Source of the DNA: a virus
IMG/VR virus record: IMGVR_UViG_3300035138_000009
Span: 1 to 35,311 of that record
Reading direction: 5' to 3' (one strand)
DNA: 35,311 bases
The notes under the pieces are model-generated. The model was not told where the DNA came from. It saw only the letters and a list, made by a program, of their open reading frames with translations, and ran no database searches. Of the stretch, positions 1 through 35,311 are shown one piece after another; within the stretch, counting starts at the first letter, position 1, and each line of letters starts with the position of its first letter. A program made the translations under genes and the position numbers.

Positions 1-41
1 AGTCTGTGCTCTATATTGCCTTGCATTTCACTGGGCGGTGA
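1..41 (+). CDS. C-terminal end of a gene that continues from the right end of the window
   Basis: If the last base of the window is joined to base 1, the gene that starts at 35164 stays in frame and ends with TGA at 39-41, giving a 62-residue protein whose tail here reads ESVLYIALHFTGR. The next gene starts 17 bases later after a GGTGAAGGATAA ribosome site, which is the tight spacing seen throughout this arm. Another reading frame (2-76) is also open and hydrophobic, so the assignment is not certain. Confidence 0.45.
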   Translation, partial: SVLYIALHFTGR

Positions 42-57
42 GGAAGGTGAAGGATAA

Positions 58-351
58 ATGGTTTGGCAAGACTTAACATTGATGATAGGTAACTTCATAA
101 TCGCGGGGGCATTGTTGCCCACAGTGCTAAATAAGCACAAGCCTGCCCCGTTGACTTCAATACTAGACGGAGCCATGCTAACCATGTTCGCCGTGGTGTT
201 TGTCACGTTGGGTCTATGGCTATCTGCAATAGCCGTATCGTTTTCTGCGGCCTTGTGGTTTGTGTTATTGGCGCAAGTTATAAAGATAAGGAGAGACAAG
301 GATGCCTTACATAACCCAAGAGGAAAGGGAAGACCTAGCCCCTGTTCTTGA
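58..351 (+). CDS. Small integral membrane protein
   Basis: 97 residues with three hydrophobic stretches, at about residues 8-26, 37-57 and 59-75, followed by a basic tail rich in Arg and Lys. This is the pattern of a small inner-membrane protein with its tail probably in the cytoplasm. The start follows GGTGAAGGATAA. The last 50 bases overlap the next gene, which has its own good ribosome site (AAGGAGAGACAAGG). I recognise no family. Three helices and a charged tail would also fit a class I-like holin, but it lies in the early arm and not beside an endolysin, so I do not assign lysis. Confidence 0.7.
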   Translation: MVWQDLTLMIGNFIIAGALLPTVLNKHKPAPLTSILDGAMLTMFAVVFVTLGLWLSAIAVSFSAALWFVLLAQVIKIRRDKDALHNPRGKGRPSPCS

Positions 352-559
352 CCCTCTATTAGACCTAGCAAGAACATTGTCTAAAGGTGAGGTGAACTAC
401 ATCGTCACTAAGATAATAGTTAGCAAGTATGGCAGAGGTGGTTACGACCAACGCAGCGAAGGGGCAAGCGTGTTGCAAGATGCCCATGACGAGTTCTATC
501 GTCGTGTAGTAGCGCCTTATGAAGACATGAAGAAGGAGGCCAATGGGGATGTCTACTGA
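302..559 (+). CDS. Conserved phage protein, DUF6899-like
   Basis: 85 residues. The opening MPYITQEEREDL, the central GEVNYIVTKII and the ending EFYRRVVAPYE...NGDVY match the pattern I associate with a small protein family common in phages and annotated as DUF6899. It has no catalytic motif and the function is unknown. It starts at an ATG after AAGGAGAGACAAGG, overlaps the membrane protein upstream by 50 bases and the LAGLIDADG gene downstream by 11 bases, so the genes are probably translationally coupled. Confidence 0.85.
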   Translation: MPYITQEEREDLAPVLDPLLDLARTLSKGEVNYIVTKIIVSKYGRGGYDQRSEGASVLQDAHDEFYRRVVAPYEDMKKEANGDVY

Positions 560-971
560 GTTGGGGTATGCGGCTGGTCTAATGGATGGGGAAGGTTCTA
601 TACAGATTACCAAGGATAAATGTCTTACTTCTAGGAGGGGCTATAAATATCAACTACAAGTTTCCATGTGTAGTACACGGCCTGAATTCTTGCTTTGGTT
701 AAAGGAAAACTTCGAAGGGTCTTTCTTCCTTTCTGGTAAAACATCAATAGGAAATCCTGTCTATCACTGGGAATTAACCTCAAGGAAAGCAGGGAAATTA
801 CTAGCACAAATACTTCCTTATCTCATGACAAAAAGGAATAAAGCGGAAATTGCCTTGAGATTCCAAGAGAGGGTAGCTAGGAAGGAAGGACATGTAGGAA
901 GGAGAGGATACACAGAGGAACAATGGAATTGGTTTGCTGAACAAAAAAGACTGATAGAGGTGACCAAATGA
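549..971 (+). CDS. LAGLIDADG-type homing endonuclease, single motif
   Basis: 140 residues. Residues 7-16 read YAAGLMDGEG, followed by a beta-strand-like SIQI, which is the LAGLIDADG helix and its acidic metal-binding end (Asp13, Glu15). Only one copy is present, so the enzyme would act as a homodimer, as in I-CreI-type members. It would cut a long, near-palindromic DNA site. The ATG at 549 sits 9 bases after AAGGAGG; the ATG at 543 is too close to it. The gene is free-standing, not inside an intron that I can see, and overlaps the stop of the previous gene. A role in marker exclusion between related phages is a family-level inference. Confidence 0.85.
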   Translation: MSTELGYAAGLMDGEGSIQITKDKCLTSRRGYKYQLQVSMCSTRPEFLLWLKENFEGSFFLSGKTSIGNPVYHWELTSRKAGKLLAQILPYLMTKRNKAEIALRFQERVARKEGHVGRRGYTEEQWNWFAEQKRLIEVTK

Positions 972-1351
972 AGACAATACGAAGAATCTATATTGCTGGC
1001 ATTCTAACCCCAGTCGGTCACTTCTCGGCAAACCCTGCTATTGATTACGTTGTTGCTTGCCGAGAGATGATTGGGTGGGGATGGAAAGCGCTAAGAGCGG
1101 GGTTCGACCCGTTCGTGCCCGCCCTAGATAATATGTTCTGGTACGTGATGGATGAGGGCGAGTACATGACCGAGGCCATGATAAAACGATACAGTAAATC
1201 ATGGTTGGAAGTCTGTGACGCTGTTGTCCTTACCCCTGGTTGGCAGAAATCTAAAGGCACATTAGCCGAAATAAAACGGGCAGAAGAACTGGGGATACCC
1301 GTGTTCAAAAGCCTAGACGATTTGATTAAGCATGAGGGAGGTGTGGAATGA
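968..1351 (+). CDS. DUF4406 / nucleoside 2-deoxyribosyltransferase-like protein
   Basis: 127 residues with the Rossmann-like plan of the DUF4406/NDT group: an N-terminal strand RRIYIAGILTP, a middle helix-strand unit ending VCDAVVLTPGWQKSKGT (where an acidic residue and the S-KGT loop bind the nucleotide), then AEIKRAEELGIPVF and a final helix. Related enzymes cleave or exchange the N-glycosidic bond of nucleosides or nucleotides, and phage members are thought to act in nucleotide salvage or base modification. The ATG overlaps the stop of the LAGLIDADG gene (ATGA) and the gene ends in another ATGA overlap. Confidence 0.85.
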   Translation: MKTIRRIYIAGILTPVGHFSANPAIDYVVACREMIGWGWKALRAGFDPFVPALDNMFWYVMDEGEYMTEAMIKRYSKSWLEVCDAVVLTPGWQKSKGTLAEIKRAEELGIPVFKSLDDLIKHEGGVE

Positions 1352-1527
1352 AACCTACGATAGCTGGAGTTGTTTGCCCTAAGTGTGATGGCAAAGGATC
1401 GAGGACAGAGAATCGGATGATGGGTGGCACCATTGAACCCATTGAGGTTGTCTGTGGAGAATGCTCGGGCGAGGGTGTTATCCGATTCAAAGGGGCAAGA
1501 GAAGGAGTAGAATGGGAGAGGGAATAG
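1348..1527 (+). CDS. Small DnaJ-type zinc-ribbon protein
   Basis: 59 residues with two CxxCxGxG knuckles, CPKCDGKG near residue 10 and CGECSGEG near residue 36. This is the repeat of the DnaJ/Hsp40 cysteine-rich domain, where four cysteines bind one zinc. No J-domain is present, so it is a free-standing zinc ribbon. The ATG overlaps the stop of the DUF4406 gene by four bases, and its end overlaps the next start by 16 bases. Partner unknown. Confidence 0.8.
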   Translation: MKPTIAGVVCPKCDGKGSRTENRMMGGTIEPIEVVCGECSGEGVIRFKGAREGVEWERE

Positions 1528-1682
1528 CTTTTAATAAGCCAATGGAGTTCAATTTCGAGATTTGCTTCGGGGATGAAACTTTGATGTGCTTCGAGTTTCA
1601 AGTAAACAAGACATTCGTAAATAGGATCAGGTATTGGCTTTTATGCCAGTTCTTCCCGTTTAAGATAAGGAGGTGGGACTGA
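1512..1682 (+). CDS. Hypothetical small protein
   Basis: 56 residues. The ATG at 1512 follows AAGGAGTAGA, inside the end of the zinc-ribbon gene, and is preferred to an earlier in-frame ATG at 1461 that lacks a ribosome site. The N-terminal half alternates polar and hydrophobic residues (MEFNFEICFGDETLMCFEF), the C-terminal half is basic and aromatic (IRYWLLCQFFPFKIRRWD). No family recognised. Confidence 0.65.
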   Translation: MGEGIAFNKPMEFNFEICFGDETLMCFEFQVNKTFVNRIRYWLLCQFFPFKIRRWD

Positions 1683-2041
1683 TGAGTCAAGCAGAAGAAA
1701 CGATAAAAGCGAAATATAACCAAGGGCATCCAGACTTTGTTCCTCTATGTTTAGAGGAAATGAAACTCCACTCGGAGAAAAACGCGGACTACGCTAGGAA
1801 TGGAAATCCGTTGGGAAATTTCTACCGTGTGTCCGATACCTTGAAGATGTATGGCATAAACTTACCTCCGTCCGCCGTGGCTTTCGTCTATATGATGAAG
1901 CAGGTGGACGCTCTTGGTCGGATGATAGGACAGAACTACGACGGCCAAGTAGAGGGAACTAAAGGTAGGACGCAGGACATTTCAATTTATTCCAAACTAA
2001 TCTGTATTCTTCGGGAGGAAGAGAAAAGGCGTGTCAACTGA
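1682..2041 (+). CDS. Possible nucleotide-modification-associated (DUF1599-like) protein
   Basis: 119 residues, largely helical. The segment HSEKNADYARNGNPLGNFYRVSD resembles the Lys-Asn-x-Asp-Tyr...NP..NF signature of the phage family called nucleotide modification associated domain 1 / DUF1599, which occurs in phages with altered DNA bases; the biochemical role is unproven. The ATG at 1682 overlaps the preceding TGA and follows AAGGAGGTGGGACTG. Its end overlaps the next gene by 11 bases. Family assignment is by motif memory only. Confidence 0.75.
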   Translation: MSQAEETIKAKYNQGHPDFVPLCLEEMKLHSEKNADYARNGNPLGNFYRVSDTLKMYGINLPPSAVAFVYMMKQVDALGRMIGQNYDGQVEGTKGRTQDISIYSKLICILREEEKRRVN

Positions 2042-2255
2042 TTCTGACCTAGACTCAACGGAGTTTGACAAGATACTCGGTCAATATAGGTTGAGACTAA
2101 ACGGACTATTAAAACCATTGAGACTATACGGGCAGGGAGTCGTTGTGGACGCCGTGGCCGACGAACTTGTCCACCTTGCCCTTCAAATGCACATGAAACT
2201 AAGTGGGGTGGATATGCCCTACGAGGTTAACGATATGTCATGGTGGGAGGTATAA
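2031..2255 (+). CDS. Hypothetical acidic helical protein
   Basis: 74 residues with a GTG start 12 bases after GGGAGG. It is acidic at the N-terminus (STDSDLDSTEFD) and then predicted mostly helical. No motif recognised. It overlaps the previous gene by 11 bases and ends one base before the next start, so it is part of the same polycistron. Confidence 0.7.
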   Translation: MSTDSDLDSTEFDKILGQYRLRLNGLLKPLRLYGQGVVVDAVADELVHLALQMHMKLSGVDMPYEVNDMSWWEV

Positions 2256-2256
2256 A

Positions 2257-2475
2257 ATGAGCGCAGACAATTACATGTCTATCCGAAAGGAAGGAGATAA
2301 GTGGGTTGGCTACCACCAATCTGCTTCAGCCGATGAAGAGCAGTATCATCGTCCATGTTTCTCCGTTGACTCTCTAGAAGAGGCTATCCATATGTGCCAA
2401 AGTGGTAAGTGGGCAGGAGATGATGATTGGTTTGGTGGCTACCTAGAATATGGCTATAGGGTTGTAGGACTATAA
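2257..2475 (+). CDS. Conserved small phage protein, MSADN type
   Basis: 72 residues beginning MSADNYMSIRKEGDKWVGY. The MSADN-x-Y opening is one I associate with many short phage proteins of unknown function. It is rich in Tyr, Trp and Gly toward the C-terminus (DDDWFGGYLEYGYR), compatible with a small beta fold. Start after TGGGAGGTATAAA. It is the last gene before the structured region at 2481-2568. Confidence 0.75.
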   Translation: MSADNYMSIRKEGDKWVGYHQSASADEEQYHRPCFSVDSLEEAIHMCQSGKWAGDDDWFGGYLEYGYRVVGL

Positions 2476-2480
2476 AACTG

Positions 2481-2568
2481 CCCATCGAGAGCCTGCTGAA
2501 CGGGAAACTCCAAAGGTAACGATGGAGTAATCAATAAGGTATATCCCTAGTAAGCTGCTCTCGATGGG
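2481..2568 (+). promoter_or_regulatory. Structured RNA / 5' leader of the Dam methyltransferase
   Basis: A perfect 12-bp outer stem pairs 2481-2492 with 2557-2568. Inside it, ACTCCA (2507-2512) pairs with TGGAGT (2523-2528) around the loop AAGGTAACGA, and GGGA (2502-2505) can pair with TCCC (2544-2547). The 3' strand of the outer stem runs into GGGTGGG, the only purine-rich stretch before the methyltransferase ATG at 2580, so folding could hide the ribosome site. There is no U tract, so it is not an intrinsic terminator. It matches no riboswitch or ribozyme consensus I can recall. Confidence 0.7.
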
Positions 2569-2579
2569 TGGGCATTATT

Positions 2580-2963
2580 ATGATAAATAAAGGATTATTC
2601 TCTTCAGCAAGAAGCCATTGGTCAACCCCAAAAGAACTTTATTTAGAGCTAAACAAAGAGTTCCACTTTGATGATGATCCCTGCCCTTTGCATGGTACTG
2701 GTGGTCTTGATAGGGATTGGGGGCGGAGCACATTTGTTAATCCTCCGTATGGTAGAGAGATAACAGCGTGGCTCAAAAAGGCTCATGAGGAAAGTTTGAA
2801 GGGCAAGACAATAGTGTGTCTTGTCCCTAGTAGAACAGACACTAGGTGGTGGCATGACTATTGTATGAGAGCCGTAGAGATTAGGTTCCTTCGTGGTCGC
2901 TTGAAGTTCGGCGAATCCAAGAATAGCGCTCCTTTCCCCTCTGCTGTAGTGATATTTAAGTAA
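2580..2963 (+). CDS. dam: DNA N-6-adenine methyltransferase, phage Dam family
   Basis: 127 residues. The phage Dam family (DNA_N-6-adenine-methyltransferase) methylates the N6 of adenine with S-adenosylmethionine. Visible are the N-terminal HWSTPKELYLELNKEF, the DPCP segment with an acidic run, the catalytic NPPYG at about residue 52, and the C-terminal RFLRGRLKFG...APFPSAVVIF that closes the fold. This is the usual length for the small phage type. The ATG at 2580 is chosen because it begins the conserved part; a GTG four codons upstream lies within the hairpin. Likely roles are protecting the phage DNA from restriction or marking it. It is the last gene of the arm, before a terminator. Confidence 0.9.
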   Translation: MINKGLFSSARSHWSTPKELYLELNKEFHFDDDPCPLHGTGGLDRDWGRSTFVNPPYGREITAWLKKAHEESLKGKTIVCLVPSRTDTRWWHDYCMRAVEIRFLRGRLKFGESKNSAPFPSAVVIFK

Positions 2964-2984
2964 TCTAAATTTGGTCATAAAAAT

Positions 2985-3018
2985 AGCCCCTCAGCCAAAA
3001 GGCTAGGGGCTTTCTGTT
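2985..3018. terminator. Bidirectional intrinsic terminator
   Basis: AGCCCCT pairs with AGGGGCT and AGCC with GGCT around an AAAA loop, with one bulged C. It is followed by TTCTGTTT on the plus strand, and on the minus strand the stem is followed by TATTTTTATG. It lies between convergent genes and would stop both the early transcript and the late minus-strand operon. Confidence 0.9.
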
Positions 3019-3034
3019 TGCCCTGAGTGTTATA

Positions 3035-3283
3035 TCACCTACGGATAAGGAACTCGACGAAGGCTACGATGGCCGCGCCGACAAAAGTTCCGATGCTTCC
3101 TATAAAGCCAAAGAATTTCTTATCTCTTTTCTCCAAGACAACAATTCTACGCTCGTTACTAGCTGATAGGACATAGGCATGATAGGTCTGCCGAGTGTTG
3201 AACTCTAGGAGTTCTCGGTCGTCCATCCTTTTTATTCTATCCTCAAGTTCCATGTCGCTGAGGAACTCTAATCCGTTAGGCAT
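3035..3283 (-). CDS. Small membrane-anchored protein, XhlA-like layout
   Basis: 82 residues. An amphipathic, charged N-terminal helix (LEDRIKRMDDRELLEF) and a coiled segment ending ERRIVVLEKRDKKFFGF lead into one C-terminal transmembrane segment of about 18 residues (IGTFVGAAIVAFVEFL) and a final RR. This order is that of XhlA/hemolysin-type phage proteins, which cooperate with holins in lysis, but I see no sequence signature that proves it. The ATG at 3283 follows AAGGAG by seven bases; the ATG at 3316 has no ribosome site. It is the last gene of the late operon, a common place for lysis functions. Confidence 0.75.
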   Translation of the reverse strand: MPNGLEFLSDMELEDRIKRMDDRELLEFNTRQTYHAYVLSASNERRIVVLEKRDKKFFGFIGSIGTFVGAAIVAFVEFLIRR

Positions 3284-3440
3284 ATCCGTTCTCCTTGGCG
3301 CATTCCACATGGGCACGTTCTAGGTAAATGGTGGTTCCTTTGGTGATATGCGCCCACACATATTTCTCCCCTGTCTTTATAGGCTTAGGGCAGAAGCAGC
3401 AGTTGAATTTCCTCCATGCTGTTCTTTCCTTGTTCCCCAC
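3276..3440 (-). CDS. Small zinc-binding protein (CxxC...HxxxC)
   Basis: 54 residues from a GTG. The core reads CCFCPKPIKTGEKYVWAH and later RAHVECAK: two close cysteines, then a His and Cys four apart, the ligand spacing of a treble-clef or PARP-type zinc knuckle. The GTG lies about 15 bases from GGAGG, which is rather far; an ATT one codon earlier is closer. An overlapping ATG in another frame would give only a 21-residue peptide. Its TAA overlaps the start of the next gene, which supports a real gene. Confidence 0.55.
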   Translation of the reverse strand: MGNKERTAWRKFNCCFCPKPIKTGEKYVWAHITKGTTIYLERAHVECAKENGYA

Positions 3441-3459
3441 AATCGTCCATGTTGTCCTC

Positions 3460-5349
3460 CTAACTTACAGTATAGCTAACTTCTCGGAATCTAACTTGGA
3501 TTCCTAACTCGGGCTTCCTGCCCTTCTGGGTCGTGATTTCAACCTCTTGCGGGTATCCTGGTTCTAGAACTACCCAATGGTAGTTAGTGCCCGTGGTTGA
3601 CTCTCCCCATCGGAGGTCGGCGAATTTGATGAGGTCTGTAGAATCTCCCCCATCACGGAGGAAATCACGGATGGTCTCCGATGTCTCGTTGGGTGAACTT
3701 CCAGACTTATAGGTAGCCTCGTGAATCCTGACTACCTCTGGCTTTTCAATTCCCCTTGCTTGGAAGTACAACACTTCAGGCGAATAGTCATCATCGTCCG
3801 TGGCTAGGTCTAGTTGGAACTGAATCTTGTTGCAGTCAAGGGCAGAAGTAAGGTTAGTTTTGTTGACTCCATCACTAGTAATGGCTGCTGTTAATCCAGT
3901 AGCAGAACCATCCTCCGTGTTTTTCCTGTACTTCGGTGTCACTGTCTTGCCCGAGTCACAGCCGTTGGTCTCGGTGATAACCGACTGGAACAACTTATCC
4001 CAGTATGGGTCTGTGCCATAGAAATAGCTCATCCTTAGATAGCCCCCGTCGGTGTTAAATCCATCGGCGTTTCCTTCTTCGGTGGGGTTATCTCTAATAG
4101 GAGAATAGGCAGCGTAGTTACCGTCACCATACCACAGGCGTCGGTCTGTGTCCGTGTGATGGCATACTGATATAGCATCACAATCATTGTTTCCTACCCA
4201 AATCCAAGGGCACCACTCCCAGCGGAGTTCATTGCCAGACCAACTTTCTCTGCCCTTATATAGGGTAACATCTGTCTGGGTGCTACCATCAGAGAAGGTA
4301 AACGGGAATGTGTAGGGCCACTCTGAAGAGGCTAGTTCCATTCCACAATAGAGGAAATCTCTATCTCCAACAAGGCCAACACAAGTTCCTATCTTTCCAA
4401 TGTCTGTAGCTTCTCGGGTAGGACTAACGGATTCTATCGTGTTGGCGGCAATCTCCTTGATTCCTTGGGCCAAGGAAAAGTAAATGCTAGACTGCCACTC
4501 GGTTACATAGTAGAAATTGTTAGAAGACCGCGCCCTATTCAGGTCGTTCATCAGTGGATGAGTTCCACCGTTGGAGTCATAATAGAATAGGTTGTCTTCC
4601 TTTCCTGCCATTATTCGGTCTCCAAGCAGGAATATGTTTACAATGTCATTGGAAGTATCCCCGATGTAGGCAGGACTAGACCAAGCAACGCCGCCGGCCC
4701 CTGCGGTTCTGCCATCGGTTGTATTTGACAGTTCGTTTGGTGTTTTGAACTTCCACAGCACGGTGGCTGTTCCAGCAGAGTTGGGAGCAACGAGCATCCT
4801 GTTGGCATACCCGTCTGCAAGGTCTGTTTGAGTGTAATCAGAGCCGTTGGCTGTATAATAATATTTAGTTCCTACTCCAAGGCAGACATACATAATGTCC
4901 TCGAACTCGCACAGATCAGTTATAGTTTTTCCAGCGAACTCTTCTTCCTCTACGAAGTTGGTTCCATCGTAGGAAAAGACCTTAGTGGTAGTTGCACACA
5001 TCCACTTAGAGATGCCGTTATACCACAAGAAATGCTTAGGAGTTGCCCCAAGGTCTCCGCCAGAAACACCAACTTTACTTATTTTAGGCCCAAGGACAAC
5101 TCGACCATCTTGGAACGTATCAATGTTCTTGCCTTCGTAGTATTGGGTAGGGTCAACGAAATCTCGCTGTCTATGCCCGCCAGTCCAAGTAGATTGGGTG
5201 AACAGCAACGGTTGTCTATACTGGGGAATGTCCGTTATTACCCGATATAAAGGCCGTCCGTTTTCATCAAGGGCAAGTTCAAGGCTCTTGGTGGTCGAGT
5301 CTATCTTTATCTCATGGTCTTTAGCATGAGGGTAAAAGGCCGTTCCCAT
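3460..5349 (-). CDS. Virion protein, probable tail nozzle / stabilisation protein (beta-propeller-like)
   Basis: 629 residues, rich in Tyr, Trp, Gly and Asp with recurring blade-like units (for example SYDGTNFVEEE, MYVCLGVGTKYYYTANGSDY, LWYGDGNYAAYSP). This is the look of beta-propeller phage proteins such as the nozzle/stabilisation proteins of short-tailed phages (T7 gp12, P22 gp10 class). The C-terminal 150 residues are beta-sandwich-like. No signal peptide and no catalytic motif. It lies downstream of the adaptor and fibre genes, matching the order of such phages. The start overlaps the preceding stop (TAATG) after AAAAGGGAGGCTT. The function is inferred from composition and position only. 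Confidence 0.8.
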   Translation of the reverse strand: MGTAFYPHAKDHEIKIDSTTKSLELALDENGRPLYRVITDIPQYRQPLLFTQSTWTGGHRQRDFVDPTQYYEGKNIDTFQDGRVVLGPKISKVGVSGGDLGATPKHFLWYNGISKWMCATTTKVFSYDGTNFVEEEEFAGKTITDLCEFEDIMYVCLGVGTKYYYTANGSDYTQTDLADGYANRMLVAPNSAGTATVLWKFKTPNELSNTTDGRTAGAGGVAWSSPAYIGDTSNDIVNIFLLGDRIMAGKEDNLFYYDSNGGTHPLMNDLNRARSSNNFYYVTEWQSSIYFSLAQGIKEIAANTIESVSPTREATDIGKIGTCVGLVGDRDFLYCGMELASSEWPYTFPFTFSDGSTQTDVTLYKGRESWSGNELRWEWCPWIWVGNNDCDAISVCHHTDTDRRLWYGDGNYAAYSPIRDNPTEEGNADGFNTDGGYLRMSYFYGTDPYWDKLFQSVITETNGCDSGKTVTPKYRKNTEDGSATGLTAAITSDGVNKTNLTSALDCNKIQFQLDLATDDDDYSPEVLYFQARGIEKPEVVRIHEATYKSGSSPNETSETIRDFLRDGGDSTDLIKFADLRWGESTTGTNYHWVVLEPGYPQEVEITTQKGRKPELGIQVRFREVSYTVS

Positions 5350-5576
5350 TAAGCCTCCCTTTTGTGCGTTGCTCTGCCGAGGATACTAGCGGCTCGCAGG
5401 GCATCGAGTAGTTCATTTAGTTGGTCGGCAACGTCATGCGCTAAGGTACAACCAAACGCCGTGGCGTCAGCATCAGCGATATGACTAGCTGGACTGATTA
5501 CCTCTTTCAGGGTTGAAAGGGATACTGTCTTTTCTAACGCTTTGACCTTTCGACGTGGAATCGGTCGATAAGCCAT
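5349..5576 (-). CDS. Hypothetical small protein
   Basis: 75 residues. A basic N-terminus (YRPIPRRKVKALEK) is followed by two predicted helices, the last being DVADQLNELLDALRAASIL, suitable for a coiled oligomer. Short proteins of this kind often sit between fibre and tail genes as chaperones or trimer caps, but nothing shows this directly. The start follows GGGAGATATAG, which contains the stop of the fibre gene. Confidence 0.75.
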   Translation of the reverse strand: MAYRPIPRRKVKALEKTVSLSTLKEVISPASHIADADATAFGCTLAHDVADQLNELLDALRAASILGRATHKREA

Positions 5577-6149
5577 CTATATCTCCCATTCAAACCAGTC
5601 TAGCAACGTAGGGGCAGCACCACTCCCAGCGTTTGATGCTGTGGCTTTGTAATAGTAGCTGGGTAATACCACAAACATCACTTGGAAGTCGCCGTCAATG
5701 TAATCTGATGCTGTGAAAGTGCTATCAGGATCAGCGTCTATCACCAATCCAACTACGGCGACTTGAGTTGTTGGGGGGGTAGCAGCATCGCAGTGGATTG
5801 TCACTAGGGAACTTCCTGCGATTACCCCAGAGCCATCATCATCCACATTGGAGCGGATGTTCACGGACACTATTACTGGTCTGCCCGTAGTGTTCTGGTA
5901 AACCGTTGCGTCAATAGCTCGGCTACCAGTAGCATCAGTTTGTACCGCGGTGTTCCACGCAGGAATACCAGAGGCAACAGTTAACGTGTCTCCTGTACTT
6001 CCAACTCCAAGGCGACTTAGTTGCGTGGCAGAACTAGCGTAGGCTATATCCCCTGTCGCTTGGCTATCAAAAACGTGTAGACCAACTCCTTCAAATTCTG
6101 CTTGAGTGAGTTCGGTTCCAACACTTTTGTGGGCCAATTCATTTGCTAT
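5577..6149 (-). CDS. Tail fibre protein, likely AUA start
   Basis: 190 residues. The N-terminus ANELAHKSVGTELTQAEFEG and the following GDIAYASSATQLSRLGVGSTGDTL are a segment typical of phage tail fibres, in which such units form the trimeric shaft. The remaining 110 residues look like a beta-rich tip domain ending in DWFEWEI. The fibre would bind the host surface. In this family the protein normally opens MANEL. Here the codon at that place is ATA (6147-6149), eight bases after AAAGGAGG; the first TTG (6137) is 20 bases from it and would cut off the conserved residues. The gene overlaps the upstream stop by 11 bases. Confidence 0.85.
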   Translation of the reverse strand: MANELAHKSVGTELTQAEFEGVGLHVFDSQATGDIAYASSATQLSRLGVGSTGDTLTVASGIPAWNTAVQTDATGSRAIDATVYQNTTGRPVIVSVNIRSNVDDDGSGVIAGSSLVTIHCDAATPPTTQVAVVGLVIDADPDSTFTASDYIDGDFQVMFVVLPSYYYKATASNAGSGAAPTLLDWFEWEI

Positions 6150-6363
6150 TTTGTTTGCCTCCTTTTAGGTCATCAATTAACCTTTGTATTCCAAATGCTA
6201 TTAACACCCCTGCGAGGGCAAGCTCACAACCAAGGATTAACTTAGATGGCTCTACCAATAAAACTTCACCGTGCACTTGCAACAGTAACAGTAAACGGAT
6301 GCTCAAAGCACCTAAAGATATGACAATTATGTCACCTAGTAACTCCCATAAAAGTTTCCACAT
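6139..6363 (-). CDS. Membrane protein with two transmembrane segments, holin candidate
   Basis: 74 residues. Hydrophobic segments at about 10-29 (DIIVISLGALSIRLLLLLQV) and 40-61 (SKLILGCELALAGVLIAFGI) are joined by a short loop, and the tail is charged (DDLKGGKQNSK). Length and topology fit a class II holin, which would make the membrane hole for lysis, but such small proteins have no diagnostic motif. ATG at 6363 after GGGTGGGGAT; a TTG five codons earlier overlaps the stop of the adaptor gene. It sits among tail genes, and no classical endolysin is next to it. Confidence 0.75.
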   Translation of the reverse strand: MWKLLWELLGDIIVISLGALSIRLLLLLQVHGEVLLVEPSKLILGCELALAGVLIAFGIQRLIDDLKGGKQNSK

Positions 6364-6364
6364 A

Positions 6365-7690
6365 CTATCCCCACCCAAAATGAATTGTGGCGGGCGGTGA
6401 TTTCCTTGCGTGCTTTGCTTTTACCTCTGCTAATCTGTCTCTCCAGTAGGCGTAAGCATTGGAAAACGCTTGGTTTTCCCCTGTGTCAAAGTTTGGCACT
6501 ATCATCTGCCCGTAGAGATAAAAGGCAGCTTGAGCAACCAAGATGTCTAACTGTGGTTGGTCAAGGGCAATCGTCGCTGACCAATCGGTAGAACTTGACC
6601 CAGAGGATAGGAAATCTAAGGTTTTTAGTCCTCTTATCCGAAGGCGGCGGTCACTTTGGTATCGTGTTGGTAGATACAGATAACCATTGGTTTCGTCTAC
6701 TGTCCAACCAGCAAGTTTAAGCCATTCTTCTTCTTGACTATAATAGCTCGGTTCCATCTCGACGCGGTGAGGATGGTTGTTGTGTAGCCCTAATGTTCCT
6801 ATATATAGTCGTCCTCGTGGGTAGGAAAGCAATCGAGCATCGTCAACATAGGCTGTGGGTGCGGGCAGTACACTGTCAAGGTGAATCGTGCAAGTTACCT
6901 CAGTAGCATTTGGGTCGATATACTGGGTCACATAGAAAGAATCATTCCGAGGGTCATCCTCTGTCCAAGCAGAATCTCCTGCGTGATAATCAGAATATGT
7001 TTGTGTTGTACCATCATTGATGGAGAGTCTTAGGGCAGTAGTTTTGTTACAATGCCCTTGACAAGTAAAGGTAGCATTTTTACCTCGCAGAAATTGTAGG
7101 TCTTCAAACTTGGATATGTTTTGGTACAGGCTCGCTCCTCCTGGCCCTATGGTAACTTGTAACTTACAACTTGTAGAGCCGTGTTTGTAGTAACTTGCTG
7201 TGGTAGTTTGTTCAAGAGTTGCATTACTGCCTATCCAATGGCTAAGGGCCGTCGCACTGCTCCAACTTTCAAAAGAACCATCCTTTAGCCAGTTTCCAGA
7301 TACTAAGGACTCATCCCAGACCTCTTGAAAGATATTAGGAAAACCATTTCGGGCAGCCCAAACCAACGCCTCTCGTTTTTTATCCGCCGTGAACAAACGA
7401 TGAACTTCGTAGGTCACACCGCTAGCTATCTGCCCTCCATGAGCAAGTGTAGTTAATGTTCCTGTAGAGTTATCAAGTGAACTTATCTTCCGTTCTTGCT
7501 CGTCGTAGGTTCCAGAGGTTATCCTCGTGTAGGCTTCTCCCGTTTCCACCCAATCGTTAGCCTTGGCTTTAAGGGCAGTATCAATCACAGTGGTTCCGCC
7601 AGCGGCTCCAGCCGAGGTGGTTGTTCCAGTATGGTAGTCGCCGAGTTGTTTCGATAACTCAATCATGGCGTTCTCAAGGGTTGTTGACAT
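6365..7690 (-). CDS. Head-tail adaptor-like virion protein with a carbohydrate-binding-type insertion
   Basis: 441 residues. An N-terminal helical part (SKQLGDYHTG, then DKKREALVWAARNGFPNIFQEV) and a C-terminal helical part (PQLDILVAQAAFYLYGQMI...YAYWRDRLAEVKAKHARK) look like two halves of an adaptor of the T7 gp11 type, a ring between portal and nozzle. Between them, at about residues 130-285, lies a beta-sandwich-like domain opening DGSFESWSSATALSHW and containing CKLQVT...LYQNIS, the layout of family 4/9-type carbohydrate-binding modules. Such a domain could decorate the neck and hold host glycans. Start after GAGGGGGAGTAA. Confidence 0.8.
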   Translation of the reverse strand: MSTTLENAMIELSKQLGDYHTGTTTSAGAAGGTTVIDTALKAKANDWVETGEAYTRITSGTYDEQERKISSLDNSTGTLTTLAHGGQIASGVTYEVHRLFTADKKREALVWAARNGFPNIFQEVWDESLVSGNWLKDGSFESWSSATALSHWIGSNATLEQTTTASYYKHGSTSCKLQVTIGPGGASLYQNISKFEDLQFLRGKNATFTCQGHCNKTTALRLSINDGTTQTYSDYHAGDSAWTEDDPRNDSFYVTQYIDPNATEVTCTIHLDSVLPAPTAYVDDARLLSYPRGRLYIGTLGLHNNHPHRVEMEPSYYSQEEEWLKLAGWTVDETNGYLYLPTRYQSDRRLRIRGLKTLDFLSSGSSSTDWSATIALDQPQLDILVAQAAFYLYGQMIVPNFDTGENQAFSNAYAYWRDRLAEVKAKHARKSPPATIHFGWG

Positions 7691-7909
7691 TTACTCCCCC
7701 TCTATTTGAGCCAGTACCACGTTCTTACCAAAGTTTATCAATTGAGTTTTCTGTTGCTCAGTCAACTCGATATTAGCTGACTTGTTCGTAGTGTTCCCGC
7801 AACTACCGCAGTCAACCTCGTAGTCTGCCCTTACCGAGACTTCAACTGGGTCTGAGCCTTCCTTAGACAAGGTTACTAGGTAGACTAGTCTTCTTTCACT
7901 TATTGCCAT
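7691..7909 (-). CDS. Hypothetical small structural-operon protein with CxxC
   Basis: 72 residues. A beta-rich first half (RRLVYLVTLSKEGSDPVEVSVRA), then DCGSCGNTTNKS with a CxxC pair, and a helical end. The ATG at 7909 follows AAGGAGATAAAA; an ATG 13 codons earlier has no ribosome site. It lies between a fibre-like gene and the adaptor. No family recognised. Confidence 0.75.
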   Translation of the reverse strand: MAISERRLVYLVTLSKEGSDPVEVSVRADYEVDCGSCGNTTNKSANIELTEQQKTQLINFGKNVVLAQIEGE

Positions 7910-7920
7910 TTTTATCTCCT

Positions 7921-9123
7921 TTAAGCATCCGGTGTTATTTTCTTCCAAGCACCTTTTGCCCTGAAATAAAGCTCTTGGTTCTTAGCATCTACAATTATCC
8001 AACCATCTCGGTCAATGTCTACATCGTCATCATCAGGCGCGCCGTCAGTTACCCTTGTGCAGATACCGTTAGACGATAGCATACCGAAGTCATGGAAACA
8101 GGCAACCGTACCGCTAGATACATCACCAGTACACCAGTTAGTCATAAGAGTGACTTCATTAGCACCATCAACCGTATCAATCACATACCAACCTGCGGTT
8201 GCGTTAGTACCCCCAGTAACCCTCACAATATCCCCTATGGCAGCGTTAGTACCTATCCCAGTGGCAAGCATCTCGGTAGTTGCCCCCCCATCATCCGAAG
8301 TAGCTGAAGATGTAGAGAAATATTTTCCTGCGTTATCAACAACTACGATATGAGGTTGGACTACTTCATCGAGCATATTGAGGTTGGAATTGTTTACATT
8401 GGTTTCTTCCCCGAATACCCACGCCGGTACATTGTTCCCCGAATCATCAGACTCATCCATTGTTAGAACAACACACTTAGCATCCGCATCGGCGGTCTCA
8501 TAGATAAAACGAAAGTCTGCTGCTGCCCCCATCCGAATGTCTTTGTCGTCTGCCAGCATAATGATATTACCATAATGGTAAGTGTCCCCATCGAAGTAGG
8601 CAGTACCGTCAAACTCGGCCTCCCCACTCACCATCAAGTCATCTTCTGAGTCTAGAGAGTGAGAGGTTGTAGCAGCATCTCCTATGCGGAGGTAAGGCAG
8701 CCCGCGAAGCGTGATTACTGTGCCTCCAGTATTACTTATTTTCAGGTAATTGCTCGTGTCTTTAGCTGGATTTATAGCAATATTGCCAGAAGCAGCTATA
8801 GACGCTTCATTGGCAGTCATCCACCAAAAACCTATCCAGTGGCTTGCATCATCATCCAGTACAGCAAGCATTGGTTGGTCTTCCCCATTAAAGAAAGTTA
8901 AATCTTTTTCAGCTGAAGTATCGCCAATTACTACAACTGGAACATCAACAGCCCCCCCTTCAGGAAGTAGGATAGCTAGAACGTTGGCGTTAGCATCATC
9001 AGTCTGCCATTGAATAGAGGCCGTTCCGCCTGTGCCAAACTTCAGTTTAACATCATCGTTGAAGGTGAAAGTATCAGAGGTCGAGGCAATGTTGACAACA
9101 CTAGATAGATTAACTCCGCCCAT
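7921..9123 (-). CDS. Fibre- or spike-like virion protein
   Basis: 400 residues, acidic, with a low Lys/Arg content and a run of short Gly/Asp/Thr turns (KFGTGGTASIQW, FNGEDQPMLAVLDDDASHW, YFDGDTYHYGNIIMLADDKD). This is the pattern of beta-structured, trimeric fibre shafts. Residues about 270-345 change to a strand-rich domain (GIGTNAAIGDIVRVTGGTNATAGWY), perhaps a tip module, and the end YFRAKGAWKKITPDA is a common closing segment of such fibres. Start after GGAGGATAAAA. It is one of several fibre-type genes in this operon. Confidence 0.8.
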   Translation of the reverse strand: MGGVNLSSVVNIASTSDTFTFNDDVKLKFGTGGTASIQWQTDDANANVLAILLPEGGAVDVPVVVIGDTSAEKDLTFFNGEDQPMLAVLDDDASHWIGFWWMTANEASIAASGNIAINPAKDTSNYLKISNTGGTVITLRGLPYLRIGDAATTSHSLDSEDDLMVSGEAEFDGTAYFDGDTYHYGNIIMLADDKDIRMGAAADFRFIYETADADAKCVVLTMDESDDSGNNVPAWVFGEETNVNNSNLNMLDEVVQPHIVVVDNAGKYFSTSSATSDDGGATTEMLATGIGTNAAIGDIVRVTGGTNATAGWYVIDTVDGANEVTLMTNWCTGDVSSGTVACFHDFGMLSSNGICTRVTDGAPDDDDVDIDRDGWIIVDAKNQELYFRAKGAWKKITPDA

Positions 9124-9283
9124 TTTTATCCTCCTTACTCTCCTTAGCTTCCTTCTTCTCCTTGGCTTCCTTTGCCTTCATTCGTTCTATTAGTTGGGTG
9201 GCATAAGTTAATGCCCCTTGAATCTGTAAGAACTGCTGCTCCAAGGACTTTCTTTCTTGCTCTAATTCTTCAATACTAACCAC
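9110..9283 (-). CDS. Short coiled-coil protein
   Basis: 57 residues, nearly all helix, with heptad spacing (IEELEQERKSLEQQFLQIQGAL) and a Lys/Glu-rich tail of alternating KE blocks. A GTG at 9283 is about 11 bases from AAGGA; a GTG at 9292 is too close to it. Likely an oligomerisation or assembly factor. It overlaps the end of the preceding gene by 8 bases and the next start by 14. Confidence 0.65.
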   Translation of the reverse strand: MVSIEELEQERKSLEQQFLQIQGALTYATQLIERMKAKEAKEKKEAKESKEDKNGRS

Positions 9284-10121
9284 TGAACTCACCGTCCTTC
9301 ATGGTGGCTACGTTCACGATAAGGTTAGCCGTCCCTTGGTCACTGGCAAGAGCCTCGATGCAACCAAAGCCGTTGAAGCCATAATCAATTCTCTGCTCTA
9401 GGCATTGTCCACTGAGAAGTTCCCCATAGCTAGTGCTTCTATTAGCTGCGTACATCCCGTCAATCAAAGTATCAGCATCAAGGGCAGCACTCACATACCA
9501 ACGTGTCCAATACATAGGGGTTTTGGCGTAGTAAAGCGTGCTAGTTATCTTTGGGTAAATGTCTATTAACTTTACCATCTGCCAAGCTGAAGGCACAGTC
9601 CAGTAGACTAAGCCGTCTTGTGCCATAGTGATTGTCCCAGTGTTGGTTCCATCGGTGGCACTCATGTCCGTCCAGGCCCCCGCCCAGTAGTTAACGGAAA
9701 GTGTTGACGGGTCTGTGGAATTAAGATGGCTCCCATCCATATCCACTTGAACTCCCCTGAATGGTATGTGGGAACCAATTAACAAAAAATCCCCGTTGGC
9801 TAGTGTATCGAAACTGTCCATGTCTATGTCGGTTGACGCCGAACCGTCCTGAGCATATACGCTCCAATCGGTAGGATCAGTCGCCATAGCGTCGTTGGTT
9901 TCTAACACCGTCAACCAAGGATTAAACGTCAATTCGACTACCTCAGCCGTGGCAAAGTTCCTCGCCGTGACGAAACAGTGCCCCTGTGCCTTCGGGGGAA
10001 CTATAGTTGTCCCTATCGGCGGGAACGGTATATAGGTCGCTGTTGCTGTGAGGGCAGTACCCCCACCAGCCGTTGAAGACGCTCGAAATTCCCCGAGTCG
10101 TCCTGCCCAAATCTCAGGCAT
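9276..10121 (-). CDS. Virion structural protein, beta-rich
   Basis: 281 residues with few charged residues and many Thr, Ala, Trp and Tyr. Beta strands seem to dominate (ATATYIPFPPIGTTIVPPKA, GLVYWTVPSAWQMVKLIDIYP), as in capsid decoration, fibre-base or tail proteins. No enzymatic motif. The ATG follows CTAAAGGAGGAAAAATAA, one of the strongest ribosome sites in the operon, suggesting high expression. Which virion part it belongs to cannot be told from sequence alone. Confidence 0.8.
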   Translation of the reverse strand: MPEIWAGRLGEFRASSTAGGGTALTATATYIPFPPIGTTIVPPKAQGHCFVTARNFATAEVVELTFNPWLTVLETNDAMATDPTDWSVYAQDGSASTDIDMDSFDTLANGDFLLIGSHIPFRGVQVDMDGSHLNSTDPSTLSVNYWAGAWTDMSATDGTNTGTITMAQDGLVYWTVPSAWQMVKLIDIYPKITSTLYYAKTPMYWTRWYVSAALDADTLIDGMYAANRSTSYGELLSGQCLEQRIDYGFNGFGCIEALASDQGTANLIVNVATMKDGEFSG

Positions 10122-10137
10122 TTATTTTTCCTCCTTT

Positions 10138-10188
10138 AGACTACTCCTCGTTATCCAGTCTTCACTTTTACACGAAGGAGGTTAGTCT
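10138..10188 (-). repeat. Intergenic inverted repeat
   Basis: AGACTACTCCTCGT (10138-10151) pairs with ACGAAGGAGGTTAGTCT (10172-10188), with small bulges, across a 20-base spacer. It fills the gap between the zinc-finger gene and the strongly expressed structural gene downstream of it. There is no U run on either side. A processing or stability hairpin is more likely than a terminator. Confidence 0.5.
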
Positions 10189-10189
10189 G

Positions 10190-10864
10190 CTATTTACAGG
10201 TCTTGCGGTGTCTACGGTAGGCTTTACCGTAGGCAAATTCTTTTCCGCAAGTCTCGCACACGAACTTAGACTTCTCCTCTGTCGCTTGTTCTGACTTTGC
10301 TTCAACAGACCTGGCAATCTGGGACATCATAAGTTGCTGGAAGTGCCTGTCCTCTTGCCTTTCCTTATCTAGCCGTTCTTTCTCGATAGTGCCCCACTCT
10401 TGCGGGTGGCGTTTCTTCATGTGTTGTTCAAGCTGATAAAGATTTCTGATGTTGCTCTTCCGACAAGTGGCGAATCCAAGTTCATCGTAGTGCTTTCTCT
10501 CGGGACTTTCAGCGTGCAAGGCACACTTAATTGTCCCTCGCTTTGGGCGGTACCCTGGGTCTATCGCGGTGAACCTACGGTTTCCGTTTGGTAGCTTCTG
10601 CATGAGTTTCTGCCTTAACATATAACCCAAGCAAGGCACAGGCTCACCAGTTTCAGTTTCATAAATCCAGAAGTATTTGCCCGACCGTATTTCCGTTACG
10701 GTCATTGGGGCAGGCAAGGTTTCGTCTCCCTTGTGAATTACAGGGTTAGTTTTCAAGTCACTTGGAAGGTCTATTCCCTTCGCCGTCGATAGCATCTCTG
10801 CTATCAGGGCTTCATCTGTCTGCCCTAGTTGGTCTTGCAGTTTTTGAGTGTCCTCCTCAGCCAA
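10190..10864 (-). CDS. Zinc-finger protein within the structural operon
   Basis: 224 residues. Two zinc sites are visible: a central one using Cys114, Cys134, His148 and His153 (CALHAES...CRKSN...QHMKKRH), and a C-terminal C2HC finger CETCGKEFAYGKAYRRHRKTC with Cys203, Cys206, His219 and Cys223. Between them lies a charged helix (EKERLDKERQEDRHFQQL). The N-terminal 100 residues look beta-rich. Such a protein could bind DNA or RNA, or hold a virion complex together. TTG start after AAAGGAGGTTAAAA. A classical C2H2-like finger is rare in bacteria and phages and odd among capsid genes. Confidence 0.8.
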   Translation of the reverse strand: MAEEDTQKLQDQLGQTDEALIAEMLSTAKGIDLPSDLKTNPVIHKGDETLPAPMTVTEIRSGKYFWIYETETGEPVPCLGYMLRQKLMQKLPNGNRRFTAIDPGYRPKRGTIKCALHAESPERKHYDELGFATCRKSNIRNLYQLEQHMKKRHPQEWGTIEKERLDKERQEDRHFQQLMMSQIARSVEAKSEQATEEKSKFVCETCGKEFAYGKAYRRHRKTCK

Positions 10865-10895
10865 TTTTAACCTCCTTTAGCTGGTTCACGTTTTC

Positions 10896-11225
10896 TCAAA
10901 CAAGTTTGAATTTTGTTTCTTCTAGTTGCAAGAGTTCGTCAAGGTAAATGTCGGTTGGGTCTTTCCGAAGCTCCTCAGCTAGTTTGATTAGGTATTCCAC
11001 CGTATGCTCCCAAAGGCTAGGAATGTTGAGTTGTCGTTGCCCTTTGAAATTCTCTTTTGGCCCGAGGTCTGTTCGGTACTCGGCCAGTTTACCATCTCGG
11101 GCAACAAGGATTACTTGGTAACGATGCCATCCCCTATTGTCTGGGGACATTTCGTTTACCTCGTACAAGGCCATTGCCTTTTCATTGGGAGATACTGTTA
11201 GTGTTACCGGATATAGTCTATTCAA
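10896..11225 (-). CDS. Hypothetical protein
   Basis: 109 residues. The first half is beta-rich (YPVTLTVSPNEKAMALYEV, GWHRYQVILVARDGKLAEYRTDLG), the second helical (SLWEHTVEYLIKLAEELRKD). TTG start eight bases after AAGGAGG. Downstream of two hairpins (11239-11308). No family recognised. Confidence 0.75.
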   Translation of the reverse strand: MNRLYPVTLTVSPNEKAMALYEVNEMSPDNRGWHRYQVILVARDGKLAEYRTDLGPKENFKGQRQLNIPSLWEHTVEYLIKLAEELRKDPTDIYLDELLQLEETKFKLV

Positions 11226-11238
11226 TTTCCCTCCTTAA

Positions 11239-11308
11239 TGTTGGTGAGGGGGGATTTGACTCCCCCCGTGACACCAACAAGGAGAGTAATCCCGCCCCGT
11301 CGGGCAGG
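11239..11308 (-). repeat. Two adjacent hairpins upstream of the 109-residue gene
   Basis: The larger (11239-11279) pairs TGTTGGTG with CACCAACA and GGGGGGA with TCCCCCC, a very stable stem with a small internal bulge. The smaller (11291-11308) pairs CCTGCCC with GGGC-GGG. Neither is followed by a U run on the minus strand, where AAGGAGG comes next. They may act as RNA processing or ribosome-spacing structures in the long late transcript, or as a weak terminator. The larger resembles a tRNA T-arm only superficially. Confidence 0.6.
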
Positions 11309-11309
11309 C

Positions 11310-11453
11310 TTATTGCTTCTTCTCAACTTTGTCTACTTTGCTTTTGAGTTGAGTTATTTGTTCTCTCAGCCTGCTGTTTTCCTCTTGGAGAACGACCGCC
11401 TTAGCGTGCTCTTCCCCAAGCAGTTGCAGCAGTCTTTCCGCTGAAATGTCCAT
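11310..11453 (-). CDS. Short coiled-coil protein
   Basis: 47 residues, all helix: ISAERLLQLLGEEHAKAV and then a leucine/isoleucine heptad EENSRLREQITQLKSKVDKV. ATG overlaps the preceding TAA (TAATG) after GAAGAAGGGGAG. Probable small assembly or oligomerisation factor. Confidence 0.7.
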   Translation of the reverse strand: MDISAERLLQLLGEEHAKAVVLQEENSRLREQITQLKSKVDKVEKKQ

Positions 11454-11905
11454 TACTCCCCTTCTTCCAACTCTCTAGGAAGATTTCTTACCTTTATGCC
11501 CTTCTGCTTCATTCTTTTCAGTAACCACTTTGGAGGGGCACCTTGTTTCACGAAGGTCTCCTCTATGCTGCCGTCAAGAAGTTTCCTTTGCTTCTTGTTA
11601 ATCTGTTCACAGTCCCATGTCCACGTCGGCTCAAAGTCCATAGCAAAGAAGAATGTTCCAGGTGGTAATCCAGCTAGTTCCTCCACCTTCTTTGCCAAGC
11701 AACATAGTCTGATTTCTATTCCTGTCCCTAAAGCTCCATGACGTTTTCTATGAACATAGGTTAAAGGGCAATCACAGTTCCTTCTGTCTCGGGCAATAAA
11801 GTCCTCCTCAGCAGGAACGATGAAATCCTCAAGGTTAATCTTTTCTTTGACGGCTGTTTTTAGGGTCTGACTTGCCCTAGTATCTGTCATTAGTTTTTCA
11901 GCCAT
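11453..11905 (-). CDS. Hypothetical Cys-containing protein
   Basis: 150 residues with Cys-x-Cys (NCDCPLTYVHRKRHG), Cys-Cys (RLCCLAKKVEEL) and a later WTWDCEQ. The grouped Cys and His suggest a zinc site. The C-terminal third is basic and helical. ATG after TAAGGAGAAAT. No family recognised. It lies between a fibre-like gene and a coiled-coil gene in the structural operon. Confidence 0.75.
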   Translation of the reverse strand: MAEKLMTDTRASQTLKTAVKEKINLEDFIVPAEEDFIARDRRNCDCPLTYVHRKRHGALGTGIEIRLCCLAKKVEELAGLPPGTFFFAMDFEPTWTWDCEQINKKQRKLLDGSIEETFVKQGAPPKWLLKRMKQKGIKVRNLPRELEEGE

Positions 11906-11913
11906 ATTTCTCC

Positions 11914-12444
11914 TTACGTTAGTAAGCTATCGGTAGTGCCATCAGCGTGCAGAACGTCTAGGTCATCTCCAGAACTATCGGCATATAAGGCGCAGGAATT
12001 GGTGAGTGTCCCCGCTGGAGCCGAGCCACTATCTTCTAGGCCAATCCAGTTGGAAGCTGCCGTAGTTCCAGGAGCAGCCCTCACGCCAACGAATAGCGTA
12101 TAGCCATCGTTAATAGTCAGTCCAGTGGAAACAAGTTCCATTAGCTGAGTAGCCGCTAGTTCAAAGTCGAGGGCAGTTGCTCCCGCAGCGTTGATGTGAG
12201 CGTCTGTGTCATCATGGTATATCTCAATGTAGTCGGTAGCAGCATTGCTGCCCGAACAGTGGATATACAACGACGGGTCACTGTCAGCACTTAAAGCCCA
12301 GTCTGTCTTGTTGTCGTTGGGGTCTATGATGTGTAGAGCAAGGCTGGCGTCATCAACGGCAATACCGAAAGTCGGGTTGCTTGCATCACCCACAAGCCGT
12401 ATGAACCCTTTGTGTCTCTGGTGATAATTGTCTCCTTCACCCAT
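11914..12444 (-). CDS. Fibre-like virion protein
   Basis: 176 residues, acidic and almost free of Lys/Arg after the first 20. Short beta repeats with Asp-Gly turns (IYHDDTDAHINAAGATALDFELAA, DDLDVLHADGTTDSLLT) resemble the shaft units of the 400-residue fibre-like protein at 7921-9123. The N-terminal GEGDNYHQRHKGFIRL may be the anchoring part. ATG after TTTTAGGAGGAACGCCCA. It lies directly downstream of the lectin-like protein, so it may be a head fibre or capsid decoration. Confidence 0.8.
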   Translation of the reverse strand: MGEGDNYHQRHKGFIRLVGDASNPTFGIAVDDASLALHIIDPNDNKTDWALSADSDPSLYIHCSGSNAATDYIEIYHDDTDAHINAAGATALDFELAATQLMELVSTGLTINDGYTLFVGVRAAPGTTAASNWIGLEDSGSAPAGTLTNSCALYADSSGDDLDVLHADGTTDSLLT

Positions 12445-12536
12445 TGGGCGTTCCTCCTAAAAGCGGATAACTCCGCAGTTGATTTTAGGTGGGGCAAGTT
12501 ATAGCCCTGCCCCAAGGCTATTAGAGCGTCGGCCTG

Positions 12537-13292
12537 CTATGCGTTCCAGTCGCGGTTGGCTTCGACTAACACATAGTCAACATCCATAATGGATAGCTCT
12601 GTGGTATTAGCAGCTACGCCGACGCAAACACCAACGTCCGTGGATGTTGAGATGGCCCCTGCTACAGTTTGTTTTAGGACACCATCTATGTACCATCGGG
12701 CAGTACCGTTGTTATCGATTTCTAGCCTAAGAACTTGCCACTCTCCAGCTACAGCATCGTCGTCGGCATCAATATTCGAGCTAGTGGTTTCCCCTGTAGT
12801 GGTTCCACCATTGTAGACCATGTGCCAGTCTTCGTCATCGGTAAGCTCTGAACTCAAGAAGAACCCACATAGACTCCCAGCAGTAAGTGTAATAGTAGTA
12901 CCAGCGGAATAGTCTATGATGTCATCTATCTGTTCGTCCAAAGTGAGGACACTAGTAAAGCCGATAAAAGCTGCCTTTGTGTCTAGGTCAACGAACCTAA
13001 CTCTAGTCTCAAGAACCAAAGTGCCCATTAGGGCAACATCGAAACATTTATCAGTGCCGATGAATGTCATATCTTGGTCGGTATTAGCTGAAGTAAGCCG
13101 AACTACACCAGACAGAGCATCAGACTGCAAGTAAGCAGCACCAGCATCATTATCCTCGAAACCTTCGCCACCGATGAAGAACGGCCCAGCGGGGCAGGCA
13201 TCATCAGTGTTAGCTAGAGTCATCCAGCCAATACCAAAGAAGTCCTCGAATAACCGAATCCTACCAACTCCAGATTGTGCATTGATTGTCAT
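12537..13292 (-). CDS. Concanavalin/LamG-like virion protein, possible capsid decoration or head fibre
   Basis: 251 residues. The second half has the pattern of a LamG/concanavalin jelly roll: VLETRVRFVDLDTKAAFIGF, WQVLRLEIDNNGTARWYIDG and SIMDVDYVLVEANRDW, i.e. strand pairs with a typical 'width of the sheet' Trp-Tyr-Ile-Asp-Gly turn. Such domains bind sugars or act as scaffolds. It lies two genes after the major capsid gene, where decoration proteins and head fibres are found. Start after GGGAGAAAATAA, overlapping the HNH-like gene. Sugar binding is a family-level inference. Confidence 0.8.
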   Translation of the reverse strand: MTINAQSGVGRIRLFEDFFGIGWMTLANTDDACPAGPFFIGGEGFEDNDAGAAYLQSDALSGVVRLTSANTDQDMTFIGTDKCFDVALMGTLVLETRVRFVDLDTKAAFIGFTSVLTLDEQIDDIIDYSAGTTITLTAGSLCGFFLSSELTDDEDWHMVYNGGTTTGETTSSNIDADDDAVAGEWQVLRLEIDNNGTARWYIDGVLKQTVAGAISTSTDVGVCVGVAANTTELSIMDVDYVLVEANRDWNA

Positions 13293-13516
13293 TTATTTTC
13301 TCCCTCTATCGTTTTCTCGAGAGCAACTAGCTCTCTTTCAAGTTTCCTTATCCTCGCTACGAACGGGGATACTATCAACCGAAGGCTACTTGACCTTGGG
13401 ATAACCGCAATGTTTTCGACCCGATTATCCGAAGGTTGACCATTTAGGTTGATGGAAATCCACCCTTTAGGGATTTCCCCGTGCTTTTGTTTCCAAATCT
13501 CCCTTCGGGAGTTCAT
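13289..13516 (-). CDS. Degenerate HNH-endonuclease-like protein
   Basis: 75 residues. Residues 1-40 follow the C-terminal part of phage HNH homing endonucleases: a REIWKQKHGEIPKGW lead-in, then a beta hairpin and LNG...DNRVENIAVI with the Asn of HNH. The catalytic His-His-Ile-Asn segment is replaced by Ser-Ile-Asn-Leu, so cutting activity is unlikely. The last 25 residues form a helix (RIRKLERELVALEKTIEGE). ATG after CTAAGGAGAATATT. It is inserted between the capsid and lectin-like genes and overlaps the latter's start by four bases. A domesticated or decaying endonuclease, or a structural adaptor. Confidence 0.65.
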   Translation of the reverse strand: MNSRREIWKQKHGEIPKGWISINLNGQPSDNRVENIAVIPRSSSLRLIVSPFVARIRKLERELVALEKTIEGENK

Positions 13517-13536
13517 AATATTCTCCTTAGCTATTT

Positions 13537-14421
13537 CTAGCTAGTTGGTGCTGTCGCGTCGCTGACGATCTTCTGTACCCATCCATACGCAGCACTTGGA
13601 CGCTCGCCATAAGCATATTCATCATAATGATAAACATGCTCACCGCCTCCACCACGCTTCTCATTACGGACAGCTACGACACGAGGTGCTCGGCCTTGAA
13701 CCAGCACGATACCTTCCTTGGCGAAAACGCCTCCAGTAGCATCGGCACTAGCGTCAATGGAGATGTTGCCATCTTCCGTCACTTGACAACCAGCGATGGG
13801 CAAGTCGAACATATTGCTCAACACCCGTGCGGTTGGGCCTTCATTAACCACGTAGGTTCCAACACCAGCAACCAGTTCGTCGTATAGGTCTTTTATCTGG
13901 AAGCCATGAAGCACCGCGTATATAGGCTTCATTCCAGGTTCAGTTGCGTTGCTAGTGATGTTGTAAACCGCAGCGGCTATGTGACCACTGGTCAAGACAC
14001 CGCCAGCACCAGGACTCGCCGTGGTAGCACCAGTAGAGAAAACGGTTAGCCCGTCCTCGTCCTTTTTGCGCTGGATAGCGTTCTGCCCTAGTTGACCAAT
14101 CTTCGCAAAGCCCTTTCGGTTAATGCGCGCTCGAACACGGTCGGTGATGAAAGTTTCGATTCCGACCACGGTCGGCGTGACGGTCAACAGGCTATCAGCT
14201 ATCTGCTGAGGGTTATCGAGATCGGTGGTCTCGGTGATGGCTTGGGCAGTTAATTGTGAGTAACTGATTTCTTGCCACGACAATCCGATGCCTTCGCCCA
14301 GAGTTACTTTGTCACAAAGACCAGGGACAACGCCCTCGAACTCACGGACTATCCTAGCAGAGCTACGAACATCGTCAAGACTGTCGGCAACAGAACCAGT
14401 TGTAGTCCATCCTACAGCCAT
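13537..14421 (-). CDS. Major capsid protein, HK97-like
   Basis: 294 residues. It has a helical N-arm (VADSLDDVRSSARIVREFEG), a spine-helix-like part (FITDRVRARINRKGFAKIGQLGQNAIQRKKDEDG) and beta-rich remainder including IYAVLHGFQIKDLYDELV and a Gly-rich loop before HVYHYDEYAYGERP. This is the usual plan and length of a small HK97-fold coat protein. It is preceded by the scaffold gene, has a strong ribosome site (AAAAGGAGTGAAACTAA) and no fused protease. It would form the icosahedral shell. Identification rests on gene order and layout, not on a signature motif. Confidence 0.85.
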   Translation of the reverse strand: MAVGWTTTGSVADSLDDVRSSARIVREFEGVVPGLCDKVTLGEGIGLSWQEISYSQLTAQAITETTDLDNPQQIADSLLTVTPTVVGIETFITDRVRARINRKGFAKIGQLGQNAIQRKKDEDGLTVFSTGATTASPGAGGVLTSGHIAAAVYNITSNATEPGMKPIYAVLHGFQIKDLYDELVAGVGTYVVNEGPTARVLSNMFDLPIAGCQVTEDGNISIDASADATGGVFAKEGIVLVQGRAPRVVAVRNEKRGGGGEHVYHYDEYAYGERPSAAYGWVQKIVSDATAPTS

Positions 14422-14436
14422 TTAGTTTCACTCCTT

Positions 14437-15216
14437 TTAAGATTCTTCGATGATTTTGTTGTATCTGTCTATGTTTTCCTTGCTCATAGGCAGTTCTTGG
14501 CTAGCAAACGCCTTCATGAAAGCGACGTCAGAACCAGGAGCGACTCCCTGTGAAGTCGCCGTGGAGACTGAGTTGGCCTCGACACCAGCGTCGGTCAGCT
14601 TTTTCTCAAGGTCTTGCAATCTCTTCTCGAAACCAGCAGACACGGTTTTCTGATTCTCCTTTAATATTTTTGCAACAGACGCGTCGAATCTAGTTCTCCC
14701 CTCGACATAATTCTTAGCATCCTCCGCCCAATCAATCCGTTCATCGTTGGGGTCTATTTCGAGTTCTTTCAGATGGGCAGTCAAACCACCTTGTATAGCT
14801 TGTGCCATCTCTGCCTGTTGCCGTCGTAGGTTATCCTCTTTTTCCCACTCTTCCTTCTGCTCTTTTTCCGAGCGAAGCTGAGCGAGTTCCAAGTCCTTAG
14901 CTACATCTGGGTCAAGTTCACTAAACTTACCACGGGTTGAGCTAAGTAAACCCTCTGCGGCTTTTGCCCGCCGCTCGGCTCTTTCTGCCCTTGCCTGTTC
15001 AGCTTTGTTGCGGTCTTGCTGTGCTTGGAGTTCCCTACGACCAGTCTCCTTGGCCAACTGAACCGCTTGTTCTATCATTTGCTGAACCTTGTCTGTTGTC
15101 AAAGGCTCTTGTTCTTGCCCAGTCTGCCCCTCAGTTTGAGTTGCTTCTTGGGTCTGTGAAGTCTGTTCCTGTGAAACTGACTCCTGTTGAACGTTTCCCT
15201 GAACGTCCTCTGGCAT
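14437..15216 (-). CDS. Scaffold protein
   Basis: 259 residues. The N-terminal 60 residues are Gln/Glu-rich and disordered (QESVSQEQTSQTQEATQTEG), followed by a long coiled coil (RNKAEQARAERAERRAKAAE) and further helices (GFEKRLQDLEKKLTDAGVEA). The composition is typical of capsid scaffolding proteins, which guide coat assembly and then leave. ATG 15216 after AAGGAGGGCGAA; an earlier in-frame ATG lies inside the small gene upstream. Directly precedes the coat gene. Confidence 0.9.
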   Translation of the reverse strand: MPEDVQGNVQQESVSQEQTSQTQEATQTEGQTGQEQEPLTTDKVQQMIEQAVQLAKETGRRELQAQQDRNKAEQARAERAERRAKAAEGLLSSTRGKFSELDPDVAKDLELAQLRSEKEQKEEWEKEDNLRRQQAEMAQAIQGGLTAHLKELEIDPNDERIDWAEDAKNYVEGRTRFDASVAKILKENQKTVSAGFEKRLQDLEKKLTDAGVEANSVSTATSQGVAPGSDVAFMKAFASQELPMSKENIDRYNKIIEES

Positions 15217-15227
15217 TTCGCCCTCCT

Positions 15228-15368
15228 TTATTTGGACTTCTTCTGCTTCACTTCTCCGGCATAACTTTTGCCATCTATGAAGCAAATTCTCATGTACTTA
15301 TCCTTGCCAACTTTCTTAGTCCTAACTCTACCTCCTCTACTAACACAAGATTCAAATTCCTTGGGCAT
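15228..15368 (-). CDS. Small basic hypothetical protein
   Basis: 46 residues, strongly basic (RGGRVRTKKVGKDKYMRI...EVKQKKSK), with a compact beta-like centre (YMRICFIDGKSYAGEV). The stop is 11 bases before the scaffold start, and the ATG follows the previous stop closely, as expected for a coupled gene. The ribosome site is weak. Small basic genes of this kind are often found between portal and scaffold genes in metagenomic phages; role unknown. Confidence 0.65.
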   Translation of the reverse strand: MPKEFESCVSRGGRVRTKKVGKDKYMRICFIDGKSYAGEVKQKKSK

Positions 15369-15371
15369 GAC

Positions 15372-15638
15372 TTATCTCAGACCCCCTTTTAGGTTATTAA
15401 GGAAGTTTAGAATAGACTGTTGATTGGCCTGTCTCTCCTTAGCATATTGTGTTATTGGCCCACGTTTAAGGCCGAACTGCTGTTCGGCAATATCAAGGTT
15501 AGAAGGGGCAGCACCAGTCGTTCTCATGTGCCTGTAAGTTTCCCAAGCTTGTCTTGTCATAGCACCTCTAGTATTTCCTTGGTGCCTCCGACGGAAGTTC
15601 TTTAGGTATTGTTCATAAGTTGCTTCTCCGTATGGCAT
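15372..15638 (-). CDS. Hypothetical basic protein
   Basis: 88 residues, basic and helical with Arg/Gln-rich segments (YLKNFRRRHQGNTRGAMTRQAWETY, KERQANQQSILNFLNNLKGG). The start follows TTAAGGAGGCGCAG. It lies between the large internal virion protein and the scaffold, so it could be an internal or packaging-associated protein, but I see no motif. Confidence 0.75.
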   Translation of the reverse strand: MPYGEATYEQYLKNFRRRHQGNTRGAMTRQAWETYRHMRTTGAAPSNLDIAEQQFGLKRGPITQYAKERQANQQSILNFLNNLKGGLR

Positions 15639-15648
15639 CTGCGCCTCC

Positions 15649-18600
15649 TTAATAACTATAGAATTGGCTATAAGCCCATTGAACCTGTGGATTTCTCTGT
15701 CTCATCATCTTACGGTATTTGGCTATCATCTCTCTTGCCCTGAGAATCTGTGGGTATTTCCTCAAAATCCTTCTTGCTTGCTTAGGGTCAGTTCTTTCAA
15801 GAAGTTGAATCCTCTCAGACAAGTCTTTGAGGGCAGGAGGATATTGTGACCAAACTTGGTCGGCAATGGCCCAATATGGACGTAGGATTTCCCTAGCTTG
15901 CTCTAGCAACTTCATCTCACTTGGCTTGTCAATCCACCGTGAGCCACGATATTCCTCGATGTAATCTAACGCCTGCTGTCCGTGCTTCACAAGGAACGCT
16001 TGTTCTCTTATTTCGGCCTCGTCGAAGCGGTAGTTTCCAAACTCATCGTACATATCAGGGGCAAACACCGTCTGGTAATATTCCCTGCGGAGGACATCTC
16101 CAGGGTTCATCTCCTTGGCCTTCTCAGGGTCTATTGGCTGTTGATAATAGTTTACGATATCCTCGTATTCCTTACGAGATGCCCTAGATGCGTAGGCGGT
16201 TCGGCGGTAGTCGCTAGCAGCGTTGACCCTCTCACGGAAAGTCACGCCATCACCCGTAGCTCTAAACTCCTTGACGGCAAGGTCTATCTCTTCTCGGTAG
16301 GCGTCTTCAACTCCTTTGCCCTCACTAAGCCATTGTTCCATCAAGGTTGGAGTTCCAGCAGCGAACCTCTTTTCGTGTTCCTTCTCGGCGGCAACTATCT
16401 CAGGGTCAGTTTGCTCTAGCCTAAGCTGTGCTGCTTGACCAAGGCGAAGTCCAACCTCATCCCAGGTCATTCCGTACTGCCTTTGTGCAGCATCATCTCT
16501 AGCATCTTTCAGGTCGTCCGTGTAGGTTACGACACCGACACCAAAGAACCCAAGGGAACCTGGGATTCCACCAAGAAAACCATCCTGATGGGTAGCATCC
16601 ACCATATCCTGTATAGCAAGGGGCATCATCCTCTGATAAAATTGCCCCGCAACGCTATCGGCTGTCTTTGGTGGTAGGGCTTCTCCCATGTAACTTTCGC
16701 CTTTTAAGAGGTCATTTATAATGCCACTAGCAGGGGATAGCTTGGTTTGAACCATTCTGTCTACTATATCCTTGCGGTTCACCTTGTATATTCTCCCGCT
16801 CTCCGTGGCCTTCTTTTGGGCAGTTACTAACTCGGCGATGAATCTAGCATACTGGGTATATCCTGTCCATATATCCAGCCTAGTGTCCCCTATCTTTAAC
16901 TTTCCAAAATCGGAAGACCGTGGATCGGTTTCAACGTCAGCGGCTCCTGACAACTTAGCTGCGGTCAATATAGCTGACCCTGTTCCAAAGAATCTTGACA
17001 GCGTTTTCCATGCTTCCCGTCTAGCTAAGGCTGATGGAGACCAGAGATATTTGAATACTTGGAAACGTGATACAATCAGCTTTGGGGCAAAGAATATGGC
17101 GTTTAATAGACCACCCGCCCTTCGGAAAGCTCCTGCACCGAGACTGCCTCGGCCAGTTATAGCGTTGATGAACCCAGCCACCTCTCGATAGTCCTGCTCA
17201 GTTACTTTCCATCCAGCTTGTTCCGCCCAACCTAAAATCTGTTCTCCTATATTAGACCTCATGTTGTTTAAGCCAGTGACGTAGCCTCGGTTGGACATCT
17301 TGACAAAGTTAACGTTGCCGAGTTTAGGATATTTATCGGCAATCTTATCAAAGATGTCTGTCATGAACGGCTCTTCCCGTTCTATTAGTTTTGTCGTTGC
17401 CTTCCTACTAGGGACAGCGGTTATTTCTAATCCATGATCCATTAGCAGTTGTGTCTTAGGTCTTGCCCTAATCATATCATCAACAACAAAGGCAGCGTCG
17501 TCACTAAATAAAGCTCTCAATGATGGTCGGAATGTTCTTAGTGTAGTCTTTGGATATCCTGCTAGACCGATTGCCCCCTGTCGGAGTAGGTAGGAGGCGT
17601 CACAAGAGGCTAGTAAAGCTCGGGGCATATTGGCTATGCTAACTACATTACTCCATAGCCGTTGTCCTAGCGACCTCTGTTTCAATAACTCTTCAGCGAG
17701 TTCCTTTCCGAACACGTCTTCAAGAACACTTATCTCATGGTTAGCTAGAGGTTTGAGCAGCATCATCTTTTGAAATGCCTCGAAAGCAACCACACGGCCA
17801 AAACCTTTCCCGTACTCTATATTGGCATCCCCGACTACACTAGCTAATGTCTGCTGGTCTTTTTGAAGGTCGTTGATTAACTTCTGGGCTTCTTCACCTA
17901 CGGTTGCCTCTGGATATTTACCTTCTAATTTCTTTAGGGCGGCAAAGTGAGCCTCAAGGTCTTCCATTCCTTTAGACCTTAACTCTTGGAATGTTGCCTC
18001 ATATTCTCCAGAACGAGCAGCATGAACTGGTTTTCGCAAAGCCCTCGTCTCACGGGCAAGGCCACGGTATCCTTTGAACAGGCTAATTAGCCTATCTATT
18101 GCCCCTTGTTGCTCAGGTTTGAACCCTTCCGGCATCGCTGCTGTGACCGTGGTAGGCGGTTTCTTTGGAGGCTTGATAGGAGGTGCTCCCATGAATTCTG
18201 TAAGTCTTGCTGATGTATTTGGGAAGGATTTTACTGTTTTACCTTTGACAACCTTGGCAAAGACATCTGCCCATACCTCTTGGTAATCCTGTTGTCCATA
18301 AAGCCTTTCAAACTGTGGAGTGTATTTTAATTTCTTAAACTCTTTTTGGAAAGTTCCCCATAGGTCTTTAGGGAGAGTTTTAATGAAGTCTAGCTTATGG
18401 CCGATTTCGTGTAGTGCCGTATCTGTTAACCTATCGAGAACGATTATCTCTTTAGTCTCAGGTATATAGACTCCCCCTTGCTTTCCAGACGTTCGTATCA
18501 ATTCTTTATATATGTCTGGATCGCTTTCTTTTGTAATCACACGAACCCGATGGCCTAGTAAAGTAGTTTCCCTTGCCCCACTAGATAATCTTTGCTCTGC

Positions 18601-19731
18601 CTGTTTGGTTCCCTGCGCTAAGGCTTCCTTCTCTGTTTGGATAGCAATATCGCTTATTGTTTTTTGGTAGAGAGCTTTTCGTTCAGGTTTAATTTTAGAC
18701 AGTAGTATATCAATTTGTTCCTTTATTTGACTTTCAGTAAGACCCTCTATACTTATCTTGGCTTCATAAGGCAGAGAGAGTTTTGATGTGCCAAGTTGCA
18801 AATGTGGTTGATCAACTACTTTAATCTTAGGGTTACGGAGGTGAATCCAAGGTAAATCATATACATTATCTTTGTTCTTGATACCTATGAACCGCATGGT
18901 CAGGGTCTTCGCAGTTCTATGAGTATCGATAGTCTCGATGCCTCTCTCCCAAAAACCTTTAGCTAGATAAGAAGCGGCTTCGCCTTCACCTTCTTCTATC
19001 TCTCGAGCTAACTTTAAGCCAGTCCTAGATAGCCCTTCTTCTCCCTTAGTAGCTATAGGAGTAGCATACTTCCCTGCAGCTTTTCCTAGTGCCTTGACAA
19101 CAGGTTTCGCCGCCGTGCTAACAATCTTCCCAGTTGCCTTTTCAGCCAGTCCCCAAGGGCTGTATTCTAGGGCAGTTCCAGCCACGCGGCCAGCACGTCC
19201 CATACCACCAAGCCAACCAGCGATTCCTCTGCCAGCCGCCATTCCAGCCCTGCCTCCGACGGCGCCGATGCCTGGGATAGCCAACCACGGAATAGTCTCT
19301 ATTCCAAACTTCAGCCATCCTGGTACTCCTTGTTCATATTCTGCCCTCTCCCGTTCTAGCCAACTCATTCCTTCGCTGCCCTCGACACCTTTGGTAAACG
19401 GTGAGGTCACGATAGCCCCGAACGGCTCGGTGATGTGTTCACCAACCCACTCGAATGGGGCAGCAAACGTGGCTAGACCTTTTTGCCATAAGGGAACTTT
19501 GGTTGAAGACCAGATTTCCCCTAAACCAGGCTGTTCTGCCTCGGGCTGTTCGGTTGTTAAAGTTCTTGGTTCTGGCGCTCCCCCAACAAGGTCTGCCAGT
19601 TCGGGTATTCCAGCCAGTTTTGAAAAGGCTTGCTGTCTGTCCCTCTCTGGAAGGGCAGCAAGTTGCTTTTTATATAATTGTAGTGCACCAGGCGATAAGC
19701 CTCGGATTATCTCAGCTAATTCCCTAGCCAT
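15649..19731 (-). CDS. Large internal virion protein with zinc metallopeptidase domain
   Basis: 1360 residues, the largest gene. Residues 150-225 are glycine- and alanine-rich amphipathic segments (AGMAAGRGIAGWLGGMGRAG), as in DNA-ejection proteins that pass through the host envelope. At 441-445 is HEIGH, followed by E485-VWAD489, the zinc ligands and catalytic Glu of a gluzincin-like metallopeptidase; it could cut a host envelope protein or mature a virion protein. The remaining 800 residues are helical with many charged coiled parts and match the layout of phage 'large polyvalent' or internal core proteins. Encoded between portal-proximal genes and scaffold, as ejection proteins are. Start after GAAGGTAGT. 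Confidence 0.85.
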   Translation of the reverse strand: MARELAEIIRGLSPGALQLYKKQLAALPERDRQQAFSKLAGIPELADLVGGAPEPRTLTTEQPEAEQPGLGEIWSSTKVPLWQKGLATFAAPFEWVGEHITEPFGAIVTSPFTKGVEGSEGMSWLERERAEYEQGVPGWLKFGIETIPWLAIPGIGAVGGRAGMAAGRGIAGWLGGMGRAGRVAGTALEYSPWGLAEKATGKIVSTAAKPVVKALGKAAGKYATPIATKGEEGLSRTGLKLAREIEEGEGEAASYLAKGFWERGIETIDTHRTAKTLTMRFIGIKNKDNVYDLPWIHLRNPKIKVVDQPHLQLGTSKLSLPYEAKISIEGLTESQIKEQIDILLSKIKPERKALYQKTISDIAIQTEKEALAQGTKQAEQRLSSGARETTLLGHRVRVITKESDPDIYKELIRTSGKQGGVYIPETKEIIVLDRLTDTALHEIGHKLDFIKTLPKDLWGTFQKEFKKLKYTPQFERLYGQQDYQEVWADVFAKVVKGKTVKSFPNTSARLTEFMGAPPIKPPKKPPTTVTAAMPEGFKPEQQGAIDRLISLFKGYRGLARETRALRKPVHAARSGEYEATFQELRSKGMEDLEAHFAALKKLEGKYPEATVGEEAQKLINDLQKDQQTLASVVGDANIEYGKGFGRVVAFEAFQKMMLLKPLANHEISVLEDVFGKELAEELLKQRSLGQRLWSNVVSIANMPRALLASCDASYLLRQGAIGLAGYPKTTLRTFRPSLRALFSDDAAFVVDDMIRARPKTQLLMDHGLEITAVPSRKATTKLIEREEPFMTDIFDKIADKYPKLGNVNFVKMSNRGYVTGLNNMRSNIGEQILGWAEQAGWKVTEQDYREVAGFINAITGRGSLGAGAFRRAGGLLNAIFFAPKLIVSRFQVFKYLWSPSALARREAWKTLSRFFGTGSAILTAAKLSGAADVETDPRSSDFGKLKIGDTRLDIWTGYTQYARFIAELVTAQKKATESGRIYKVNRKDIVDRMVQTKLSPASGIINDLLKGESYMGEALPPKTADSVAGQFYQRMMPLAIQDMVDATHQDGFLGGIPGSLGFFGVGVVTYTDDLKDARDDAAQRQYGMTWDEVGLRLGQAAQLRLEQTDPEIVAAEKEHEKRFAAGTPTLMEQWLSEGKGVEDAYREEIDLAVKEFRATGDGVTFRERVNAASDYRRTAYASRASRKEYEDIVNYYQQPIDPEKAKEMNPGDVLRREYYQTVFAPDMYDEFGNYRFDEAEIREQAFLVKHGQQALDYIEEYRGSRWIDKPSEMKLLEQAREILRPYWAIADQVWSQYPPALKDLSERIQLLERTDPKQARRILRKYPQILRAREMIAKYRKMMRQRNPQVQWAYSQFYSY

Positions 19732-19732
19732 A

Positions 19733-20782
19733 CTACCTTCTCGCGTACGTCAATCCAGGGAAACTCCCCGAAGGTGCCGACCTCATCCAAAGTCGCTTCT
19801 GCACGTCTTCAGGGGTTGCTCCTGTTCTCGCCTTTTCATATCCGAACCACTGTTGTTGAGCACTTGGAGTCATTCGGGCAGCATATTGAGCAGATGGTGT
19901 CGTTAATTCTGGTAATCCAGTTAGATTGGTTTCCTGCCCCGATGTTAATTGTTGCCCAGTTGTCATTGAACCTTGTGATAGTGGAACCATCCACGGTTGA
20001 ACCTGACTACCCAAGTCGGACTCAAGTCCGTATTGTAGCCAAGACATAGGGTTGGCTGACAGTTCTGCTAATCTTTGTTGCTTCTCTGCCTCTTGCTGCT
20101 GCTCCCACTGTTCCTGTTCCATTAGCATCTGCCGTTTTGCAAGGCGTAGTTGCTCTTTTTGGTAAGGAGAAACATAATCTGGTGGAGCCTCATATTCCCC
20201 ACTGTACGGGTTAAATGTCCAACCTTCATAGGCTCCGCCTTTGGCGTAAGGTTCGTAAGTTCGTGGCTCCTCGGTTTCCCTCATTGGGGCAGCCTCAGTC
20301 CACTCCATGTATTCTTTTCCATCAGCATCAAGGTACACTGGAACCAAGTAACCGTTCATCTCTTCTAGTCGGACGAAGTTACCGAGACCACCAAGCTCCT
20401 CGCCTAATGTGGCCCCCAATGCTTCATCAGCTTGTGACTGCTGGTAGGCTTCCATTTCTGTCGCCGTTGGGGTAGCTACCTCAAGGTTCCACTCCTCTTG
20501 GGGATATCCCAGTTCTTGTAGCTTCTGCGCAGCTGTCCAAGAAAGTTGGGGCATACCCTGTTGGTATCTAGTTGCTCGGCCACTGGGGGCCTGATATCGT
20601 TGTCCCCAAGGAGCCATGAACCCTTCTCCTGCAACTGTCTGCCACGGCCAAAGCGGTTGATATTGGAACCACGGCGCTGATTCTGCCTGATATTCAGGCT
20701 CTACGTACCAACCTTTTTCCTCAGACCATTGCACTAGTCCACCAGTTCTATTTGCTTGGTCTCTAGCTTGTTCAAATTCCAT
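19733..20782 (-). CDS. Gln/Pro-rich internal virion protein candidate
   Basis: 349 residues with low-complexity composition rich in Gln, Glu, Pro, Tyr and Trp (APWFQYQPLWPWQTVAGEGF, EYEAPPDYVSPY) and one coiled segment (RLAKRQMLMEQEQWEQQQEAE). No enzyme motif. Directly upstream of the 1360-residue protein with only one base between stop and start, so probably a partner in the internal core or ejection complex. ATG at 20782 after AAGGAGAACTAC. Confidence 0.8.
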   Translation of the reverse strand: MEFEQARDQANRTGGLVQWSEEKGWYVEPEYQAESAPWFQYQPLWPWQTVAGEGFMAPWGQRYQAPSGRATRYQQGMPQLSWTAAQKLQELGYPQEEWNLEVATPTATEMEAYQQSQADEALGATLGEELGGLGNFVRLEEMNGYLVPVYLDADGKEYMEWTEAAPMRETEEPRTYEPYAKGGAYEGWTFNPYSGEYEAPPDYVSPYQKEQLRLAKRQMLMEQEQWEQQQEAEKQQRLAELSANPMSWLQYGLESDLGSQVQPWMVPLSQGSMTTGQQLTSGQETNLTGLPELTTPSAQYAARMTPSAQQQWFGYEKARTGATPEDVQKRLWMRSAPSGSFPGLTYARR

Positions 20783-21047
20783 GTAGTTCTCCTTCTTCGA
20801 GAGCAAGAACCTTGTCGTATTCTTTGTTGAATATCAGATTGCTCAACGGGTTTGGCTCAGGCCCATAGACTTGCCCCAGAAGAATTTTATCTTGGGCAGT
20901 CCAAAGTTCATAAGGCTTGCCAAGCAGTTTCTCTGGATTAATCGTGACTTCTAGTTGCTCTTGAATTTCCATCATGTATTCGTCAACAACGTCAACAATC
21001 AATCCTAGAGTTTCGTCTATAGATTGGATTAAATCTTCTTGTTTCAT
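20772..21047 (-). CDS. Hypothetical helical protein
   Basis: 90 residues, acidic, with a helical first half (IDETLGLIVDVVDEYMMEIQEQLEV) and a second part LLGKPYELWTAQDKILLGQVYGPE. The ATG overlaps the stop of the amidase gene (ATGA), and its end overlaps the next gene by 11 bases. No family recognised. An earlier in-frame start would lie inside the amidase gene without a ribosome site. Confidence 0.75.
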   Translation of the reverse strand: MKQEDLIQSIDETLGLIVDVVDEYMMEIQEQLEVTINPEKLLGKPYELWTAQDKILLGQVYGPEPNPLSNLIFNKEYDKVLALEEGELHGI

Positions 21048-21535
21048 CCAACCGCCTTTAGGAAGTCGGTGATTATTGGGCAATCATATTTCGAGCCAAT
21101 TCCTTTTCCAAGGTCTCGGCATATTTCAAATACTAGTTCCCAACAAGTATATTTGTTGTCGAGCAATCTAGGTATCTTTCGGTTCAGAAAGTGTCGAATC
21201 AAGTATTGAATGGCTGTCCAAAAATAGATTTGAACATCATACTTTTTTCCTAGATATGTGTTGGCTACGAAAGCCATTTCCTCTGGACTTATAGTGTTAG
21301 AGAACCAACGGTGAACTCGATATGTTTCGTCCTTCCGAAGAATCCGTTTCCGTGATTTGGGGGAAGTTCCCTCTATAATCCAGACTTTACCTTGTGAATC
21401 TATGTTATACACGATAGCAAGGTGCCATCCCCAACGATCCCACCAAGGTTCGTATAGTCCTAAAGGAAAAGATATTATTGCTGCTACCGACCCCTCTCTT
21501 TTGAACTCAATGATGTCGGCGATTTTTATTTGTAT
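21044..21535 (-). CDS. Permuted papain-fold (NlpC/P60, YiiX-like) amidase or peptidase, likely AUA start
   Basis: 163 residues in the circularly permuted order, with His before Cys. The start ADIIEFKREG is the family's DIIEF strand, His38 lies in WGWHLAIVYN, GKKYD is at 96-100, and the nucleophile is Cys131 in YTCWELV. The permuted group cleaves amide or thioester bonds in peptidoglycan or lipids, so this may act as a virion-borne cell-wall hydrolase. No ATG/GTG/TTG occurs before the GTG at 21412, which lies after the catalytic His and would give a dead protein. ATA at 21533-21535 follows a perfect GGAGGT by five bases, inside the end of the portal gene. A second ATA is two codons later. Confidence 0.8.
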   Translation of the reverse strand: MQIKIADIIEFKREGSVAAIISFPLGLYEPWWDRWGWHLAIVYNIDSQGKVWIIEGTSPKSRKRILRKDETYRVHRWFSNTISPEEMAFVANTYLGKKYDVQIYFWTAIQYLIRHFLNRKIPRLLDNKYTCWELVFEICRDLGKGIGSKYDCPIITDFLKAVG

Positions 21536-23334
21536 GGGGCACCTCCGCCACCTTGTCCTTGACTAGGACTAATCGGCGTTTGGCTTCTCTGGTTTTTAAG
21601 TATGTTCTGTTGCTCTTGGGCAGAACCAGGAACAGCCACATTAGGCACGCCCGTGGTCATTCTACCAGAGATTTCCCCCCCTGTCGGCATTGGGCGTTCT
21701 CCCGAGGCAACTTCCGCTGTAGTTCTCTGCCCTAACAGCGCGGCAAGTTTTCCTGCTATGTATTGCGATAAGACCTGTTGAATCATCGGGTCTTGCTTAA
21801 TTCTTTGCTTCAACTCCTCCCGCTCAAGAGCCTTTGGATCGACGTTGGACATCTGTTTCCGTGCCCAATCAACGGTTCCAATTCCTGACTGAACAAGGCG
21901 CTCAAGGTCGTCATGCCTTCGGTACTCATCTTCCTCACTAATAGGGGCAAATTCGACGTAAAAGTTGAATGGGGGATTCATTTTTGACTTGTCTATATCA
22001 ATATCGAACTCGTCGTTCGGCGTCTTTGCCCAAACTCGAAGGTCTCCAGGGATGACATTCTTCATTATCCTAGCACAATTGCTTAGGACTTTGGCTACCC
22101 CATGTTTGAACGCTTCGTTGCTATATTGGTATCTGGTAGAAGCCTCAGCAATCATCAACCGCCTGTCTGCTGCCGACCTGACCCCCTCTTGGCTCATTCC
22201 TCTGACTGACTCGGGGGCAGCATGAGCAGCAAGGTAGTTAGCTGCTACGGATAACCAAGTTAGCAGGGCATCTGGAGGCACTTTTGGTGCCATGTCCACG
22301 ATTTCTACGCCGTCTGGTAGGGCATTATACTCACCGAACTTCTGGAATATATCTGTCACTCCCTGTGCGTTCGGCCCTTTTAGGTAGCCCCAAGGAAACG
22401 CCGTCCTCTTTAGGATAACATCTCCGATGGAATAATCCCGAGACTCAGAAACAAGGATTCCCTTGATATATCTTAATATCCCTACGTATCGTTTGGTCAT
22501 GTCGTTTTGGGAATCAACATTCCCGAGGCCGGTGTCGATTAACACATAGGGGATAAACCCATAGTCATGTTTAACGACAGAGGTACTCAGGACTGGTTCT
22601 CGGTCATATAGTTCACAACGGTAGTCTTTCGTCCAAAACGAGATATGCTCAACCTTGTCGGTTATCTTCTTCGACTTGGGATTAGGCCATTGAGGGAACT
22701 GTTGCTTTACATTGAAGCAAAGTTCCTCCCTAGTCTCGAATACGAATAGTCCCCCTTCGTGGTAGGGGTCAACCATGATATGCCTTGGGTTGACACTCTG
22801 AATTACAATGGGAATTGAGTCGTCTTGGGTTTCTCGCCACGCGTCAATCCTTTTTGCGTAGGCATCCTCGGACTCGCCCTTCTTTTGTTCAGGTTTGTTC
22901 ACATACCTGTCGGCATCCCACACTGTCTTAAACACGGCAAGGCCGTGCATCCAGTAGTGCTTTGCCCCTACACGTATGGGAGATACAGATGATTCTACGT
23001 TGTTTCTATATAAAACCCCCAACCCGAATTTCCTGAGCATATCCATCTCGTCTTCAGACTTAGGGGAAGTTGCTTTCTTGTTCACAAAAACACGGGCGTT
23101 GTAGATGTCTGTGTGATCTACCGCTGTGTCAATTAAATCCCGTGCGGTTGGAAGGACGATTCCTTCCTCTTCAAATTCTTTGGGCAGGTTCAGGAGTTCT
23201 TTGAAATTCAACTCGTATAGGGCTTCGTCCCCCTCTAGTTGATCCCATAGACCTGATTCTGTGTAGTGCCTCTTAACGTCATCGTAGAGTTCTAATACTT
23301 GCTTGACGGTGGGTTTTTCCTGCTTTTTAGCCAC
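21526..23334 (-). CDS. Portal protein
   Basis: 602 residues. The N-terminal part is helical (VKQVLELYDDVKRHYTESGLW), and the middle is beta-rich with HIMVDPYHEGGLFVFETRE and a SFWTKDYRCELYDREP segment. The C-terminal half has the long helical stem and crown (AANYLAAHAAPESVRGMSQEGVR, then RRLMIAEASTRYQYSNEAF). The tail is low-complexity Gln/Gly-rich. Portals form a twelve-fold ring at one capsid vertex, used for DNA packaging and ejection. GTG start overlapping the TerL stop by eight bases, and its 3' end carries the ribosome site for the amidase. Confidence 0.85.
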   Translation of the reverse strand: MAKKQEKPTVKQVLELYDDVKRHYTESGLWDQLEGDEALYELNFKELLNLPKEFEEEGIVLPTARDLIDTAVDHTDIYNARVFVNKKATSPKSEDEMDMLRKFGLGVLYRNNVESSVSPIRVGAKHYWMHGLAVFKTVWDADRYVNKPEQKKGESEDAYAKRIDAWRETQDDSIPIVIQSVNPRHIMVDPYHEGGLFVFETREELCFNVKQQFPQWPNPKSKKITDKVEHISFWTKDYRCELYDREPVLSTSVVKHDYGFIPYVLIDTGLGNVDSQNDMTKRYVGILRYIKGILVSESRDYSIGDVILKRTAFPWGYLKGPNAQGVTDIFQKFGEYNALPDGVEIVDMAPKVPPDALLTWLSVAANYLAAHAAPESVRGMSQEGVRSAADRRLMIAEASTRYQYSNEAFKHGVAKVLSNCARIMKNVIPGDLRVWAKTPNDEFDIDIDKSKMNPPFNFYVEFAPISEEDEYRRHDDLERLVQSGIGTVDWARKQMSNVDPKALEREELKQRIKQDPMIQQVLSQYIAGKLAALLGQRTTAEVASGERPMPTGGEISGRMTTGVPNVAVPGSAQEQQNILKNQRSQTPISPSQGQGGGGAPYK

Positions 23335-24631
23335 GCTTCAACCACCTATCCAATATTTTGTTCCTTGCCTTACCTCCAAAAGTAAGACTTTCAATTGGCC
23401 CATCTGACCGTTTCTGTTGCGTTGGAAAACCAAACCTGGACACAACTCCCCATACCGCGTATCTCATCGCATCGACGGCGTGGTCATTGTACTTGACTGG
23501 CTCAGGCAGAAAGGCATCGTCCTGGCCTGTTGCTTTCGGGTTGGCCTTCCAGTGGTAATTCTGAATCTCTTTTATCAGATTCACGCTTGCTTGCGGGATA
23601 ATCAACTTCTGTCGCTTGCAAAGGTCTATGCTCTCTTTGACATCCTTGATGCCTTCAAGGGCAGTATAGCCAGCTTGCGAAATCTCCTTGACCGCCTGTT
23701 TGCTGGATGGGTCTCCATAGATGTCTCCACGTGGAACGTGGCCAAGAGCCTCAATTATGTCGGCGTTTGTCCAGTTCTTCTTGTAAAAAACCTCGTTGAC
23801 GTAGGTTTTATCCTGAAAGGTGTGGACTTTTATCAATGTTGATATAGAGGAATAGCCAAAGTCCAACCCGTAGGCCCAGTGGCCACCTTCGATTTTGGGC
23901 AATTCAGGCACGATTTCGTAGTTACTATATATCTTACCCTCAAGCCTGCCCCAAAGTCCAAGGGCATATACACGGTAAAAACCTTCATCCTGCGTCGCAA
24001 GGTCTTCAATCAGCTTCGTGTAGGCGGAATCAAGATATGGGTTGTCAGTGTATGTAGAATGAACCACCTCTGTCTCTGGTTCTAAGCCTAAATAGGTCTT
24101 TCCCTTTGGCTCTGACCCTGTAAGTTTCAGTGGAATCCAGCCAGTTGAATCACTGGGGTTCAAACTGAGGATAATCTGGTTAACTTCTCCTGATTTCACA
24201 GGCCCACGGAGACGCAGTTTCAAGATGATGTAGTCTTCCCAAGAAATCTCGTTGGCTTCTTCAACCCAGATGTAGTTAAAGTTGGTAGATTTTATCTTGT
24301 CTGACTCGTCGATGGAGGCAAACCAGATGATGTTTGACCCGTGAACATAGTTGTTGGCCGTCTTGTTGTGGTTCTCTTCCTTGTAGAGGCCGTATTGTTT
24401 CAATAGGTCAAGGATAAGACCCATCGCCGTCATACGAAGGGCAGGAAAAGTGTGTCGGAACACGCCAAAAACCTTGTTTTCTTGCGTTATCAGCCTCTCA
24501 ATGATAAGCTGGGCAATGGAATGGCTTTTGGACGAACCGGCCCCACCGACGTTGACGATGGTGCTAGCCTTCGATTGCCTGTTAAGGGCAAATATATTGG
24601 TATAGCCGATAGGCTTGAGTTCTTCGTCTAT
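23327..24631 (-). CDS. terL: Terminase large subunit (TerL), likely AUA start
   Basis: 434 residues from ATA. ATPase: Walker A GGAGSSKS at 29-36, Walker B region IWVEE at 121-125, coupling segment LSLNPSD near 155. After LGLWG at 224-228 comes the RNase H-like nuclease with acidic residues D257 (GLDFGYS), D307 (YGDPSS) and D383/D387 (DHAVDAMRY). It packages DNA into the prohead through the portal. The first standard start is GTG 24463, after the Walker A motif, which would leave a protein without ATP binding. ATA at 24629-24631 lies eight bases after GAGGAG, just before the conserved beginning (IGYTNIFALNRQ). In-frame TGA closes the frame 15 bases upstream. Length and layout then match PBSX-type TerL. 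Confidence 0.9.
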   Translation of the reverse strand: MDEELKPIGYTNIFALNRQSKASTIVNVGGAGSSKSHSIAQLIIERLITQENKVFGVFRHTFPALRMTAMGLILDLLKQYGLYKEENHNKTANNYVHGSNIIWFASIDESDKIKSTNFNYIWVEEANEISWEDYIILKLRLRGPVKSGEVNQIILSLNPSDSTGWIPLKLTGSEPKGKTYLGLEPETEVVHSTYTDNPYLDSAYTKLIEDLATQDEGFYRVYALGLWGRLEGKIYSNYEIVPELPKIEGGHWAYGLDFGYSSISTLIKVHTFQDKTYVNEVFYKKNWTNADIIEALGHVPRGDIYGDPSSKQAVKEISQAGYTALEGIKDVKESIDLCKRQKLIIPQASVNLIKEIQNYHWKANPKATGQDDAFLPEPVKYNDHAVDAMRYAVWGVVSRFGFPTQQKRSDGPIESLTFGGKARNKILDRWLKRG

Positions 24632-24734
24632 CGTAAGGTCTCCTCAGTACTGCTCCCCTCCGACGCTTCTTGTACTGTTCCTTTCCCAGCCCATAAGGGC
24701 CGCACCCTATTTAGTAGGTTGTCACCCTATTTAA
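24632..24734 (-). promoter_or_regulatory. terL leader with strong SD before AUA
   Basis: 103 bases between the Cys-rich gene and terL. It has a direct repeat TAAATAGGGTG (two copies within 30 bases), a GCCC-TTAT-GGGC hairpin, and a 16-codon ORF, ATG to TGA, in the same frame as terL, whose TGA overlaps the SD GAGGAG (24640-24645). Coupling of the short ORF to terL is possible. The short ORF has no ribosome site of its own that I can see. Confidence 0.5.
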
Positions 24735-24986
24735 TTAACTTTCATGTTTACATGAGCAGGTTGAATAAGCAGTTGTGTCAGAACTATTGTCGGAACTTAC
24801 ATTCCACCAAGTATTGTCATAATATGGATTATAAGTTATCGTGTAAGGATAGTAAGGAGAGTAAACGTATTGCGTTTTCTCCGACCATTCCTTGCCACAA
24901 TCTAAGCAATATGGCACTCCACACTTTTTACACAGCTTAATATTCTCATGGTCACAGCATCCTTGATGATTATGCTGATGGGACAT
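24735..24986 (-). CDS. Cys/His-rich zinc-binding protein
   Basis: 83 residues. A His/Cys-rich N-terminus (SHQHNHQGCCDHENIKLCKKCG) continues to YCLDCGKEW; Cys18, Cys21, Cys27 and Cys30 give CxxC-x5-CxxC, a zinc ribbon. The C-terminus is Tyr/Asn/Ser-rich and low-complexity (YVYSPYYPYTITYNPYYDN) and ends CSCKHES. Similar His/Cys-rich starts occur in uncharacterised phage and bacterial proteins. ATG after AGGAGGGTAAC. Between TerS and TerL, so perhaps a packaging accessory. Confidence 0.8.
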   Translation of the reverse strand: MSHQHNHQGCCDHENIKLCKKCGVPYCLDCGKEWSEKTQYVYSPYYPYTITYNPYYDNTWWNVSSDNSSDTTAYSTCSCKHES

Positions 24987-25028
24987 GTTACCCTCCTATT
25001 TTTGGTTCCTTTTTCCTAAATGAATGGT

Positions 25029-25092
25029 ATTATACCACCCTGGTCAATAACTCTAGATTTCCACGCCTGATGAAATTGAGCTAGGCGTGAAA
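25029..25092 (-). promoter_or_regulatory. Extended -10 promoter with upstream inverted repeat
   Basis: On the minus strand TGGTATAAT (ending at 25029) is an extended -10 element with no good -35. Just upstream, TTTCACGCCT and AGGCGTGGAAA (within 25058-25092) form an inverted repeat with a 13-base centre. It would drive the Cys-rich protein, terL and the genes after them, and the repeat is a candidate operator. The word CTAGGCGTG recurs near the rightward promoter at 26213. Confidence 0.5.
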
Positions 25093-25114
25093 TTTTAGGC
25101 ACAACAAAATTTCC

Positions 25115-25252
25115 CTAGACTTCGACCGCTTGCACGGTTCCAGTCTTGGAAACTGTATATCCTTCCTTGGGCCTGAACTTAGGGCATTCCACATAGAACG
25201 TGGGGTCTTGCTTACAGTGTTTCGTGCAGGCTTGGCAGATATGGTTAATCAT
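25115..25252 (-). CDS. Small Cys-rich zinc-knuckle protein
   Basis: 45 residues. Four cysteines (HICQACTKHCKQD...YVECPKF) give C-x2-C-x3-C-x9-C, a short zinc knuckle. ATG overlaps the TerS stop (TAATG) after GAAGGAGAG. Too short to recognise; its close coupling to TerS suggests a packaging or DNA-binding accessory. Confidence 0.65.
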   Translation of the reverse strand: MINHICQACTKHCKQDPTFYVECPKFRPKEGYTVSKTGTVQAVEV

Positions 25253-25761
25253 TACTCTCCTTCAGGTAACTCCCTTATATCCTTTGATTCTAGTTCAATG
25301 GTCATATCTGAATCAGGCTTATCCAACAGGGTCGTCGCCGGAACGAACAACAGTTTTATGGGCATCTCACCCTCGATTTGGTGTTTCTCGGCGACCTTCC
25401 CGTCAATTCTATCCAAAATCTCTTTGGTGGCAACCATGTTCCCACGCTTGGCTTGGGCAATTAGGGCAAGTAATATGGCCCTCACGTCCTCGGGATGTCG
25501 CCGCAGGTGCTTCTTTAGCTCGTTGCTGAGACTTAGCTTCGGCTCCCTTATCCCCGTGGGATTCCCCGACTGTCCTGGTTCCCACGCATTGTCTTTTATC
25601 TCATCGGGCAGGGTCTTGTTCGGCCTCTTGTGTGGTGACTTGTGCCTGGGTTTTATGAACGGCACGTCGACGTCGGGGTCAAGGTCTTTTGGATATGGGT
25701 CTTCTTTATTTCCTTGTCTGGTTATCTGTGCCCAAATTCGGTCGTGTTCGCTTTTTTCCAT
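25252..25761 (-). CDS. Terminase small subunit candidate, DUF5681-like
   Basis: 169 residues. The middle has the DUF5681 pattern WEPGQSGNPTGIREPKLSL followed by a helical part (NELKKHLRRHPEDVRAILLALIAQAKRGN) and KEILDRIDGKVAEKHQIEG. DUF5681 proteins commonly lie next to phage terminases and probably recognise DNA. The first 50 residues are charged and proline-rich, probably disordered. It is the first gene of the leftward operon, two genes from TerL. No good ribosome site is seen before its ATG. Confidence 0.8.
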   Translation of the reverse strand: MEKSEHDRIWAQITRQGNKEDPYPKDLDPDVDVPFIKPRHKSPHKRPNKTLPDEIKDNAWEPGQSGNPTGIREPKLSLSNELKKHLRRHPEDVRAILLALIAQAKRGNMVATKEILDRIDGKVAEKHQIEGEMPIKLLFVPATTLLDKPDSDMTIELESKDIRELPEGE

Positions 25762-26212
25762 AGGGTTTCAAATAGAGGGAAGATTTTGCTGACGGGGTTT
25801 ATGTTAAGTTGAATTTTGGTATTTTCTATGTGGGTCAAGGACAACCCCAATTAATGATTGCATGCCCAACCCACTTCCTTTACACGCGCACGCGCGCCCG
25901 TATAGATTCGCTTGCATACACGCACACACCCACGCGCACATCCATCCCCTCTAAGTATATTATACCATTGCCAAGCGATACCATGTCAAGCTGACCTGCA
26001 GCCAATAACGGCTATTCCCACTCGCTAGCGATGATTCATTGCGTTCAATCACGGCCAATCATATCTATTCTAACACATTCGTACTAATACACGGCTAGAT
26101 AGGCACTAAAGGGCAGGCCACAACAGTCAATTCCGTGGACATCTGGCAATTTTTATAACATTTTCGTGCCTGGGTTAGAACATCTGTGTTAGGTCTAGGC
26201 GTGGTGGGGGAC
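25762..26212. other. Divergent intergenic region, origin or control region candidate
   Basis: About 450 bases without a credible gene, between the leftward late operon and the rightward early arm. It holds alternating purine-pyrimidine tracts (25881-25897 and around 25914-25940, mostly CA/CG steps) that can form Z-DNA, several short inverted repeats (AATAACGGCTATT, CGCTAGCG) and the word CTAGGCGTG before the -35 at 26213. A minus-strand TTGACC near 25838 lacks a convincing -10. A replication origin or packaging site could lie here, but I see no clear iterons. Confidence 0.5.
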
Positions 26213-26241
26213 TTGACAGGCTCTAACAGGTATGATATGCT
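26213..26241 (+). promoter_or_regulatory. Sigma70-like promoter P1
   Basis: TTGACA, 17 bases, TATGCT. It reads into the 69-residue gene at 26363 through a 120-base leader. CTAGGCGTG lies shortly upstream of the -35. Confidence 0.75.
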
Positions 26242-26300
26242 GTGTAGTGTCAAGTGATTGACGCCTGTGGAAACGCCAGTACCTTAAAAATTGAATATGA

Positions 26301-26345
26301 ATCTGACTCAGTGACTGACTAGGGGATAGCTCTCAGGACATAAAT
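26301..26345 (+). repeat. Left arm of inverted repeat around the 69-residue gene
   Basis: CTCAGTGACTGACTAGGGGATAGCTCTCAGGACATA is the near-exact reverse complement of the segment downstream of the gene (26575-26616), which reads CTCAGTG-GCTAGCTAGGGGATAGCTC-AG-ACATA on the opposite strand. Differences are a few substitutions and two short gaps, while the core CTAGGGGATAGCTC is identical. Confidence 0.85.
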
Positions 26346-26362
26346 AAAGCTAAGGAGCTATC

Positions 26363-26572
26363 ATGAAAGCATCAGGAATCAAGGTAACAGTCAAGCTGGA
26401 GGTCAACGGCAAGGCTAAGACATACCAGATGAACCTCACCGGCGAACCAGTCAAGAGCAAGTCGGGCAAGATGACTCTGGCACACTTCCAGCCAACCAGT
26501 GGCAATCAAGTCATCAAACCGTTTTCCAAGCTATACATAGATACCGCAGCCATAGGAAAGGAAAAAAGCTAG
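26363..26572 (+). CDS. Small conserved-looking protein between inverted repeats
   Basis: 69 residues, basic, beta-rich first half (IKVTVKLEVNGKAKTYQMNL) and Lys/Ser-rich turns (EPVKSKSGKMTLAHF). Start after TAAGGAGCTATC. It is the first gene downstream of promoter P1 and is enclosed by roughly 40-bp inverted repeats, so its mRNA can fold into a very long stem with the gene in the loop. Its codon use (AAG, GGC, CTG, CCA) looks more regular than that of the neighbours, suggesting high expression. Function unknown. Confidence 0.7.
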   Translation: MKASGIKVTVKLEVNGKAKTYQMNLTGEPVKSKSGKMTLAHFQPTSGNQVIKPFSKLYIDTAAIGKEKS

Positions 26573-26574
26573 CA

Positions 26575-26616
26575 TCTATGTCTGAGCTATCCCCTAGCTA
26601 GCCACTGAGACAAATT
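26575..26616 (-). repeat. Right arm of inverted repeat around the 69-residue gene
   Basis: Partner of 26301-26345 (see there). It starts three bases after the stop codon and is followed by about 65 bases without a gene. There is no U run, so it is not simply a terminator. Confidence 0.85.
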
Positions 26617-26682
26617 GAATAAGGGAGTGTGATGCCTATGCCCCATGATAAGCAATAGGATAGCAATTAGAGGGAGGTAGCC

Positions 26683-26859
26683 ATGTTTAACCCAAACACG
26701 CCCTGGGCACGTGGTTTGGTTAATCTAAACCAGAGTAGCCAAGAGCGCCGGAAAAAGTATCAATTTGCCCGTAATAGAGGGAGCAATTCAGCTTGGGCCA
26801 GGCACCTTAGAGACTGGCCGTGGTCAAAGATATACCGAAAGTATGGGATTGCCAAGTAA
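26683..26859 (+). CDS. Small basic hypothetical protein
   Basis: 58 residues, strongly basic and helical, with RNRGSNSAWARHLRDWPW and IYRKYGIAK. The A-R-x-L-R-D-W pattern recalls short phage and plasmid proteins of unknown function. ATG eight bases after AGGGAGG. Followed by a strong GGAGGAGG for the next gene. Confidence 0.65.
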   Translation: MFNPNTPWARGLVNLNQSSQERRKKYQFARNRGSNSAWARHLRDWPWSKIYRKYGIAK

Positions 26860-26874
26860 ATAGGAGGAGGCATT

Positions 26875-26970
26875 GTGGCAAAAGCTAAAATACAGAGAGC
26901 TAGACAGCGAGAGGCAACAAAAATGCACGCCCTATATTATTGGATGCTAAAGCATATATTTATAGCTTGA
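26875..26970 (+). CDS. Very small hypothetical protein
   Basis: 31 residues from a GTG four bases after GGAGGAGG. A basic N-terminus (KAKIQRARQREATK) precedes a hydrophobic aromatic segment (MHALYYWMLKHIFIA), so it may associate with the membrane. The stop is followed at once by GGAGG of the next gene. Spacing supports translation; length makes it uncertain. Confidence 0.45.
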   Translation: MAKAKIQRARQREATKMHALYYWMLKHIFIA

Positions 26971-26982
26971 GGAGGCAACACG

Positions 26983-27138
26983 ATGAAATTTTATGAGCCT
27001 AAAGGTAAATTACCACCAACTTGCATCTATCGTGTCCATCCAACACGATTGAATGCTCTAGAGACACCTGCCCCAAGCATATTTAGAGAGGAGGTGACCG
27101 TCTATGTTATAGCAAACAAGACGTTTAGCAGGAACTAG
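26983..27138 (+). CDS. Small hypothetical protein
   Basis: 51 residues beginning MKFYEPKGKLPPTCIYRVHP and ending EEVTVYVIANKTFSRN. A strand-rich, small globular domain is plausible. ATG seven bases after GGAGG. Last gene before promoter P2. Confidence 0.55.
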   Translation: MKFYEPKGKLPPTCIYRVHPTRLNALETPAPSIFREEVTVYVIANKTFSRN

Positions 27139-27158
27139 CCGTGAACTAGGCACAAAAC

Positions 27159-27188
27159 TTGACACGACCCGTGGCCTAGTGGTAAGAT
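27159..27188 (+). promoter_or_regulatory. Sigma70-like promoter P2
   Basis: TTGACA, 18 bases, TAAGAT. It lies in the gap between two small genes, reading into the 44-residue gene at 27206, whose TAGGAGG follows closely. Confidence 0.65.
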
Positions 27189-27205
27189 GATACTAGGAGG
27201 ACGAC

Positions 27206-27340
27206 ATGCCCTACTGCTATATTGTAATAGACAAGTTGGGCCGGAAACGGATAATAAAAGTTAAGAGGGAGGATGTTGGGAATGATAAGCCTACTATGCG
27301 ACAATCCCGAACAGGCCGCCAACAACAGGCGACGTGTTAA
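27206..27340 (+). CDS. Small basic hypothetical protein
   Basis: 44 residues, basic: YCYIVIDKLGRKRIIKVKRED, then a polar Arg/Gln-rich tail (MRQSRTGRQQQATC). ATG after TAGGAGGACGAC. Its last 59 bases overlap the next gene in another frame, which has its own ribosome site; one of the two may be shorter than given. Confidence 0.5.
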   Translation: MPYCYIVIDKLGRKRIIKVKREDVGNDKPTMRQSRTGRQQQATC

Positions 27341-27491
27341 AGAAGGATACGCGAACGATTATTACGTGTCCCAGGCCCGTGCGGTGGCCCAATGGCCGAT
27401 GGGTGAGCCTGCCCCGAGGTCGGTCGTTCTAGGTGAATTGCCCAGAACGTCGGGGGAGAAACGAAGTAAAAGATATTTGGAGGGAGAATAG
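27282..27491 (+). CDS. Hypothetical protein
   Basis: 69 residues. NNRRRVKEGYANDYYVSQARAVAQWPM is helical and basic, the tail LPRTSGEKRSKRYLEGE charged. ATG 27282 lies ten bases after GGGAGG; an earlier ATG (27273) is adjacent to it. No family recognised. The stop is seven bases before the -35 of promoter P3. Confidence 0.6.
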   Translation: MISLLCDNPEQAANNRRRVKEGYANDYYVSQARAVAQWPMGEPAPRSVVLGELPRTSGEKRSKRYLEGE

Positions 27492-27498
27492 GCACAAT

Positions 27499-27528
27499 TT
27501 GACAACCACCTAGACCTAGTGCTATAAT
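27499..27528 (+). promoter_or_regulatory. Sigma70-like promoter P3 of the amidoligase operon
   Basis: TTGACA, 18 bases, TATAAT: the best consensus match in the window. It is followed 20 bases on by AAAGGAGGTGAAC and the amidoligase ATG, implying a short leader and strong expression. Confidence 0.85.
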
Positions 27529-27548
27529 GAGACTGAAAGGAGGTGAAC

Positions 27549-29135
27549 ATGGACGAGACAATAGTCTGCGAGGATTGTGGCGCAGAAGTTGACCTCGATG
27601 ATTCTACCAAGATAGATGGTAGATTCCTCTGTGACGACTGCGCTAGTCATTGGTATAATTGTGAATCTTGTAGCAACTGGTTATATGAGGATGACGCACA
27701 CGACTACCACGGCGAGATTCTATGCCAAGAGTGCTATGACCAACACTTCCAAGAGTGTGGGTGTTGTGGGGAGACCTATGACTATGACCACTACTCTCGT
27801 AGAGGGAGCTGTTGGGGTGACTTCTGCCCAGACTGCTCAAACGACCACTTTATCTGTGACAACTGCGGTGAAACCTACCACGTGGACGAATACGGGGGGG
27901 ACGGATACTGCGAGGACTGTTATCCCCGTAGACATAGTGGTATAATAAAAGACTACCATGAAGGGGCAGACGACACCAAGTTCTTGCCTACCTTCAAACA
28001 GCAAGAACTCTACCTCGGCATGGAACTGGAAACCGACGGCTACCACGATTGGAGAGAATCAGCCGAGGACGTTATGACACTATCACCTGATGAGGAATAC
28101 TTCTGGTTGGAGGGGGATTGTTCTCTAGACAGGGGCTTCGAGTTAATCACCCATCCGGCGACCTTAGAATACCATCTGACCAAGTTTCCGTGGGATAAGA
28201 TTAGCCAAGTCTTGAGCAGGCAGCTAGGAGTAAGAGCCGAGAACTCTCCCCACGCAGCCATTCACATTCACATCAGCCGTGACTTCTTTGGTAGGAACTA
28301 CAGGTCGTCCAGTCTAAAGATGATTTACTTGGTAGACAAGTTCAGGCAGGAGTTCTTGACCACCGCCAACACCTCGGACTACCTAGCCATGAGAAGTGCC
28401 AATAGCCATTGTCGCAATGATTTTGACAGGATTTTGGACTTGGGGAAGGTTAGAACCTATTGGGACACCTTCCGAGGCGAGCGATATAGTGCCGTCAACC
28501 TATATTGCAAAGAAGACACCGTGGAACTAAGGTTCTTCCGCAGCACCTTAGACGTCAACAAGATTCTAGCCTACCTAGAGCTAGCCGACTACCTAGCAAG
28601 GATGGCCAAGAATATCACCTCTGCCCAAATGAAAAAAGTGTCCTGGCAAGGGATAGTCCGAGGGGCAAGGCAATATCAACACCTGCCCTCAATCATAGTT
28701 CCTAAGAAGATTAGGCGACCCCAACGTCAGAGAAGGCCAAGAGCAGATAGGGAAGAAGGCCCAATCCGCGTCGGCGACCACGTGAGAATCTGCGTTCCCG
28801 AAGACCAAGAAACCGAGTTCACTCGGGGAGGAGCTACCAACGACCAGATAGGGGTAGTTCAGGAGATTGGCCCTTTCTACCATGATGGAATGGTCTATTC
28901 GGGTCACGTTGTTGTCCACTTCGATGGCCCTCAAGGATTTGGCTCTGGCTACACAGGGAGATGGCATGGCCTAGCCGAGGAGTTAGAGATAGTCGAACGG
29001 CCAACAAGGGAAACGGCCAGACAGGGGGAAGTCCACGGTGGCACGTTGACCCGAGAGCATATAGAGAGGGCTAGGGATATAATGGTGTCAATACCACCCG
29101 TGGAGCGAACTATTAGATGGAGGTGGGGCGAATGA
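27549..29135 (+). CDS. Zinc-ribbon amidoligase (amidoligase_2-type carboxylate-amine ligase)
   Basis: 528 residues. Residues 1-125 hold zinc ribbons with CxxC pairs at 7/10, 28/31, 38/41, 59/62, 93/96, 103/106 and 121/124 plus C70-G-C-C. Residues 150-375 match the amidoligase family (glutamine synthetase/GCS-like fold): YLGMELETDG with E159 and E161 as metal ligands, EGD...GFELITHP near 188-203, AIHIHIS with H239 and H241, and ELRFFRSTLD at 326-335. Residues 405-483 are a small beta-barrel-like domain (VGDHVRI, GVVQEI, HVVVHFDG). The enzyme would use ATP to form an amide bond; substrate unknown. ATG after AAAGGAGGTGAAC. Its stop overlaps the racemase start. Zinc ribbons may bind a protein or nucleic acid acceptor. 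Confidence 0.9.
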   Translation: MDETIVCEDCGAEVDLDDSTKIDGRFLCDDCASHWYNCESCSNWLYEDDAHDYHGEILCQECYDQHFQECGCCGETYDYDHYSRRGSCWGDFCPDCSNDHFICDNCGETYHVDEYGGDGYCEDCYPRRHSGIIKDYHEGADDTKFLPTFKQQELYLGMELETDGYHDWRESAEDVMTLSPDEEYFWLEGDCSLDRGFELITHPATLEYHLTKFPWDKISQVLSRQLGVRAENSPHAAIHIHISRDFFGRNYRSSSLKMIYLVDKFRQEFLTTANTSDYLAMRSANSHCRNDFDRILDLGKVRTYWDTFRGERYSAVNLYCKEDTVELRFFRSTLDVNKILAYLELADYLARMAKNITSAQMKKVSWQGIVRGARQYQHLPSIIVPKKIRRPQRQRRPRADREEGPIRVGDHVRICVPEDQETEFTRGGATNDQIGVVQEIGPFYHDGMVYSGHVVVHFDGPQGFGSGYTGRWHGLAEELEIVERPTRETARQGEVHGGTLTREHIERARDIMVSIPPVERTIRWRWGE

Positions 29136-29875
29136 TAGGTGTCATTGACTCAGGAGTCGGCGGCCTATCCGTGATGCCCATGATGGTCAAGGCCATGCCG
29201 AGGGAAACCTTCATCTATCTCGGTGACAATGCCCGTTTCCCCTATGGACAGAAGCCACCGAGGGCGTTGAAAGATAATGCCTTAGAACTGTCCGACTACC
29301 TTCACCGACGGGGTGTCAAGGCCATCGTCCTCGCCTGTGGGACGTTAAGTTCCTACGCTTTAGAGGTTATAGCCAAAGAGTTCCACTTGCCCGTGTTCGG
29401 TACAATCAAAGCGACATCAAGGGAATCAGATAGGCGAGATGGTAACAAGATTGTTTGGGCCACACCAGCGACGATAGACAGCTATGCCTTTCAGCGAGAG
29501 TTAAAGGGCAAAGTCAAGTATCAGTCGTGCCCTCATCTAGCCAAGTCCGTGGAACAAGATTCCAGAGTAAGTGAAGTAAACGACAACGCAGACGTCATCA
29601 TCATGGGTTGCACCCACTACTCTTGGCTAGACATCGGCGATAAGGTCAAGGTGGATGGTTCATTTGAACTAAGCCGAGAGGTTCGGCTGACCTTGAGGGA
29701 CGGCGGGTTGCTAAGTAAACAGAAGGAGGGAGATAATGAGTTTCTATTCACGGGGGACATAACCAAGCCACAATACCTAGTCTCAGGGCTATTCCCAACA
29801 GCCAAAGTAAAAAGAGTAAACTTAAAGGAGGAGTTATCAGATGTGCCTGATAGTAGGCAAACCAAAAGGAATTAA
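29132..29875 (+). CDS. murI: Glutamate racemase (Asp/Glu racemase family)
   Basis: 247 residues, slightly shorter than cellular MurI (about 265). IGVIDSGVGGLSV at the start is the MurI signature with catalytic Asp6 and Ser7; YLGDNARFPYG (29-39) follows. Catalytic cysteines are Cys69 (ACGTLSS) and Cys160 (GCTHY, with His162). In most MurI the first reads CNT-A-S, here CGT-L-S, so the substrate-binding Asn is replaced by Gly. It interconverts L- and D-glutamate, normally for peptidoglycan. The ATG overlaps the amidoligase TGA (ATGA) after GGAGGTGGGGCGA; its end overlaps the amidotransferase by 35 bases. The tight overlap suggests a common pathway. Confidence 0.92.
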   Translation: MIGVIDSGVGGLSVMPMMVKAMPRETFIYLGDNARFPYGQKPPRALKDNALELSDYLHRRGVKAIVLACGTLSSYALEVIAKEFHLPVFGTIKATSRESDRRDGNKIVWATPATIDSYAFQRELKGKVKYQSCPHLAKSVEQDSRVSEVNDNADVIIMGCTHYSWLDIGDKVKVDGSFELSREVRLTLRDGGLLSKQKEGDNEFLFTGDITKPQYLVSGLFPTAKVKRVNLKEELSDVPDSRQTKRN

Positions 29876-30695
29876 TTTACCCAAAGACAAAGCGTTAAAA
29901 CAATACTTCAACTACCACCCCGACGGCTTCGGCATCAGTTTCCAGTTCGACGGCAAGGTGAGGACTATCAAAGGGGCAATGACCGACAAGGAGATGTTCA
30001 AGCTCATCTCATTGGTTAGGAGGATAATCAGCCCGTTGAAGGTCAAAGACGTGGACATGGTTCTCCAATGGCGTAGGGCAGTCACAGGCTCAATCTGCCG
30101 CCGATATTGCCATCCGTTCCCAGTCAGCCGCAACCAGGTTGACCTCGATAGCCTTGACGTGATGTCCGAGGTAGCTCTAGCTCACAATGGTGTCATATGG
30201 GAGTATAACCAACAGTCAAACTACTACTATGGCTACAAAGATGGGTCAGACCGTAGTGACATCAACGATGCCCAGGAGTTCATCAAGGACTACGTGGTTG
30301 ACCTCGGCGACAACGTGTTCAACCCAGCCGTGGGGAGATTAATAGAGTCGCACACGTATAGTAAGTTTGCCCTTCTGAACCAAGAGGGAATAACCTATAT
30401 CGGCGACTTCGAGCAGGACACAGACGGGTGCTGGTACAGCAACTTCAACCATAAGCCTACCCCTGTGACCAAGAAGATAACCATAAGTGAGGGCAAGAAG
30501 TCCACGGCTTTAGCTCTTATGAACAGAAGAGACATCTATGACGACTACGATGTCCTCGGTGGCGTCCGCTGTCAATTCTGCCGGTGCTATGCCCCTGAAC
30601 TATACATTATGCCTGACGATGATAGCCTGTTATGTGCCAGGTGCTTCGAGACATTTGCTGGATATAGGCCAAACTACGACGACTTGGCGTTTTAA
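29841..30695 (+). CDS. Class II glutamine amidotransferase-like (Ntn hydrolase) with C-terminal zinc knuckle
   Basis: 284 residues. After Met, Cys2 is the Ntn nucleophile (MCLIVGKP). Further marks of the class II GATase fold are HPDGFGI (26-32), WRRAVTG near 77-83 and LAHNGVI (113-119), which carries the oxyanion Asn-Gly. The last 40 residues add two CxxC pairs (CQFC, CARC), a zinc knuckle not usual in this family. Class II enzymes release ammonia from glutamine or hydrolyse amides. No synthase domain is attached, so the amidoligase may be its partner. ATG after GGAGGAGTTATCAG, inside the racemase gene. Confidence 0.88.
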   Translation: MCLIVGKPKGINLPKDKALKQYFNYHPDGFGISFQFDGKVRTIKGAMTDKEMFKLISLVRRIISPLKVKDVDMVLQWRRAVTGSICRRYCHPFPVSRNQVDLDSLDVMSEVALAHNGVIWEYNQQSNYYYGYKDGSDRSDINDAQEFIKDYVVDLGDNVFNPAVGRLIESHTYSKFALLNQEGITYIGDFEQDTDGCWYSNFNHKPTPVTKKITISEGKKSTALALMNRRDIYDDYDVLGGVRCQFCRCYAPELYIMPDDDSLLCARCFETFAGYRPNYDDLAF

Positions 30696-30705
30696 GGAGG
30701 ATAAC

Positions 30706-30885
30706 ATGGAAAAGGAACTGAAAGATTACACTTTCCAGGAGTTGGTTGACCAATTCTATGGGGTACTAATAATGTCTTTGGCCTCAGCCAATGCCCCTAA
30801 ATCAGTAATGTGGAGAGCTATGGACACGGCTATCCGATGGAGAATTGAACGTGACGTTGAATCTGGATTGTTAAGAAGGAGGTGA
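30706..30885 (+). CDS. Small helical hypothetical protein
   Basis: 59 residues: KELKDYTFQELVDQFYGVLIM, then WRAMDTAIRWRIERDVE, two amphipathic helices with basic end LLRRR. ATG after TTTAAGGAGGATAAC. It closely follows the amidotransferase and may belong to its operon. No family recognised. Confidence 0.7.
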   Translation: MEKELKDYTFQELVDQFYGVLIMSLASANAPKSVMWRAMDTAIRWRIERDVESGLLRRR

Positions 30886-30888
30886 ACC

Positions 30889-31080
30889 GTGGAAAAGTTA
30901 AAAGTAACCTTAACCGTGGAAGTTGCCCACCAAGACCACTTCTTGATGGACTTGTATGACTTGCTAGACTTCTGGTGTCTTGGCCGCTGGTTTGCCCGAC
31001 GGGAGGCTGTCACGGAGGACGATGAGCAGGAAGCCGTGATAGATGCCTCGGGCGTCGGGGATGACGAGGATTGGGTGTAG
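30889..31080 (+). CDS. Small acidic hypothetical protein
   Basis: 63 residues. A strand (KLKVTLTVEVAHQ), a Leu/Asp-rich helical middle (LMDLYDLLDFWCLGRWFARRE) and a very acidic tail (EDDEQEAV...DDEDWV). GTG start after AAGGAGGTGAACC, three bases after the previous stop. Last gene before a structured intergenic region. Confidence 0.65.
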   Translation: MEKLKVTLTVEVAHQDHFLMDLYDLLDFWCLGRWFARREAVTEDDEQEAVIDASGVGDDEDWV

Positions 31081-31084
31081 AACA

Positions 31085-31165
31085 GGGGGTGTAGGAGTTT
31101 GAAAATCGAACCTAATAATTCTACACCTGCGACCCCCTCCCTATATATTAAGGGTCGCGGTGTAG
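31085..31165 (+). promoter_or_regulatory. Attenuator-like structured region upstream of promoter P4
   Basis: CTACACC-T-GCGACCC (31121-31135) forms a 14-bp stem with GGGTCGC-GGTGTAG (31152-31165), with one bulged T. An earlier GGGGGTGTAG (31085-31094) can instead pair with CTACAC and CCCCC of the same strand, so two folds exclude each other. The stem is followed by GGAGTTTT but not a clean U run, so a terminator is possible but weak. The segment lies between a stop codon and the -35 of P4. Confidence 0.65.
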
Positions 31166-31180
31166 AGGTGGAGTTTTAAC

Positions 31181-31211
31181 TTGACGACAGCCTCTCTGGA
31201 CATGATATAAT
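31181..31211 (+). promoter_or_regulatory. Sigma70-like promoter P4
   Basis: TTGACG, 19 bases, TATAAT. The spacer end TGGACATGA is nearly the same as that of P5 (TGGACATGG). It reads into the four-helix bundle gene with GGGGAGG just downstream. Confidence 0.75.
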
Positions 31212-31228
31212 AATAGGGGAGGTGTATC

Positions 31229-31639
31229 ACGGAACTAAGTTCATTATACCAAGAAGGACTAGAGATTTACAAAGAGTTATATCCAATGCTACCTTTAGGT
31301 TGGATACATTACGACCAATGTACTCGTTCCCTTGGCTCAGTAGTCGCTAACATAGCCGAGGGGGAAGGCCGGAACGTAAGGGAAACTAAATACTATCAGA
31401 TGTTCTTGCTATATTCCCGAGGCTCTGCTTGTGAAACTATAGCATGGCTAGACTGTCTGTTCGTAGAACAACCAGCATTGACGGGTGAACTTTCTATCTA
31501 CCAAGATAGGCTATTAGAGTTAAGCGACAAACTAAAGGTGGCGATAGAGTCCAGACTAGAAGAGATTAGCAAGCCAACATCAGGGCCAGAATATTGGGCA
31601 GAATTAGCCCGAAAGAGGAACAAGGAGCGTGAAATGTGA
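31229..31639 (+). CDS. Four-helix bundle protein (S23/Avd-like), likely ACG start
   Basis: 136 residues in the four-helix bundle family: helix 1 SLYQEGLEIYKELYPMLP, the signature VVANIAEGEGRNVRETKYY, then FLLYSRGSACETIAWLD. Members include 23S rRNA insertion-encoded proteins and Avd proteins that help diversity-generating reverse transcriptases; no reverse transcriptase is in this window. No ATG/GTG/TTG in frame lies before the ATG at 31286, which would remove helix 1. ACG at 31229 sits five bases after a perfect GGAGGT; an ATC one codon earlier is too close. An in-frame stop is 15 bases upstream of ACG. A role in nucleic-acid binding is an inference. Confidence 0.8.
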   Translation, partial: TELSSLYQEGLEIYKELYPMLPLGWIHYDQCTRSLGSVVANIAEGEGRNVRETKYYQMFLLYSRGSACETIAWLDCLFVEQPALTGELSIYQDRLLELSDKLKVAIESRLEEISKPTSGPEYWAELARKRNKEREM

Positions 31640-31992
31640 CCGAAGGTGAAACAATCCGAACAATCAATGGCGTCCGTTGTCGGTGCCAAGACGTTGGCTG
31701 CCCCGACTTCGAGAGGGCAAGACGGAACAGGGAACGGATAGCTAATAAACAATCTGTCTCCGCCTACCTCGCAATAGAGGGGGCATTGAGAGCTACACCA
31801 CGGGGTCGTGCCCTGCCCGCTTGGATTCCTCTTGGAGATTTACCTGTGGTGTCCAAAGAGGACTGGCGGGAGTCTAGTGGTGATGGCTTCGTAGTCGAGG
31901 GACAGGATGAGACTACCACCACCGATGGGGATTTGGAGGACTTAGAAGCCTTGGAAGAGATTGATAGTGATAAAGGAGATGATAATGGGTAA
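31636..31992 (+). CDS. Hypothetical protein with Cys cluster and acidic tail
   Basis: 118 residues. A short Cys motif near the N-terminus (VRCRCQDVGCPDF), a basic helical part (ERARRNRERIANKQ), and an acidic C-terminal half (GQDETTTTDGDLEDLEALEEIDSD). GTG start overlapping the previous stop (GTGA) after AAGGAGCGTGAAAT. No family recognised. Confidence 0.7.
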   Translation: MTEGETIRTINGVRCRCQDVGCPDFERARRNRERIANKQSVSAYLAIEGALRATPRGRALPAWIPLGDLPVVSKEDWRESSGDGFVVEGQDETTTTDGDLEDLEALEEIDSDKGDDNG

Positions 31993-32188
31993 AAGGAAAA
32001 TAGACCCTATGATTGCCCTTAAAATGAGAATCGATGGGGCTACCCTGAGAGATATAGGGAAACATTTTGGCGTGTCTCCAGAGGGCGTTCGTCAATGCCT
32101 ATTAAGGGCAGATAAAACAGCCCAAGATATAGACCGCTTAAAACGGCTGTTGAAGAAGCTAAAATGGTTTTGGGACTTGACAACCTGA
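31985..32188 (+). CDS. Small helix-turn-helix DNA-binding protein
   Basis: 67 residues. MIALKMRIDGATLRDIGKHFGVSPEGVRQCLLRA is a sigma70 region-4 or homeodomain-like helix-turn-helix, with recognition helix SPEGVRQCL. A basic helical tail follows (RLKRLLKKLKWFW). ATG six bases after AAAGGAG. It could regulate the nearby promoters; P5 lies at its 3' end, so autoregulation is possible. Confidence 0.8.
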   Translation: MGKRKIDPMIALKMRIDGATLRDIGKHFGVSPEGVRQCLLRADKTAQDIDRLKRLLKKLKWFWDLTT

Positions 32189-32206
32189 CGGTTGGACATG
32201 GTATAA
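32176..32206 (+). promoter_or_regulatory. Sigma70-like promoter P5 with a dyad in the spacer
   Basis: TTGACA, 19 bases, TATAAT. CAACC-TGAC-GGTTG, a 5-bp inverted repeat, covers the end of the -35 and the spacer and may be an operator. The -35 lies within the 3' end of the helix-turn-helix gene. It reads into the RNase H-like gene. Confidence 0.8.
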
Positions 32207-32224
32207 TATATGTAGGAGAACAAC

Positions 32225-32566
32225 ATGAACGTCTATTGTGATAGCTCCATCCGTGAAGCCTGTGTAGTTGTGGAAGGGCAGGAGCCTACAATCATACCTT
32301 ATGACAAGGTTGTAACCAACAACGTCGGGGAGTACAAAGCGGTAATAGAGGCATTGAACATTGCCAGAAACCGACACCTCAATCAGGTTGTGATTTATAC
32401 AGACTCCCTGTTGGTGGTTAACCAAGTCAGTGGCGAGTGGAAATGTAGGAAACCACATCTCTTGCCCTTCCGCGACCAAGTCAGGAGTTTCTTAGCAACG
32501 AGAGGAGCCAAGTTGAGATGGTGCCCTAGAGAAGACAACCTTGCTGGATTGGTGTTTGATGGATAG
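32225..32566 (+). CDS. RNase H-fold protein (RNase HI-like / RVT_3)
   Basis: 113 residues, shorter than cellular RNase HI (about 155). Acidic residues D6 (VYCDSS), E36 (TNNVGEYKAVIEAL) and D60 (IYTDSLLVVNQVSG) are in the family positions, and WKCRKPHL follows as in the reverse-transcriptase-like RNase H group. The fourth acidic residue, normally in N-x-x-A-D, is absent: the sequence reads DNLAGLV and the protein ends soon after. It could cut RNA in RNA-DNA hybrids, or be reduced in activity. ATG after TAGGAGAACAAC. Confidence 0.85.
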   Translation: MNVYCDSSIREACVVVEGQEPTIIPYDKVVTNNVGEYKAVIEALNIARNRHLNQVVIYTDSLLVVNQVSGEWKCRKPHLLPFRDQVRSFLATRGAKLRWCPREDNLAGLVFDG

Positions 32567-32575
32567 GAGAGAATA

Positions 32576-32764
32576 ATGATTGAGGAAGTCAGAGAAGAAA
32601 TAGCTAGTATGGTTAGGGCTTATGCGCAAGGTTATTTAAAATGGGCGTTGACCATAGGTATTGTAGCACCAGCGTACAAAACAGCGGTTGATATATTAGC
32701 CATCAAAGTAGGAGACAAGACAATAGCACAGCTTATAGAGGAGGCAGAAGGATGGGAGAAATAG
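32576..32764 (+). CDS. Small helical hypothetical protein
   Basis: 62 residues: an acidic helix (EEVREEIASMVRAYAQGY), a hydrophobic segment (WALTIGIVAPAYKTAVDILAI) that may lie in the membrane, and an acidic tail. ATG after GATAGGAGAGAATA. Its end overlaps the next gene by 13 bases. Confidence 0.65.
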   Translation: MIEEVREEIASMVRAYAQGYLKWALTIGIVAPAYKTAVDILAIKVGDKTIAQLIEEAEGWEK

Positions 32765-33168
32765 CGGAATGGGAATCACGTGAAACTGCAGAGGATGTAA
32801 ATAGAATAATGGATAACTGGATATTGAGTGATGAGGCTAGACCAATAAGCGACAAAGTGCTCGCTCAATACAGGGAGGATGAACTATTCCGAGAGAAAGA
32901 CCACGTAGCTGTGTTGTTAGTACAAGCGGGGATGGAAGCCCAGAACAAGGCTACTCTGGAAGGGGTAGTGAGGTGGTTGGAAGATAACAAGTTCATTTTA
33001 GCCCAACTGTTATATGACCAGTACAGAGGCGTTGACGGTAAGTATGTAAAATCAGTGCCTTTAGATGAGTATAAAAATCACGACATTTGGAAAGAGATGG
33101 GCATAAGGTCAAACCAGGCAATCCAAACCATCAAGCAAGAGTTGAAGGAAAGGATAGATAATGGATGA
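32752..33168 (+). CDS. Hypothetical helical protein
   Basis: 138 residues, highly charged and helical (ETAEDVNRIMDNW, LLVQAGMEAQNKATLEGVV, IQTIKQELKERIDNG). ATG after GAGGCAGAAGG within the previous gene; the end overlaps the next start by eight bases. Its ending resembles that of the following gene only in composition. No family recognised. Confidence 0.7.
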   Translation: MGEIAEWESRETAEDVNRIMDNWILSDEARPISDKVLAQYREDELFREKDHVAVLLVQAGMEAQNKATLEGVVRWLEDNKFILAQLLYDQYRGVDGKYVKSVPLDEYKNHDIWKEMGIRSNQAIQTIKQELKERIDNG

Positions 33169-33583
33169 GAAACTGGTGAAAGAAGTAGCCAAGATACCTG
33201 ACAAATACGGCGGGACAATAGGCATCGAAGCGGCCAAGTCGGTTATCCCCCTTATCGAAGCCTCAGTGAAAGCCCAATACGAAAAGCAAATAGAATACTG
33301 GCGAGAGAAGTGCTTTAACGATACCATGTCAGCTAAAAAGTCAGGTTGGGATGACTGCGAGAAGTCTATCAAAGCCCAACTAAAGGCGGAGATTGAGGGG
33401 ATTGAGAACCCATACAGGGATGAAAACATCGAGGAGAGAGTATACGAAGGGTCAATTATTTACAAACAAAAAGGAGTTAATAACCACAGAGACAATATAG
33501 GATGTTGGAGGGAGTTAGCATCTATTTTTGAAGAATGCCGCCAAGCAGTCCTGAAGAAATTGGAGGGTATAACAAATGGGTAA
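33161..33583 (+). CDS. Hypothetical helical protein
   Basis: 140 residues, helical with a coiled segment (ASVKAQYEKQIEYWREKCF) and a later GCWRELASIFEECRQAVLKKLE. ATG after GAAGGAAAGGATAGATA, overlapping the previous gene by eight bases; the end overlaps the next start by eight bases. The repeated 8-13 base overlaps suggest strict translational coupling. Unrecognised. Confidence 0.7.
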   Translation: MDEKLVKEVAKIPDKYGGTIGIEAAKSVIPLIEASVKAQYEKQIEYWREKCFNDTMSAKKSGWDDCEKSIKAQLKAEIEGIENPYRDENIEERVYEGSIIYKQKGVNNHRDNIGCWRELASIFEECRQAVLKKLEGITNG

Positions 33584-33740
33584 CATGGGTTATTGCAGAT
33601 TTGAGAATACCTACCACGACCTAGAATATTGCTGGGAGAATTGGGAAGACCCGCAAGATGAACTCAGTGAATCGGAGAAAAAGTATAGACAGAAGATGGT
33701 TGACCTCTGTAGAGAAATTGCCGAAGAATCACTAGTTTAA
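33576..33740 (+). CDS. Conserved small phage protein, MGNM-x-YCRFENT type
   Basis: 54 residues. MGNMGYCRFENTYHDLEYCWE...LSESEKKYRQKM...LCREIAEE follows a small family widespread in phages (usually MGNMSYCRFQNT) with two conserved cysteines. Function unknown. ATG after GGAGGGTATAACAA. Confidence 0.85.
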   Translation: MGNMGYCRFENTYHDLEYCWENWEDPQDELSESEKKYRQKMVDLCREIAEESLV

Positions 33741-33802
33741 CCGCCCCAATAGTGGTTTGGGAGAGTGATGCGCCCAGAGATATTAAAAAGGATAGAGGGA
33801 GT

Positions 33803-33946
33803 ATGAGAACATTAGACCATAATAAGAAATCAAATATTAAGTGCGAGCACTGCAAGCACTTTTCTGCGGATAGAACTGTATGCCTACTGAAAAACTTAAG
33901 AAAGAATTATTGGAATAGATGCCCTGAGTTTAAATGGGTAAGATAA
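33803..33946 (+). CDS. Small zinc-binding protein
   Basis: 47 residues. CEHCKHF, a later Cys and WNRCPEFKW give four cysteines (C-x2-C-x9-C-x11-C), a pattern seen in small phage proteins ending RCP-x-F-x-W. ATG three bases after AGAGGGA; an earlier GTG has no ribosome site. A short gap of 60 bases before it holds nothing I can name. Confidence 0.75.
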   Translation: MRTLDHNKKSNIKCEHCKHFSADRTVCLLKNLRKNYWNRCPEFKWVR

Positions 33947-33979
33947 AACCATCCTGATATTCCTTAATGGATTGGGAGA

Positions 33980-34084
33980 ATGAAGAAATTATCTAAACTG
34001 GACAGAGAGTTATTAGAAGCGCTGAGATACTTCCGTGTAATATCAATAAAACTGAGTTTGGTAGATGGACACAATAACACTTAA
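33980..34084 (+). CDS. Very small hypothetical protein
   Basis: 34 residues, helical (KKLSKLDRELLEALRYFRVISIKLSL). ATG after TGGGAGA, a modest ribosome site. The frame closes twelve bases before the next gene. It may be real, but its length makes it uncertain. Confidence 0.4.
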   Translation: MKKLSKLDRELLEALRYFRVISIKLSLVDGHNNT

Positions 34085-34096
34085 TCCGGAGATAAG

Positions 34097-34309
34097 ATGA
34101 GAAAGCACAACTATCCTATCCACCGCTTGCCTTTTGAAGATAGACAAGAGAGAGACAAAAGGATAATAAAACTATTCGACCTGGACTATGCCCCAGTAGA
34201 ATTTCACAGTAGATTCAACTTGACCATCTGGGGGGTCTACGAGGTATTAAGAAAGGCGGGGCGGATGAGAGTAGGGCAGAAGAAACGAATGAGAAGGAGG
34301 ATTTATTGA
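34097..34309 (+). CDS. Small helix-turn-helix-like basic protein
   Basis: 70 residues. KRIIKLFDLDYAPVEFHSRFNLTIWGVYEVLRKAG fits a homeodomain-like helix-turn-helix, and the tail GQKKRMRRRIY is strongly basic. Probably DNA-binding. ATG after CCGGAGATAAG; the stop overlaps the ClpP-like start by one base (TGATG). Confidence 0.7.
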   Translation: MRKHNYPIHRLPFEDRQERDKRIIKLFDLDYAPVEFHSRFNLTIWGVYEVLRKAGRMRVGQKKRMRRRIY

Positions 34310-34923
34310 TGCTATATCCAAGACATGACGACAAGGGGAAACTCGTCAATGACGAACAAATGGTGGGGATTCGTGAACATCTAGCTCATCAACATAGAGT
34401 TTTGTTCCTGAGCGGGTCTATCTCAGGGGACACGGAGGCACATAACTTGTTGCTCGCTTATGACTCTTTGAACCACGACCCTATTAAGATTGTGATAACC
34501 TCCCCTGGGGGTGACCTAGATTCGGCGTTCCTATTATATGACACCCTACGGCTGATTAGGTCGCCTATATGGACACTGGGCCGCTACTGTGCGTCGGCGG
34601 CGGTTCTCATTATGGCAGCCGGACAGCAAAGGTTGTTGTCTCCGCACTGTAAGGTGATGCTGCACCTGCCCCAAACTTTGCTTGGTGGGGGGCTGTTCGG
34701 CGCGGGGTTCAAGGAGGAAGACCTGCGAGTTATTCATTCGGAGGCTGCTAAGTATCGTTCTAAGATGGTGGATGCCCTTATAGAATGTGGAGCAACCAAA
34801 TCTGCCGATGAAATAATGCGAGACATCAAGGACGCCGACTTCTGGTTGGAGCCGGAGGAGGCCATCGAGTATGGCTTGGCCGACGGGATAATGACACAGG
34901 AGGACTTGAGGAGGTGGTTTTGA
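34309..34923 (+). CDS. ClpP-like serine protease
   Basis: 204 residues, the usual length of ClpP. The pieces are ISGDTEAHNLLLAYDSL (head), ITSPGGDLDSAFLLYD (oxyanion Gly-Gly), then Ser96 in YCASAAVLIMAAG and His119 in VMLHLPQ, with an Asp at 175/177 (DIKDADFWLEPEEAIEYGLAD). Ser-His-Asp triad order is that of ClpP. It degrades or matures proteins. Phage ClpP-like proteases usually sit beside the capsid gene as prohead proteases; here the gene is in the early arm, next to a DNA-binding protein. ATG after AAGGAGGATTTATTG. Confidence 0.9.
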   Translation: MLYPRHDDKGKLVNDEQMVGIREHLAHQHRVLFLSGSISGDTEAHNLLLAYDSLNHDPIKIVITSPGGDLDSAFLLYDTLRLIRSPIWTLGRYCASAAVLIMAAGQQRLLSPHCKVMLHLPQTLLGGGLFGAGFKEEDLRVIHSEAAKYRSKMVDALIECGATKSADEIMRDIKDADFWLEPEEAIEYGLADGIMTQEDLRRWF

Positions 34924-35180
34924 TGAATCTGAAGGAATTGGTAAAGAATCCGTATCAAGGCAAGAATATGACCTTTTCTGGTGAAGGATTAGCTGAGTTT
35001 GCTGCTAATAAGGGTTTTAATAAAGCCATCGAAGCCTGCCAGGCAGCACATGATAAAGAGATTAAGAAGCTGATAGATTTCTTCTATGAAAGGCAAGTAA
35101 TAAACAGAAAACCAATAACAAAATCTGAGTGGCAATACCTTGAGAAGAATTTGGAGGTAAATAATGATAAGGCTGAATGA
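34923..35180 (+). CDS. Hypothetical helical protein
   Basis: 85 residues: MNLKELVKNPYQGKNMTFSGEG, then helical segments (FNKAIEACQAAHDKEIKKLIDFFYE). ATG overlaps the ClpP stop (TGATG) after GAGGAGGTGGTTTTG. The end overlaps the last gene by 17 bases. No family recognised. Confidence 0.7.
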   Translation: MNLKELVKNPYQGKNMTFSGEGLAEFAANKGFNKAIEACQAAHDKEIKKLIDFFYERQVINRKPITKSEWQYLEKNLEVNNDKAE

Positions 35181-35311
35181 TGAGGAGATAAAAGATATAC
35201 TAAAAAATCTCGTGAAGTTCGATAGACTGCATGCTTGCCATTCAATAGCCGATGCCCAACTAGCCAAACTCGCCTCTCTTACACCAGAGGAGGTTAGGGA
35301 AGAAGTGGCTG
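35164..35311 (+). CDS. Small acidic helical protein, 5' part
   Basis: 49 complete codons in the window: MIRLNDEEIKDILKNLVKF, then RLHACHSIADAQLAKLASL and TPEEVREEVA. ATG after TTGGAGGTAAATA. It runs off the window and, if the ends join, finishes at base 41 (see the first entry), making 62 residues. Helical throughout. Confidence 0.7.
   Translation, partial: MIRLNDEEIKDILKNLVKFDRLHACHSIADAQLAKLASLTPEEVREEVA

Follow-up and report, generated by a model that had tools for sequence, protein, structure and literature searches.

Amidoligase-glutamine amidotransferase (GATase) pairs are spread across phages of very different kinds, and their product has so far only been guessed. One uncultured virus of bacteria raises the question of what such a pair makes in an unusual form, since its genome record of 35,311 nt, which we refer to in full as the window, contains three intact overlapping genes (27,549 to 30,695) for an amidoligase, a glutamate racemase-family protein (MurI) and a GATase, in that order. 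The ligase-GATase pair is already known, being found in named phages and having published relatives; what is new is the MurI between the two. The features of the locus are as follows.

27499..27528, + strand: sigma-70-like promoter, TTGACA-N18-TATAAT with TG 5' of the -10 (12/12 match)
27549..29135, + strand: amidoligase, Amidoligase_2 (PF12224, phrog_16683, fold match)
29132..29875, + strand: MurI, glutamate racemase-family protein, 247 aa (PF01177, TIGR00067, solved MurIs)
29841..30695, + strand: class II glutamine amidotransferase / Ntn amidohydrolase (motifs, fold, PF13230 below cut-off)

Three overlapping genes and their enzyme families

The computational analysis identifies three enzyme families with intact catalytic residues and their folds, an operon layout, and a second phage with the same gene order. 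The locus is beyond chance because it combines Pfam, NCBIfam and PHROG profile matches with matches to solved structures, fold matches, and a diverged locus of the same order. The promoter that drives all three genes is the sole 12/12 match in the whole window, the ligase and MurI genes meet in an ATGA overlap, and the MurI and GATase genes overlap by 35 bases; the coordinates thus agree with the original prediction, which had described both overlaps and the best promoter in the window. The GATase gene also has its own AGGAGG. The sequence AAAGGAGG lies upstream of the amidoligase ATG at 27,549, and the mechanical ORF caller places the start at GTG 27,543 instead. In the second phage, contig L012, a TTGACA-N17-TATACT promoter is found upstream of the amidoligase.

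The amidoligase consists of eight CxxC pairs (residues 7-124), a catalytic domain (approximately residues 150-390) and a low-confidence C-terminal extension. It matches PF12224 with 26.2 bits, above the Pfam gathering cut-off of 22, and phrog_16683 at 1e-29. Its model is predicted to have the glutamine-synthetase/glutamate-cysteine-ligase fold, with YbdK (Z 13.2, rmsd 3.7, 222 aligned) and plant glutamate-cysteine ligase (Z 12.8) ranking above the glutamine synthetases (Z about 10-12, best 11.9); the similarity to ATP-dependent ligases on which the original prediction hinged was therefore recovered in the model. The E, D, S, H, N and R residues of GMELE, HIHIS and ELRFF are invariant or nearly so across 111 aligned relatives, and the window ligase keeps them as E161, E163, D192, S194, E200, H241, H243, N319, E328 and R330, counted from GTG 27,543.

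MurI scores 47.6 bits against PF01177, the Asp/Glu racemase superfamily (cut-off 31), and matches solved MurI structures to 6e-32. The alignment shows both catalytic residues, Cys69 and Cys160, together with Asp6, Ser7, Tyr38-Gly39, Thr71, Glu141, Thr161 and His162. The window MurI scores 132 bits against TIGR00067 and so misses the curated equivalog cut-off of 146.65, and it carries CGT at catalytic Cys69 where most MurIs have CNT (Asn to Gly). Both features would fit a racemase that has drifted from glutamate and epimerizes another amino acid, the conjugate then being made from a different D-amino acid. However, the L012 homolog retains CNT and passes the cut-off with 181.6 bits, and CGT also occurs in three of the bacterial MurIs compared, and we regard such drift as very improbable. 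The idea that CGT marks a dead MurI was dropped because of the same three bacterial sequences. The phage MurI should, judging from its sequence, produce D-glutamate, a bacterial cell-wall building block.

The GATase scores 19.6 bits (E 4.8e-4) against GATase_4 (PF13230), under the Pfam cut-off of 23, and we therefore assigned it by motifs and fold. Its N-terminal Cys2, Arg78, Asn116-Gly117 (oxyanion) and Asp143 are invariant across 31 sequences. The model is predicted to have the Ntn GATase-II fold, with EgtC as the best match (Z 14.0) and GlmS about tied with it (Z 13.1). The C-terminus carries a zinc-ribbon-like CxxC...CxxC, that is, two pairs within residues 244-268. Thus, the family marks that had been read as intact in all three proteins (GMELE/HIHIS/ELRFF; Cys69 and Cys160; Cys2 and Asn-Gly) stand in the alignments; the extra Cys pairs claimed for the GATase are there too, and the count of about eight pairs in front of the ligase domain proves to be exactly eight.

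Distribution of the pair and the trio

The ligase and GATase genes are adjacent in 62 of the 75 loci examined. Six other loci have a stretch between the two genes, and none of these holds a MurI: five are empty or contain short ORFs only, and one (L095) has a 440-aa frame. Two sister phages, L005 and L013, have the adjacent pair without MurI. Therefore, MurI is dispensable for the pair. Because the pair stands without MurI in the sisters and nearly everywhere else, phage-made D-Glu is not essential to the basic reaction; where MurI is lacking, L-Glu or D-Glu from the host may serve as the substrate. The trio was found only in this phage, which has an identical second record, and in the diverged L012, where the three genes overlap in the same order and the proteins are 33% (ligase), 35% (MurI) and 45% (GATase) identical to those of the window. 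The expected co-occurrence of the three genes in related phages thus holds for the pair, which is very widespread, but for the trio it extends only to these two phages.

When 2.9 million viral contigs were scanned with degenerate MurI patterns, the only finds were these two phages, represented by the window's second record and L012, and two contig-edge copies, the latter apparently being host DNA; no further MurI was found in approximately 95 phage records with a ligase or GATase (48 + 47 records). MurI matches in 22 deposited 'phage' records were not counted as phage MurI because the five that we opened, including a Salmonella contig and Acinetobacter contigs in which murI neighbors gph and glmS, were bacterial sequence or unannotated, unverified contigs. 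The scans gave no other phage MurI, so that both phage MurIs found share a single position, flanked by the same pair of genes. This bears on the possibility that MurI acts alone, either as a moonlighting modulator of DNA gyrase or as a supplier of D-Glu for the host wall, its position being incidental. Gyrase inhibition is a known activity of some MurIs, phages also carry genes for other gyrase inhibitors (PMC10886550), and the sister phages with the pair and no MurI would also be consistent with an independent role. We nevertheless find this improbable: the racemase catalytic residues are retained in both phages, and an incidental position is unlikely because the slot is shared by two diverged phages and phage MurI is otherwise almost absent.

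On the trees, MurI may have been gained once or twice. A ligase tree with the window and L012 constrained together has a p-AU of 0.06, a small GATase tree joins the two (support 67/48), and the MurI tree joins the two phage MurIs (support 87/86, with a long-branch warning). When single proteins were used to look for close relatives, the identical second record was the sole find, except that the GATase also brought up L005; neither DNA similarity to deposited phages nor an isolate relative was found, and PADLOC gave no defence match. Within a literature search of incomplete coverage, we found no published report of a phage glutamate racemase or of the ligase-MurI-GATase trio.

Comparison with known systems

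Related phage amidoligase/GATase cassettes have been published as presumed peptidoglycan-modifying systems (PMC5498523, PMC11945000), a class of which the original prediction was unaware. In particular, a 'peptidoglycan modification' cassette, for which Iyer et al. 2009 and Hardies et al. 2013 are given as the source of the prediction, is placed in the phiEco32, LUZ24-like and RIO-1/PSA-HP1 podoviruses (PMC5498523, PMC11945000, PMC10580990). The published peptidoglycan role of these cassettes is itself a prediction. As in the window, an amidoligase and a glutamine amidotransferase lie close together in an early non-structural region. The cassettes add a second carboxylate-amine ligase, an ATP-grasp enzyme and a gamma-glutamyl cyclotransferase, whereas the window has MurI between the two genes and zinc-ribbon-like Cys pairs on both proteins. 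We compared a clade of five records from four phages (the window, its second record, L012, L005 and L013). A search for gamma-glutamyl cyclotransferase (PF06094) that was positive in nine control genomes found none in the window and the four related records, which are possibly fragments. COOH-NH2_lig (PF14395) had no match in the five records in a search that gave no positive-control match either, and no ATP-grasp enzyme was found among the window ORFs scanned with Pfam.

Homologous pairs also occur in mycobacteriophage Marvin (gp105-gp106), Methylophilales phage MEP402 (gp06-gp07) and Podoviridae isolate ctgrD200, which have the same order and, as in the window, genes that are close together or overlapping. 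The Marvin pair also has Cys pairs on both proteins. Unlike the window, none of the three records has a MurI, and their proteins are 21-27% identical to those of the window. A further parallel is ergothioneine biosynthesis, in which EgtA is a glutamate-cysteine-ligase homolog and the glutamyl residue is taken off by EgtC, an Ntn amidohydrolase of class II (PMC9103826). Both systems pair a glutamate-cysteine-ligase-type ligase with an Ntn enzyme, and EgtC tops the fold matches of the window GATase; however, the two are only approximately 16% identical, and no other ergothioneine gene was recognized in the window.

Candidate product and target

We propose that the trio makes and trims a glutamyl-type amide from phage D-Glu, most likely on cell-wall peptides or their precursors, and we give this reading slightly less than an even chance. 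The operon would then be an early-type phage module in which MurI turns L-Glu of the host into D-Glu, the amidoligase uses ATP to activate a carboxylate of glutamate and joins it to an amine, probably in a gamma-glutamyl-like linkage, and the Ntn enzyme, as EgtC-like as it is GlmS-like, cuts the glutamyl amide or feeds ammonia into it. The zinc ribbons could tether the ligase to the hydrolase, or both to their target. In the peptidoglycan stem peptide the usual linkage is the gamma-D-glutamyl bond, and it is because a D-Glu supply points to this peptide that cell-wall peptides or precursors appear the most likely target, altered for example in a superinfection block or in readying the wall for lysis. 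The glutamate-amine ligases at the top of the ligase fold matches were counted in favor of a glutamyl amide, as was EgtC as best match of the GATase model, and the published cassettes with their presumed peptidoglycan role also speak for our reading; D-Glu as the ligase substrate, the gamma linkage, the cell-wall target and the biological purpose are what we infer. The MurI in the same slot of a distant phage makes D-glutamate a testable candidate substrate of the enzyme pair. The D-Glu-derived conjugate originally ascribed to the trio is reasonable, and the gene identities behind it hold, but the pair exists without MurI and the conjugate is unproved. Counted against our reading were the many pairs that have no MurI, the occurrence of the trio in two phages only, the eight Cys pairs of the ligase and the sub-cut-off window MurI with its CGT.

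Somewhat less likely, in our view, is a phage D-Glu conjugation pathway with its own D-Glu, a zinc-ribbon ligase that would attach it to a wall or protein amine, and EgtC-like editing of the bond. If true, this would offer a first lead to the substrate of a ligase-GATase pair that is very widespread among phages, the inserted racemase being an unusual natural hint. Should MurI supply the ligase with D-Glu, three purified proteins would allow a direct test of the cell-wall hypothesis, and an effect of the pair on peptidoglycan during infection might be demonstrated.

The Cys pairs bear on a different target. The eight zinc-ribbon-like pairs of the ligase are not obviously needed by a small-molecule ligase and suggest a macromolecular partner; the trio or the pair could put glutamate, perhaps D-Glu, on a host or phage protein or nucleic acid, with the ribbons docking the ligase and the Ntn hydrolase reversing the tag. 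Ligases with three or more CxxC pairs occur alongside GATases with two or more such pairs more often than expected (Fisher p 2.7e-4, relatedness ignored), and this statistical association is also all that the earlier suggestion of shared docking now has in its favor. Furthermore, Dop (depupylase) and PafA (Pup ligase) are among the weaker fold matches of the ligase model, but these matches are weak (E 0.03-0.2) and expected of any GS-fold enzyme. We consider such a tag rather unlikely, as MurI points to the wall instead and D-Glu is not known to play a common role in protein or nucleic-acid modification. For a modified DNA base, also suggested earlier, no support emerged. Approximately 25 kb separate the locus from the Dam methylase and DUF4406 genes, which are at the opposite end of the record, and the window ORFs that were profiled showed no gene for base hypermodification. 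With no adjacent gene to support it, the nucleotide-modification reading was set aside.

The GATase might instead hydrolyze glutamine and channel ammonia to a ligase that amidates a carboxylate, such as the alpha-carboxyl of D-Glu to give D-isoglutamine. Its glutamine pocket (Arg78, Asn116-Gly117, Asp143) is intact in a GlmS-like fold, and the pair is nearly always adjacent, as in a synthetase-glutaminase complex. We judge this unlikely, since EgtC, a hydrolase, fits the GATase model at least as well as GlmS does, and the ligase is slightly nearer to glutamate-amine ligases than to glutamine synthetases. If a D-Glu carboxyl in peptidoglycan is what the trio amidates, its functional analog would be MurT/GatD. 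In that system the ligase, MurT, is related to the Mur ligases and GatD is a GATase of class I, whereas the window ligase is predicted to be of the GS fold and its GATase is class II. MurT/GatD is described in PMC3267633.

We considered and rejected ligase Gly193 as a residue that tracks MurI presence. Position 193 is Cys in the window, Val in L012 and Gly in both L005 and L013; Gly is found in 96 of the 111 relatives. The covariation is suggestive at best because there are two cases only and 15 of the 111 have other residues. The sole finds of a genome scan were distant ligases in Bacillota and Nocardia.

The overlapping genes and their products

The original prediction of three overlapping genes under a strong promoter is borne out. 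The amidoligase (hereafter ligase), the glutamate racemase-family protein (MurI) and the class II amidotransferase (GATase) are encoded in that order with overlaps of 4 bases (ATGA) and 35 bases, and the genes are intact. A perfect TTGACA-18-TATAAT promoter, the sole 12/12 match in the window, lies at 27499-27528, with AAAGGAGG and the ligase ATG at 27549 after it. The proposed Cys pairs are likewise present, with exactly eight CxxC before the ligase catalytic domain and two at the GATase C-terminus.

Solved glutamate racemases match the window MurI, down to 6e-32, and it retains the two catalytic cysteines and the substrate residues. It scores 132 bits, below the TIGR00067 equivalog cut-off of 146.65, and has CGT in place of CNT at the catalytic Cys69. 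Because CGT is present in three bacterial MurIs of the set gathered for comparison, this substitution is no proof of lost activity. As an alternative to the D-Glu reading given below, MurI may act on gyrase (PMC10886550).

The ligase scores above the Amidoligase_2 Pfam cut-off and matches phrog_16683 at 1e-29. Its predicted model has a mean pLDDT of 75 overall, with a high-confidence catalytic part and an unreliable stretch beginning at residue 389. The best structural alignments of this model are to YbdK (Z 13.2) and to plant glutamate-cysteine ligase (Z 12.8), followed by glutamine synthetases at Z 11.9 and below. The D-G-S motif has Gly in 96 of 111 relatives, Cys in the window and Val in L012, a diverged phage contig with the same trio; the window ligase also forms a long branch (1.73 vs 0.75 for L005, a sister phage). 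The GATase sequence match is weak (PF13230, E 4.8e-4, under the cut-off), and Cys2, Arg78, Asn116, Gly117 and Asp143 are invariant across 31 sequences. Its predicted model (mean pLDDT 83) aligns with EgtC (Z 14.0), GlmS (13.1) and GFAT (12.5), values that lie close together; ammonia-channelling amidation by the ligase and GATase is a possible alternative to the reading given below.

A known gene pair with an inserted racemase gene

The ligase-GATase pair is of an already known kind. Scanning viral contigs with alignments gave 80 ligase loci, then 12 and 46 GATase loci, and 62 of 75 non-redundant pairs are adjacent or overlapping; named phages with the pair include Marvin (gp105-106), MEP402 (gp06-07) and ctgrD200. 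Passages in PMC10580990, PMC5498523 and PMC11945000 cite such phage genes to Iyer et al. 2009 and Hardies et al. 2013 as a presumed peptidoglycan-modification cassette, with a presumed role in superinfection block or lysis preparation. Gene order is not universal, since the GATase lies 5' of the ligase in the viral contigs L097 and L085; L097 and L093 have two GATase homologues close to the amidoligase. At least three CxxC on the ligase co-occur with at least two on the GATase (46/15 vs 3/11; Fisher p 2.7e-4, the true significance being lower as the loci are related). A tag put on a macromolecule, with docking via these zinc ribbons, is a further alternative.

What is new is MurI between ligase and GATase, in the window and in L012 (IMGVR_UViG_3300015370_000073). 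In L012 the ligase (1450-2625), MurI (2609-3442) and GATase (3423-4301) overlap, a TTGACA promoter again lies ahead, and MurI scores 181.6 bits, above the equivalog cut-off. Identities to the window are 33% for the ligase, 35% for MurI and 45% for the GATase. In L005 and L013, sister phages in the clade of the window and L012, the ligase overlaps the GATase with no gene between. MurI is absent from the other 48 records with related loci, searched as whole records, and a further survey found it in 0 of 47 phage records and, as expected of bacteria, in two of three bacterial genomes. A broad MurI alignment scan of viral contigs returned only L012, two edge contigs and the window's second record; the scan used two degenerate patterns that will overlook diverged MurIs, and the rarity holds only as far as those patterns do. 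In the two edge contigs, L199 (1-888) and L200 (1-825) of IMG/VR, MurI lies at the contig start, with a tRNA-like stretch and then phage genes after it, and probably represents host sequence beside an attachment site, as expected for a prophage flank. The second record, IMGVR_UViG_3300042731_008044 (L002, L004), is identical to window positions 21543-35132, at least 13.6 kb, and is therefore not an independent observation.

Descent and possible function of the trio

The window, L005 and L012 form one supported group in the ligase and GATase trees (100/97-99), with L013 outside. In the ligase trees the window groups with L005 (85-90), and joining it to L012 is not quite rejected (p-AU 0.06); the small GATase tree joins window and L012 at 67/48. 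The MurIs of these two phages group together (87/86), subject to a long-branch warning. MurI may have been gained once in the window and L012, or gained once and then lost in L005; it may also have entered that position twice, independently. Between window and L012 the ligase and MurI have diverged to much the same extent (33 and 35% identity), consistent with shared descent.

The likeliest reading combines the MurI insertion, the ligase's glutamate-acting fold matches and the GATase's glutamyl-removing best fold match. On this reading MurI, encoded between ligase and hydrolase, would make D-Glu, the ligase would act on glutamate and its GATase partner would remove the glutamyl group; beyond enzyme identity, we infer every step. 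D-Glu is best known as a gamma-linked residue in peptidoglycan stem peptides, which would suggest a wall target. The value of the trio is as a hint at the substrate. EgtA/EgtC of ergothioneine synthesis offer a precedent for a glutamate-acting ligase with a glutamyl-removing partner (PMC9103826).

Genomic surroundings

The IMG/VR viral record is 35,311 bases long. On the right, its second record continues for about 700 bases that the window lacks, so the window is a fragment. Structural genes point leftward (terminase large subunit, 23327-24463) and early-type genes rightward from about 26.3 kb, with the trio towards the start of this block. Other features, including the DUF4406 gene that had been proposed, are:

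Further genes in the window
543-971, LAGLIDADG endonuclease-like ORF, upstream of the DUF4406 gene
968-1351 (+), DUF4406 (PF14359, 30.8 bits)
2568-2963 (+), Dam-type DNA N6-adenine methyltransferase (PF05869, 62.6 bits)
31286-31639 (+), 23S rRNA-intervening-sequence (four-helix bundle) protein (PF05635)
31636-31992 (+), small protein
32225-32566 (+), small RNase H-like protein (PF13456)
34306-34923 (+), ClpP-family serine protease (PF00574, 90.9 bits)

Conserved synteny downstream of the GATase is suggested for the phage lineage of the window and L005. By eye, the ORFs at 31636-31992 and 32225-32566 have apparent homologues 3' of the GATase in L005. The PF05635 gene is unusual for a phage, and the ClpP-family gene lies in the rightward early block, away from the structural genes.
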